The notes below the pieces were generated by a model that ran no database searches, was not told the origin of the DNA, and saw only the letters and a program-made list of their open reading frames with translations. DNA of 48,013 nt from Cohaesibacter sp. (GTDB lineage: Bacteria > Pseudomonadota > Alphaproteobacteria > Rhizobiales > Cohaesibacteraceae). The stretch covers positions 1 through 48,013 of the forward strand of contig JAOXSH010000072.1 in the NCBI GenBank assembly GCA_025800145.1. The letters run 5' to 3'. Shown piece after piece: positions 1 to 48,013 of this stretch. Positions within the stretch are counted from its first letter, which is position 1. Each line of letters begins with the position of its first letter. A program made the position numbers and the translations under genes.

Positions 1-300
1 AAACGGCGGGACTTGGACATTTTCTCCAACTTTCATCATGATTGTTTGTCGGAGAGAATACCATGATCTATGCGGCCATAGTGAGGTATCTTCAAGGCTT
101 TTCCATGTCAATTTTGAGACATCAACATGCAATCGATATCAGGACTTGGAAATCATGTCGAGTTATTGTCAAATCTGGTGTTTGAGGCTTTTCAAGCGGC
201 GGTCTTTAGTTGGTTTGACAGAGGTTGAGAGATGGTCCTAGAATTTGGACCACTTCTTCCCGCAGGCACAGGTCCAGACCTGCCCAGACCTGCCCAGACC
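1..300. other. No recognisable gene (left edge)
   Basis: Short reading frames exist here, but none resembles a known family or has a good ribosome binding site. The stretch may be the debris of a truncated insertion sequence, because a transposase fragment starts at its right edge. Confidence 0.4.
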
Positions 301-303
301 TGC
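274..303. repeat. 10-bp tandem repeat, three copies
   Basis: Three perfect copies of CCAGACCTGC stand head to tail immediately before the transposase remnant. They look like a small slippage product at the junction where the element was truncated. No function is visible. Confidence 0.75.
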
Positions 304-690
304 ATCATGCATCTTCTGCGCCATTCCATGAGCTTTGCCAGCTATAAGGACCGAAAAACGGTAGCGGCGGCGCTGAAGGCACTTTACACCGCCATAGACG
401 CCATTGCTGCGCAGAATGCCCTTGCTGAGTTTGAGGAAAGCGACTTGGCTGCGAAATATTCGGCGATCGCGCCGAGTTGGAGGCGGGCATGGAACAAGGG
501 AATTGCGTTCCTGGACGATCCACCAGAGGTCTGCCGGTTGATTGACACAACCAATGCCATCGAGGCACTGACCTCGAAACTCCGCCGCGCCGTCCGTACC
601 AGAGGCCACGTCCCAAGCGATGAGGCCGCAGCGAAGGTGATCTATCTGGCTCTGAATGCTAAATCACAGGACTGGAAGCGATCCGTGAGT
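301..690 (+). pseudogene. IS256-family transposase, C-terminal fragment
   Basis: The translation of this stretch matches the C-terminal third of IS256-type (Mutator-like) transposases: HLLRHSMSFASYKDRKTVAAAL, then SWRRAW, then the family's signature around TTNAIEALTSKLRRAVRTRG followed by SDEAA. Only about 130 of the usual ~400 residues remain; the DDE catalytic residues at the N-terminal side are missing. The fragment has no plausible start of its own and runs without interruption into a palindromic repeat at its 3' end, which replaces the last residues. It is a dead remnant. Its junction with the repeat suggests the repeat inserted into, or recombined with, the old insertion sequence. Confidence 0.85.
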
Positions 691-830
691 GCCCGATTTA
701 AAAGTCTCTATCTGAGACTTTTAGGCTGCATATCCAGCCCTCTCCCCCTTTTAAGACCGCCCATGAGGGTACCATGACGGGTGGTCTGCTAGGGGGAGAG
801 GACTGGCTCAGGACTTTTAAATCAGGCTCT
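691..830. repeat. Palindromic repeat, copy A
   Basis: About 140 bp, near-perfect inverted symmetry centred on GGTACC. The left end reads GCCCGATTTAAAAGTC and the right end GACTTTTAAATCAGGCTCT. Inner arms include CTCTCCCCCTTTT and AGACCGCCCATGA with their complements. Similar copies lie at 1652-1788 (B), 39201-39309 (C, opposite orientation and truncated) and 40451-40591 (D). No open frame of note; it is a MITE-like or REP-like element that could fold into a long hairpin as RNA. Copies A and B flank the GntR gene. Confidence 0.85.
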
Positions 831-857
831 AACCACAAGCATGAAGGCCAATCTGAC

Positions 858-1559
858 TCAATAGCGGGTGGTCATGCGATAACCGCGGCCATAGGACATT
901 TGGGCGAAGGTGATGGGCAAATCCTTGAGCCATGTTACCCGCTCGGATAGGAAATGCGGCTCGCCATGATACATGGATAAAAAGCGGGCCAGCCTTTCAT
1001 CCACCGCGCTGGCGGAAAAACTGATTTCTGCCTCTGAGAAGGGTAATTCGGCCACCAGCCATTCATTGGGACTGATGGCAGAAAAATCTGCGGTCATGCT
1101 TTTGGGGGCAGCGGTGATATTGATCCAGCGATCCTCAAATTGAAAGGGTGCATTGTTGGCATAATGCATACACTCGATATGCAGTACCTGATCATCAGGG
1201 CCAAGGCAGATACGGGCGCGCAACCAGTCTGGGGCCAAATCAATAGAGCGGCTGATAAAGGCATAGCGGTAACTGGCACCAAGGCTTTCTATCTCTGTGC
1301 GAACCAGTGGAATTTCAAATTTAGCATGGCGCACAGGGGCAATATTGACACGGGTGCCTGCTTTGCGTTTGCGGTCAATTATGCCTTCTTCCGCCAGTTC
1401 GCGCATGGCACGATTAACCGTTGCCCGTGCACAGCCAAATTCTTCTGCCAATTCAATCTCGCCGGGCATCAAGGATCCCGGAGGCCATTCTCTGGCATGG
1501 ATCCGACCCAGAATTTCATTTTTGACATCACGGAAACTGATTTTATCGCCTGTTAACAT
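858..1559 (-). CDS. GntR-family (HutC/UTRA type) transcriptional regulator
   Basis: The 233-residue protein has an N-terminal winged helix-turn-helix of the GntR type (residues ~8-73, with PGSLMPGEIELAEEFGCARATVNRAMREL as its core, here given as PGSLMPGEIELAEEF) and a C-terminal UTRA ligand-binding domain (~85-230). The phrase FQFEDRWIN and the following P-N-E-W-L segment are like HutC, the histidine-utilisation repressor, but no hut genes are in the window, so the ligand is unknown. The ATG at 1559 gives the usual length for the family. The gene is alone between two palindromic repeats (691-830 and 1652-1788) and points away from the TRAP transporter genes, which it might control; that is only inferred from adjacency. 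Family call is firm, regulon is not. Confidence 0.9.
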   Translation of the reverse strand: MLTGDKISFRDVKNEILGRIHAREWPPGSLMPGEIELAEEFGCARATVNRAMRELAEEGIIDRKRKAGTRVNIAPVRHAKFEIPLVRTEIESLGASYRYAFISRSIDLAPDWLRARICLGPDDQVLHIECMHYANNAPFQFEDRWINITAAPKSMTADFSAISPNEWLVAELPFSEAEISFSASAVDERLARFLSMYHGEPHFLSERVTWLKDLPITFAQMSYGRGYRMTTRY

Positions 1560-1651
1560 TGCGGGTCCTCGCTAACATGGGTCATAGAATGGATGGACAG
1601 GATTACCTGTCTGATATCGCGGGTCGTTTGTTTTATGAATTTACGTCTTAG

Positions 1652-1788
1652 GCCCGATTTAAAAGTCTCTGCCTGACACCTTTACGCGGCATATCCAGTT
1701 CTCTCTCTTTTCAGGCCGTCCATAAGGGTATCATGACGGGTGGTCTGAAAAGGGGAGAGGGCTGCTCAGGACTTTTAAACCAGGCTCT
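1652..1788. repeat. Palindromic repeat, copy B
   Basis: A second copy of the ~140-bp palindrome in the same orientation as copy A: begins GCCCGATTTAAAAGTC, contains CCATAAGGGTATCATGACGG at its centre and ends GACTTTTAAACCAGGCTCT. It is more diverged in the inner left arm than copies A and D. Together with copy A it brackets the GntR gene. Confidence 0.85.
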
Positions 1789-2232
1789 TCTTAGTATATG
1801 GGCATTTTATATAAATTGAACAGACATATAAAAGGATAAGTCTGACTTTGCAATCATAAAGCTAAGAAGATCCCTTGCCGACTACCTGTATCTGACGACC
1901 TAAAAGTGCACGTATTTAGGGTATTTTATAATATATTATGACTAAGGTTGCTTTGTGAGGGGTGCGCTTCACGGTGAAAGACAAGAAGACGTATAGAAAC
2001 GTTCGTCTGATCTTGACAGGAAAATATGATTAGACATAATGGAATTAATAACAATCAATATCTGCCTATATTGATCTGCTCCCCTCTGGCATCGGATCAT
2101 TGGGCCCTTCCATTGGGTGCGCGTTTCTCACTCTCTCCTGCGCGCCGGTCTTTTGTGATTTTCAAGTGCCATGCCAAACAGGCATTATCTGAAAATCCTG
2201 TTGTATATCTTCATCCTGTTGAGGAGGTTTTC
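1789..2232. other. Intergenic region upstream of the TRAP operon
   Basis: About 440 bp of AT-rich sequence with no credible gene. A frame that extends the TRAP binding protein upstream (from 2026) is open but lacks a ribosome binding site and would put unrelated residues before a clean TAT signal. The stretch should hold the TRAP promoter; I cannot assign one with confidence. Confidence 0.5.
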
Positions 2233-3324
2233 ATGGATAGACGTTCATTTTTAAAAGTCGGTCTTGCAGGCACGGCTGCAACGGGCACTGCTCTTGCCAG
2301 CCCTGCCCTTGCCAGTGGCACCATCAAATGGAATATGGTCACCGCATGGCCCAAAAATCTCCCCGGTCCCGGAGTTGCTGCGCAAATGCTGGCTGATCGG
2401 ATCAATACCTTGTCCGGTGGCCGCATTGAGGTGAAATTGCATGCTGCTGGCGAATTGGTGCCCGGACGCGGGGTGTTTGACGCGGTTGGCGAAGGCACTG
2501 CCGATCTCTATCACGCTGTGCCCGCCTATTGGGGATCAAAATCCAAAGGGATTTTGCTATTTGGCTCCCAGCCCTTTGGGCTTTTGGCTGATGAGCAATT
2601 TGGCTGGATGGCTCATGGCGGCGGACAGGCTCTTTATGATGAAATGTATGCCCGTTTTGGCTTGAAGCCGTTTCTTTGCGGCAATTCCGGCCCGCAAATG
2701 GCAGGCTGGTTCCGCAATGAGATTAAAAGTGCCGATGATCTGAAAGGCCTTAAATTCCGCACCACGGGTCTGGCCTCGGAAATGTGCTCCAAGCTGGGCA
2801 TGGCGGTTCAGGCCATGGGCGGCCGGGATATGTTCCAGGCTTTGCAATCTGGTGCATTGGATGCAGGCGAATTTATCGGCCCTTGGACCGATAGTGCATT
2901 GGGCTTCTATCAGGTGGCAAAAAACTATTATTGGCCCGGTGTTGGCGAGCCGTCTTCTGCTGAGGAATGTGCGGTCAATGCCAAGGTCTATAATGATCTG
3001 CCGGATGATTTGAAACATGCCGTCTCCATGGCCTGCGAAAGCCTTTATAATCCGGTCTGGACAGAATATACCACCAAACATGCGCTTGCCTTGCAAAAGC
3101 TGATTAGCGAACAGGGCGTGCAAGTCAAGGAACTGCCCCAAGACATCATCATGGCTATGGGCAAAGCCGCCAATGAGGTGATTTCTGAACTGCGCGAACA
3201 TGACGATGACTTGGTCAAGCGCATTGCAGAAAGCTTTGTTGCCTATCGCGACAGCGTCGGGGCCTATAAATCCAAGGCGGATAATGGCCAGATGAATGCC
3301 CGCGCCAAAGTGCTGGGCTATTGA
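2233..3324 (+). CDS. TRAP transporter substrate-binding protein (DctP/TakP-like)
   Basis: This is the periplasmic solute receptor of a TRAP transporter, 363 residues from the ATG at 2233, which follows the strong ribosome binding site GAGGAGG. That start begins MDRRSFLKVG, a twin-arginine (TAT) signal cleaved near ALASG (~residue 29). The body follows the TakP-type pattern: AGELVPG near residue 80, GPQMAGWFRNEI near 160, then LKGLKFRTTG and a GPWTDSALGFY segment. TakP binds 2-oxo acids; related members bind other organic acids or lactate, so the substrate cannot be named. The small and large permease genes follow at once, making a complete dctP-Q-M operon. A longer upstream start exists but has no support. 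Confidence 0.92.
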   Translation: MDRRSFLKVGLAGTAATGTALASPALASGTIKWNMVTAWPKNLPGPGVAAQMLADRINTLSGGRIEVKLHAAGELVPGRGVFDAVGEGTADLYHAVPAYWGSKSKGILLFGSQPFGLLADEQFGWMAHGGGQALYDEMYARFGLKPFLCGNSGPQMAGWFRNEIKSADDLKGLKFRTTGLASEMCSKLGMAVQAMGGRDMFQALQSGALDAGEFIGPWTDSALGFYQVAKNYYWPGVGEPSSAEECAVNAKVYNDLPDDLKHAVSMACESLYNPVWTEYTTKHALALQKLISEQGVQVKELPQDIIMAMGKAANEVISELREHDDDLVKRIAESFVAYRDSVGAYKSKADNGQMNARAKVLGY

Positions 3325-3403
3325 TATCGAGCCATTGATATTGGGCACCTGGCACCGGGCTGTGAAGCGCTTGTTTTTTACGGGCAAATATGTGGGGACC
3401 GCT

Positions 3404-3922
3404 ATGGAAAAATGCGCTTCATTCCTTGATCAGATCAATCACCGCGTTGGCATGACAGCGCGGTGGTTTGCCCTTTTGATGGTGTTGTTGCAATTTGGCG
3501 TGGTTTTGCTGCGCTATGTCTTTGGCTTCTCTTCCATTGCGCTCAATGAAAGCGTGCTTTATCTCCATGCGGCGCTGTTCATGTTGGGGGCAGGCTATAC
3601 ATTGCTGATTGATGATCATGTGCGGGTGGATATCTTTTATTCCGGGCTAACACGGCAAGGAAAAGCAAAGATAGATGCCTTTGGTCATAGTCTGTTGCTG
3701 CTGCCCTCCATGCTGGCCTTGCTCTATTGGTCCTGGCCATCGGTGCGCAACAGTTGGGCCATTTGGGAAGGCCCCTTATCGGTTGGTGGGATTCCGGCTC
3801 TTTGGCTGATGAAGAGCCTTATTCCCGCTTTTTGCTTGTTGTTGATTATACAATCGCTGGCCTGCCTGTTGCGGCAAATTCTCGTCTTTGTCAGCATGAA
3901 GAGGCAAGAGCAAGATGGTTGA
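3404..3922 (+). CDS. TRAP transporter small permease (DctQ family)
   Basis: The 172-residue membrane protein has four predicted helices (roughly residues 18-38, 50-70, 88-108 and 133-155), the size and layout of DctQ. In the known systems DctQ pairs with the large DctM subunit in the inner membrane. I chose the ATG at 3404 because translation upstream of it is not membrane-like and overlaps the gap after the binding protein; the ribosome binding site there is weak (GGGGACC), suggesting translational coupling. Its last 8 bases overlap the start of the large permease gene, as is usual in TRAP operons. Confidence 0.88.
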   Translation: MEKCASFLDQINHRVGMTARWFALLMVLLQFGVVLLRYVFGFSSIALNESVLYLHAALFMLGAGYTLLIDDHVRVDIFYSGLTRQGKAKIDAFGHSLLLLPSMLALLYWSWPSVRNSWAIWEGPLSVGGIPALWLMKSLIPAFCLLLIIQSLACLLRQILVFVSMKRQEQDG

Positions 3923-5465
3923 CTATCTCGATCTGTTAATGTTTGCCGCCCTGATGGGCTGCATTTTGCTGGGCTTTCCGGTTTCTTTTTCCATTGCAGG
4001 GGTTGCCATTGGCTTTGCCTATCTGGGCTGGGCGGCAGGCGAGATGAATATTGCCCTGCTTGGCGGCTTGGGCCAAAGGATCTTTGGCATTCTGACCAAT
4101 GATGTCTTGATCGCCATTCCGCTTTTTGTGCTGATGGGGGTTATTCTGGAGCGCTCGCGCATTGCAGAAGAGCTGCTCGACACCATGGGGCGCTTGTTCA
4201 ATCAGGTACGTGGGGGCCTTGGCATCTCTGTGGTGCTGGTCGGGGCCTTGCTTGCGGCCTCCACCGGCATTGTCGGGGCAACGGTCATTGCCATGGGCAT
4301 GATTGCCCTGCCCACTATGTTAAGAACCGGCTATAACACCTCTCTTGCTTCTGGCATTGTCTGCACGGCTGGCACATTGGGCCAGATCATTCCCCCTTCC
4401 ACCCTTTTGATCATTTTGTCTGATGTCATGTCGTCGGCCTATCAGCAAGCACAATATGAGCAAGGCAAATTTACCATTGAGACCATCTCGGTGGGGCAGA
4501 TTTTTGCCGGTGCTCTCATGCCGGGCCTGACATTGGTGGGCATTTATATTGTCTATATTTTGCTGCGTGGCCTGTTTCGCCCCCAAGACATGCCCCCGGC
4601 CCCACCGCTGGATAATCCACCCAGCCGGGCGGACATTCTTGCCGCCATCGCCCCGCCCATTATGCTGATCATTGCGGTGCTTGGGGCGATTTTAGGCGGC
4701 ATTGCCACGCCCACCGAGGCGGCCTCTGTGGGTGCCATTGGCGCAATCTTGCTGGCCGGAATCAAGCAAGGGGCCAATAAGGGTTTGATGTTTGCCGGGA
4801 TTTTCTCTTTGCTGGGGTTAGCCATTGCGGCCGGTATCGCGCCCGTGCGGCTTCAACGCAGCGATGCTGCCTTGACAGATTATCTGCTGGGCGGCGCTTA
4901 TATCCTTTTGGCGCTGACTGGGGTCTTTGCCATTGGCAAGGCGCTTTGGCTATCTCATAAAAAGCAGGTTCTGGCTTCGGCTCTGACCTCCACCATGACC
5001 GTCACAGCGATGATTTTTGCCACCATCCTGACGGCCTCTATCTTTTCGCTGGTTTTTGTCGGCCTTGGCGGAGATGATCGGGTTGCAGAGATTTTGCAGG
5101 CCATGCCGGGTGGGGCTATGGGGGCCTTGATCTTTTGCATGATCCTGATTTTCATTCTCGGCTTCTTTCTGGATTTTGTCGAAATCACCGTCATCCTGTT
5201 GCCGCTCATCGCCCCTGTTCTGATCATGATGGGCCATGACCCGATCTGGCTGGCGGTGCTGATTGCCATCAATTTGCAAACCTCTTTTTTGACGCCGCCC
5301 TTTGGTTTTTCACTGTTTTATTTGCGCGGCGCAGCGCCGCCAGAGGTCACCACCATGCATATTTATCAGGGGGTCGCGCCCTTCATCCTGCTGCAAATTG
5401 TGGCTGTGGCGCTGATCTGGATCTTGCCTGACATTGCGACATGGCTGCCGAAGTTGGTTTTTTGA
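3915..5465 (+). CDS. TRAP transporter large permease (DctM family)
   Basis: A 516-residue polytopic membrane protein of the DctM family, the transport subunit that uses the sodium or proton gradient. It has about a dozen hydrophobic helices. Family landmarks are visible: FPVSFSIAG near the N-terminus, IPLFVLMG, the STGIVGATVIAMG segment near 120, GTLGQIIPPS near 155, and LTPPFGFSLFYLRG near 460. It is longer than the typical ~430 residues because of an insertion around residues 285-345 (additional helices after TPTEAASVGAIGA), a form seen in TakP-type systems. The start overlaps the DctQ stop by 8 bases. No clear terminator follows. Confidence 0.92.
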   Translation: MVDYLDLLMFAALMGCILLGFPVSFSIAGVAIGFAYLGWAAGEMNIALLGGLGQRIFGILTNDVLIAIPLFVLMGVILERSRIAEELLDTMGRLFNQVRGGLGISVVLVGALLAASTGIVGATVIAMGMIALPTMLRTGYNTSLASGIVCTAGTLGQIIPPSTLLIILSDVMSSAYQQAQYEQGKFTIETISVGQIFAGALMPGLTLVGIYIVYILLRGLFRPQDMPPAPPLDNPPSRADILAAIAPPIMLIIAVLGAILGGIATPTEAASVGAIGAILLAGIKQGANKGLMFAGIFSLLGLAIAAGIAPVRLQRSDAALTDYLLGGAYILLALTGVFAIGKALWLSHKKQVLASALTSTMTVTAMIFATILTASIFSLVFVGLGGDDRVAEILQAMPGGAMGALIFCMILIFILGFFLDFVEITVILLPLIAPVLIMMGHDPIWLAVLIAINLQTSFLTPPFGFSLFYLRGAAPPEVTTMHIYQGVAPFILLQIVAVALIWILPDIATWLPKLVF

Positions 5466-5669
5466 TGGGCCTGTTTCCTATCCATAGTCTGTATAAAATG
5501 GCAAAAATCTGATATTTATCCTCATAAATAATTCCGTTCAGGAAATAATGTGAGTATAAATCGCAGCTTTTGATCACATCTGGCTTTTCTGCCTTGACGC
5601 CGTTCCATGCCTGTTTTTATACGTAGCTTAATCTTGTGTATAATTATCAAGTTTATGGAGAGCGCATCC

Positions 5670-7079
5670 ATGTCAAAAATGACACTGAAATCCACGGTCT
5701 TTATGATTGCGACCGTTGCCCTTGCAGGCACTGCCTTTGCCGATCATCATGGCAAAGTCTATGGTCCTTTCCCTGTGACCGTGAAAGATTATAAAGGCAA
5801 AAAGGACAATTCTGTTTCCTATAGTGGTCAGATTGCCCGTCACGTTCTTCATGATAGCCTGAAAAAGCTGGCTGGCAAAGGCGATGGTGGCAAAAATGCT
5901 GCTGAGCTGGAAGCACAGATGCTCTCCTATTTCAATGGCTCCGACAAGGATCTGCCAATCATTGCTCCAGCAGGCAAAGACGGCTTTAAAGTTAAGCAAA
6001 AGACCGTCAATGAAATTTCCAAGGGCAAAAATATCTCTGGCAAATTCTATAATGGGGCAATGCCAGCATGGCCGGGCAACAAATCTGGTAAAGATGTTGT
6101 TCTGCATATGATCAAGCAGGCCTCTATGGCCAAAAAAGGCTTTGATGCAGAAAATGGCTATGACTGGGGTCAGCTGATTTCCAAATTCACCATGGGCGCC
6201 ATGATGTATAATCAGGCTGTCGACAATTATCTGGATGAGAAGCTCTCTGCTGACAAAAAGCCAAACAACAAGCCTTATAAAGACGGCGCTGCTTATACCG
6301 GTAAAGAGCATTCATGGGATGAGGCTTTTGGTTACTGGGGTGCCCCTGCGCATACTCTGAGCCTTTCTGCAAAACAGGCTTATGGCATTGCCAAGCAAAA
6401 AGACGCCAAAGCTGCTGACGCCAATGGCGATGGCATGGTTGATCTGAAATCCGAATTTGTCTTTGGCCCTGCTTATTATGCAGCTGGCGCTGACAAAGGC
6501 GGCAAGACAAACTATCTGCCAACCATCATGACTGCCTTCTTTGAAGGTCGTAAGCTGATCACCTCTGCCAAGGGCGAGGCTCTGTCTGATGAGCAGCGCA
6601 ACCAGCTCAAAGCCTATGCTGCGACCATCGAATCCAACTGGGAAAAAGTGCTGGCCGAAGCAACCTTCAAATATGCTGGCTCTGTCTATAAAGACATCGA
6701 CAAAATGGCCAAAGCAGAAGGCGAAGAAAAAGCCAAGGCTTATCGCACTTATGTCAAGCATTGGGGCGAGCTGAAAGGCTTTGCCATGGCGCTGCAAACC
6801 GGCAAGAACAATCTTGGCGAAACCGCCGTTGAGCTGAACAAGCTGGTTGGCTTTGGTCCTGTCACCATGGACAACACCTATGTAACCGGTGTTGATGCCA
6901 ATGGTAACTTCGAGCGCAAGCGTCGCCTTGGCTGGAAAGACTATAAGCTGAACATGCTCAAAGCCCAAAAGCTGATTTCTGACAAATTTGGCGTGGAAGC
7001 CCGCACCAATGATGCAACAGCAGATCTGGCCGCTCTGGCCGAAAAGATCAATGCTGTAGAAAATGCAGAAACAGACTAA
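5670..7079 (+). CDS. Secreted DUF4856-like protein
   Basis: The protein is 469 residues from the ATG at 5670, which sits about 9 bases after GGAGAG; two upstream in-frame starts are less supported. It opens with a Sec signal peptide (MSKMTLKSTVFMIATVALAG, cleaved near AFA-DHH). The rest is hydrophilic and largely helical. A WDEAFGYWGAP motif near residue 225 is what I associate with the DUF4856 family of Bacteroidetes and proteobacterial exported proteins; DANGDGMVDL near 255 looks like a calcium-binding EF-hand-type loop. The biochemical function of the family is not established to my knowledge. The gene ends in a strong terminator and is followed by a hydroxylase gene in the same direction. 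Confidence 0.65.
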   Translation: MSKMTLKSTVFMIATVALAGTAFADHHGKVYGPFPVTVKDYKGKKDNSVSYSGQIARHVLHDSLKKLAGKGDGGKNAAELEAQMLSYFNGSDKDLPIIAPAGKDGFKVKQKTVNEISKGKNISGKFYNGAMPAWPGNKSGKDVVLHMIKQASMAKKGFDAENGYDWGQLISKFTMGAMMYNQAVDNYLDEKLSADKKPNNKPYKDGAAYTGKEHSWDEAFGYWGAPAHTLSLSAKQAYGIAKQKDAKAADANGDGMVDLKSEFVFGPAYYAAGADKGGKTNYLPTIMTAFFEGRKLITSAKGEALSDEQRNQLKAYAATIESNWEKVLAEATFKYAGSVYKDIDKMAKAEGEEKAKAYRTYVKHWGELKGFAMALQTGKNNLGETAVELNKLVGFGPVTMDNTYVTGVDANGNFERKRRLGWKDYKLNMLKAQKLISDKFGVEARTNDATADLAALAEKINAVENAETD

Positions 7080-7089
7080 AATTATCATC

Positions 7090-7120
7090 GGGTAGCGCAT
7101 CATGCGCTACCCGATTTTTT
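7090..7120 (+). terminator. Rho-independent terminator
   Basis: GGGTAGCGCA and TGCGCTACCC form a perfect 10-bp stem with a TCA loop, followed by GATTTTTT. It lies 10 bases after the stop of the DUF4856-like gene, so that gene is probably its own transcript. Confidence 0.92.
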
Positions 7121-7130
7121 GGATTTTGCC

Positions 7131-8129
7131 ATGATGGAAAGTTTCGACATTCTGTGGTCGGTTTTTTCCGACTTTGCCAACCCGAAAAAGCGGGTGTTTG
7201 CCGGTTATTTGCTGCTCTCACTGATTATAGCTTTTGGCTGGCTTTTGTTTGTCAGGCGAGAAAAACTCTCCAAAGCTGTGGCCAAAATTCTCGACAAAAA
7301 AGTCTTCTTCTCCTCCTCTGCCATTGCCGATTATAAGATTTTTGTCATCAACCGGCTGTTTTCTCTCTTCATTTCGCCCCTTTTGATCACCCATCTGGCC
7401 ATTGCCACGGCAATTTTTTATGCCCTTCATGAGCAAAGCTTTATTCCACAAGGCTATTTTGATGACGCCAATAAAGGGCTTGTGATCGCGCTTTTCTCCC
7501 TGGCCATGTTCCTGATGGATGATTTTACCAAATATCTGGTTCATCGCTGGATGCATCGATGGCCCTTGCTCTGGGCCATTCATAAAGTACATCATTCTGC
7601 CGAAACCCTGACCCCGGTCACCGTCTATCGTGTGCACCCGCTGGAAGGGGTGCTCTATGGCCTGCGCGGCACCTTTTCTCATGGCGTTGTGCTGTCGGTC
7701 TTCTTCTTTTTGTTTGGCAATCTGGTGGATATCTACACCGTTGTTGGTATCAATGTGCTGGTCTTTCTCTTTCATGTGACCGGCTCCAATTTGCGCCACT
7801 CCCATATCAATATCAGCTATTGGCCATGGCTGGAGCATATTCTGATTTCCCCCGCCCAGCATCAAATTCACCATTCGGTTGCCGAGCAGCATTTTGACAA
7901 GAATTTCGGTGCCGCTCTTGCCATTTGGGATTGGTTATTCGGTTCGCTTCATGTCTCAGAATCCGGCCAAGAGATTGAATTTGGCCTTGATGCCTCCCAA
8001 CGTTCTTCGGGCGATAATCTGTTTGTGCTTTATTGGGGCCCACTTGCCGATATGGGCCGGGTGCTGCGCCGCCGCTATCGCAAATATGTCCAAAAGCTGG
8101 GTGCCATGCCAAGCGTGGCTAAAAAATAA
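7131..8129 (+). CDS. Fatty acid hydroxylase / sterol desaturase superfamily membrane protein
   Basis: A 332-residue integral membrane protein with the eight-histidine di-iron motif of the sterol desaturase/fatty acid hydroxylase superfamily: HRWMH (~residue 142), HKVHHSA (~155), HSHIN (~223) and HQIHHS (~248). Such enzymes use O2 and an electron donor to hydroxylate lipids in the membrane. Four hydrophobic segments precede or interleave the His boxes (around residues 20-40, 70-95, 115-135 and 185-215). ATG at 7131 is chosen; 7134 is an equal alternative, and both lie just after the terminator, so the promoter must overlap that hairpin or the gene depends on read-through. The substrate is unknown. 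Confidence 0.85.
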   Translation: MMESFDILWSVFSDFANPKKRVFAGYLLLSLIIAFGWLLFVRREKLSKAVAKILDKKVFFSSSAIADYKIFVINRLFSLFISPLLITHLAIATAIFYALHEQSFIPQGYFDDANKGLVIALFSLAMFLMDDFTKYLVHRWMHRWPLLWAIHKVHHSAETLTPVTVYRVHPLEGVLYGLRGTFSHGVVLSVFFFLFGNLVDIYTVVGINVLVFLFHVTGSNLRHSHINISYWPWLEHILISPAQHQIHHSVAEQHFDKNFGAALAIWDWLFGSLHVSESGQEIEFGLDASQRSSGDNLFVLYWGPLADMGRVLRRRYRKYVQKLGAMPSVAKK

Positions 8130-8256
8130 TTTCTCCGTCCTCTATGGGCTCCTTTTATCCCTTGACCCCTGGCAAAGCTGAATTGTCTTTTATGTTCAAA
8201 ATTATTTGTTAAGGTTGATATATTCTGATGGATGCAATCATAAATAGGTAGGTTCT

Positions 8257-10665
8257 ATGTTTGCAAAAATCAGATTATCCAAAAAAATTCCCGGTGTTAT
8301 TTTGGCAAGCGTGATGCTTTCGACCTTTTTGGTCGGCCTGCTCGCTTTTACCTTTACCAGTAATATTGTCCATGATCTGGTCAGCGAAGATCTGTTGATC
8401 AAGGCGCAAGAGCGCACAGACAGGGTCAAGGACCGTTTGGCGGATATTGACCGCACGCTGGTTTTGACCGCCAGCAGTCCCCAAACGCGAGAGGCCTTGC
8501 GCGCTTTTTCCAGCTCTTGGGCCGTGCTGGGTGAGGGAGCAGAAGCCCAGCTGCAACATAGCTATATCACCGACAATCCCCATCCAACCGGTCAGAAAGA
8601 AAAACTGGACAAGGCAAAGAGCGGCACCCTTTATGATGATGTCCATGGCAGCTATCACCCATGGTATCGGGACTTGCTGGAGCAAAATGGTTTTTATGAT
8701 GTCTTTTTGATCGATGCGAAGGGCAATCTGGTTTATTCGGTTTTCAAAGAGCTGGATTATGCCACCAATATGATGAGCGGCCGCTGGAAAGACACCGATC
8801 TTGCCAATGCCTATCGCAAGGCGGTTGGTGGACAGGCCGGGGAAATTTCTTTCTTTGATTTCCGCCCCTATGGGCCAAGCGGTGACGCCCCGGCCAGCTT
8901 TATCTCCACCCCCGTCAAGGATGAAAGCGGCAAGGCCATTGGCGCTTTGGTCTTTCAGCTTCCCAATATTGCTGACGAAATTCTCAAAGACCGCGCCGGG
9001 CTTGGCGAGATGGGCGAATTTGTTGTGGTGGGAGCGGATCGCATTTTGCGCAACAATTCCTCCTTTGCCGATGGCACAAGTTTTTTGAAAACCAAAATTG
9101 ACAGCCCATTGATTGCACAGGCACTTAATGGCCAAAGCGGCACGGCAATCACCGATATCTATCGCAATATGAAGATGCAATTTGCCGCGGCTCCCCTGCA
9201 ATTTAACGGCGTCAACTGGGTTGTGGCCGCTGCTGTCAGCGTTGATGAATTTCAGGCCCCGGTCTATGCCATGCGCACGGTGATTGGCCTAACCGTTTTG
9301 GCGTTGATTGCTGTGCTTGGCGGCCTTGGCTTTCTCATTTCGCGCGGCATCACCAAGCCTATGGCTGGCTTGTTGCAGGATATGAAGATTCTTGCCAAGG
9401 ACAACATCAATGTGGCCCTTGATGGCATGGAGCGGGCGGACGAATTGGGCGATATGACCCGCGCTCTGGCTGTGTTTCGCGATAACAGCATCAAGCGTAA
9501 GGAGCTGGAGGCCAAAGCGGCAGAGGAGCGGTTGCGTGAGGAGCGTAGGCAACATCATATCAGGGGCATTGTTGATGAGTTCCGCACCACCATTTCCGAT
9601 GTTCTGGGTACCATGCGGCAGGGCAATGACCGGATGGTGAGCACGGCTGATACCTTGAGTGAGACGGCCAGCACGGCCAATGTCAAAGCCTCCAATGCCG
9701 CCAGCGCCACCCAAAGTGCGTCCAGCAATGTGCAAACCGTTGCCAGTGCCGCAGAAGAATTGTCCGGCTCCATTCGTGAAATTGCCCAGCAATCTGGTCG
9801 CACCTATGAAGTGGTGGGCAAATTGCGTGGCACCGCTGACAGAGCCGAGCATGATGTCTCAAGTCTGGCTCAAACCGTGGAAAAGGTTGGCACGGTTGTC
9901 CAGATGATTCGTGACATTGCCGAACAAACCAATCTGCTGGCGCTCAATGCCACCATTGAAGCGGCGCGCGCTGGGGAAGCGGGCAAGGGCTTTGCGGTTG
10001 TGGCGGCAGAAGTCAAGGATCTGTCCACCCAGACGGCCAAGGCAACCGAGGAAATTTCCAATCAGATTGGCAGCATTCAATCTTCGACACAAAATGCCGT
10101 GGCAGCCATTGAGGATATTGCCAATGCGGTCACCGAGATTGACGAAATGACCGCCAGCATTGCCGAATCGGCTGACCAGCAGGATGCGGCAACGCAGGAA
10201 ATTTCCAAGAGCATCGGCCTTGCCTCTGATGGCAGCACAGAAGCCTCCACCAATGTGGATGGGGTTGGACAAGCCATTGATGAAACCAACAAACAGGCGG
10301 CCCATGTGCGTATGGTGGCTGATAATATCAGCGAAATTGCTGGCAATCTGTCGCAATCCGTTGAGCGTTTTTTGCAAGATGTGGCAAAGGATGTGGAAGA
10401 GCGACGCAAGGCCTTGCGGGTTCCCAATAATGAAACGGTCACGCTCTCTGTTGATGGTTTTAATTACGAATGCGCCATGGTCAACCGCACCGAGAAAGGC
10501 TATTGTCTGACCAATGTCCCTTCCAGTTTGCGTGAAGGGCAGAGCGTGAGCATGACATTGCCTGATCAGACACTTGTCAATATGAACGTGGTTTGGCTGA
10601 AAGGCGGACAGGCGGGCTTTGACATCAAGAAAAACCAGAAATCTGTTAAAAAAACAGCAGCTTGA
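8257..10665 (+). CDS. Methyl-accepting chemotaxis protein with Cache sensor and C-terminal PilZ-like domain
   Basis: An 802-residue chemoreceptor. A first transmembrane helix (~7-33) is followed by a large periplasmic region (~35-335) that looks like a double Cache domain ([35 protein letters not shown]). A second helix (~336-357) leads to HAMP (~358-420) and the signalling domain, whose hairpin tip [20 protein letters not shown] is present near 553. After the coiled coil there is an extra domain (~710-795) beginning [14 protein letters not shown], with VNRTEKG in place of the usual D/N-x-S-x-x-G; this looks like a PilZ domain with a degenerate second motif. PilZ domains bind cyclic di-GMP, so the receptor may be tuned by it. 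It is a single gene with a terminator after it. Confidence 0.93.
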
Positions 10666-10703
10666 TAGATTTTTGAAACAGGCTTGATAACAGGATCAAA
10701 CAA

Positions 10704-10731
10704 AAAAGGCGGCTTATCTAAGCCGCCTTTT
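10704..10731. terminator. Bidirectional terminator
   Basis: AAAAGGCGGCTTA pairs perfectly with TAAGCCGCCTTTT around a 2-base centre. The A and T runs on both sides let it serve both the chemoreceptor gene from the left and the convergent methyltransferase gene from the right. Confidence 0.88.
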
Positions 10732-10753
10732 CATCTCGTAAACAGAGCTAAGC

Positions 10754-12310
10754 CTAGATATTGCTGTCTGGGAATTCAGATTTGCGGCGAGCCACAAAAT
10801 CTTTAAGCGCATCATCCACGGCTACATCCAGAGCTGGTGGCTGATAATTGGCCAGCATTTCTTTCCACTGCTTGTTGGCGCGTGTCGCAGCATCCAGTCG
10901 GCCTTCACTGTCCCATTGCTCAAAAGAATTGTTATCGGCAATAGAAGAGCGATAGAAAGCAGCCTCAAAATTACGCTGGGTATGTTCTGCACCAAGGAAG
11001 TGACCACCAGGGCCAACTTCATTAAAGGCATCCCATGCCAGAGCTTCATCGCTGACATCCACGCCTTTGGCCAAGACATGCATCATGCCCAGCTGATCGG
11101 CATCCATGAGCAGCTTCTCGTAGGAAGAGCACAAGCCCCCTTCCAGCCAACCGGCAGAGTGCAAACAGAAATTCACACCGGCATGGGTGGTGGCAAGAAT
11201 GGTATGGGCGGCTTCCTGTGCGGCCTGTGCATCTGGCAATTTCGAGGCGGTGAAAGAGCCACCCGAACGGAAAGGCAAACCAAGGCGGCGGGCAATCTGT
11301 GCAGCACCGGACAGAAGCAAGGTGCCTTCAGGCGAGCCAAAGGTTGGGGCACCAGACTGCATGGAAATGGAGGATACAAAGGCACCAAAAACAACAGGCG
11401 CGCCCGGACGCACAAGCTGTGTCAGGGCGGCGCCTGCCAGACCTTCACAATAGACTTGCGCCAGCGTACCGGCAACGGTGACCGGGCTCATAGCACCAGC
11501 CAGAATGAAAGGCGAGACGATACAGGCCTGATTGGCGCGGGCATAAACCTTCATCGCGCCCAGCATTGTGTCATCAAATACCAACGGTGAATTGGCGTTG
11601 ATGAGCTGGATCATCACGCAATTATTCTCGACAAATTCCTCACCAAAGGCAAGACGTGCCATGGCAACAGAATCGGCCGCGCGTTCCGGTGCGGTCACAG
11701 ACCCCATGAACGGTTTGTCAGAATATTTCAGATGCGCATAAACCATGTCGAAATGGCGCTTGTTCACCGCAATATCGACCGGCTCACACACTGTACCGCC
11801 AGAATGGTGCAAATGCGGCAGCATATAGACCAGTTTGACAAAATTGTTGAAGTCTTCAATGGTGCCATAGCGGCGGCCTTTGTCCAGATCAGTGACAAAG
11901 GGAGGGCCATAAACCGGCGCAAAAACCGTATTGTTACCACCAATCTGCACAGAGCGAGCAGAATTGCGGGCATGTTGGGTAAATTCGGATGGGGCGGTCT
12001 TGATCAGCTCGCGCAACATGCCTTTGGGAAAACGAACCCGCTCGCCATCGACATGGGCACCGGCTTTTTTCCAGATATCCAACACTTCGGGATCATCGCG
12101 AAATTCGATGCCGATTTCCTCAAGCATACGATCAGCTTGAGCTTCAATCTTGTCCAGACCTTCCTCAGAAATATATTCCATCAGAGGAATTTGGCGCTTC
12201 AGGTAAGCTGGTGCTGCGACAGTTCCGCCTCCACCGCGACTTTGGCGGCGTGAAGAACGGCCGCCTCCACGGCCTGAGCGTCGGGTGCCTGTAGCTGATG
12301 CATCGGCCAT
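10754..12310 (-). CDS. MttB/MtgB-family corrinoid methyltransferase without pyrrolysine
   Basis: A 518-residue member of the trimethylamine methyltransferase family (PF06253), which moves a methyl group from a quaternary or tertiary amine to a corrinoid protein. The body begins near residue 35 (LMEYISEEGLDKIEAQADRM) and has the family's RFPKGM, GGTVCEPVDI and GSPEGTLLLSGAAQ segments. No in-frame amber codon occurs, so it is not a pyrrolysine-dependent trimethylamine enzyme; the characterised non-Pyl relative MtgB of Desulfitobacterium acts on glycine betaine, which fits the betaine genes around it. ATG at 12310 follows GGGAG; a longer start at 12367 is less likely. Residues 10-29 are a basic Arg/Gly/Ser-rich tail (RRSGRGGGRSS onward). 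The substrate is inferred. Confidence 0.93.
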   Translation of the reverse strand: MADASATGTRRSGRGGGRSSRRQSRGGGGTVAAPAYLKRQIPLMEYISEEGLDKIEAQADRMLEEIGIEFRDDPEVLDIWKKAGAHVDGERVRFPKGMLRELIKTAPSEFTQHARNSARSVQIGGNNTVFAPVYGPPFVTDLDKGRRYGTIEDFNNFVKLVYMLPHLHHSGGTVCEPVDIAVNKRHFDMVYAHLKYSDKPFMGSVTAPERAADSVAMARLAFGEEFVENNCVMIQLINANSPLVFDDTMLGAMKVYARANQACIVSPFILAGAMSPVTVAGTLAQVYCEGLAGAALTQLVRPGAPVVFGAFVSSISMQSGAPTFGSPEGTLLLSGAAQIARRLGLPFRSGGSFTASKLPDAQAAQEAAHTILATTHAGVNFCLHSAGWLEGGLCSSYEKLLMDADQLGMMHVLAKGVDVSDEALAWDAFNEVGPGGHFLGAEHTQRNFEAAFYRSSIADNNSFEQWDSEGRLDAATRANKQWKEMLANYQPPALDVAVDDALKDFVARRKSEFPDSNI

Positions 12311-12748
12311 GGCTCTCACTCCCATTTTTGTCTTTTGCTTTGGCGCGTCATCTTCTCTCTTGCGCATGAGCGATGTTTGGCAAGCAATGTCTGGCTGGTA
12401 GTCATCGGTTCATAATCAAGAGATATATGTAATCTCCCTAGTCTGCCGTTCGAAATCCTCCTACCACGCTTTGTTTGCGGCCCCAATCTGCTCAAAAACG
12501 ACATTCTGGCGCAAATGGGGGAAAAGTGCGGGTTACAGCCATCGCAAACATTGCTTGGAAAAATCGGTGCGAAAGCTGAATTATGGACCGAATGGCGATA
12601 TCACGACACTTCCTGTCGTTCCAAAACTGCTAGCCAAAGATAAAGCTTTCTAGTCTAATTGGCTAAGTAAAGTTGCTTTCCTATTCCGCTACCAGTTTCA
12701 GACGGAATAGAGAGGATCAAAAGTTCGGATCATGCGGGAGGAGTTGGC
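12311..12748. promoter_or_regulatory. Divergent promoter region, mttB-like / DMGDH-like
   Basis: A 438-bp interval between two divergent genes of the same pathway and a natural place for regulator sites. Two inverted repeats stand out: ACGACA-5-TGTCGT at 12603-12619, and CTATTCCG-14-CGGAATAG at 12681-12710, the latter ending 38 bases before the dehydrogenase start. A GCGCAA motif is at 12509-12514. No coding frame here is convincing. Which protein binds is not known; the GbdR-like regulator in this window is the first candidate. Confidence 0.5.
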
Positions 12749-15259
12749 ATGAAATCGCACGCACGTGTTGTTGTTATAGGTGGTGGCGTCGTTGGGGCCT
12801 CAACACTGTATCATCTGGTTAAAAAAGGCTGGGATGATGTTGTGCTCATTGAGCGCAAGGAATTGACATCCGGCTCCACCTGGCACGCTGCCGGGTTGCT
12901 GCCTTTGTTCAACCTTAGCTACAGCGTTGGCCAGATCCACCGCTATTCAGTTGATCTGTATAATTCTATCGAGCAGGAAACCGGTCAGGTCGTTGGCCTT
13001 AGCAAAGTTTCCAACATTCGTCTTGCACGCACGCAGGACCGCATGGACGAATATAAATATTATGCCGGTGTGGCCAAGACCATTGGTGTGGATGTCAACT
13101 TCCTCACCCCTGAAGAAGTCTCTGAAGTTTGGCCTCTCTATAACCCGGAAGGCATCATTGGTGCCATTCAGCACCCAGATGATGGCTATGTGCAGCCAGC
13201 CGATCTGACACAGGCTTTTGCCAAAGGTGCGCGTGCCGGTGGCGCAGAAATCTATCGCTACACCACCGTTCTGGGCATTGATGAAAAGCCAAATGGCGAA
13301 TATGTGGTCAAGACCGATAAAGGCGAGATCACTTGTGAGCATATCGTTTCCTGTACCGGATCTTTTGCCCGCAAAACCGGCGAAATGCTCGGCCTTGACA
13401 TTCCTGTCATGCCCGTCGAACACCAATATATCGTTACCGAGCCTCATGATGCCATTCGCGAATTGCGCGAAAAAGGCATTCCTGAAATGGGCGTGTTGCG
13501 CGAGTCTGACAGCTCTTGGTATATGCGTGAAGAAAATGGCGGCTTGCTGCTTGGCCCTTACGAGATTGGGGCACCGGCCTGTTATGTGGATGGTCCGTCC
13601 GATCAGTCCGAATATGAGCTGTTCCAGGAAGATATCGACCGTCTGATGCCTTACATCGAAACCGCGATTGAGCGTGTTCCGGCCTTTGGCGAAGTGGGCA
13701 TCAAGCAGGTTTATAACGGCGCGATTGCCTATACCCCGGATGGCAATCCGATCATTGGTCCTGCATGGAACAAGAAAAATGTCTGGCTCAATGAAGGCCA
13801 TTCCTTCGGCATCACCGCTGCTGGTGGCGCTGGTTGGCAGTTGGCAGAATGGATTGTCGAAGGGGAACCAACCATCGATATGATGGGTGTGGATCCTCGC
13901 CGCTTTGGTCCTTATGCAAGCCGTGGCTATCTGAAAGAGAAGTGCGAAGAGGCCTATGCTGCCGTCTTTACCGTGCATTATCCTGATGAAGAGCGCGCGG
14001 CGGCCCGTCCGCTGAAAACCACCCCCTGCTACAGCCGCATGAAGGCTCTGGGTGCTGTCTTTGGTGCCGTTTATGGCTGGGAACGTCCAAACTGGTTCGC
14101 ACCGGAAGGCTATCAGCTGAGCGAAGAAGATCTGAATTTGCCAGATGTTCTGCTTAAAGAAAATCATTCCCCTGCTCTGGAAGATGGTCGCATCGTTGAG
14201 AAATATTCTTTCCGTCGCTCTAACTATTTCGAGCATGTGGGCAATGAAGTCAAAAACACCACTGAGAATGCCGGTCTGCTGGATCTGAGCGCCTTTGCCA
14301 AGGCCCAAGTCAAGGGACCGGGTGCCGAAGCATGGCTGAATTCTATCACCTCCAACAAAATGCCACTGAAAACAGGCCGGATCATTCTGTCTTACCTGCT
14401 CAGCGAAACAGGCGGTGTATTGTCAGAATTTTCCATTCTGAAGACCGGGCATCAGAGCTATTATCTGGTCTTTGCCGGTGCGTTTGAGCGTCACGATTAT
14501 GACTATCTGGAAAAGCTGTTGCCAGAGGATGGCTCGGTTTCTCTGGAGTTGATCACCACCCAATATGGTGTGCTGGTTCTGACCGGTCCAAAGGCTCGTG
14601 ATATCTTGCAAAAAGTCACTGACACCGATCTGTCCAACGAAGCCTTCCCGTGGCTGACCGGCAAACCAATCAATGTTGGCAAAGCCTCTGCCATGGCGGT
14701 TCGCGTGAACTTCATTGGTGAATTGGGTTGGGAGCTGCATCATCCGATCGAACAGCAAAATGCGATCTTTGATGCTTTGATGGAAGCCGGTGCAGAATTC
14801 AGCCTCAAGCCATTTGGCATCCGGGCGATGGATTCGATGCGTCTGGAAAAGAGCTACAAATTCATCACCCGCGAATTGTCTGTTGAATATAGCGCACTGG
14901 AAAGTGGTCTGGATCGCTTTATCAATAACAAAAAAGGCGATTATCGCGGCAAAGCCGGTTTGGATGCCCGCGAGGCAGCTGGCCGCAAGTGGCAGTCCAT
15001 CACTATGGAAGTGCATGGTGTGACAGATGCGGATGCGCGTGGCTCTGAAGGCATCTATCAGAATGGCGAGCTCGTTGGCCGCACCACCTCTGGTGGCTAT
15101 GGCTGGCGTATGGGCAAGAGCCTGGCGCTCGGCATGGTGCCCCCTGCTCTGTCCAATGTTGGCGAAGAATTTGAGATTGAAATTCTGGGCAACCGTTACA
15201 AAGCAACGGTACTGGGCGAATCTCCGTTCGATCCAACCAACGAGCGTCTGCGCGCCTGA
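12749..15259 (+). CDS. Dimethylglycine dehydrogenase-like FAD enzyme (DAO + GcvT domains)
   Basis: An 836-residue flavoprotein of the dimethylglycine/sarcosine dehydrogenase family. Residues 6-30 are the FAD dinucleotide fold (VVVIGGGVVGAST); GSTWHAAGL places His46 where the family attaches FAD covalently. An oxidoreductase domain runs to ~385, a linker domain (FAO_M) to ~440, and a GcvT-like tetrahydrofolate domain from ~470 to the end (VKGPGAEAW, FIGELGWELHHP, then the C-terminal barrel). The family oxidises N-methyl groups and passes formaldehyde to THF as methylene-THF. Start: ATG 11 bases after a strong GGAGGAG. It diverges from the MttB-like gene and ends in its own terminator. Dimethylglycine is the likely substrate, but close paralogues act on other N-methyl amino acids. 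Confidence 0.9.
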   Translation: MKSHARVVVIGGGVVGASTLYHLVKKGWDDVVLIERKELTSGSTWHAAGLLPLFNLSYSVGQIHRYSVDLYNSIEQETGQVVGLSKVSNIRLARTQDRMDEYKYYAGVAKTIGVDVNFLTPEEVSEVWPLYNPEGIIGAIQHPDDGYVQPADLTQAFAKGARAGGAEIYRYTTVLGIDEKPNGEYVVKTDKGEITCEHIVSCTGSFARKTGEMLGLDIPVMPVEHQYIVTEPHDAIRELREKGIPEMGVLRESDSSWYMREENGGLLLGPYEIGAPACYVDGPSDQSEYELFQEDIDRLMPYIETAIERVPAFGEVGIKQVYNGAIAYTPDGNPIIGPAWNKKNVWLNEGHSFGITAAGGAGWQLAEWIVEGEPTIDMMGVDPRRFGPYASRGYLKEKCEEAYAAVFTVHYPDEERAAARPLKTTPCYSRMKALGAVFGAVYGWERPNWFAPEGYQLSEEDLNLPDVLLKENHSPALEDGRIVEKYSFRRSNYFEHVGNEVKNTTENAGLLDLSAFAKAQVKGPGAEAWLNSITSNKMPLKTGRIILSYLLSETGGVLSEFSILKTGHQSYYLVFAGAFERHDYDYLEKLLPEDGSVSLELITTQYGVLVLTGPKARDILQKVTDTDLSNEAFPWLTGKPINVGKASAMAVRVNFIGELGWELHHPIEQQNAIFDALMEAGAEFSLKPFGIRAMDSMRLEKSYKFITRELSVEYSALESGLDRFINNKKGDYRGKAGLDAREAAGRKWQSITMEVHGVTDADARGSEGIYQNGELVGRTTSGGYGWRMGKSLALGMVPPALSNVGEEFEIEILGNRYKATVLGESPFDPTNERLRA

Positions 15260-15288
15260 CTGCATTGCAGATCTTTCGAATAATCTTG

Positions 15289-15323
15289 CAAAAGGCCGCC
15301 TTTCAGGTGGCCTTTTGTTTTTT
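15289..15323 (+). terminator. Rho-independent terminator
   Basis: CAAAAGGCCGCC and GGTGGCCTTTTG form a 12-bp stem with one mismatch or wobble and a TTTCA loop, then TTTTTT. It lies 30 bases after the DMGDH-like gene. Confidence 0.88.
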
Positions 15324-15474
15324 GAGCTTGCATAATCACATCAAAGGCAATGTGAGCGATGTCGTCAATCTTGAACAGAATGTCGCATATGATCCGCACA
15401 CAATTACCACAATCGGGATTAGTTTTTAAAATCAATGATCGATCCCGTTCAGCCAAGCAAAGAAGGACTGCCCC

Positions 15475-16548
15475 ATGACAGCGCCCACCAGTGCCCCCAA
15501 TGCCGTTGATGAGACAAAGCTGGCCAAAATCAAAGCCCTGATTGCGGAAAAAGGCGCCTTGCTTGCCGATGGCGCAACTGGCACCAATCTCTTTCCGATG
15601 GGGCTGGCCTCTGGCTGGCCACCGGAAGAATGGAATGAGACCCAGCCCGACAAGATCAGAAAATTGCATCAGGGCTTTGTTGATGCTGGCTCCGATATCA
15701 TTCTGACCAACAGCTTTGGTGGCAATCGCCACCGTCTGAAATTGCATCACTTTCAGGGCAATGTGGCCAAATGGAACATTCTGGCCGTGCAATTGGCCCG
15801 CGAAGTCGCGCAAAGTGCCAAGGATCGCGAGGTTTTGGTGGCCGGATCCATTGGCCCAACCGGTGAATTGTTCGTGCCCATGGGCAAAATGACCCATGAT
15901 GAGGCGGTGGACAGTTTCCGCGAGCAGGCCGAGGCTTTGAAAGAAGGCGGGGTTGATCTTCTTTGGATTGAGACCATGTCCTCACCAGAAGAAATTGCCG
16001 CCGCTGCCGAGGCTTGCGCTTCAACCGGTCTTCCTTTCACCATCACCGCCAGTTTTGACAGTGCCGGGCGCACCATGATGGGCATGCCACCCGAAGGACT
16101 GGGCGAGCTGGCAGAAAAACTGACCGAGGATCTGGGACAAAAGCCTTTTGCCATCGGCTCCAATTGCGGGGTTGGCGCGTCCGATCTTCTGGTGGCCATT
16201 TTGGCTCTGACCAAAGCCTATCCCGATGCCATCGTCATTGCCAAGGCCAATTGCGGCATCCCGGAAATCAAGGGCGATAAGGTTGTCTATACCGGCACAC
16301 CGGATTTGATGGGCAAATATATGCATATGGCGCTGGATGCTGGCGCCTCCATCGTGGGGGGCTGTTGTGGCACATCTCCCGATCATCTGGTTGCCATGCG
16401 CAAGGCTTTGGACAGTTATGTACCCTCTGATCGTCCAAGCCTTGATCAGATCACCGAGGAAATCGGCTTTTTGATGTCGCCCCCGCGCGATGAAGCCGAT
16501 ATTGCGAAAAACCGTCGCGGCGGCCGTGGCCGCCGGGGGCGCAGCTGA
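15475..16548 (+). CDS. bmt: Betaine-homocysteine S-methyltransferase
   Basis: A 357-residue homocysteine methyltransferase, (beta/alpha)8 barrel with a zinc site. The zinc cysteines are visible: Cys231 in GSNCGVG and Cys297-Cys298 in GGCCGT. ADGATGTNLFPMGL near residue 31 and TNSFGGNRHRLKLHH near 78 closely match rhizobial Bmt proteins as I remember them. The reaction is glycine betaine plus homocysteine to dimethylglycine plus methionine; members of the superfamily can also use S-methylmethionine or methyl-THF-linked corrinoids, so the donor is not certain. The last 12 residues, NRRGGRGRRGRS, are a basic tail like those on three other enzymes nearby. Start: ATG after AAGAAGG. It is a separate transcript from the dehydrogenase upstream. 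Confidence 0.88.
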   Translation: MTAPTSAPNAVDETKLAKIKALIAEKGALLADGATGTNLFPMGLASGWPPEEWNETQPDKIRKLHQGFVDAGSDIILTNSFGGNRHRLKLHHFQGNVAKWNILAVQLAREVAQSAKDREVLVAGSIGPTGELFVPMGKMTHDEAVDSFREQAEALKEGGVDLLWIETMSSPEEIAAAAEACASTGLPFTITASFDSAGRTMMGMPPEGLGELAEKLTEDLGQKPFAIGSNCGVGASDLLVAILALTKAYPDAIVIAKANCGIPEIKGDKVVYTGTPDLMGKYMHMALDAGASIVGGCCGTSPDHLVAMRKALDSYVPSDRPSLDQITEEIGFLMSPPRDEADIAKNRRGGRGRRGRS

Positions 16549-16926
16549 TAACAAGTGCGATTGTCTATATTCTACAATCAAAAAGGCCGGTTCAGGTTGG
16601 ATATAAAATCCTGTGCCAAGAACTGGCCTTTGTAATATTTTGACAGTCAAGAGGTGGATTTGCCAAGAAAGAACTCTGCGCTAAAAGCATGGAACCTGAT
16701 TATGGAAGATCCACACCCGCTGCTACACTTGGTGTTTAATACCAACGGCATAAAATACGCGATGGGATCTCGAAACGCTTTGGCGTCAAATCCATTGGGG
16801 GCTTTTCTGGCAGAGCGCGCGACAATGTGCAGGTTTGGAGATTATCTGGACTTTTTCCTTGTCGAATATAGCGATGAAACAACGCTGATCCTGACAGAGC
16901 GTAAACTCAATCTGATCCTATATAAA
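16549..16926. other. Intergenic stretch with a hairpin and a repeat relic
   Basis: No convincing gene. A hairpin AAAGGCCGGTT / AACTGGCCTTT (16582-16592 and 16621-16631, 28-base loop) may end the bmt transcript. A frame from 16654 to 17007 is open for 117 codons, but it runs through a strong terminator and a repeat end and matches no family I know. A degenerate repeat end (TAATACCAACGGCATAAAAT) is at 16737-16756. Confidence 0.5.
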
Positions 16927-16966
16927 ACAAAAGCCCGGCAGATCTCTCTGCCGGGCTTTTGTTTTT
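16927..16966 (+). terminator. Rho-independent terminator
   Basis: ACAAAAGCCCGGCA and TGCCGGGCTTTTGT make a perfect 14-bp stem with an 8-base loop, followed by TTTT. It is strong in the + direction and, with its A-run, possibly in the - direction too. What it terminates is unclear, since the nearest clear upstream gene (bmt) stops nearly 400 bases earlier. Confidence 0.88.
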
Positions 16967-16982
16967 CGTTTTGTCTAAAGGC

Positions 16983-17217
16983 TTATACCAACGGCATGAA
17001 AGATTGACCCATAGGATGCCTTGAAATGGTTTACTGGCAAGGCGTCGGCTCGATCGGACAATGCCGGGGCATTTTCTTTTTTGATGCGAACCTTTTTCAT
17101 TAAATTGTCAAAACAATTCAATGAGGCGCGCCCTAGAAAGACAACGCAGCTCAGTGAGCCATTTCAAGGCACCGAAGGCCGGTTTTATTGGGTAATCTTT
17201 CGTGCCGTTGGTATTAT
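16983..17217. mobile_element. MITE-like element with terminal inverted repeats
   Basis: A 235-bp element bounded by TTATACCAACGGCATGAAAG on the left and, inverted, TAATACCAACGGCACGAAAG on the right. The similarity continues inward: AGATTGACCC opposite AGATTACCC, and TGCCTTGAAATGG opposite the same motif. It encodes no protein. Its right tip supplies the TAA stop codon of the RACE gene. Single end-like copies occur elsewhere in the window. Confidence 0.7.
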
Positions 17218-19355
17218 CCGCGTGAGCGTCTGCCACCGCGACGGCGGGGCTTGTCACTGCCCTCAACGGTTGCAGGTACAAAGGCAGGCAATTCGCGTTG
17301 ACTGCGCAGCAAGGGATAAGGGTCGACCTTGTTGGGGAAGGCCATGGCATTGACAAAATGTTCCTGAAAACGTGGCTCGACTGCGGTTTCAATCTTTTCG
17401 ATATCATACACGGCTTGCTCAATTTCGCGTCTGGCATCCCGGCTGACCAGAGCTTTGCGCGCTCCGGTGCCTGCCGCATTGCCCACACCAGAGACCGCGT
17501 CCAGCGAGCAATCAGGGATTAGGCCCAAAATCATCGCATAATCTGGATCGATGAAAGAGCCAAAGGCCCCAGCCAGTTTGATGCGGTCGAGCTTGTCGAC
17601 CCCCATCTTTTCCATCAGCAATTTTGCCCCGGCATAAAGGGCGGCTTTGGCCAGTTGAATGGCACGGACATCGGTTTGTTTGATGGTCAGTGGCACGGTG
17701 CCATCCCACAGACGATATTGATAGGTGCGGCCATCCTGTTCAATGCGCGAGCTGCGCTCTGCCATATGGGGCTGCACCACCCCGTCGCTGGAAAGGATGC
17801 CACACAGATACATTTCAGCAATGATTTCAACAATGCCAGAGCCACAAATGCCGGTGACACCAACCTTGTCAATTTCTTCTGCAAATTCCGGCTCATCAGA
17901 CCAATGGTCCACGCCAATCACCTTGATGCGTGGCTCCAGAGTTGTGCGATTGATCCGCACGCGCTCAATCGCACCGGGCGCGGCACGCTGGCCACAGGAA
18001 ATTTCCGCCCCTTCAAAGGCCGGTCCTGTTGGTGATGAGGCGGCCATCAGGCGCTCTTTATTGCCAAGCAAAATCTCGGCATTGGTGCCCACATCAATGA
18101 TCAATGTTGTCTCATCGCTTTTATAGGGTTCTTCCGCCAGCGCAACGGCGGCGGCATCGGCCCCCACATGCCCGGCAATGCAGGGCAGCACATAGACTTT
18201 GCCCGCCGGATGCAAGGACATGCCAATATCACGGGCCGGAATCACCTGCGCATCTGACAGGGACAGAGCAAAAGGCGCCCCCCCCAATTCTACCGGATCA
18301 ATGCCAAGAAAAATATGATGCATGACCGGGTTGGCCACGATGGTCATTTCCAGAATGTCTTCTGAAGTCAGACCCACTTGCCCGGCCAATTTGCCAATCA
18401 GAACATTGAGGGCATCGCGCACAGACTTGACCAGATCGGGCAAACGACCGGGATTCATCTGCACATAGGAGACCCGCGACATCAAATCTTCGCCAAAGCG
18501 GATTTGCGGATTGGCTGTACCGGAAGACGCAACCGCGCGGCCATTGCTGAGATCACAAAGATGGGCGGCAATGGTGGTTGAGCCAATATCCACCGCAAGG
18601 CCATAGCCGCGCTTTTTCTGGCCCGGCCAGAGCGCGATAATGGTGGGTGGAACCGTGACATCTTCATAAATGGCGGCTGTTACCTGCCATTTGCCTTTGC
18701 GCAACGTGGTTTGCAAATTGGCAAAAAGGGATGGGTCCATCGTGATCTGATCCAGACCAGTGGCGAGTTTGAGAACCCGAATAAGGCGGTTGGCATCGCT
18801 CTCGCCCTTTTCCATATCCGGCTCTTCGACGCCAACACAAACCAGTCGCGTGGCCGGATTTGGTTTGATCGTGAGTTTTTCTGCGCGCTTGCGAACAACC
18901 TGCGCATTGATCTGCACATCTTGTGGCACATCGACCACAAGATCGCCTTGTACTGTTGCGGTACAGGACAGGCGGCGACCTTCTTTCATAAAGCGCTTGC
19001 TGGAATAGCGCGCTTCCAAATCCCCAAAGGCGCTGAGATTGTCACTGGTGGAGCGAATGCCGTCTTTGGCAAAAGTGCCTTCCGAGACTTCGATCTGACA
19101 GCGGCCACAAATGCCGCGTCCCCCACAGACCGATTCGATATAGACACCCAGCGAACGAGCCGCATCCAGCACCGAGGTGCCATGGGCAAAGCGTCCACGT
19201 TTTCCGCTTGGCTGGAAGACCACCAAAGGATCTTTGGTGGCAGCAGCAGATGCTGACGCTGGTTTGTTGCTGTTGCCAGCGGCCTCATTTCCTTGGTCTG
19301 GCAAAGAAGAATTGGCGTCACTGTCAGCTGTTTCAGAGGTGATTTGGTCCGTCAC
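17214..19355 (-). CDS. Reductive activator of corrinoid proteins (RACE/RamA-like, 2Fe-2S + ASKHA)
   Basis: A 713-residue protein with an N-terminal 2Fe-2S ferredoxin domain (cysteines 77, 83, 86 and 131; CGGRGICGRC) followed by a long ASKHA-type ATPase region (DUF4445): GLAVDIGSTTIAAHLCDL near 260, LIIDVGTNAEILL near 425, GICGSGIVE near 510 and KLAGAFGSF near 600. Such proteins use ATP to return inactive cob(II)alamin to cob(I)alamin on corrinoid methyltransferase partners, which is the job expected here. The first ~40 residues are a low-complexity Ser/Ala/Asn-rich leader. Translation starts at a GTG (19353-19355) after GAGGT. The C-terminus is KPRRRGGRRSRG, another Arg/Gly tail, and the stop codon lies in the tip of a MITE-like element. 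Confidence 0.9.
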   Translation of the reverse strand: MTDQITSETADSDANSSLPDQGNEAAGNSNKPASASAAATKDPLVVFQPSGKRGRFAHGTSVLDAARSLGVYIESVCGGRGICGRCQIEVSEGTFAKDGIRSTSDNLSAFGDLEARYSSKRFMKEGRRLSCTATVQGDLVVDVPQDVQINAQVVRKRAEKLTIKPNPATRLVCVGVEEPDMEKGESDANRLIRVLKLATGLDQITMDPSLFANLQTTLRKGKWQVTAAIYEDVTVPPTIIALWPGQKKRGYGLAVDIGSTTIAAHLCDLSNGRAVASSGTANPQIRFGEDLMSRVSYVQMNPGRLPDLVKSVRDALNVLIGKLAGQVGLTSEDILEMTIVANPVMHHIFLGIDPVELGGAPFALSLSDAQVIPARDIGMSLHPAGKVYVLPCIAGHVGADAAAVALAEEPYKSDETTLIIDVGTNAEILLGNKERLMAASSPTGPAFEGAEISCGQRAAPGAIERVRINRTTLEPRIKVIGVDHWSDEPEFAEEIDKVGVTGICGSGIVEIIAEMYLCGILSSDGVVQPHMAERSSRIEQDGRTYQYRLWDGTVPLTIKQTDVRAIQLAKAALYAGAKLLMEKMGVDKLDRIKLAGAFGSFIDPDYAMILGLIPDCSLDAVSGVGNAAGTGARKALVSRDARREIEQAVYDIEKIETAVEPRFQEHFVNAMAFPNKVDPYPLLRSQRELPAFVPATVEGSDKPRRRGGRRSRG

Positions 19356-19611
19356 GTTTTACCTCATCATGATTGAGATGACCAAAGAAGGGAAAAACGC
19401 TTCAAATTTTCTTGTGAAGCTGGCTTGCTATGTTCTTGCGAACGAGCCGGGGAGCCTGCTTCATGATGCCTGAAAGTGAGATGCTGGCAAGGCAAGTTTT
19501 GAAGGAACTTTTCTTTCCCTTGGTACACGGAGCCCGGGTGAAGCATAAAGCGTCCCCCGGGATCTGAATTTTGTAGATCTTTTCCCTCATGCGATAAGGG
19601 AAACGTGCTAT
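19356..19611. other. Spacer between pterin methyltransferase and RACE genes
   Basis: 256 bases with no gene. It has a modest hairpin, TTTCCCT / AGGGAAA (19581-19603), without a U-run, and a CCCGGG pair around 19533-19561. I looked for a cobalamin riboswitch because of the B12-linked neighbours and saw no convincing B12 box. Confidence 0.4.
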
Positions 19612-20526
19612 TCATTTTGCAGGACGCGCGCGACGACCGCCACGACGACGACCACCGCCGGCCTCATCAGCAGCTGCAGCTGCCGGGTCACGGTTGGCCT
19701 TGATCCAGGCCATGCAATCCGGGTCCACGCCGTTTAGAACGTCGGCGGCGCGAATGCCGTCCAGCTCTTCTTTATGCAGCGGGTTCATAATGGCAGAAGT
19801 CATGCCAGCAACAGACGCCATGGCAAGGAAATGCGCATTCATCACATGGCGGTTCGGAATGCCAAAGGAAATGTTGGAGGCACCACAGGTGGAATTGACC
19901 TTCAACTCTTCTTTCAGACGGCGTAGAAGGTGGAAAACCTGCTTGCCTGCATCATTCATCGCGCCAATTGGCATAACCAGCGGGTCAACCACAACGTCAG
20001 CTGCCGGGATGCCATGATCCTGAGCGCGCTCAACAATCTTCTTGGCCACTTCAAAGCGCACATCCGGGTCGGTGGAAATGCCGGTCTCATCATTGGAGAT
20101 GGCAACAACAGCAGCGCCATATTTCTTGACCAATGGCAGAACGCGCTCAAGGCTTTCATCTTCACCGGTGACAGAATTGACCAATGCCTTGCCCTGATAA
20201 ACAGACAGGCCCGCTTCCAGAGCGTCAATGATAGAGCTGTCGATACAGATTGGCACATCAACCAATGACTGAACCAGCTTGATGGTTTCGGCCAAAATGG
20301 CTGGCTCGTCTGCCAGTGGAATACCGGCATTGACATCGAGCATATGCGCGCCTGCAGCAACCTGAGCCAGAGCATCGGCCTTAACGGTCTCGAAATTACC
20401 CTCTTTCATTTCGGCAGCAAGTTTCTTGCGGCCTGTTGGGTTGATGCGTTCGCCAATGATGCAAAATGGCTGGTCAAAGCCGATGATGACTTCCTGCTTA
20501 TGGGAGCTCACGATTGTTTTTGTCAT
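19612..20526 (-). CDS. Methyltetrahydrofolate:corrinoid (pterin-binding) methyltransferase
   Basis: A 304-residue pterin-binding (DHPS-like) TIM barrel. FCIIGERINPTGRKKLAAEM near residue 21, AHMLDVNAGIP near 60 and STCGASNISFGIPNR near 212 are the marks of the AcsE/MtvA/MtgA-type enzymes and of the folate module of MetH. It would transfer the methyl group between methyl-corrinoid and tetrahydrofolate; in a catabolic setting the direction is toward methyl-THF. The ATG overlaps the stop of the MetF-like gene by four bases (ATGA), so the two are translationally coupled. The C-terminus ends GGGRRRGGRRARPAK, the same kind of basic tail as on three neighbours. The RACE gene follows in the same direction after 256 bases. 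Confidence 0.9.
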   Translation of the reverse strand: MTKTIVSSHKQEVIIGFDQPFCIIGERINPTGRKKLAAEMKEGNFETVKADALAQVAAGAHMLDVNAGIPLADEPAILAETIKLVQSLVDVPICIDSSIIDALEAGLSVYQGKALVNSVTGEDESLERVLPLVKKYGAAVVAISNDETGISTDPDVRFEVAKKIVERAQDHGIPAADVVVDPLVMPIGAMNDAGKQVFHLLRRLKEELKVNSTCGASNISFGIPNRHVMNAHFLAMASVAGMTSAIMNPLHKEELDGIRAADVLNGVDPDCMAWIKANRDPAAAAADEAGGGRRRGGRRARPAK

Positions 20527-21425
20527 GATGCGGCCTCTGTTTTGGAAGGGGATGGATCTGTATTTTGTGTCTGGGCGGACCAGCTGCCACGACTATTCAG
20601 CCAATCGGCAGTTTTGGCAACGCCTCCAAAAGGATAGACGTGAATTTGGGCCAGTGCTCCTGCGCCACCCTTTTGAATGGCCTCCTCAAGCGGCGCAACA
20701 ACACGGTCCGGGTTATAGCCGGTCAGAAGCGGCAGCAGAGATGCGCCTTTCTTCTTTAAGAATTGAACAGAATTATCCAGCCCGACAAGGGCGGCATATT
20801 TCATCAAGGTTGTGGTTTTGGCAGGACCGGCAATGCCCACATGCACGGGGAATTTGTTGCCCCAGCTGTCCAGCTCGCCCAGCCAGTCCAAAATGCGCTT
20901 TGGGTCAAATCCAAACTGGGTGACAATGCGGAATTGTGCATCGCTGGTCTGCGCATAATCATGCTTTTGCATCAAAAAAGAACGGATGGCATCCGGCGTG
21001 ATATCCGGTGCGCCACTTGGATGGCCGGCAACCGCAATATGGGTGATGCCATGCTTGTCAAAGATGCCAGTGCGCATCAAATCCAAGGAGGAGGAAATGG
21101 GGCCGGGTTCCGGCGCTTCCCCTGCAATGGTCAGCACTTCGCGCACACCGGCCTCGCCAACAAGGCGCTCAAGGCGGGCTTCTGCGGCCTCAGCGCTGGC
21201 AAAACGGCGCGCTGCAAAATGAGGCACAGGATTGTGACCGGCTTTGGCAAGGCGTGCATTGCCCGCAATGATCATCTCTTCTGGAACATTGCCAAGATCG
21301 GTTACATAAACGCGACAGCCATTTGGAATCAGATCATAAATGTCATCGCGTTCCACGGCCTGTTTTGGGGAAACTTCAATCGAAGCGGAAAATTTTCCAG
21401 CTTCATTCAAAACTGAATGCGTCAT
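20523..21425 (-). CDS. Methylenetetrahydrofolate reductase family protein (MetF-like)
   Basis: A 300-residue TIM-barrel protein of the MetF/MTHFR family (PF02219), in which FAD mediates methyl-THF/methylene-THF interconversion. Visible are FSASIEVSPKQ near residue 13, GNVPEEMIIAGNARLAKAG near 45, FRIVTQFGFDPKRILDWL near 160 and HVGIAGPAKTTTLMKYA near 195. I use the ATG at 21425, four bases after the preceding stop and after AAAGGAC; upstream in-frame starts run into the preceding gene. Position between the PF13769 and pterin methyltransferase genes suggests a dedicated oxidative role, turning methyl-THF made by the corrinoid route into methylene-THF. Canonical MetF works mostly in the reductive direction, so this is inference. 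Confidence 0.85.
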   Translation of the reverse strand: MTHSVLNEAGKFSASIEVSPKQAVERDDIYDLIPNGCRVYVTDLGNVPEEMIIAGNARLAKAGHNPVPHFAARRFASAEAAEARLERLVGEAGVREVLTIAGEAPEPGPISSSLDLMRTGIFDKHGITHIAVAGHPSGAPDITPDAIRSFLMQKHDYAQTSDAQFRIVTQFGFDPKRILDWLGELDSWGNKFPVHVGIAGPAKTTTLMKYAALVGLDNSVQFLKKKGASLLPLLTGYNPDRVVAPLEEAIQKGGAGALAQIHVYPFGGVAKTADWLNSRGSWSAQTQNTDPSPSKTEAAS

Positions 21426-21429
21426 GCCA

Positions 21430-21735
21430 TCAGTCCTTTTGTTCATAGCCCTTATGGGAGACCAACAGCGCAAGACGGGATGAAGGATAGGCCTCGACCA
21501 ATGCATCACATGCAGTTGCCGCTTCCTGGTCCAGATCATCGGATACATCAACCGGGGCTGCGCGCCGCCAGTCTGCCAGATAGGCTTCGCTATCTTTGGC
21601 ACCATCCGTCATGGCACATTTGTCAATCGCTTTGATAAAGATGTCCGGCAGCTCACGCTTGGCGCTTTTGCGCCCTTTTTTGACAATGACCTGTGCAGGG
21701 ATGTCTCTCCAATAGACGATGATTTTCTGTGCCAA
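21430..21735 (-). CDS. PF13769 'virulence factor' family protein
   Basis: A 101-residue soluble protein that matches the small alphaproteobacterial family labelled 'virulence factor' (PF13769): IIVYWRDIPAQVIVKKGR at the N-terminus, then KRELPDIF and AIDKCAM. The label comes from an old mutant screen and says nothing about biochemistry. Here it is the first gene of an operon with the MetF-like and pterin methyltransferase genes (4-base gap, then a 4-base overlap), which points to a part in corrinoid/folate methyl transfer, perhaps as an accessory subunit. No metal motif or catalytic residue is obvious. The ATG at 21735 has GGAGG just upstream. Confidence 0.8.
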   Translation of the reverse strand: MAQKIIVYWRDIPAQVIVKKGRKSAKRELPDIFIKAIDKCAMTDGAKDSEAYLADWRRAAPVDVSDDLDQEAATACDALVEAYPSSRLALLVSHKGYEQKD

Positions 21736-22041
21736 AATGTCCTCCCGTCAAGGCGCTCCAACCGCCTCAATATTATCTCGTCATATTTCCTGTCCTTGAC
21801 GCAAAGAGCTATCCTGTAGGCGACATGAAAACCTAGAAAAACGGCTCTTGCAGCGCACAAAAGTAGCAAAAATGCGCGTCATTGCGCCAATGTCTTGCGC
21901 ACGACGGTCAATAGCGCAAATTCGACATAAAAATTGAACAGGCGACGAATTTTTCTGCGGATATCAAACACACCTCTGCTGTTTATCCAACACAGCTAGA
22001 CTTATTCGTTGCAGGCAAAATGTAGTCTTATACCAACGGGA
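21736..22041 (-). promoter_or_regulatory. Promoter region of the PF13769-metF-pterin methyltransferase operon
   Basis: 306 bases without a gene. Several GCGC-containing motifs cluster here: AGCGCAC at 21852, TGCGCG at 21873, TTGCGC at 21882 and 21895, and AGCGCAAAT at 21913. They may be regulator half-sites, but spacing is irregular (about 10, 13 and 17 bases) and I cannot assign a protein. A degenerate repeat end, TTATACCAACGGG, is at 22028-22040, next to the DUF1638 stop. Confidence 0.4.
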
Positions 22042-22719
22042 TCAGGCTTTTGCCAAAAACTGATTGAGATCACCATAACCGGTCTGGCGTACTTCCAAGG
22101 GCAATTGCAATTTTTCAGCGGCTTCTTGAGCTTTTTGCACCAGATCCTCTTCGGCATTTTGCACCAGATAAACCAGTTTTTCATAATGCTGAAAATAACT
22201 GTCGCGCAATTGCGGGAATCGATCAAGACCAAGCGGGCGAATGACCATACTGTCAAAATGGCGCACCAGAAAATCAGTCAGATAGAAAGAGGTAAATTCT
22301 TCATCGGCATGTTGGGCAAAAATGTCATTGCCACTGAAAAAGGCGTAACAATGGGGGCCATCAAGCCGGGCAATGCCCTCTTCTTTCAGCACTTTGTCCA
22401 GCAAGCCACCGGTGCCACAATCGCCATAGCCGATAAGCAGCTCGTCATAATGGGGGCGATGTTTGTGAATGGCCTGGCGCACAGCATCGGGAATGGCTTC
22501 TGGCTTATTGTGCAAATTGGCGGGCAGGCAAGTCAGGGTCAAATGCTCAAGACCCAGACGCTCCTTGACATCCAGCACTTCGCGGGCCAGAGCACCACAG
22601 GCGATGACAAGGGTTGAATGACTATGCGCTTTTTGCGCAAGCGGCGACACTCCCTCTTTTGGCAAGTCAGAAGCATTGGCTGCTTCTGTCATTGCATTGG
22701 AGAGTGGAGTGTCACGCAT
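22042..22719 (-). CDS. DUF1638 family protein
   Basis: A 225-residue protein from the ATG at 22719. It matches DUF1638: LVIACGALAREVLDVKE near residue 38, LTCLPANLHNKPEAI near 63, LLIGYGDCGTGG near 95 and PHCYAFFSG near 123. The conserved Cys, His and Asp suggest a metal or cofactor site, but the function of the family is not known; members are often found next to MttB-type methyltransferases. The start lies four bases after the corrinoid protein's stop, so the two are cotranscribed and probably coupled. A start 39 bases upstream would overlap that gene. Its tight link to the corrinoid protein suggests a role in cofactor loading, repair or methyl transfer (inference). Confidence 0.85.
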   Translation of the reverse strand: MRDTPLSNAMTEAANASDLPKEGVSPLAQKAHSHSTLVIACGALAREVLDVKERLGLEHLTLTCLPANLHNKPEAIPDAVRQAIHKHRPHYDELLIGYGDCGTGGLLDKVLKEEGIARLDGPHCYAFFSGNDIFAQHADEEFTSFYLTDFLVRHFDSMVIRPLGLDRFPQLRDSYFQHYEKLVYLVQNAEEDLVQKAQEAAEKLQLPLEVRQTGYGDLNQFLAKA

Positions 22720-22723
22720 GATT

Positions 22724-23425
22724 TTATCCGGCTGCGAGCTGGTTATGCTTGCGGGCAATCAGATCTTTTGCCATTTCCACAGCTACAGCTGCGTCACGGC
22801 AATACGCATCTGCGCCAATGGCTTCGCCAAATTCTTCGTTCAGCGGTGCACCACCAACCATAACGATATATTTGTCGCGCAGGCCTTTTTCTTCCAGCGT
22901 GTCGATGACAACTTTCATGTAAGGCATGGTCGTGGTCAGCAGAGCGGACATGCCCAGAATGTCTGGCTGATGCTCTTCGAGCGCTTCCAGATAGGTCTCG
23001 ACAGGGATATTGATGCCGATATCGATGACTTCAAAGCCCGCGCCTTCCATCATCATGGAAACGAGGTTTTTGCCGATATCGTGGATGTCGCCCTTAACGG
23101 TGCCAATCACCATTTTGCCCATGCGCGGTGCACCAGCTTCCGCCAGCAAGGGGCGCAAAATGGCCATGCCAGATTTCATGGCATTTGCTGACATCAACAC
23201 TTCAGGGACAAATAGAATGCCATCACGGAAGTCAACGCCAACGATGCGCATTCCTTCCACCAGAGCATCGGTTAAGACCCGGTATGCTTCCCAGCCGCGA
23301 CCCAGAAGGACATTCACGCCTTCTTCAATCTCTTCGGCAAGGCCGTCATACAGGTCATCATGCATCTGGGCCAAAAGCTCTTCGTCGTCAAGCTCTGCCA
23401 GATCGATAATTTCTTCGTCAGACAT
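22724..23425 (-). CDS. Methyltransferase corrinoid protein (B12-binding)
   Basis: A 233-residue two-domain corrinoid carrier of the MtbC/MtgC/MttC type. Residues ~5-95 form the helical cap (EGMRIVGVDFRDGILFVPEVL near 58, here EGMRIVGVDFRDG) and ~100-225 the Rossmann-like B12 domain. The cobalamin signature D-x-H-x-x-G is present as Asp113, His115 and Gly118, where His115 is the lower cobalt ligand; GMSALLTTTM (~160) and VGGAPL complete the site. It should accept methyl groups from the MttB-like enzyme and pass them to the pterin methyltransferase. The ATG at 23425 follows GGAGGAC closely; the frame continues upstream, but that part is not like the family. Confidence 0.95.
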   Translation of the reverse strand: MSDEEIIDLAELDDEELLAQMHDDLYDGLAEEIEEGVNVLLGRGWEAYRVLTDALVEGMRIVGVDFRDGILFVPEVLMSANAMKSGMAILRPLLAEAGAPRMGKMVIGTVKGDIHDIGKNLVSMMMEGAGFEVIDIGINIPVETYLEALEEHQPDILGMSALLTTTMPYMKVVIDTLEEKGLRDKYIVMVGGAPLNEEFGEAIGADAYCRDAAVAVEMAKDLIARKHNQLAAG

Positions 23426-23720
23426 GCAGTCCTCCAGTTGCCGAATGAGAAGTCTAGCCGACAAAATACAGCGTTTATACGAAAGAAGGCTGTCTGCAAT
23501 CCGACATTGCCTTTCTCTCAGAGCGACATTATAGACGAAAATCAATGAATTTTTCGTGTTCTTCGATGGTTTGTATGGAATCATACTGTGCCAACTATCG
23601 CAAAACCAGCATAGCTCAATTGGCAGACAAATGCATTTTGCAATGCAGCATAGAGGCTTGAAACTATTCCATTTCTTGCCCTGCCTGCCCTGACAGAGGT
23701 GAATTCCATTCAAGGGCCTA
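23426..23720. other. Spacer between regulator and corrinoid protein genes
   Basis: 295 bases with no gene. It should carry the promoter of the corrinoid-DUF1638 pair. A tRNA-like string (TAGCTCAATTGGCAGA, 23612-23627) lies here but does not fold as a tRNA. Confidence 0.45.
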
Positions 23721-24767
23721 TTAATCAGGCAGGGCTACCTTGTTGCTCTTGGTGTTTTTGTTGCCGGGCGACCAGAAGAAATTCTGCCTTTCCTTGGTCG
23801 GGGTATGGCCAAAATGTTCCCGATAGCATTTGGTAAAATGCGAGGTGGAGGTGAAGCCACACACCACGGCCACATCCAGAATGGCGCGGTTGGTTCTGCG
23901 CAACAGATCGCGGGCGGCTTCCAGCCTCAGGCGCAAATAATATTGCCCCGGCGTGGTGTCGAAATATTTGCGGAATAGACGCTCCAGCTGTCGCGAGGAA
24001 ATATTCATCATCATCGCCAATTGCTGACAGCTCAAAGGATCTTCAATATGGTCATTCATCGCGGCAATGGTGGCCAGAACATTACGATTGTTGACGCCAA
24101 GGCGGTTTTCCAGATCATAGCGCTGGGTTTCTTCACCGGTGCGAATTTGTTGATGCAGGGTAACTTCGGCAATTTCCTGGGCAAGAGAGACCGATTCGAA
24201 CGTGGCAATATACATCAGCATCATATCAAGGGCGGCCGTTCCCCCGGCGCAGGTCATGCGCTTGCGGTCAATCTCGAAAATATCGTCAGAGACCTCAATC
24301 TCAGGAAATTCTTCCTTAAAGCTGCGCAAATTTTCCCAATGGATGGTGCACCGATAGCCATTGAGCAAATTATATTTGGCCAGCAGATAAGCGGCGGTAC
24401 AAAGAGAACCCAAGATAGCCCCGCGAGCGGCCAGGCCACGCAATTTTTGCCCCAAAAGCGGCGACAGCTCAATGCGCTCGACATCAATGCCGGTGACGAC
24501 AAAGACAAGATCAGCACTATCCAGAGTGTCGAGGGAGGCATTGACGGCAACCTCGATTTCATTGGAAGAGCAGACCGGATTGCCATCCAGACTGTAAAGT
24601 TCCCACTCGAACAATTCGCGTCCCAAAACCCTGTTGGCAAGACGCAAAGGGTCAATGGCTGATGACAATGCAATCATGGAAAAGCGTTCCAGAATGATGA
24701 AAGCAACTTTTTGTGGCTTGTCATCAATTGCACTGCGGGTTTTAAAGCGTGTTTCACCGACGGCCAT
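23721..24767 (-). CDS. GATase1/AraC-family regulator, GbdR-like
   Basis: A 348-residue transcription factor with an inactive class-I glutamine amidotransferase-like sensor domain (~18-195; KVAFIILERFSMIALSSAIDPLRLANR, here FIILERFSMIALSSAIDPL) and a C-terminal pair of AraC helix-turn-helices (~230-330; LSCQQLAMMMNISSRQLERL and the VAVVCGFTSTSHFTKCYREHFG region). This layout is that of GbdR, CdhR and SouR, activators that sense glycine betaine/dimethylglycine, carnitine and sarcosine in Pseudomonas. With a betaine-type BCCT transporter divergent from it and the corrinoid genes downstream, a GbdR-like role is the best guess; the ligand is not proven. The ATG at 24767 gives the normal family length. 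Confidence 0.88.
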   Translation of the reverse strand: MAVGETRFKTRSAIDDKPQKVAFIILERFSMIALSSAIDPLRLANRVLGRELFEWELYSLDGNPVCSSNEIEVAVNASLDTLDSADLVFVVTGIDVERIELSPLLGQKLRGLAARGAILGSLCTAAYLLAKYNLLNGYRCTIHWENLRSFKEEFPEIEVSDDIFEIDRKRMTCAGGTAALDMMLMYIATFESVSLAQEIAEVTLHQQIRTGEETQRYDLENRLGVNNRNVLATIAAMNDHIEDPLSCQQLAMMMNISSRQLERLFRKYFDTTPGQYYLRLRLEAARDLLRRTNRAILDVAVVCGFTSTSHFTKCYREHFGHTPTKERQNFFWSPGNKNTKSNKVALPD

Positions 24768-25307
24768 GTCAGCCCTTCCCTACTCTCTACTCATCATACG
24801 TCAGAGCGGCTCCTTTGCTGCAAGATATGCAGGTCCTCCGAGACTAAAATTGTGTTAAAAATGACCATCTGGCAAGGAAAATTTTCGTGTTCGATGGTCA
24901 GGGCTCCAAGGAAGCTTTTGTCATGAGGCCATTCCCTCTCTTATGACGAGGCCTTTAGAGAGGGATGAGTGCTTTGCAAGATAAGGAAAGGAGTCAATTG
25001 ATTGGCGGCATTTGCGGACAAGACATGCACAAAAACCGCACCAAGTGCGTTAGGTATAAATGCGCAATTAATCCTTAGTTTAATATATCAAAGATTTTTG
25101 TTAAAACCTGTGGGCAATCGAAAATTCATGTTTCAACAAATAAGAAAATAGCGTCTCATTAACCAAACTTCCATCAATTATGACGGATCAAGACATATTA
25201 TTGTCGGTTTTTGACCATTATGTTGTCTGCCAGAGGGTGATCCTAGCTCCAGACCCGTCCTTATTTAGGGAAGGGTTTTATCTGCAATTCACCATTGGGA
25301 GGAGTTA
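24768..25307. promoter_or_regulatory. Divergent promoter region, GbdR-like / BCCT
   Basis: 540 bases between two divergent genes, rich in A and T from about 25050. No coding frame is convincing. A GCGCAA motif is at 25062-25067, and a possible -35 element TTGACC is at 25211-25216. The region probably holds the regulator's own promoter and the transporter promoter with its activator sites, but none can be fixed by eye. Confidence 0.45.
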
Positions 25308-26918
25308 ATGGTCGATTCAGACTCATCAAATGATCATAACACCGAAGTCGATTATGAGCTGGGGCAAGACAATGTGCAGGTTATGGGATTGGACATCCAT
25401 AATCCTGTTTTTGCCATCTCGGCAATTCTTATCATCGGCTTTGTAATTTTTTCTCTTGCTTTTCAGGAAACCGCAGGAGCCCTGTTTGGCTGGCTGCGTC
25501 CGGCAATGACCAATGCTTTTGACTGGGTGTTGCTGTCTTCTGCCAACCTGTTTGTGCTCTTTTCACTCTTTTTGGTTGTCACCCCGCTCGGTAAAATCCG
25601 TCTGGGTGGACAAGATGCCTCTCCGGACTATTCCTATGCCGGTTGGTTTGCCATGCTGTTCGCAGCCGGCATGGGCATTGGCCTGATGTTCTTTGGCGTA
25701 TCCGAGCCTCTATCCCATTATGGCAGCTCTTTTGGCGGCACAGTCGTTGAAGATGGCATCAGAACTGACTGGGCACCTTTGGGTGGCGCTGCTGACAATG
25801 TAGAAGGCGCCCGCCAATTGGCGATGGCCGCAACCATTTTCCACTGGGGTCTGCATCCATGGGCCATCTATGCGATTGTGGCACTGGCTCTTGCCTTCTT
25901 CAGTTATAACCGTGGTTTGCCGCTGACCTTGCGCTCTGCTTTCCATCCGATCTTTGGCGATCGTGTTTGGGGCTGGCCTGGACATATCATCGATATTCTG
26001 GGTGTGTTTGCGACCATCTTTGGTCTGGCAACTTCGCTTGGTTTTGGTGCAGAACAGGCTCTGGCCGGTTTGAACTTCCTTTTTGATGTACCGGTAAGCG
26101 ATACCTCCAAGGTTGTTCTGATCCTTGTCATTACTGTGGTGGCTCTGGTCTCTGTTGTGGCTGGTCTGGAAACTGGCGTGAAACGTCTGTCCGAGATCAA
26201 CATGTTCTTGGCACTGGGCTTGCTGGTGTTCATTATGGCGCTTGGCCCAACCATGGTGATTGTCTCCGGTTTCTTTGAAAATCTGGGCGCTTACATGCGC
26301 GAGATTGTGCCGTTGTCCAATCCATTTGGCCGTGAAGACCAAAACTTCATGCAAGGCTGGACTGCCTTCTATTGGGCTTGGTGGATTTCCTGGGCGCCTT
26401 TCGTTGGTATGTTTATTGCCCGCGTTTCCAAAGGCCGTACAGTGCGCGAATTTGTCATCTGCGTTCTGATCATTCCGACCCTTGTTTCCATCGTATGGAT
26501 GTCTACCTTTGGTGGCGCTGCCATCGATCAGGTGGTCTCACAGGGCAATGAAGCGGTTGCAGCTGCGGCTCAGCCAGTGAAATTGTTCGAAATGGTCAAG
26601 CAATTCCCACTGACCCAGCTTTTGTCCTTCATCGGTATTGTTCTGGTGATTGTCTTTTTCGTTACCTCTTCGGACTCCGGTTCTTTGGTGATTGACGGCA
26701 TCACCGCAGGCGGCAAAATTGACGCCCCTGTTGTCCAGCGCGTTTTTTGGGCCATCTTTGAAGGTCTGATCGCGATTGCCCTGTTGCTTGGTGGGGGCCT
26801 TGGTGCCTTGCAGGCAGCGGCCGTGACCACAGGTGTGCCATTCACCTTCGTGCTGCTTGGCATGATGGTGGCCATCTATATCGGTCTGCGTCAGGACTAT
26901 AAACAACTCAGCAAATAA
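25308..26918 (+). CDS. BCCT-family betaine/carnitine/choline transporter
   Basis: A 536-residue, 12-helix secondary transporter of the betaine-choline-carnitine family. FAAGMGIGLMFFGVSEPLSHY (~residue 125; given here as GMGIGLMFFGVSEPL) contains the G-M-G-I-G motif found in sodium-coupled BetP rather than the CaiT antiporter, and YWAWWISWAPFVGMFIARVS (~350) is the tryptophan box whose aromatic residues cage the quaternary ammonium group. There is no long charged C-terminal osmosensor, which favours nutrient uptake over osmoprotection. Start: ATG after GGGAGGAG, the same strong ribosome site as the DMGDH-like gene. It diverges from the GbdR-like regulator and ends in a terminator. Glycine betaine is the expected substrate; proline betaine or carnitine are possible. 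Confidence 0.93.
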   Translation: MVDSDSSNDHNTEVDYELGQDNVQVMGLDIHNPVFAISAILIIGFVIFSLAFQETAGALFGWLRPAMTNAFDWVLLSSANLFVLFSLFLVVTPLGKIRLGGQDASPDYSYAGWFAMLFAAGMGIGLMFFGVSEPLSHYGSSFGGTVVEDGIRTDWAPLGGAADNVEGARQLAMAATIFHWGLHPWAIYAIVALALAFFSYNRGLPLTLRSAFHPIFGDRVWGWPGHIIDILGVFATIFGLATSLGFGAEQALAGLNFLFDVPVSDTSKVVLILVITVVALVSVVAGLETGVKRLSEINMFLALGLLVFIMALGPTMVIVSGFFENLGAYMREIVPLSNPFGREDQNFMQGWTAFYWAWWISWAPFVGMFIARVSKGRTVREFVICVLIIPTLVSIVWMSTFGGAAIDQVVSQGNEAVAAAAQPVKLFEMVKQFPLTQLLSFIGIVLVIVFFVTSSDSGSLVIDGITAGGKIDAPVVQRVFWAIFEGLIAIALLLGGGLGALQAAAVTTGVPFTFVLLGMMVAIYIGLRQDYKQLSK

Positions 26919-26957
26919 GCTGATGGAGTGGGGCACGCCCCCTCCTTGAAACTTTTA

Positions 26958-26987
26958 AACCCGGGGCCTTTGGCTCCGGGTTTTTTT
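26958..26987 (+). terminator. Rho-independent terminator
   Basis: AACCCGGGGCC and GGCTCCGGGTT form an 11-bp stem with one G-T wobble and a TTT loop, continuing into seven T residues, 39 bases after the BCCT gene. Confidence 0.92.
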
Positions 26988-27000
26988 GTTCCCTCATATC

Positions 27001-27019
27001 TTTCATGCCGTTGGTATTA
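27001..27019 (-). repeat. MITE-end repeat copy
   Basis: TTTCATGCCGTTGGTATTA, the inverted form of the TAATACCAACGGCATGAAA repeat end. It lies 14 bases after the BCCT terminator, and its terminal TAA is the stop codon of the AraC-type gene read from the right. Confidence 0.75.
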
Positions 27020-28018
27020 ATTTTGCAGACTGGCGCGATAAGCTCCGGGGGTTTGCATCATGGTATGTTTGAAAATACGGGCAAAGTGCGAGGCGTCACA
27101 AAAGCCGGTCATGGCGGCGATCTGGGCAATGGAATGGGCGGGATCGGCCATCAGATATTTGGCATAATCCAGCCGAATGCGGATATTGGCCTCACGTGGC
27201 GACATGGCAAGACTGACCTCAAAACGCTGCTCCAATGTGCGGCGGCTGAGTTTCATGCGTTTGGCCAGCGCACCAACAGAGATCGGATGCTCCATTGTCT
27301 CTTGCATGATAAGCAAAGCATGTTTGACCTGCGGGTCAGAACTGGCAAGGCTCAAGGGAATACCCGGCTGGGGCTTTTCGCTTTGCTGGGCTTCATCAAT
27401 GATCATGATATTGAGGCTTTTGCGCGCCTGGGAACTGCCCACATGTTTGCTCACCAAATGGGCGGCCAGATGGGCAGAACTAACCCCACCGGAACAGGTC
27501 AGCCGATCCCCGTCAATGACAAAAATCTGGTTGGAAACCGGGTTCAAGCCGCTAAATTGCTCCAGAAAATCATCGCGGTGAAACCAGCTGACACAGCATT
27601 GGCGGCCTTTCATCAGGCCAAGACGGTGCAAGGTGAAAGCCCCAGTACATAACCCGATCAAGGGCACCTTTTTCTGGGCGGCATGAATGAGAAAGGCATT
27701 GACCTCGGCATCGAGATTTTCCACCTCATCCATCAATCCCCCCACCACCGCGATATAGTCAAAACGCTGCGGATTGCCCAATTTCTCGGTGGGTTGGACC
27801 TGAATGCCGCAACTTGATAAGATAGGCCGCATGGTCGATGACAGAACCGTCCAGTCACAAAGGATTTTGCGGCTGCTGTCGCCCTCATCGGCAGACAGGC
27901 GTAAAACATCAACAAAGCTGGCAAAGGCGCTCAAGGTAAAATGCCGGGCCAGAATGAAGGCAACAGACAGGCGGGGCCTTGTCGGGGCCAATTGGCGGTT
28001 TTTGGCGGAATGTGGCAT
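27017..28018 (-). CDS. GATase1/AraC-family regulator (GlxA type) next to sox genes
   Basis: A 333-residue regulator with the GATase1-like sensor (~16-185; VAFILARHFTLSAFASFVDVL, here FILARHFTLSAF) and AraC helix-turn-helix domain (~230-330; HPISVGALAKRMKLSRRTLEQRF region and AAMTGFCDASHFARIFK). It diverges from soxBDAG and is probably their regulator, a SouR-like (sarcosine) or CdhR-like role; the ligand is inferred only. I prefer the ATG at 28018. An upstream ATG at 28051 lies inside a perfect 28-bp palindrome that looks like an operator, and would add 11 residues not typical of the family. The TAA stop belongs to a dispersed repeat end. Confidence 0.85.
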   Translation of the reverse strand: MPHSAKNRQLAPTRPRLSVAFILARHFTLSAFASFVDVLRLSADEGDSSRKILCDWTVLSSTMRPILSSCGIQVQPTEKLGNPQRFDYIAVVGGLMDEVENLDAEVNAFLIHAAQKKVPLIGLCTGAFTLHRLGLMKGRQCCVSWFHRDDFLEQFSGLNPVSNQIFVIDGDRLTCSGGVSSAHLAAHLVSKHVGSSQARKSLNIMIIDEAQQSEKPQPGIPLSLASSDPQVKHALLIMQETMEHPISVGALAKRMKLSRRTLEQRFEVSLAMSPREANIRIRLDYAKYLMADPAHSIAQIAAMTGFCDASHFARIFKHTMMQTPGAYRASLQN

Positions 28019-28035
28019 GAGGCAAAGTCTCGTCT

Positions 28036-28063
28036 TGCGCAAAAATACCATTATTTTTGCGCA
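28036..28063. promoter_or_regulatory. Perfect 28-bp palindrome, candidate operator
   Basis: TGCGCAAAAATA and TATTTTTGCGCA are perfect 12-bp arms around CCAT. It stands 18 bases before the AraC-type gene (start 28018) and 65 bases before soxB, ideally placed to control both directions. No U-run follows, so it is more likely a protein site than a terminator. Confidence 0.7.
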
Positions 28064-28127
28064 TATATACCATACAGAATAGTCATTTCATAGAAAAGTG
28101 TTTGTCTGACTTGAAGAGGAACATGCT

Positions 28128-29381
28128 GTGACCCATTTCTCTGCCCTTTCCTTGCTCCGCAATTCGTTGAGCGGCCATAAAAACTGGCCAAGACAATGGC
28201 CTGATTCCACCCCAAAAGCCGAATATGACGTGATCATTGTCGGCGCTGGTGGCCATGGCCTTGGTGCGGCCTACTATCTTGCCAAAGAACATGGCATCAC
28301 CAATGTCGCCGTGATTGAAAAAGGCTGGCTTGGTGGCGGCAATACTGGCCGTAACACCACCATCATTCGCTCCAACTATCTGTATGATGAAAGCGCCCGT
28401 CTCTATGACCATGCGCTGGATTTGTGGGATGGCCTGAGCCAAGAGCTGAACTATAATGTGATGTTCTCCCAGCGCGGCGTTTTGATGCTGGCCCATAATG
28501 TGCATGATGTGCAGAGCTTTAAGCGCCACATTCATGCCAACCGTCTCAATGGCGTTGACAATCGCTGGGTCTCCGCAGAGGAAGCACAGCAGATTTGCCC
28601 GCCGCTGGATATCTCGCCCAATGCCCGCTATCCAGTGATGGGTGCCGCCTTCCAGCAACGTGCAGGCACGGCCCGCCATGATGCGGTTGCCTGGGGTTAT
28701 GCTCGTGCGGCTGCGGCGCGCGGTGTCGATATCATCCAGAATTGCCCGGTTCTGTCTATTCGTCGTGGCCCTGATGGCGCGGTCGAAGGCGTGGAAACCG
28801 GAAAAGGCTTTATCAAGGCCAAGAAAATTGCCGTGTCTGCTGCGGGCAACACATCCGTTGTCATGCAGAGTGCCGATGTGCAATTGCCGCTGGAATCTTA
28901 TCCCTTGCAAGCGCTGGTTTCCGAGCCGGTTAAGCCGGTGGTGCCGTGTGTGATCATGTCCAACAGCGTGCACGCCTATATCAGCCAGTCTGACAAAGGC
29001 GAATTGGTGATTGGCTCCGGTACAGACCAATATACCTCCTATTCCCAGCGTGGTGGTCTGCCTTTGATCGAGCATACGGTTTCGGCCATTTGCGAAATTT
29101 TCCCGATTTTCCGCCGCATGCGCATGTTGCGCAAATGGGGCGGTGTGGTTGATGTGACGCCAGACCGCTCTGCCATTCTTGGCAAGACCCCGGTCAAGGG
29201 TCTCTATGTCAATTGTGGCTGGGGCACTGGTGGCTTTAAGGCGACACCGGGGGCCGCCCATGTGCTGGCCCATACGGTTGCACGCGATGAGCCGCATCCT
29301 ATTAATGCCCCCTTCACTCTTGAACGCTTCCAGACAGGCCGCCTGATCGATGAAGCTGCCGCCGCTGCTGTGGCCCATTGA
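28128..29381 (+). CDS. soxB: Sarcosine oxidase beta subunit
   Basis: A 417-residue FAD subunit of heterotetrameric sarcosine oxidase, which turns sarcosine into glycine with O2 and, with THF, makes methylene-THF and H2O2. DVIIVGAGGHGLGAAYYLA (~residue 34) is the FAD fold; AGTARHDAVAWGYARAA carries the His (~183) that in this family binds FMN covalently at the beta/alpha interface; CGWGTGGFKATPGAAH near 364 ends the FAD site. Translation begins at GTG (28128) behind AGAGGAAC; no in-frame ATG is close. It is the first gene of soxBDAG, with 23 bases to soxD. Confidence 0.95.
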   Translation: MTHFSALSLLRNSLSGHKNWPRQWPDSTPKAEYDVIIVGAGGHGLGAAYYLAKEHGITNVAVIEKGWLGGGNTGRNTTIIRSNYLYDESARLYDHALDLWDGLSQELNYNVMFSQRGVLMLAHNVHDVQSFKRHIHANRLNGVDNRWVSAEEAQQICPPLDISPNARYPVMGAAFQQRAGTARHDAVAWGYARAAAARGVDIIQNCPVLSIRRGPDGAVEGVETGKGFIKAKKIAVSAAGNTSVVMQSADVQLPLESYPLQALVSEPVKPVVPCVIMSNSVHAYISQSDKGELVIGSGTDQYTSYSQRGGLPLIEHTVSAICEIFPIFRRMRMLRKWGGVVDVTPDRSAILGKTPVKGLYVNCGWGTGGFKATPGAAHVLAHTVARDEPHPINAPFTLERFQTGRLIDEAAAAAVAH

Positions 29382-29404
29382 TCTGATTTTAAGGAGACAT
29401 TCTG

Positions 29405-29707
29405 ATGTTGATGATCCATTGTCCCCATTGTGAGGAAACCCTGCCAGAGCTTGAATTTGCCTATGCGGGGGAAGCCCATATTGATCGTCCGGTCAAGCCG
29501 TCTGATCTGAGCGATGAAGAATGGCGCGATTTTCTGTTCATCCGCTCCAACCCGCGCGGACAGCATTTTGAGCGCTGGCGCCATGTGCATGGTTGCGCCC
29601 GCTTTTTCAATGCGGTGCGTGATACGGTCAGTGACCAGTTTCTCACCACCTATAAAAGCGGTCTTCCCCGCCCAACTGAAGATGAGCTGAAAGAGCTGGC
29701 ACGATGA
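29405..29707 (+). CDS. soxD: Sarcosine oxidase delta subunit
   Basis: A 100-residue protein, the small zinc subunit of heterotetrameric sarcosine oxidase. CPHC at residues 6-9 and the later His and Cys (HVHGCARFFNAVRDT near 59) match the delta family, where they hold a structural zinc. The arginine-rich middle (FIRSNPRGQHFERWRH) is also typical. Strong ribosome site AAGGAGA. Its stop overlaps the soxA start by four bases (ATGA), so the two are coupled. Confidence 0.95.
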   Translation: MLMIHCPHCEETLPELEFAYAGEAHIDRPVKPSDLSDEEWRDFLFIRSNPRGQHFERWRHVHGCARFFNAVRDTVSDQFLTTYKSGLPRPTEDELKELAR

Positions 29708-32700
29708 GCACCTATCGCGTATCCGGCAAAGGCCGCGTCAATCCGTCAAAGACCGTCTCATTCACCTTTGACGGCAAGAGCTATCAGGGTTTGGAAGGCG
29801 ACACCGTTGCCTCTGCCCTGTTGGCCAATGGCACCCATTTGATGGGCCGTTCGTTTAAATATCACCGTCCGCGCGGTGTGGTTACAGCAGGCTCTGAAGA
29901 GCCAAATGCGCTGATCGGCACCACGCGTCCGGGATCTGATGGGGCCCGTTTTGAGCCAAATGGCCGGGCAACCATGCAGGAAATTTATGAGGGTCTGGTT
30001 GTCGATAGCCAGAATAAATGGCCGTCTCTGTCTTTTGACGTTGGCGCGATCAATGACCACCTCTATATGCTGTTTTCTGCCGGTTTTTATTATAAAACCT
30101 TCATGTGGCCAAAAAGTTTCTGGGACAAGGTGTATGAGCCGGTGATTCGCGCCGCTGCGGGTCTGGGTGTTTCCCCATCCAAGCCTGACCCGGACATTTA
30201 TGCCTCACGTTATTTGCATTGCGATGTGCTGATCGTTGGTGCCGGTCCTGCTGGCATTGCAGCTGCCTTGCAAGCGGCCAAAAGCGGGGCGCAGGTTGTG
30301 TTGGTGGATGAACAGTCCGAGCTTGGCGGCAGTTTGCTGAGCGAAGACAGCGTGCAGATTGATGGTCTGTCCGCCTCTGACTGGCTGAAAAATCAGCTAG
30401 ACGCCTTGGCTGGCATGGATAATGTGCGCCTGATGACCCGCACCACTGCCATTGGCTATTATCACCAAAATATGGTGGCCTTGGCGCAAAAGCTGACCGA
30501 TCATTTGTCCAATATACCGGCCAACAGCCCGCGCGAGCGCATGTGGCGTGTGCGTGCCAAGCAGGTTGTGCTGGCGCAAGGCGCGATTGAACGTCCGCTG
30601 GTCTTCGATGGCAATGACCGTCCCGGCGTTTTGATGAGCGGCGCAGCCCAGACGTATCTGAACCGCTTTGGCGTTCTGGTCGGCAAAAATCCCGCTGTTC
30701 TGACATCGCATGACAGCGCTTGGTATGCCGCCTTTGATATGGCCGATGCAGGGGCAAAGGTCACCGCGATTGTGGACACCCGCACCAGCGTTCGCTCTGA
30801 TCTGATGGATGCAGCCCAAGAGCGTGGCATCCGTATGTTCCTTGGTCATACAGCCACGGCCACCTCTGGCCGGTTGCGCGTCAAATCCGTGCGCATTGCC
30901 AAGCTGGAAGCCGGTGTGGCAAGCGGCGCGGCCCAAAGCCTTGATTGTGATGCCTTGCTGATGTGTGGCGGCTGGACGCCATCCTTGCATCTGTTCTCGC
31001 ATACCAAGGGTAGCCTCAGCTGGGACGAGGAAAATCGCGTCTTCTTGCCAAAGGATACCAATGAAGACTGCCAGATTGCCGGGGCCTGTCGCGGACTTTG
31101 GGGCGTGGAAGGCGTTCTTCAAGATGGAGCCAAGGCCGGGATGCAGGCCGCGCAAGCGCTGGGGCAATCTACGGATCTGTCCGGCTATAGCGTGGATGCG
31201 GACCGCACTGGCTCTGGTGTCACCCATCAGGAATTGCCAACCAATGGCAATCCGGGCAAAGCCAAGGCTTTCATTGATTTCCAGAATGATGTGACCGCCA
31301 AGGACATTCGTCTGGCTGTGCGCGAAGGGATGCTCTCCATCGAGCATGTCAAGCGCTATACCACCAATGGCATGGCGACCGATCAGGGCAAATTGTCCAA
31401 CATGAACGGTCTGGAAATTGCCGCCAATGCCGTTGGCAAAGAGGTGCCGCAGGTGGGTCTGACCACCTTCCGTCCGCCTTATACCCCAACCACTTTTGGG
31501 GCCTTTGCCGGTTATCATAAAGATGGCCTGTTTGAAGCCACTCGCAAAACGCCGATTGATTCCTGGGCTGAGGAAAATGGCGCGGTTTACGAGCCGGTTT
31601 CCCAGTGGCGCCGTGCCTGGTATTTCCCCAAGGCTGGCGAGGATATGCATCAGGCGGTGGCTCGTGAATGTGCCGAGACCCGCAAATCCCTTGGCATGTT
31701 TGACGCCTCTACTCTTGGCAAGATCGAGGTAACAGGGCCGGATGCGGTGGAATTCATGAACCGCATGTATACCAATCCATGGACCAAGCTTGCGCCGGGT
31801 CGCTGCCGTTATGGCCTGATGCTGGGCGAAGATGGCTATATCATGGATGACGGTGTGATTGGTCGCATGAGCGAGGATAATTTCCATGTAACCACCACAA
31901 CGGGCGGCGCTGCCCGTGTGCTGAACATGATGGAAGATTATTTGCAAACCGAATGGCCAGATCTGAAAGTCTGGTTGACCTCGACCACAGAACAATGGGC
32001 CACCATTGCACTGAACGGCCCCAATGCCCGCAAAGTGCTGGAGCCATTTGTCGAAGGTCAGGACATGTCTGATGAAGCCTTCCCGCATATGTCGGTTGCC
32101 GATTGCACAGTGGCTGGCTTCCCTGCCCGTCTCTTCCGTCTGTCCTTTACCGGGGAATTGGGCTTTGAGATCAATGTCCCTGCCCGTCATGGTCGTGCTC
32201 TTTGGGAAGCGCTCTATGAAGCAGGCAAGGCTTATGATGTCTGCCCTTATGGCACCGAGACCATGCATGTGCTGCGTGCGGAAAAAGGCTATATCATTGT
32301 CGGTCAGGACACAGACGGCACCGTCACTCCGCATGATGCTGGCATCAGCTGGGCAATTGCCAAGAAAAAGCCAGACTTTGTGGGCATGCGCTCCTTGCAA
32401 AGACCTGATCTGGTAGCCAGTGGCCGCAAGCATCTGATTGGTTTGAAAACCAAGGATCCAAAGACCGTGCTGGAAGAAGGGGCACAGATTGTCAATGATC
32501 CAAATCAGCCTTTGCCGATGAAGATGGTTGGTCATGTCACCTCCTCTTATTGGAGCCCGGTTCTGGATCGCTCCATTGCCATGGCTTTGGTCGAAGGGGG
32601 CCATGATCGCATGGGCGAGACGGTCTATATTCCAATGCCAGAGGGCGTTCTGGAAGCAGAGATTTGCAGCTATGTCTTTTATGACCCGGCTGGCGAACGG

Positions 32701-32712
32701 CTGAAATTGTGA
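29704..32712 (+). CDS. soxA: Sarcosine oxidase alpha subunit
   Basis: The 1002-residue large subunit of heterotetrameric sarcosine oxidase. Domains in order: a ferredoxin-fold N-terminus without Fe-S cysteines (~15-95; FTFDGKSYQGLEGDTVASAL), an NAD+-binding flavoprotein-type region (~175-500; VGAGPAGIAAALQAAKSGA at 178), and a GcvT-like tetrahydrofolate domain with its C-terminal barrel (~610-1000; DASTLGKIEVTGPDAVEF, SFTGELGFEINVPARHG). The folate domain captures the methylene group released at the beta subunit. Length and order are normal for the family. ATG overlaps soxD; soxG follows after 14 bases. Confidence 0.96.
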   Translation: MSTYRVSGKGRVNPSKTVSFTFDGKSYQGLEGDTVASALLANGTHLMGRSFKYHRPRGVVTAGSEEPNALIGTTRPGSDGARFEPNGRATMQEIYEGLVVDSQNKWPSLSFDVGAINDHLYMLFSAGFYYKTFMWPKSFWDKVYEPVIRAAAGLGVSPSKPDPDIYASRYLHCDVLIVGAGPAGIAAALQAAKSGAQVVLVDEQSELGGSLLSEDSVQIDGLSASDWLKNQLDALAGMDNVRLMTRTTAIGYYHQNMVALAQKLTDHLSNIPANSPRERMWRVRAKQVVLAQGAIERPLVFDGNDRPGVLMSGAAQTYLNRFGVLVGKNPAVLTSHDSAWYAAFDMADAGAKVTAIVDTRTSVRSDLMDAAQERGIRMFLGHTATATSGRLRVKSVRIAKLEAGVASGAAQSLDCDALLMCGGWTPSLHLFSHTKGSLSWDEENRVFLPKDTNEDCQIAGACRGLWGVEGVLQDGAKAGMQAAQALGQSTDLSGYSVDADRTGSGVTHQELPTNGNPGKAKAFIDFQNDVTAKDIRLAVREGMLSIEHVKRYTTNGMATDQGKLSNMNGLEIAANAVGKEVPQVGLTTFRPPYTPTTFGAFAGYHKDGLFEATRKTPIDSWAEENGAVYEPVSQWRRAWYFPKAGEDMHQAVARECAETRKSLGMFDASTLGKIEVTGPDAVEFMNRMYTNPWTKLAPGRCRYGLMLGEDGYIMDDGVIGRMSEDNFHVTTTTGGAARVLNMMEDYLQTEWPDLKVWLTSTTEQWATIALNGPNARKVLEPFVEGQDMSDEAFPHMSVADCTVAGFPARLFRLSFTGELGFEINVPARHGRALWEALYEAGKAYDVCPYGTETMHVLRAEKGYIIVGQDTDGTVTPHDAGISWAIAKKKPDFVGMRSLQRPDLVASGRKHLIGLKTKDPKTVLEEGAQIVNDPNQPLPMKMVGHVTSSYWSPVLDRSIAMALVEGGHDRMGETVYIPMPEGVLEAEICSYVFYDPAGERLKL

Positions 32713-32726
32713 GTTGGAGAGAAACC

Positions 32727-33332
32727 ATGACACAGACTATATCCAACACACTGAATATGATGACAAAAATTGGCCATCCGGCTGGCTCCCAAGCCATTGC
32801 CGATATGAAAGGGCCGGTTGACATCGCATTCAATGAGACATGTGCACGCTTTAACCTGCGCATTGATCCGGCCAATCTGGCCAAAGCCTCCAAAACATTT
32901 GGGCTGGATATTCCAGCTTCCATTCATGGCTATGCCAAAGATGGGGGCCGCAGCGCGCTTTGTCTTGGCCCCGATGACTGGAATATCTATGGCGATGAGG
33001 CAGATAAGGATGCAATTGCCAAGGCATTTGCCGATCTTTATGCAGATGCCGCTCATAGCCTGAGCGATATTTCCGATCGTCAGCTGTCCATCTCGCTAAA
33101 AGGGGCCCAGGTGGCGGACCTTTTGGCCATGGCCTGTCCGCGTGATCTCAGCCAGCTGGCTGTGGGCAGTGGTACGCGCACCCTGTTTGACAGCGTCGAG
33201 GTTTTGCTGATCAAACATTCGGACGAGCATTTTGAAATGGAAGTCTGGCGGTCATTCCTGCCCCATGTCTGGGCGATGCTCCAGCTTGGCAATCAGGAAT
33301 TGGTGATTGATGAGGTCTTGAACAAAGCCTAA
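32727..33332 (+). CDS. soxG: Sarcosine oxidase gamma subunit
   Basis: A 201-residue protein of the SoxG family, a GcvT-like fold without the folate site. LCLGPDDWNIYG near residue 78 and LSDISDRQLSISLKGAQVADLLA near 113 (given here as LSDISDRQLSISL) are family features. The start at 32727 follows GGAGAGAAACC, 14 bases after soxA. It closes the soxBDAG operon and is followed by a strong terminator. The usual extra partners of this operon in other bacteria (glyA, purU, folD) are absent here. Confidence 0.92.
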   Translation: MTQTISNTLNMMTKIGHPAGSQAIADMKGPVDIAFNETCARFNLRIDPANLAKASKTFGLDIPASIHGYAKDGGRSALCLGPDDWNIYGDEADKDAIAKAFADLYADAAHSLSDISDRQLSISLKGAQVADLLAMACPRDLSQLAVGSGTRTLFDSVEVLLIKHSDEHFEMEVWRSFLPHVWAMLQLGNQELVIDEVLNKA

Positions 33333-33355
33333 TCTGCCAGATCGGGACAACAAAA

Positions 33356-33397
33356 CAAAAAGCCCTTTGCATCTCTGTGCAAAGGGCTTTTTGTTTT
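33356..33397 (+). terminator. Rho-independent terminator of the sox operon
   Basis: CAAAAAGCCCTTTGCA and TGCAAAGGGCTTTTTG form a perfect 16-bp stem with a 6-base loop, then TTTT. It begins 23 bases after soxG. Confidence 0.93.
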
Positions 33398-33402
33398 CGA
33401 AC

Positions 33403-33425
33403 TTATACCAACGGCCTGAAAGATT
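33403..33425 (+). repeat. MITE-end repeat copy
   Basis: TTATACCAACGGCCTGAAAG followed by ATT, one mismatch from the left tip of the element at 16983. It lies 5 bases after the sox terminator. No partner end was seen nearby. Confidence 0.72.
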
Positions 33426-33529
33426 GATTTATATATTCAAATCCAGCAAAGTGAGTAAGATTAAATTAATGATAGAGTTATAATTTTATTGCATGATTTT
33501 ATGATCCTTCGATTTCAAAGGGATTTTCC

Positions 33530-35611
33530 ATGCGGCTATCAGATTTTCCTCTTGCTGCCCGGGTTTCGGCCATTGTCGTCACTCTGGTGTTGCCTTTTGC
33601 CTATTTTGCGGCAGACAAGCTCTTGACCATGCACGAGCAGGCCGTTGCGGCCAATAAGGTTGGTGAGCTTGCACAATTTTCCCCTCATATCAGTGCCGTT
33701 GTCCATGAATTGCAAAAAGAGCGCGGCCAATCGGCAGGCTATATCGGCTCCAAGGGCAAGAAATTTGCCGATAGCATTGATGGCCAAAGGGATTTGACGG
33801 ATCAGAAATATCAAGCCTTTCAAGCGGCTTTGAAAGATATTGATCTTGGCCAGATCGAACCGAGCCTTGGTGCTCCAACCCAAAAAGCCGTTGATTATTT
33901 GCAGGATCTGAACGCCATGCGCGGCAAGGTATCGAGTTTTTCCACCACTGTTGGCGGTATGGCGGGCTACTATACCAAGGCGATTGCCAATTTGCTCAAT
34001 GTGGTCGAATTGATGGGCACACTGACCCATGATGGCAATTTGACCCGCGAAATTGCGGTCTATATCATGACCTTGCAGGGCAAGGAACGAGCTGGGATTG
34101 AGCGCGCCATGGGGGCCAATGGCTTTGGTGCCGGGGCCTTTGCGCCAAAAATTTATCATCGCTTTGTGCGTCTGTCTGCCGAGCAGCAAGCTTATTTTCA
34201 GCGTGCCAGACTGGCTGCCAATCCAGACATGATTGCTGTGATGGATGAGGTCTTTAATCGCCCAATCATGGCAAAGGTTGAGGATTTACGTACCAAGGGC
34301 TATGCCAATGCCTTTGGCGGCGATATTTCAGGCATCAATGCTGTAGACTGGTTCAAGCAATCAACGGCCCGTATCAATGCCTTGAAAGATCTGGAAGACG
34401 CCATTTCGCAAGATCTCGTTAAACAGGCCATGGGCAAAGCTCAAAGCGCGCAGACATCCTTTTATATTGCAGCCGCCCTTGCCCTTTGCGTGATTGGTTT
34501 TGGCATTATCCTGTCCGTCGTTATGGTTCGCTCCATCACATCGCCAATTCGTGTTCTGGTTTGCGAAGCGGATCGATTGGCCAAAGGCGATACCAACCTG
34601 AAATTTGAAGGGGCCAAGCGCAAGGACGAGATTGGCATGATTGCAACCTCTGTCGCCTCTTTCCGCGACAATGTTGACAAGCAAAAGGCCATGCAACAGG
34701 AGCAACAAGCCGAGCGCGAGCGTCAAGCCGAGCATCAACGGCATATGGAACAGCTGATTTTGCAATTCCGTGAAACTATTGGCAGTTCCATTGACAGCAT
34801 GGGCAATCAGAATGCCAAAATGAACAGCAGCGCCAGTGAATTATCCTCGGTTGCCAATGCAGCCCTTGGCGAGGCCAATTCAGCAGGCGAGGCCACGGAA
34901 CAGGCCAATAGCAATGTGCAGACGGTGGCCGCAGCGGCAGAAGAATTGTCCGCCTCCATTGCAGAAATTGCAGGACAGGCGCATAAAGCCTCAGATGTGG
35001 TGGATCAAACCGCCAATATTGCCCAGCAAACGGATGAGGATGTCTCCTCACTGGCAGAAGCGGCAGGCAAAATTGGCTCTGTCGTCGAGATGATCCGCAA
35101 CATTGCCGAACAGACCAATTTGCTGGCGCTCAATGCCACCATTGAAGCGGCCCGTGCTGGAGAGGCTGGCAAAGGCTTTGCGGTTGTGGCAGCAGAGGTC
35201 AAGGAATTGTCCCATCAGACCGCCAAGGCAACAGATGAAATTGCCGAACAGATTGGCGCAGTGCAGGCCTCAACCGAGAATGCCGTGACGGCCATTGGCA
35301 ATATTTCCAAGTCGATTGAGGAAGTAGCGATGATCACTACGTCCATTTCCAGCGCTGTGGAACAGCAAAATTCTGCCACCAATGAAATTTCTCACAGCAT
35401 TGCACTGGCCTCCAACGGCTCTTCGCAGGCTTCCAGCAATGTGCAATTGGTGGCTCAGGCCATTGGCGGCACCAATGAGCAAGCCTCTATTGTGAGAGAA
35501 GCCTCCGGGGAATTGTCCGTTGTAGCCGATGATTTTTCCAAAGCCGTCGAACAATTCCTAAAAGACGTGACAAAGGATCTGGACAAGCGCAGCACAAGCA
35601 AAGCCGCTTAA
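33530..35611 (+). CDS. Methyl-accepting chemotaxis protein with NIT sensor domain
   Basis: A 693-residue chemoreceptor. First transmembrane helix ~11-28; periplasmic helical domain ~50-300 of the NIT (nitrate/nitrite sensing) type, with its conserved [20 protein letters not shown] box at ~62; second helix ~308-330; HAMP ~330-385; signalling domain with the [20 protein letters not shown] tip near 525. No C-terminal receptor-methylation pentapeptide is visible. NIT domains bind nitrate in some receptors, but many have other ligands, so the ligand here is open. It is a single-gene unit after the sox terminator. Confidence 0.92.
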
Positions 35612-35638
35612 AAACTGCACATGTCTCAATCATATCAG

Positions 35639-35668
35639 AAAAGCCGGCCCCATGGGGCTGGCTTTTTT
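35639..35668 (+). terminator. Rho-independent terminator
   Basis: AAAAGCCGGCCCC and GGGGCTGGCTTTT form a 13-bp stem with one wobble around AT, then further T residues, 28 bases after the chemoreceptor gene. Confidence 0.9.
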
Positions 35669-35853
35669 GCATCATCATGCAAAAAACTCATGTCGCAAGA
35701 TTAAAAAGTCAATACGAAAGGCTAATAAACTGCCTTAATATGATAAAAAATCATAGTCAGGCCCTGCCATGGTAAAGCCTCTTTGCCTTGCATGGCCTTT
35801 GTCTTTGCCTCTCTTTTGAAGCAAGGCAACAAACAGGCACATGAGGAAAGTTA

Positions 35854-38061
35854 ATGGATCGGGCAGACATTGTTCATGAGAATTTTTTGCGTCGGGTGAC
35901 AGATGGCAGTTTGCCGACGCTTTTTTCTCCGGTCAGCTTGCAGCAATCGGGCTTGAGCAAAGCGCATTTGGTGGATTTGTTTCATGCGCAAGTGCAAAGC
36001 CGCCATCTGGACCGCCATGCTCGCAAATTGCAGGCCCGTGGCGAGGGCTTTTATACCATTGGATCGTCGGGTCATGAGGGCAACGCCGCCATCGCGGCGG
36101 CCATGCGGGTCACTGATCCCGCCTTTTTGCATTATCGCGATGCGGCCTTTCAGATTGCTCGCTCCCAGCAAGTGCCCGGACAGACTCCGGTCTGGGATAT
36201 GCTGCTCAGTTTTACTTCCTCTTCTGAAGATCCCATCTCCGGTGGCCGTCATAAGGTGTTGGGATCAAAGGCGCTGAATATCCCGCCGCAAACCTCAACC
36301 ATTGCCAGCCATTTGCCAAAAGCGGTCGGGGCTGCCTATTCTCTTGGCCTGTCGCGGCGCCTTCCCCCCGTGCATCAGGAATGGCCCGATGACAGTGTGG
36401 TCATGTGCTCGTTTGGCGATGCCTCGCTCAATCATTCCACGGCGCAAGGTGCCATCAATACCGCCTCCTGGACGGCCTATCAGTCTGTGCCCTTACCGCT
36501 TTTGTTTGTCTGTGAGGATAATGGCATTGGCATTTCTACCAAAACACCCAAAGATTGGGTCTATGCCAGCATTGCCCAGCGCCCGGCGCTGAGATATATG
36601 CGCTGTAGCGGGCTGGATCTGGTGGAGAGCTATGCTTGCGCCAAAGAGGTGGCGGATTGGGTGCGCAAGCGGCGCAAACCGGCCTTTTTGCATATGGGCA
36701 CTGTGCGGCTTTATGGCCATGCGGGGGCAGATGTGCAAACGGCCTATATGTCCAAACAGGATGTGGAAGCGGGCGAGGCCCAAGATCCCTTGCTCTATTC
36801 CGCCCATCGCCTGATGCGTGATGCGGGCATAAGCAAAGAGGAGATCCTCTCCATCTATCATCAGACGGATCAGCGGGTGGCGCGCAGTGCTGAACAGGCC
36901 ATTACCCGGCCAAAATTGCGCACCGCGCCTGAGGTCATGGCCTCAATTGTGCCCGATCTCCGACCCTGCCCCAAAAGCAATGGCCCGGATCCGCAAAAGC
37001 GTAGCGAGATTTTTGGCTCTTCTGACATGCGGGCGATTGAAGCGCCGCAACATCTGGCCAAGATCCTCAATTTCACCCTGACGGATTTGATGCTAGAGCA
37101 TCAGGAAATCGTCATGGCAGGCGAAGATGTGGGTCGTAAAGGCGGCGTTTATGGGGTGACCCAGCGCTTGCATAGCCGCTTTGGCGCGGACCGGATGATT
37201 GATACTTTGCTGGACGAGCAATCTATTCTTGGTCTTGCCATTGGATTGGGGCAAAATGGTTTTTTGCCCATGCCGGAAATCCAGTTCCTTGCCTATCTGC
37301 ATAATGCTGAGGACCAGATCCGCGGCGAAGCAGCGACACTTTCCTTCTTCTCCAACAAACAATATGCCAATCCAATGGTCATGCGCGTGGCCGGGCTGGG
37401 CTATCAACGTGGCTTTGGCGGGCATTTTCACAATGACAATTCGCTGGCTGTGCTGCGCGATATTCCCGGTGTTATCATGGCCTGCCCATCCAATGGTCGC
37501 GATGCGGCCCTGATGCTGCGAGAGGCGGTGCGTTTGGCAAGAGAAGAGCAGCGCATTGTTGCATTCATTGAGCCGATTGCCCTTTATATGACCCGTGATT
37601 TGCATGAAGCGGGGGATGGCGGTTGGCTGACCTGCTACCCGCAACCTGGTTCTGGCCAGCGCATCGCGCTTGGTGAGGTTGGCACCTATGGCGATGGTAA
37701 AGACCTTGCCATTGTCACCTATGGCAATGGCACATATCTGTCTCGCAAGGCCGAAAAAATTCTGAAAGACCAACATGGTTTGAGCATACGCATCATTGAC
37801 ATGCGCTGGCTCTCTCCCATGCCAGCTGAGGCTATTCTTGACGCCATTGGATCGGTCAAACAGGTCATGGTAGTGGATGAATGCCGCCGCACCGGCTCGC
37901 AAAGTGAAGCCCTGATCACCCTCTTGAGCGAGCATGGCATAAGTGCCAGCAGCCGGGTTACGGCGCAAGATTGCTTCATTGCAACAGGCCCGGCCTATGC
38001 CGCCACCCTGCCGTCAGTTGAAACAATTGTTGAAGCAGCACTGGCTGCCGCCAAGGACTGA
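35854..38061 (+). CDS. Fused 2-oxoacid dehydrogenase E1 (alpha-beta), branched-chain type
   Basis: A 735-residue thiamine diphosphate enzyme in which E1 alpha (~20-370) and E1 beta (~400-730) are joined by a short linker. FYTIGSSGHEGNAAIAAAM (~66) and the TPP motif GDASLNHSTAQGAINTA...CEDNGIGIS (~188-225) are in the alpha part; the motif's usual GDG is GDA here. The beta part has MAGEDVGRKGGVYGVT near 422, DTLLDEQSILGLAIGLG near 450 and GFGGHFHNDNS near 524. Such E1 proteins decarboxylate a branched-chain or other 2-oxo acid and pass the acyl group to a lipoyl E2. No E2 or E3 gene is near; a FabD-like acyltransferase follows after 19 bases. Start: ATG after GAGGAAAG. Confidence 0.9.
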   Translation: MDRADIVHENFLRRVTDGSLPTLFSPVSLQQSGLSKAHLVDLFHAQVQSRHLDRHARKLQARGEGFYTIGSSGHEGNAAIAAAMRVTDPAFLHYRDAAFQIARSQQVPGQTPVWDMLLSFTSSSEDPISGGRHKVLGSKALNIPPQTSTIASHLPKAVGAAYSLGLSRRLPPVHQEWPDDSVVMCSFGDASLNHSTAQGAINTASWTAYQSVPLPLLFVCEDNGIGISTKTPKDWVYASIAQRPALRYMRCSGLDLVESYACAKEVADWVRKRRKPAFLHMGTVRLYGHAGADVQTAYMSKQDVEAGEAQDPLLYSAHRLMRDAGISKEEILSIYHQTDQRVARSAEQAITRPKLRTAPEVMASIVPDLRPCPKSNGPDPQKRSEIFGSSDMRAIEAPQHLAKILNFTLTDLMLEHQEIVMAGEDVGRKGGVYGVTQRLHSRFGADRMIDTLLDEQSILGLAIGLGQNGFLPMPEIQFLAYLHNAEDQIRGEAATLSFFSNKQYANPMVMRVAGLGYQRGFGGHFHNDNSLAVLRDIPGVIMACPSNGRDAALMLREAVRLAREEQRIVAFIEPIALYMTRDLHEAGDGGWLTCYPQPGSGQRIALGEVGTYGDGKDLAIVTYGNGTYLSRKAEKILKDQHGLSIRIIDMRWLSPMPAEAILDAIGSVKQVMVVDECRRTGSQSEALITLLSEHGISASSRVTAQDCFIATGPAYAATLPSVETIVEAALAAAKD

Positions 38062-38080
38062 TGAACCAAGGAGACAAAAG

Positions 38081-39109
38081 ATGAGCCGTAAATCTGCATT
38101 GGTCATTGCTCCGGGTCGGGGCACCTATAACAAGGAAGAGCTGGGCTATTTGCATCGCTTCCACAGCGACAAACAAGCCCTTTGGGATCGCTTTGATCAG
38201 CAGCGCCAGCAACAGGGGCAAGATAGCATCCTTGCCCTTGATGGATCTGAGCGCTTTTCGCTGTCCAAATTTACCAGAGGCGACAATGCCTCTGCCCTCA
38301 TTCATTCCTGCGCCTATGGTGATTTTCTCTCAATCGATCAAAGCCGCTATGACATTGTGGCCGTCATCGGCAACAGCATGGGCTGGTATACGGCGCTGGC
38401 CTGTTCTGGTGCGGTGAACGCCGATGATGGCTTTACCATTGTCAATACAATGGGCCGTTTGATGCAGGAAGCCCTGATTGGCGGGCAATTGATCTATCCT
38501 TTTGTCGATGAAAATTGGCAAGCCATTGAGGGCAAAAAGCAAGAAATTCTGGCACTGATTGAGGCCATTGACGATCTGTATCTGTCCATCGATTTGGGTG
38601 GCATGCTGGTTTTGGCAGGAAGCAAGCAAGCATTGGCTGAGGCCGAGGCCAAACTGCCCGTGGTGCAGGAGCGCTTTCCCATGCGCTTGCAAAATCATGC
38701 TGCCTTCCATTCACCTTTGCAAAATCCGGTGGCAGAGCTGGGACGCAATCTGCTTGGCACGAATCTGTTCCACTCGCCCAGCCTGCCAATGGTAGACGGA
38801 CGGGGCCATAGCTGGCTGGCCTATGGATCAGAGCCAACAGCCTTGCATGATTATACGCTGGACCATCAGGTGGTGGAGCCATATCTCTTTACCCGTGCCA
38901 TTCAAAATGCTTTGCGTGAATTTTGCCCCGATGTGCTGATCATTCTCGGCCCCGGCAAAACTTTGGGCGGCGCGGTGGCCCAATGCCTGATCGAGTGCAA
39001 TTGGCAAGGCCTTGCCAGCAAACAGGATTTTCTTGATCGTCAAAGTAAGGATCCAATCCTGCTCTCCATGGGCATGGAAGGCCAGCGGGCCATGGTGACC
39101 GGTCCTTGA
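38081..39109 (+). CDS. FabD-like acyltransferase domain protein
   Basis: A 342-residue protein related to malonyl-CoA:ACP transacylase and the acyltransferase domains of polyketide synthases. IGNSMGWYTALA places the nucleophile Ser99 in a G-x-S-x-G elbow; NHAAFHSPL provides His210; Arg126 in TMGRLMQEAL is where FabD binds the carboxylate of malonyl-CoA, although its context is unusual. It lacks the N-terminal FPGQG phrase (here IAPGRG). The start at 38081 follows GGAGAC, 19 bases after the E1 gene, so the two are an operon. A stand-alone acyltransferase linked to an E1 is unusual; the pair may prepare or load an acyl group (inference). Confidence 0.8.
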   Translation: MSRKSALVIAPGRGTYNKEELGYLHRFHSDKQALWDRFDQQRQQQGQDSILALDGSERFSLSKFTRGDNASALIHSCAYGDFLSIDQSRYDIVAVIGNSMGWYTALACSGAVNADDGFTIVNTMGRLMQEALIGGQLIYPFVDENWQAIEGKKQEILALIEAIDDLYLSIDLGGMLVLAGSKQALAEAEAKLPVVQERFPMRLQNHAAFHSPLQNPVAELGRNLLGTNLFHSPSLPMVDGRGHSWLAYGSEPTALHDYTLDHQVVEPYLFTRAIQNALREFCPDVLIILGPGKTLGGAVAQCLIECNWQGLASKQDFLDRQSKDPILLSMGMEGQRAMVTGP

Positions 39110-39144
39110 GATAGCATATTCTATCCACTTGCAAACGGCTAATG

Positions 39145-39192
39145 CCAAGTCTCACTGGCCACAACCTGACTGTTATAGCCAGTGAGACTTGG
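39145..39192. repeat. 15-bp perfect inverted repeat
   Basis: CCAAGTCTCACTGGC and GCCAGTGAGACTTGG flank an 18-base loop, 35 bases after the acyltransferase gene. There is no T-run, so it is a poor intrinsic terminator. It abuts palindromic repeat copy C. Confidence 0.75.
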
Positions 39193-39200
39193 TATAGTAT

Positions 39201-39309
39201 TCAAAAGTCCTGAGCCCGCCCTCTCCTCCTTTTCAGACCACCCGTCAGCGTACCCTCATGGGCGGTCTGAAAAGGGGGAGCGGGTTGGAGATGTGGCCTA
39301 AAAGTCTCA
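39201..39309. repeat. Palindromic repeat, copy C (truncated, inverted)
   Basis: In inverse orientation to copies A, B and D: TCAAAAGTCCTGAGCC at the left, CAGACCACCCGTCAGCGTACC at the centre (given here in part as AGACCACCCGTCA), CCTAAAAGTCTCAG at the right, where the outer tip found in the other copies is missing. The hydrolase stop codon follows within 2 bases. Confidence 0.82.
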
Positions 39310-39310
39310 G

Positions 39311-40333
39311 CTATGATCGTTCGCTGATGCCCCATTTTTGCATATATTTTGGTCGAGGTTTGTCTTGCAAGATGAGTTGATTGTTGGTGTGAATGCGTGT
39401 CGGCAAGGCGTTGCGATCAATTGCGCCTTCCAATGTCATGGCCAGATCTCGGGCAAAGACGCGGTTTCCGATATGCCAGGAATGATTGAATGTGCCAAAA
39501 TAGGTGGACTTATCCGGGTCAAGTGACTGAAAATAGTCTCCACATTGCACATTGACGGCCTTGTCATGGGCATCCTTTGGCAATCCCACACGGCCTGCAC
39601 GCGCAGAGACGCCTAGCCGCTTGGCATTTGAGATCCCCAAAACGCTGTCAAAGGGATTGGAATAATTTGTCAGGCGCATGATGCGATGGAACATGGGTTT
39701 TGCCCATTGGCTGTCGCGCGACAGGCTTTTGGATGAGACATCCCCGCCGATAAAGACCGTCTGGCCCACACGCCAATCGCTTTTATAAAGATCGCCATCT
39801 TTTTCTGCCTGAGAAAAGGCTTCCATAATCACATAAGCGCCGGTGGAATGGCCGATTAAATGAATATTGGCCTCACATCCCGCGCCTTGCCCGTCGGCAA
39901 GAACCTTGATGCCTTTTGCGACCAATTGCAGGGCGACTTCTGCTGCATCTGAGCGATCCTCAAGATAATTGAGGGTGCTGTCATGACTGGGCCAGTCAAA
40001 GCCAATCACAACGCCTTCCCAACCCTCTGCCTTGAGGTCTTTTGCAAGCTGCCTCTGGCGCTCCATAATGATTTTCAGATCATTGTTATAGCCATGCAGG
40101 AAAATCAAGACATCCCCTTTGGGACTGATGGAGTTGGGGTTGATGCACTTATCTGAAAGATCCCTGACTTCCTGCACCCATTTGGCCAGATCCCCGCGCC
40201 CTTTTGTCTGATGCTCTGGTGTTGGTATGGAAGCGCGCCGCGGCACGCGCAGATAGCGCACAGGGCCAGGTTCAGAATCAAATTGATTGTTTTTAATGCG
40301 TCTTGCGGTAATAACATAGTCAATATTGCTCAT
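39311..40333 (-). CDS. Alpha/beta hydrolase, DUF900-type
   Basis: A 340-residue alpha/beta hydrolase. LIFLHGYNND (~77) is the oxyanion-hole strand, and IHLIGHSTGAYVIMEAF carries the nucleophile Ser163; FIGGDVSS follows, and a late His near 286 (FNHSWHIGN) may complete the triad. This is the pattern of the DUF900 esterase/lipase-like group (PF05990). No signal peptide is seen, so it should act in the cytoplasm; the substrate is unknown. The ATG at 40333 has a perfect AGGAGG. The gene is alone, with palindromic repeats directly on both sides (39201-39309 and 40451-40591), as for the GntR gene at the left end of the window. Confidence 0.85.
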   Translation of the reverse strand: MSNIDYVITARRIKNNQFDSEPGPVRYLRVPRRASIPTPEHQTKGRGDLAKWVQEVRDLSDKCINPNSISPKGDVLIFLHGYNNDLKIIMERQRQLAKDLKAEGWEGVVIGFDWPSHDSTLNYLEDRSDAAEVALQLVAKGIKVLADGQGAGCEANIHLIGHSTGAYVIMEAFSQAEKDGDLYKSDWRVGQTVFIGGDVSSKSLSRDSQWAKPMFHRIMRLTNYSNPFDSVLGISNAKRLGVSARAGRVGLPKDAHDKAVNVQCGDYFQSLDPDKSTYFGTFNHSWHIGNRVFARDLAMTLEGAIDRNALPTRIHTNNQLILQDKPRPKYMQKWGISERS

Positions 40334-40450
40334 AATTATCCTCCTATAAATTCTGAAATTTTAAGGAAAGAAGAGGAGAAAAACAACCATTTATTGTTTA
40401 ATTTATAAAATGCAATTATAAATATATTCATTCTTCTTTGGTCCCTTAGT

Positions 40451-40591
40451 GCCCGACTTAAAAGTCTCCGAGCGAGCCTTTTAGGTTGCATATCCAGCCC
40501 TCTTCCCTTTTTCAGACCCGCCCATAAGGGTACCATGACGGGTGGTCTGAAAGGAGGAGAGGGCTGGCTCAGGACTTTTAAATCAGGCTCT
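40451..40591. repeat. Palindromic repeat, copy D
   Basis: A full 141-bp copy: GCCCGACTTAAAAGTC at the left, CCATAAGGGTACCATGACGG at the centre, GGACTTTTAAATCAGGCTCT at the right. Most similar to copy A. It joins a broken chemoreceptor gene directly at its right end. Confidence 0.87.
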
Positions 40592-40592
40592 C

Positions 40593-40951
40593 AGTCAGAA
40601 CAGGTTGCCAGCGCCTCGGAACAGGCCTCCTCTGAAGCCAATGCCACCAATGAGCGCGTTGAACGTCTGGCCAGCCTGTCAAACAGATTTCTGAAATTCA
40701 GCAGGAAACCGATTTGGCGGTTGCCGCCATTTCTTCCATCTCTCAAACGATTGAAGGCCTGTCTGATATTTCTTCAGATAATTGCAACGGCTGTGTCTGA
40801 GCAGTGGGTCGCAATGCAGGAAATTGCCGGCAATGTGACGCGCGCCTCAAGCGGGACGCAAGAAGTGTCATCCAATATTGGTCAGGTGACGGAAGCGGCG
40901 CAATCGATAGGGCAAACCACTGAGGTGGTCAATCAATCCTCTCAAGTGTAA
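40593..40951 (+). pseudogene. Chemoreceptor gene remnant (signalling domain)
   Basis: Pieces of a methyl-accepting chemotaxis protein in shifting frames. NERVERLA is followed, in another frame, by QISEIQQETDLAVAAISSIS and then, after a further shift, by ATAVSEQWVAMQEIAGNVTR and SSGTQEVSSNI. The conserved hairpin tip is deleted between the first two pieces. The 5' part is missing and the remnant begins exactly where repeat copy D ends. It is dead. Confidence 0.85.
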
Positions 40952-40998
40952 AAAAGCGCACAGAGGCTGCGTAAAGTGACGCTGCTTAGCTCACAATG

Positions 40999-41042
40999 AA
41001 AAAAGTCCGGCTTTTTTTCTGCGTTTCATGCCGTTGGTATTA
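40999..41042. repeat. Weak hairpin and MITE-end repeat copy
   Basis: AAAAAAG-TCCGG-CTTTTTT (40999-41017) is a weak terminator-like hairpin. TTTCATGCCGTTGGTATTA (41024-41042) is another copy of the dispersed repeat end, inverted relative to the left tip of the element at 16983. Confidence 0.6.
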
Positions 41043-41074
41043 GGACGTAAACTCATAAATGTCCTATGCAACAG

Positions 41075-41983
41075 TCAAAATGTATAGGTCGCGAAGAGCT
41101 GAGCCCCCAGCTGATTGTCATCCAAAGACAGTGGGCTGTCTGCGGCATCGCCAATCAGGCGTGTATAGCTGACTTTCGATCCGATGATCACATGATCAGT
41201 GAGCGGCACCAACAGGCCAAGATCGGTTGAGAAGGATTTAAAACCTGCTTTTGCCTCAAACGCCTTTTTGCCAGATCGGGCGGCTTGGGTTGCATTGACA
41301 CCAAAATAGTCGCGCATATAGGCTTTGTCGGCCCATTGCGCAGAGACGCCCAATGTCAGGGCCGTGCCGGACAAGCCATGGCCATTTTTCTCACCCTTGG
41401 TTTGGGATGCTGCATAAGCCTCACCCATGCTCTGACCAAGCAAGACAGAGAGTGGCACAAATGTCGAGAGACCTATTTGAGTGGTCACGCCTTTGCTGCC
41501 TACCAGATATTTGGTAACAGAGGCTTTGGCTTTGGCCAATTTCAGATCATACTCTAAAAAGCCCCTTGCGGTGCCCCCGGCATTAATATCCCCCAATCCT
41601 TTTAATTCTGATCGGCTGTTCTTTTCTTTCCTGCCAAAATCATAGCCAAGGGCAGCGCCGACCTTAAAGCCCTGATAATCGACAAGGTTTGCTCCCAGCC
41701 CATCGATGGGATTGAAAAAGAGCGTGTCTTTCCAGACCAGATCAAAATAAGGCAAGGCCTTGACGGAGTGGCGCTTGGACCCCTCATAGCGCGGATTATA
41801 GAGCAGCCCGCCGCCAAGGCTGACCTTCCAGTTGTCTGCCTCTGTCAGGCCACCCTGCATCAGGGTAGTGAAAAGGGTATCGGCTTTTGCATCCTGCAAT
41901 GGGCTGATCAAAAAAGCAGCGCCAAGAGCGATGGGCAAAATGGCGCGGGGCATGCGTGGTTGAGCGGCAAAGGATGGGGCCAT
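41075..41983 (-). CDS. MipA/OmpV-family outer membrane protein
   Basis: A 302-residue outer membrane beta-barrel of the MipA/OmpV family. An N-terminal Sec signal (ILPIALGAAFLISPLQDAKA) is cleaved near residue 34. WKVSLGGGLLYNPRYEGSKR is the family's opening strand, and the chain ends in ATYTF, the C-terminal aromatic residue that outer membrane assembly machinery recognises. In E. coli MipA is a scaffold for murein enzymes; for most relatives the role is unknown. ATG at 41983 is preferred over 42010 because it sits closer to the signal peptide; both are possible. The gene is alone. Confidence 0.82.
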   Translation of the reverse strand: MAPSFAAQPRMPRAILPIALGAAFLISPLQDAKADTLFTTLMQGGLTEADNWKVSLGGGLLYNPRYEGSKRHSVKALPYFDLVWKDTLFFNPIDGLGANLVDYQGFKVGAALGYDFGRKEKNSRSELKGLGDINAGGTARGFLEYDLKLAKAKASVTKYLVGSKGVTTQIGLSTFVPLSVLLGQSMGEAYAASQTKGEKNGHGLSGTALTLGVSAQWADKAYMRDYFGVNATQAARSGKKAFEAKAGFKSFSTDLGLLVPLTDHVIIGSKVSYTRLIGDAADSPLSLDDNQLGAQLFATYTF

Positions 41984-42135
41984 GATGGGGTCCGATACTG
42001 GAAAAATCAAAGAATGCGTGCAATCCTATCACAGATTACCACACTTATACCAAGAAGGGGATTGTCTGGATCAATGTCCTAACCCGGAAATTCTTCTTTT
42101 GGTTTGCATCATATCCAGTTTATGGGGGCGCATTG

Positions 42136-42762
42136 ATGGATCCGGTTTTATTCTTTGCTTTTTTGACAACCACCTTGCTGTTTTTGCTGGTGCCGGGGCC
42201 CTCTGTCGCCTTTGCCACTGCGCAAGCCTTAAAATATGGACCACGGGCGGCCTTTATCGCCGTTGCCGGGGATGCCTTGGGGACCATGGTGCATATTTTT
42301 GTTGCTATTGCCGGTTTAACGGCCCTTATGGCCTTGTCAGATATGATTCTGCCTGTTTTGCAAATAATTGGCGGCCTGTTCATTCTCTGGATGGCATGGA
42401 CTGCGCTCAAAAGCAGCCGACACCCCGTTCCAACCTCCTCTCAGCGCTCTGACAGGGCCACCTTTTGGGCTGGCTTTTTTGCCTGTGTGACCAATCCCAA
42501 GGCCATTGTCTTTTTTGTGGCCCTGTTTCCTGCTTTCATTTCGCCAGACCATTCTATTGCTGTCCAAGGCGTGGTTTATGGAGCGATTTTCCTTATTCTG
42601 GATGCCATCTCTATTCTGACTTATGCGCTGGTTGCGACCTTTGCCTTGAAAAAGGCCAGCGGCCGCTGGCTCAGTGCCGATGCCTTGAGCGGTCTTGGCC
42701 TCTTGGGTGTCGGCCTTGCCATGATTGTCAAAGGCTATCGCGCCCTGCCCGCGCAATCCTGA
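42136..42762 (+). CDS. LysE/RhtB-family exporter
   Basis: A 208-residue inner membrane protein with about six helices. LLFLLVPGPSVAFATAQALKYGPRAA near the N-terminus (given here as LVPGPSVAFATAQALKYG) and GFFACVTNPKAIVFFVALFP near 113 are the marks of the LysE/RhtB amino acid exporter family. The exported compound is not predictable. The start is the ATG at 42136, behind TATGGGGG; a TTG three bases upstream is less likely. It is divergent from the MipA-like gene and convergent with the sulfatase-like gene, with 7 bases between the stops. Confidence 0.88.
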   Translation: MDPVLFFAFLTTTLLFLLVPGPSVAFATAQALKYGPRAAFIAVAGDALGTMVHIFVAIAGLTALMALSDMILPVLQIIGGLFILWMAWTALKSSRHPVPTSSQRSDRATFWAGFFACVTNPKAIVFFVALFPAFISPDHSIAVQGVVYGAIFLILDAISILTYALVATFALKKASGRWLSADALSGLGLLGVGLAMIVKGYRALPAQS

Positions 42763-42769
42763 AATCAGG

Positions 42770-44308
42770 CTAAGTCATCTCATGGCGTTTGCCGCGTTTT
42801 GGTCCCTCACTGGTGATCACGCTTGTGGCAAGGCTTTGGTCGGCATGGGTCATGCGATGGGACAAAAGCTGTTGGGTCATCTCCAAAAGCACAGGAGCCA
42901 TAATTGGCTCCTTGGCCAGATTGCGCATTTCCCCCTCGCCCTGTCGATCAAACAACAAAGGTGGCAGGCCACCATTGAAATGCACCAATGTATAGCGAGA
43001 TCCGCGGAAAATACTGAGATTGCACTGATTGGCAGGCAGGCCCAGCGCCTCTTGCCATTTGGTTGGCTTGACCGGATTGCCATAGTCCAGTTCTGAAACA
43101 CTATAGTCAGGCCAGTTGGGACACTCTCCTTTCAAAAAGGGTGTGAGTGGGCGTCCATCCATGCTGTCCGGGATATCCTGCCCCACCCAATCCAGAATAG
43201 TTGGTGTTAAGCTGACACTTTCCGTTGGCTTTGCAATGCGTCTGCCATGGCCTTGGGGGCTATCGGGGTCACGAATGATCAGCGGTGTATGATAGGCCGC
43301 ATCATATATGGTCTGTTTACCCCAACTGTGGCGATCGCCCAGCATTTCGCCATGGTCAGCGGTGATGACCAGCAAGGTTGTATCCCATTGGCCTGTTTCT
43401 TTCAAAAAGTCGATGATCCGCCCGATATGGGCATCCACTTCTGTGGCAAGCCCCAGATAAACGGCGCGCATGGTCTGGATCACCTCGTCCGTTGCCTCAA
43501 GCCCGTCAAAGCCATTGACAAAACTTTCTGCTGTCTGGCTGGCATGGCAGGGAGCAAAGAAGGGATGGAGTGCCTGTTCCGCTTCCTGGCTCTCAAGTCG
43601 TGCCGGATCTGGCAAATCTGCCGGGTCATACATTTTATTGTAAGGCTCTGGCGCCACCAGTGGCGGGTGGGGGCGGATATAGGTCAGATGGGCAAACCAG
43701 TTCTGATCTGTGCGCACAGACAATTCTTTCAGGCAAGCATCGGTCAAAAAGGCTGTGTCGCTGTCTTTTGCCTTGTAAAAAGCCGGATCATTGATTTTGA
43801 GCGTCTCGTCCTGTGCGACCGGTTTATAATGCTCGTCTTTATAATTATCCGGCAGATCATAACCCTTTTCCTTGAGATAGGCGCGCCATGGATAACTCTC
43901 GTCTGAGCGCATTTCCACCATCTCGGCAAAGCCATGCATGGGCATCTCATAAGACGTCAAGGCCGGATCATTGGCGTCATGCACCCGCGGGTCTTGGGCC
44001 GTGTCAGTATAGCCAAACAACATGGGCAAATAGCCCGATTTGCGCATTTCGGTTGCCACATTGGGGGTATCATGGCGCAAGGGAGAGGCATTGCGAATGC
44101 TGCGGTGGTTCATCGCATATTGCCCGCTCAGCAACGAGGCCCGGGACGGACCGCACGGATTTGTCACCGAATAATGGCGTTCAAATGTAGTCGCATTTTC
44201 CATGAAAGCGCGCAAATTTGGCAAATCCACATATTTGGAAAGCGATCCAAACAAGGTATCGGCGCGCAATTGGTCGATGACGATGAATAGAACATTCTTC
44301 TGGGACAT
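42770..44308 (-). CDS. Sulfatase-fold hydrolase, phosphonate monoester hydrolase-like
   Basis: A 512-residue alkaline-phosphatase-superfamily enzyme. Asp12 (IVIDQLRAD) and Cys52 in NPCGPSRASLLSGQ form the metal and formylglycine sites; C-x-P-S-R is the sequence that maturation enzymes convert to formylglycine. YIRPHPPLVAPEPY (~220) and ADHGEMLGDRHSWGK (~317) add the other ligands. The overall pattern, including MNHRSIRN after the nucleophile and LPANQCNLSIFRGSRYTLVHF near the end, is closest to Rhizobium phosphonate monoester hydrolase (PMH), a promiscuous phosphonate/phosphodiester/sulfate hydrolase. No signal peptide, so cytoplasmic. ATG at 44308 follows AGGGAGAG; the longer frame is antisense to other sequence. 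True substrate unknown. Confidence 0.88.
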   Translation of the reverse strand: MSQKNVLFIVIDQLRADTLFGSLSKYVDLPNLRAFMENATTFERHYSVTNPCGPSRASLLSGQYAMNHRSIRNASPLRHDTPNVATEMRKSGYLPMLFGYTDTAQDPRVHDANDPALTSYEMPMHGFAEMVEMRSDESYPWRAYLKEKGYDLPDNYKDEHYKPVAQDETLKINDPAFYKAKDSDTAFLTDACLKELSVRTDQNWFAHLTYIRPHPPLVAPEPYNKMYDPADLPDPARLESQEAEQALHPFFAPCHASQTAESFVNGFDGLEATDEVIQTMRAVYLGLATEVDAHIGRIIDFLKETGQWDTTLLVITADHGEMLGDRHSWGKQTIYDAAYHTPLIIRDPDSPQGHGRRIAKPTESVSLTPTILDWVGQDIPDSMDGRPLTPFLKGECPNWPDYSVSELDYGNPVKPTKWQEALGLPANQCNLSIFRGSRYTLVHFNGGLPPLLFDRQGEGEMRNLAKEPIMAPVLLEMTQQLLSHRMTHADQSLATSVITSEGPKRGKRHEMT

Positions 44309-44358
44309 GGGGTTTTCTCTCCCTCTGGTTGGCCCTTTCAGAGACGACGAAATGGTAG

Positions 44359-44502
44359 CCTCTGCAAGCAAAAAGATGGATTTATGCAAGCCTTTGCAGA
44401 GATAAAAGCCAGAGAAAGCGCCAATTTCTGCCTTTTGATGCACAGATTGCGGATGAACAGGCCGGGTTGGAGCGGGCCTTGCAGGCTATCTTGCCGATTT
44501 AA
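44359..44502 (+). pseudogene. Possible 3' remnant of a coding gene
   Basis: A 47-codon open stretch with no start, ending at TAA. Its translation is protein-like and helical (RQFLPFDAQIADEQAGLERA, then LQAILPI) and could be the C-terminal tail of a regulator or enzyme. I cannot name a family. The rest of the 349-base gap between the sulfatase-like gene and pntA shows no gene. Confidence 0.3.
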
Positions 44503-44657
44503 GGAAGCAAATTGTGCATGTCTGTGCCGATTTGCCCTAAAGACAACTTGACAGATAGTCGAACTTTTTACCGACGTGCGGATTGAGCCTATTGACCCCC
44601 GTCCATAATCCTAGCAAGGTTGGGACAGTCATAAGGAAGGGATAGAGGGGGCTTATT

Positions 44658-46229
44658 TTGAAGATAGGAACACCTAAAGAGGTTTTTGCGGGGGAATGTC
44701 GCGTTGGAATGACGCCTTCTGTTGCAAAGCATCTGCAAAAGCTTGGCTATGAGTGTGCGATTGAGAAGGGTGCTGGGGAAGCGGCTGGTTTTTCTGACGC
44801 GGACTATGAGGCGGCTGGCGTTGAGGTGATTGCCACCCCGGCGGCTTTGTGGAAGGCGTCTGACATCATTGCCAAAGTGCGCCAGCCCAATGCAACCGAG
44901 ACCAAGCGCCTGACCAAGCAAAAGACCCTGATCAGCTTCTTTAACCCGGCAGGCAATGACGAGGGCATGGAGATTGCCAAATCCAAAGGTGCCAATGTGA
45001 TTGCCATGGAGATGGTGCCGCGTATTTCTCGCGCCCAGAAAATGGATGCCCTGTCTTCCATGGCCAATATTGCGGGTTATCGGGCGGTGATTGAAGCGGG
45101 GAATAATTTCGGTCGTTTCTTTACCGGCCAGATTACGGCAGCGGGCAAAGTGCCCCCGGCCAAAGTGCTGGTGGTGGGCGCTGGCGTGGCCGGTCTTGCG
45201 GCCATTGGCACCTCCACCTCCCTTGGGGCTATCACCTATGCCTTTGACGTGCGCCCGGAAGTGGCCGAGCAGGTGGAGAGTATGGGGGCCGAGTTTGTCT
45301 ATCTCGATTTTGAGGAAGACCAGCAGGATGGTGCCTCCAGCGGGGGCTATGCTTCTGTCTCCTCGCCAGAATTTCGCGAAGCGCAATTGGCCAAATTCCG
45401 CGAGCTGGCCCCAGAGGTTGATATTGTCATCACCACGGCTCTGATTCCCAATCGCGAAGCGCCGGAGCTGTGGACCGAGGATATGGTCGCCAGCATGAAG
45501 AGCGGTTCGGTGATTGTGGATCTGGCGGCAGAAAAAGGCGGCAATTGCAAATTGACCGTGATGGACGAGAAGATCGTCACCGACAATGGCGTGACCATTA
45601 TCGGCTATACGGATTTTCCCTCGCGCATGGCCACGCAGTCCTCGGAGCTATATGCCTCTAACATCCGCCATATGTTGAGCGATCTGACCCCGCAAAAAGA
45701 CGGTCAGATTGTCCATGATATGGAAGATGATGTCATTCGCGGGGCCACCGTCACCTATCAGGGCGAGATTACCTTCCCGCCGCCGCCGCCCAAAATTCAG
45801 GCCATTGCAGCCCAGCCCAAAAAAGAGGTCAAGGAGCTGACGCCTGAGGAGATCAAGGCGCAGGAAGAAGCGGCCTTCAAGGCCCAGACCAAGCAACAGG
45901 TCAGCCTGTTGGCTGGTGGCGCTGTGTTGCTGCTTTTGGTTGGTTCGGTCGCCCCGGCCAGCTTCATGCAGCATTTTATCGTCTTTGTGTTGTCCTGTTT
46001 TGTCGGCTTTCAGGTCATCTGGAATGTCAGCCACAGCTTGCACACGCCTTTGATGGCGGTCACCAATGCCATTTCCTCGATTATCATTTTGGGGGCCTTG
46101 CTGCAAATTGGGGCTGGTTCTTGGCTGGTGATCCTGCTTGCAGCCCTCTCCGTCTTCATGGCCGGAATTAATATTTTCGGCGGCTTCCTTGTCACCCGGC
46201 GTATGCTCGCCATGTTCCAGAAATCATAA
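44658..46229 (+). CDS. pntA: NAD(P) transhydrogenase alpha subunit
   Basis: A 523-residue subunit of the proton-pumping transhydrogenase, which makes NADPH from NADH using the proton gradient. The NAD-binding domain I covers ~1-375 ([20 protein letters not shown] at the start, [15 protein letters not shown] near 170, [16 protein letters not shown] near 320), and four membrane helices follow (~415-515), after a charged linker. So the alpha subunit is one chain, as in E. coli, not split into PntAA and PntAB as in Rhodospirillum. Translation starts at TTG (44658), which gives the exact conserved N-terminus and has AGAGGGGG upstream. pntB follows after 13 bases. Confidence 0.95.
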
Positions 46230-46242
46230 AGGAGAGCGAGCA

Positions 46243-47688
46243 ATGGATTACGGTTTTACAACAGCGGCCTATGTGGTTGCGGCTGTGCTGTTCATTCTCA
46301 GTCTTGGCGGCCTGTCCGGTCAGGAAAGCGCCAAACGCGCGGTTTGGTATGGCATTGCGGGCATGGGTCTTGCGGTGCTGGCCACTTTGTTTGGCCCCGG
46401 CTCTGATTTGTGGTTCCTCTCGCTGGTGCTGATTGCCAGTGGCGGGGTCATTGGTTATATGCTGGCCAACAAGGTGGAAATGACCCAAATGCCGGAATTG
46501 GTGGCAGGAATGCATGCCCTTGTCGGTCTGGCGGCTGTCTTTGTTGGCTTCAATGCCGAATTGGTCATGAACCATGTTGAGCAGCTTTATGCGGCTCAAG
46601 ATGATGCCGCGCTTAAGGGCCTGACCGGCTTTTCTGCCAAAGTGGCCAGCAAGCCATCAGTGGAGATTGCCATTCTGCAGGTTGAGGTTTTCCTTGGGGT
46701 CTTCATTGGTGCAGTGACCTTTACCGGCTCTGTTGTGGCTTATGGCAAATTGGCAGGCAAGCTCAAGTCAACCGCGACCAAATTGCCCGGTGGGCATATG
46801 CTCAATGCTGGTGCTGCCCTTCTGTCTTTGCTCCTGCTCTTCATTTATATGGGCACTGATGGCGGCTGGACCATCCTTGTCATGACCTTGCTGGCCTTCT
46901 TCATCGGCTATCATTTGATCATGGGCATTGGCGGGGCGGATATGCCGGTTGTTGTCTCCATGCTCAATTCCTATTCCGGTTGGGCAGCGGCGGCCATTGG
47001 CTTCTCCCTTGGCAATGATTTGCTGATTGTGGTGGGGGCGCTGGTTGGCTCGTCCGGCGCGATCCTGTCCTATATCATGTGCAAGGCCATGAACCGCAAT
47101 TTTGTCTCGGTTATTCTGGGTGGCTTTGGTGGCACTGGTGGTCCGGCCATGGAAGTCAGCGGCGAGATGATTGCCATTGATGCCGATGGCGTGGCCAGTG
47201 CTTTGGAAGAGGCAGACAGCGTCATCATTGTGCCCGGCTATGGCATGGCTGTGGCTCAGGCCCAGCAAAATGTCGCCGAACTGACCCGTCGTTTGCGGGC
47301 CAAAGGCAAAGAGGTGCGCTTTGCCATTCACCCGGTGGCAGGGCGTCTGCCCGGTCATATGAATGTTCTGCTGGCAGAGGCCAAGGTGCCTTATGACATT
47401 GTGATGGAAATGGACGAGATCAACGAAGATTTCCCCCAAACCGATGTCGCCATCGTCATCGGCTCCAATGACATCGTCAATCCGGCAGCGCAAGAGGATC
47501 CCAATTCCCCAATTGCAGGGATGCCGGTGCTCGAAGTCTGGAAAGCGAAACAGGTCTTTGTCTCCAAACGCGGACAGGGAACAGGCTATTCCGGCATTGA
47601 AAACCCTCTCTTTTACAAAGACAATACACGCATGTTCTACGGAGACGCAAAAGCATCTCTCGATAGCTTGCTGACGCAAATTCAATAA
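46243..47688 (+). CDS. pntB: NAD(P) transhydrogenase beta subunit
   Basis: A 481-residue membrane subunit carrying the NADP-binding domain III. About nine helices (~4-270) form the proton channel domain with beta helices, and the C-terminal domain (~290-481) binds NADP(H): [15 protein letters not shown] near 328, [18 protein letters not shown] near 367, [20 protein letters not shown] near 410 and [12 protein letters not shown]. The start at 46243 follows AAAGGAGAG, 13 bases after pntA. In this context the enzyme could supply NADPH, balancing NADH from C1 oxidation, but there is no direct link to the island. Confidence 0.96.
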
Positions 47689-47707
47689 GCGCTTGTCCGC
47701 AACACAG

Positions 47708-47747
47708 GAAAAAAGGCCTGATCTCTTACGAGATCAGGCCTTTTTTT
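47708..47747 (+). terminator. Rho-independent terminator of pntAB
   Basis: GGCCTGATCTC and GAGATCAGGCC form a perfect 11-bp stem with a TTAC loop, flanked by A's and followed by seven T's. It begins 19 bases after pntB. Confidence 0.93.
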
Positions 47748-47798
47748 GATCATGGCTTTGGTTTTGCCATATGACAGTCATGACGCGCACATATGGGG

Positions 47799-47822
47799 TA
47801 ATCTTTCATGCCGTTGGTATTA
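47799..47822 (-). repeat. MITE-end repeat copy
   Basis: The stretch from TAATCTTTCATGCCGTTGG to ATTA matches the right tip of the element at 16983-17217, including the preceding GGGG/TTGGG context. It lies 52 bases after the pntAB terminator. Confidence 0.75.
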
Positions 47823-47824
47823 GA

Positions 47825-47869
47825 GCATATTTGTCGAAAAGTATGTGCGGTTTTCGGACAAAAATATGC
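47825..47869. repeat. Intergenic palindrome, rhizobial type
   Basis: GCATATTTGTCGAAAAGT and TTTTCGGACAAAAATATGC make an imperfect palindrome. It resembles the abundant intergenic palindromes of Rhizobium genomes, which carry CCGAAAAG and TTTTCGG within ATGC-ended arms. It may act as an RNA hairpin or protein site; no function is known. Confidence 0.6.
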
Positions 47870-47958
47870 CCTAGGAGACCTGTGTGCGGATGGTGATTTG
47901 ACGCGCGAATTATTCTTTGATTCAATTGGCTTCTCGGGTTTATTTTGGAGGCAGAAAG

Positions 47959-48013
47959 ATGGTTCGTCGGATCATAGGACAGGAAGAGATGTTCGGCACA
48001 GAACGTCGGATCC
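47959..48013 (+). CDS. Start of a gene cut by the window edge
   Basis: ATG at 47959 follows TTTTGGAGG, a strong ribosome site, and opens MVRRIIGQEEMFGTERRI before the window ends. The opening is reminiscent of IS5-type transposases (MxR.xxGQE), but 18 residues are too few to name it. Confidence 0.35.
   Translation, partial: MVRRIIGQEEMFGTERRI

Follow-up and report, generated by a model that had tools for sequence, protein, structure and literature searches.

Arginine-rich tails shared by the enzymes that serve one corrinoid protein in a Cohaesibacter MtgBCDE cluster: candidate docking motifs

The window analysed here, a 48,013-nucleotide stretch of DNA from Cohaesibacter sp., carries a known system, MtgBCDE, which acts as a split methionine synthase and as a glycine-betaine demethylase. 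MtgB is an MttB-family methyltransferase of 518 residues (positions 10754–12310, minus strand, predicted ATG start at 12310) matching PF06253 with 779 bits (E 1.2e-234). The homocysteine and pterin modules are separate proteins, each above the cutoff of its NCBIfam model: the homocysteine S-methyltransferase module MtgE, or Bmt (15475–16548, plus strand; PRK07534, 472 bits, cutoff 338), and the pterin-binding methyl-H4F:corrinoid methyltransferase MtgD (19612–20526, minus strand; PRK07535, 379 bits, cutoff 259). The corrinoid protein MtgC (233 residues, 22724–23425, minus strand), whose ATG start at 23425 was set from relatives, is a stand-alone B12-binding protein with a cap domain (PF02310 and PF02607). 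In profile searches, MtgE, MtgD and MtgC match parts of MetH models. Also present are a RamA-like reactivase, here RACE, which is a RACo-type ASKHA protein with a 2Fe-2S domain (17214–19355, minus strand; PF14574, PF17651, PF17650, PF00111), a DUF1638 protein (22042–22758, minus strand; PF07796), a MetF2-like protein (20523–21434, minus strand), which has no Pfam match and owes its name to the sequence-only reading that preceded this work and to the gene order in Azoarcus, and a small PF13769 protein (21430–21735, minus strand) with an internal stretch that is acidic in relatives. Nearby lie a GbdR-like regulator, whose match stays below the cutoff of the model, and a BCCT-like transporter (named by reading of its ORF). 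The accessible parts of the reports on Ruegeria pomeroyi MtgBCDE (PMC12478193) and on the split methionine synthase of Phaeobacter inhibens (PMC5764234) describe the same families in the same roles, namely MtgB (PF06253), MtgC, MtgD, MtgE, the RamA-like protein, DUF1638 and MetF2.

Four of these proteins carry an Arg/Gly-rich tail. In MtgB it is N-terminal (residues 10–29, RRSGRGGGRSSRRQSRGGGG, 12224–12283, minus strand) and has a counterpart in relatives; in MtgE (NRRGGRGRRGRS, 16510–16545, plus strand), RACE (KPRRRGGRRSRG, 17217–17252, minus strand) and MtgD (GGGRRRGGRRARPAK, 19615–19659, minus strand) it is C-terminal. All four translate as the sequence-only reading had claimed, and it also correctly listed the MetF-like, corrinoid, DUF1638, PF13769 and DMGDH-like proteins as lacking them. 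Homocysteine-methyltransferase and pterin-binding domains are barrels. The MttB fold is a TIM barrel too, according to the available sections of PMC9842639, so that the description of the bearers as four unrelated folds holds for their families, which are separate, but not for their folds: three are barrels and RACE alone differs.

Such tails are rare in the organism's own genome (3.44 Mb searched, 90% complete; G+C about 52% in the window). At least 6 Arg per 12 residues within the last 30 are reached by 3 of the 33 window ORFs, exactly MtgE, RACE and MtgD, and by none of 211 ORFs in an own-genome sample of 258,788 bases, where three have 5. Eight consecutive Arg/Gly codons, counting CGN and GGN only, occur at six places in the 3.44-Mb genome; two are in MtgE and MtgD, and the others are an internal stretch of a biotin-ligase-like protein, an RNase E-like protein (both named from sequence), a poly-Gly C-terminus and a 76-residue frame with no recognisable gene. 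Two Arg codons followed by four Arg/Gly codons are found in long reading frames only of the RNase E-like protein, MtgE and MtgD, three further places lying in frames of 59–76 residues. RACE escapes both patterns because of an AGA codon. The tail arginines are encoded by a mixture of CGT, CGC, CGA, CGG and AGA, and therefore the tails are not a DNA repeat.

The tails are also conserved. For relatives, the cut was at least 5 Arg per 12 residues within the last 45, closed ends only, and the counts take in the window's own proteins. Among fetched alphaproteobacterial sequences it is reached by 77 of 81 RACE and 74 of 76 MtgD proteins, and by 38 of 39 fetched MtgE proteins, drawn from 39 of the 59 genomes that gave a match. 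On reading, two MtgD passes proved unfit (the second system of G287, where the basic end is a shortened C-terminus, and the second copy of G185, which seems to leave frame) and two fails proved true tails (Sinorhizobium C101 and Paracoccus, GGRRGG), leaving the total unchanged. Close MtgB relatives have the Arg-rich N-terminus at the cut in 34 of 42 cases, the other eight having 3–4 Arg with visible RG blocks. In the named loci, a biased sample formed by the best 80 of 588 relatives of the window's MtgC, tails are present on 45/45 RACE and 47/47 MtgE proteins; MtgD reaches the cut in 30 of 44, the other 14 retaining GGRRGGRAAR, and among 41 MtgB proteins 15 have at least 5 Arg per 12, 17 have 4 and nine have 3, of which eight show RG blocks and one (L364) shows none. 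Residues R294, R295 and R298 of MtgD are invariant in 23 sequences behind a linker of variable length (7–25 residues in MtgD, 6–35 in RACE, 6–65 in MtgE). All three C-terminal tails reach the cut in 24 of the 26 genomes or records in which MtgC, MtgD, MtgE and RACE were all measured. RACE was found in 77 genomes; the other genes were searched for in all of these but G178, G269 and G281. Of the three, G178 and G281 were looked at separately, and G281 has tails on RACE, MtgD and MtgB together with an acidic MtgC. Outside Alphaproteobacteria, Azoarcus sp. KH32C combines tailed MtgD and RACE with an acidic MtgC. In several genomes the genes are far apart and the tails are still present, which indicates that they do not depend on the genes being clustered. 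A Peptoclostridium plasmid match (L249) is a fused multidomain protein and hence no test of tails. The two observations by which the sequence-only reading would have been undone, tails varying at random between close relatives and tails equally common on unrelated proteins of the genome, were thus not made: the former is contradicted by the conservation counts and the invariant arginines of MtgD, the latter by the sampled ORFs and the genome-wide patterns.

The tail-bearers are the very enzymes for which docking on the corrinoid protein MtgC is obligatory. Neighbouring families are without tails: at the same cut, among fetched relatives, 0/13 MetF2, 0/52 PF13769, 0/6 DMGDH and 1/60 DUF1638 proteins, and in the named loci (best 80 of 588) 0/14, 0/46, 0/5 and 0/77, respectively. 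The single DUF1638 protein at the cut, from G233, looks like a wrong-frame read. None of 14 stand-alone homocysteine-methyltransferase homologues is tailed, the tail-less proteins used for comparison being mostly distant relatives (28–38% identical). In G196 and G289, corrinoid paralogues have MtgD-like and RACE-like neighbours without a C-terminal tail. G287 has a second system whose corrinoid paralogues are not acidic; its RACE and MtgD lack the RG pattern but their ends are still basic, with net charges of +7 and +4 over 30 residues. The comparison of orthologues that the sequence-only reading had proposed therefore leans in its favour, by the 14 stand-alone homologues and the partners in G196 and G289, with the ends in G287 counting against it. 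MttB paralogues of 40–45% identity reach the cut at the N-terminus in 23/23 cases (a bin of 25, from which two partly covered close MttB proteins were set aside), as do 8 of 9 still weaker matches, partly fragments; the second MttB of the own genome has such an N-terminus too. The paralogues at 40–45% identity may feed the same MtgC. Arg-containing N-termini are also found on two distant MttB-like proteins (G087, G079) whose neighbours are corrinoid paralogues that are not acidic, and therefore the MttB feature is broader than the clients of MtgC.

The N-terminus of MtgC has the opposite character. Its first residues (MSDEEIIDLAELDDEELLAQMHDDLYD, 23345–23425, minus strand) carry a net charge of −12 and are the proposed landing site of the tails. 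This charge lies between −8 and −13 in 80/80 named relatives (best 80 of 588), while eight corrinoid paralogues are less acidic (−2 to −6). A net −8 or below in the first 27 residues is found in 0/211 own-genome ORFs; a 27-residue window of −10 or below anywhere is found in 7/211, and therefore acidic stretches per se are not unique. In the AlphaFold2 (AF2) model, residues 1–10 have a mean pLDDT of 65 and residues 14–26 form a helix, and the alignment with solved corrinoid proteins starts at MtgC residue 14 for 7xcn (residue 4 of that protein) and at MtgC residue 23 for 1y80 (residue 9 of that protein). With these alignments and the helix, what had been taken for a 22-residue extension is cut to some 10–14 extra residues. 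The acidity runs on into the acidic helix 1 of the cap domain, and given this overlap part of the conservation of the segment may serve folding. Covariation between the charge of MtgC and that of the tails, uncorrected for phylogeny, is inconsistent in sign (rho −0.43 for MtgD, as expected, +0.29 for RACE, the opposite, and −0.14 for MtgE), and within a genome the tail charges of the enzymes do not correlate with one another.

The core of the sequence-only reading, a functional role of the tails in bringing the pathway's enzymes together on a common acidic partner, is partly supported and withstands both of the refuting observations named above; what had been overlooked is the partner, filed among the tail-less proteins, which is probably MtgC itself. 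The match between basic tails and an acidic MtgC start suggests that charge may hold the set together. We hypothesize, with nearly even confidence for and against, that the tails are disordered docking motifs that keep the clients on MtgC in place of the covalent linkage of MetH. The reactions of all four require direct contact with MtgC: MtgB passes a methyl group from glycine betaine to the cobalt of MtgC, MtgD moves methyl between MtgC and tetrahydrofolate in either direction, MtgE carries it from MtgC to homocysteine, and RACE re-reduces inactive cobalt on MtgC. Each client carries a flexible linker with an Arg-rich block at its end (at its start in MtgB); in our proposal this block would bind the acidic N-terminus of MtgC loosely and exchangeably, and such binding would raise the local client concentration around MtgC so that the clients alternate at the cobalamin. 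Both the binding of the tails to MtgC and a gain in turnover are what we infer. The tails resemble short linear docking motifs in having a conserved block, a disordered segment and a variable linker, with fixed positions and disorder seen in MtgD only, where pLDDT below 50 at residues 289–304 in the AF2 model predicts a disordered tail.

The same chemistry is carried out in MetH by homocysteine, pterin and cobalamin modules, but there the modules form one chain and therefore need no tethers, whereas those of the window are separate. In the two-part MetH of Alphaproteobacteria, the stand-alone homocysteine-methyltransferase domains are untailed. Another corrinoid protein with an added N-terminus is that of the methanol methyltransferase MtaB–MtaC, in which, in the sections available of PMC9842639, the added N-terminal domain of the corrinoid protein sits in a groove between MtaB subunits, apparently stabilising the complex; that addition, however, is a folded domain for one partner, while in MtgC it is a short acidic segment proposed for four. 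In Ruegeria, mtgC and mtgD were shown to be needed in vivo both for making methionine and for demethylating betaine and growing on it (PMC12478193, in part). The accessible text of PMC12478193 and PMC5764234 does not describe what keeps the separate modules together. No mention of the tails was found in what was available of these: "arginine", "disordered" and "tail" have no occurrences in PMC12478193, nor has "arginine-rich" in PMC5764234. We did not find the tails in print, a term look-up in PMC12366255 included, but most subscription papers fell outside the search, so they may have been noted elsewhere.

Some observations speak against docking on MtgC. The DUF1638 protein may act on the corrinoid too and is untailed, a likely role in B12 reactivation having been proposed for it (available part of PMC5764234); Bmt of Phaeobacter was active alone in vitro, as the accessible text of PMC12366255 has it; the RACE of G084 has no tail although its MtgD has one; and the second system of G287 is still basic-ended. 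It is conceivable, if unlikely, that the enzymes are instead gathered on a non-protein polyanion such as RNA, polyphosphate or membrane lipid, or co-condensed, with MtgC joining by its acidic segment or by contacts between folds. Rich in Arg and Gly and of low complexity, with disorder predicted for MtgD, the tails resemble the RNA-binding, condensate-forming RGG regions of eukaryotes, as the sources accessible in part describe these, and the sole other long own-genome frame with the searched RR[RG] run is the RNase E-like protein. Unlike RGG regions, however, they are short, stand behind a linker and sit on metabolic enzymes, their bearers being enzymes of the corrinoid pathway and not proteins of RNA metabolism; the MtgD block, with three fixed arginines, is closer to one motif than to a multivalent RGG domain, and a general polyanion would not explain why the tails are largely confined to MtgC clients and missing from enzymes of the same pathway.

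We regard it as rather improbable that each tail serves its own enzyme, be it for solubility, contacts within an oligomer, binding of substrate or folate, or turnover of the protein. N-terminal strands do help to hold the dimers, and their trimer, in one solved MttB (PMC9842639, in the sections available), but like tails on four families, at opposite ends, would need coincidence, and stand-alone homologues manage without them. Folate binding would explain neither RACE nor MtgB, which to our knowledge use no folate; binding of folate polyglutamate by the tails was dismissed on this ground. About equally improbable, or slightly more so, is docking on another cluster protein as scaffold, for example PF13769 or DUF1638. 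Both share the gene run here and in Azoarcus, and the presence of DUF1638 tracks the RamA-like protein in Alphaproteobacteria (accessible part of PMC5764234). PF13769 does have an acidic stretch, with a mean charge of −7.9 over its most acidic 27 residues in 46 named relatives (best 80 of 588), but MtgC is more acidic (−10.8, against −5.3 for DUF1638), and by chemistry contact with all four enzymes is required of MtgC only. Compositional drift or genome-wide bias is very improbable and was rejected on the genome-wide patterns, the own-genome sample and the neighbour families: at least 5 Arg per 12 in the last 45 residues do occur in 103/616 naive ORFs of the relatives' loci (27/219 after a conservation filter), but many of them resemble shadow frames in G+C-rich DNA, no sampled own-genome ORF has 6, neighbour families of the same relatives are untailed, and the arginines of MtgD are fixed while the linkers vary.

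Returning to docking on MtgC, a wider form of the proposal, which we hold only tentatively and rate somewhat short of an even chance, is a charge-coded docking system in which the acidic N-terminus of MtgC would be a common socket and the Arg-rich blocks plugs on every client, so that an exchangeable, non-covalent machine takes the place of MetH, a covalent multidomain protein, and a new methyl donor joins by acquiring a plug. The clients of such a system would be several MttB-type demethylases that differ in substrate, two methyl acceptor modules and a reactivase.

According to the available text of PMC12478193, MtgBCDE is reportedly widely expressed in the ocean and links betaine breakdown to methionine synthesis, and genomes have up to seven MttB paralogues. 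The tails bear on how modules that are not joined in a single chain alternate at one reactive cobalamin. If the docking reading is true, a tailed PF06253 protein would be predictable as a feeder of MtgC, which would help in assigning the MttB paralogues.

The window holds the gene set of a corrinoid-dependent pathway of glycine betaine and methionine: a PF06253 (MttB-family) methyltransferase, MtgB; a DMGDH-like oxidoreductase; a PRK07534 homocysteine methyltransferase, MtgE (Bmt); a RACo/RamA-type reactivase, RACE; a PRK07535 pterin methyltransferase, MtgD; MetF2-like, PF13769 and DUF1638 proteins; an MtgC-type corrinoid protein; and a GbdR-like regulator. MtgBCDE-type systems are already known. 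The counterparts are the MtgBCDE system of Ruegeria pomeroyi, in which mtgC and mtgD mutants lose both methionine synthesis and growth on betaine (PMC12478193), and Phaeobacter's split methionine synthase (PMC5764234). Judging by its sequence, a downstream ORF reads as a BCCT transporter. Also downstream, a second DJ-1/PfpI-AraC regulator (window 27017-28051) and a sarcosine-oxidase-alpha-like protein (29704-32712) are in keeping with stepwise betaine demethylation. PF13769 (21430-21735) bears the Pfam name "Virulence factor", yet lies near the metabolic gene set in fetched loci from 52 genomes or records; the name is probably misleading.

Translation confirmed the four Arg/Gly-rich stretches of the sequence-only reading where it had placed them, at the N-terminus of MtgB (12224-12283) and the C-termini of MtgE (16510-16545), RACE (17217-17252) and MtgD (19615-19659). 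The match to the PF06253 model begins at residue 14 of the window MttB (10754-12310), within its tail, which thus seems partly built into the family model. The organism's own genome (161 contigs totalling 3.44 Mb, 90% complete) has an eight-codon Arg/Gly run at six positions, of which two lie in the window. The only long reading frames with RR plus four Arg/Gly codons are those of Bmt, the pterin enzyme and an RNase E-like protein. At least six Arg in 12 within the last 30 residues are found in none of 211 ORFs (258,788 sampled bases) and in 3 of the 33 window ORFs, exactly the three C-terminally tailed proteins. This genome also encodes a second MttB paralogue (43%; G000:C51:28401-29909) with its own Arg-rich N-terminus.

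With a threshold of E 1e-60, a RACE match was obtained for 77 of 385 genomes sampled from the Alphaproteobacteria; searches for the other genes in 74 of these found MtgC in 69, MtgD in 71, MtgE in 59 and MttB in 72. Tails were counted on fetched proteins with a closed end, including the window, three plasmids and one genome from outside the Alphaproteobacteria. At least five Arg per 12 residues within the last 45 are present in 77 of 81 RACE, 38 of 39 MtgE and 74 of 76 MtgD, although on reading two passing MtgD were judged not tailed and two failing ones tailed. The four RACE below this cut come from G015, where an Arg block is followed by a further extension; G084, naturally untailed; G287, where it belongs to the second system; and G313, where searches for MtgB, MtgC, MtgD and MtgE found none. 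At the N-terminus of MttB, 34 of 42 close relatives have at least five Arg, the other eight having three or four with RG blocks still visible. The named loci, those of the best 80 of 588 relatives of the window's MtgC, span Roseibium, Ruegeria, Leisingera, Hoeflea, Sinorhizobium, Mesorhizobium and others; they reach the same cut in 45/45 RACE, 47/47 MtgE and 30/44 MtgD, the remaining 14 MtgD having GGRRGGRAAR-type tails slightly under it; their MttB (n = 41) carry at least five Arg in 15 cases, four in 17 and three in nine, of which one lacks an RG block. Since three Arg are invariant in aligned MtgD (n = 23) behind a linker of variable length (7-25), and the Arg codons of the tails are mixed, we consider the tail a selected short motif and not drift. 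The AF2 model gives the MtgD tail a pLDDT below 50. Two adjoining MtgD matches on one strand (G185:C88:45004-47230), the second apparently going out of frame near its end, are perhaps a tandem duplication. Outside the class, plasmid pAZKH of Azoarcus sp. KH32C (Betaproteobacteria) carries MtgC, DUF1638, PF13769-like, MetF-like, MtgD and RACE genes beside betaine transport genes, a probable case of horizontal spread; its MtgD and RACE are tailed and its MtgC is acidic, and neither MtgB nor MtgE was found in the fetched stretch.

Neighbours with no need to contact MtgC lack tails, both in the fetched set (MetF2 0/13, PF13769 0/52, DMGDH 0/6) and in the named loci (0/14, 0/46 and 0/5); DUF1638 has 1/60, probably in the wrong frame, and 0/77, respectively. 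Stand-alone homocysteine-methyltransferase domains, mostly from two-part MetH, were untailed on reading (0/14; the genomes of 12 have no RACE match, those of the other two do). In G196 and G289, the MtgD-like and RACE-like partners in paralogous corrinoid systems are untailed. A second system in G287 (G287:C57:16657-33720), a genome also carrying a tailed one, has two corrinoid paralogues without an acidic start, and MtgD-like and RACE-like proteins 64% and 50% identical to the window's; neither of these two shows the RG pattern, but both have basic ends, with a net charge over 30 residues of +4 and +7, respectively. An Arg-rich N-terminus is present on 23/23 MttB paralogues of 40-45% identity. 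Two distant MttB-like proteins beside such corrinoid paralogues (G087, G079) break the rule with their R-containing N-termini; another (G079) does not have one. Among solved structures, betaine methyltransferase 2qne and RACo 3zyy are untailed relatives, because the alignment of the former starts with its residue 16 against residue 36 of the window protein and the latter ends about ten residues past the matched core; the entry sequence of the MttB 4yyc contains the tail.

The proteins with tails are the same as the clients of MtgC, which is the probable partner of the tails. The first 27 residues of MtgC carry a net charge of -12 in the window, -8 to -13 in 80/80 named relatives and -6 to -14 across 62 measured proteins of the genome set; none of the 211 own-genome ORFs reaches -8 there, and seven contain a 27-residue stretch of -10 or lower anywhere. 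In the corresponding stretch of eight corrinoid paralogues, as read from the alignment by eye, the net charge is -2 to -6. Compared with two solved corrinoid proteins, MtgC has about 10-14 extra residues, modelled at low confidence (mean pLDDT 65, residues 1-10) and followed by an acidic helix (14-26). The next acidic candidate is PF13769 (mean -7.9).

Most likely, the acidic N-terminus of MtgC is the site to which the tails tether the four clients, MtgB, MtgD, MtgE and RACE; we infer the binding, the exchange and an effect on rate. The Arg tails of the four clients would hold onto this segment through weak, exchangeable charge contacts, which would give what fusion gives MetH, whose modules are covalently joined. 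MtaC offers a precedent of a corrinoid protein with an added N-terminal part used in docking (PMC9842639). Against tethering speak the inconsistent covariation of charge, the natural tail-less RACE of G084 and the reported activity of Phaeobacter Bmt alone in vitro (PMC12366255).

We found neither the tails nor the acidic segment mentioned in the literature searched, which is largely open-access. The second system of G287 is a natural control for binding tests. Mechanisms in which short charged motifs serve for docking are known; a shared one, through which at least four clients dock on a B12 carrier, would be a new form of them.
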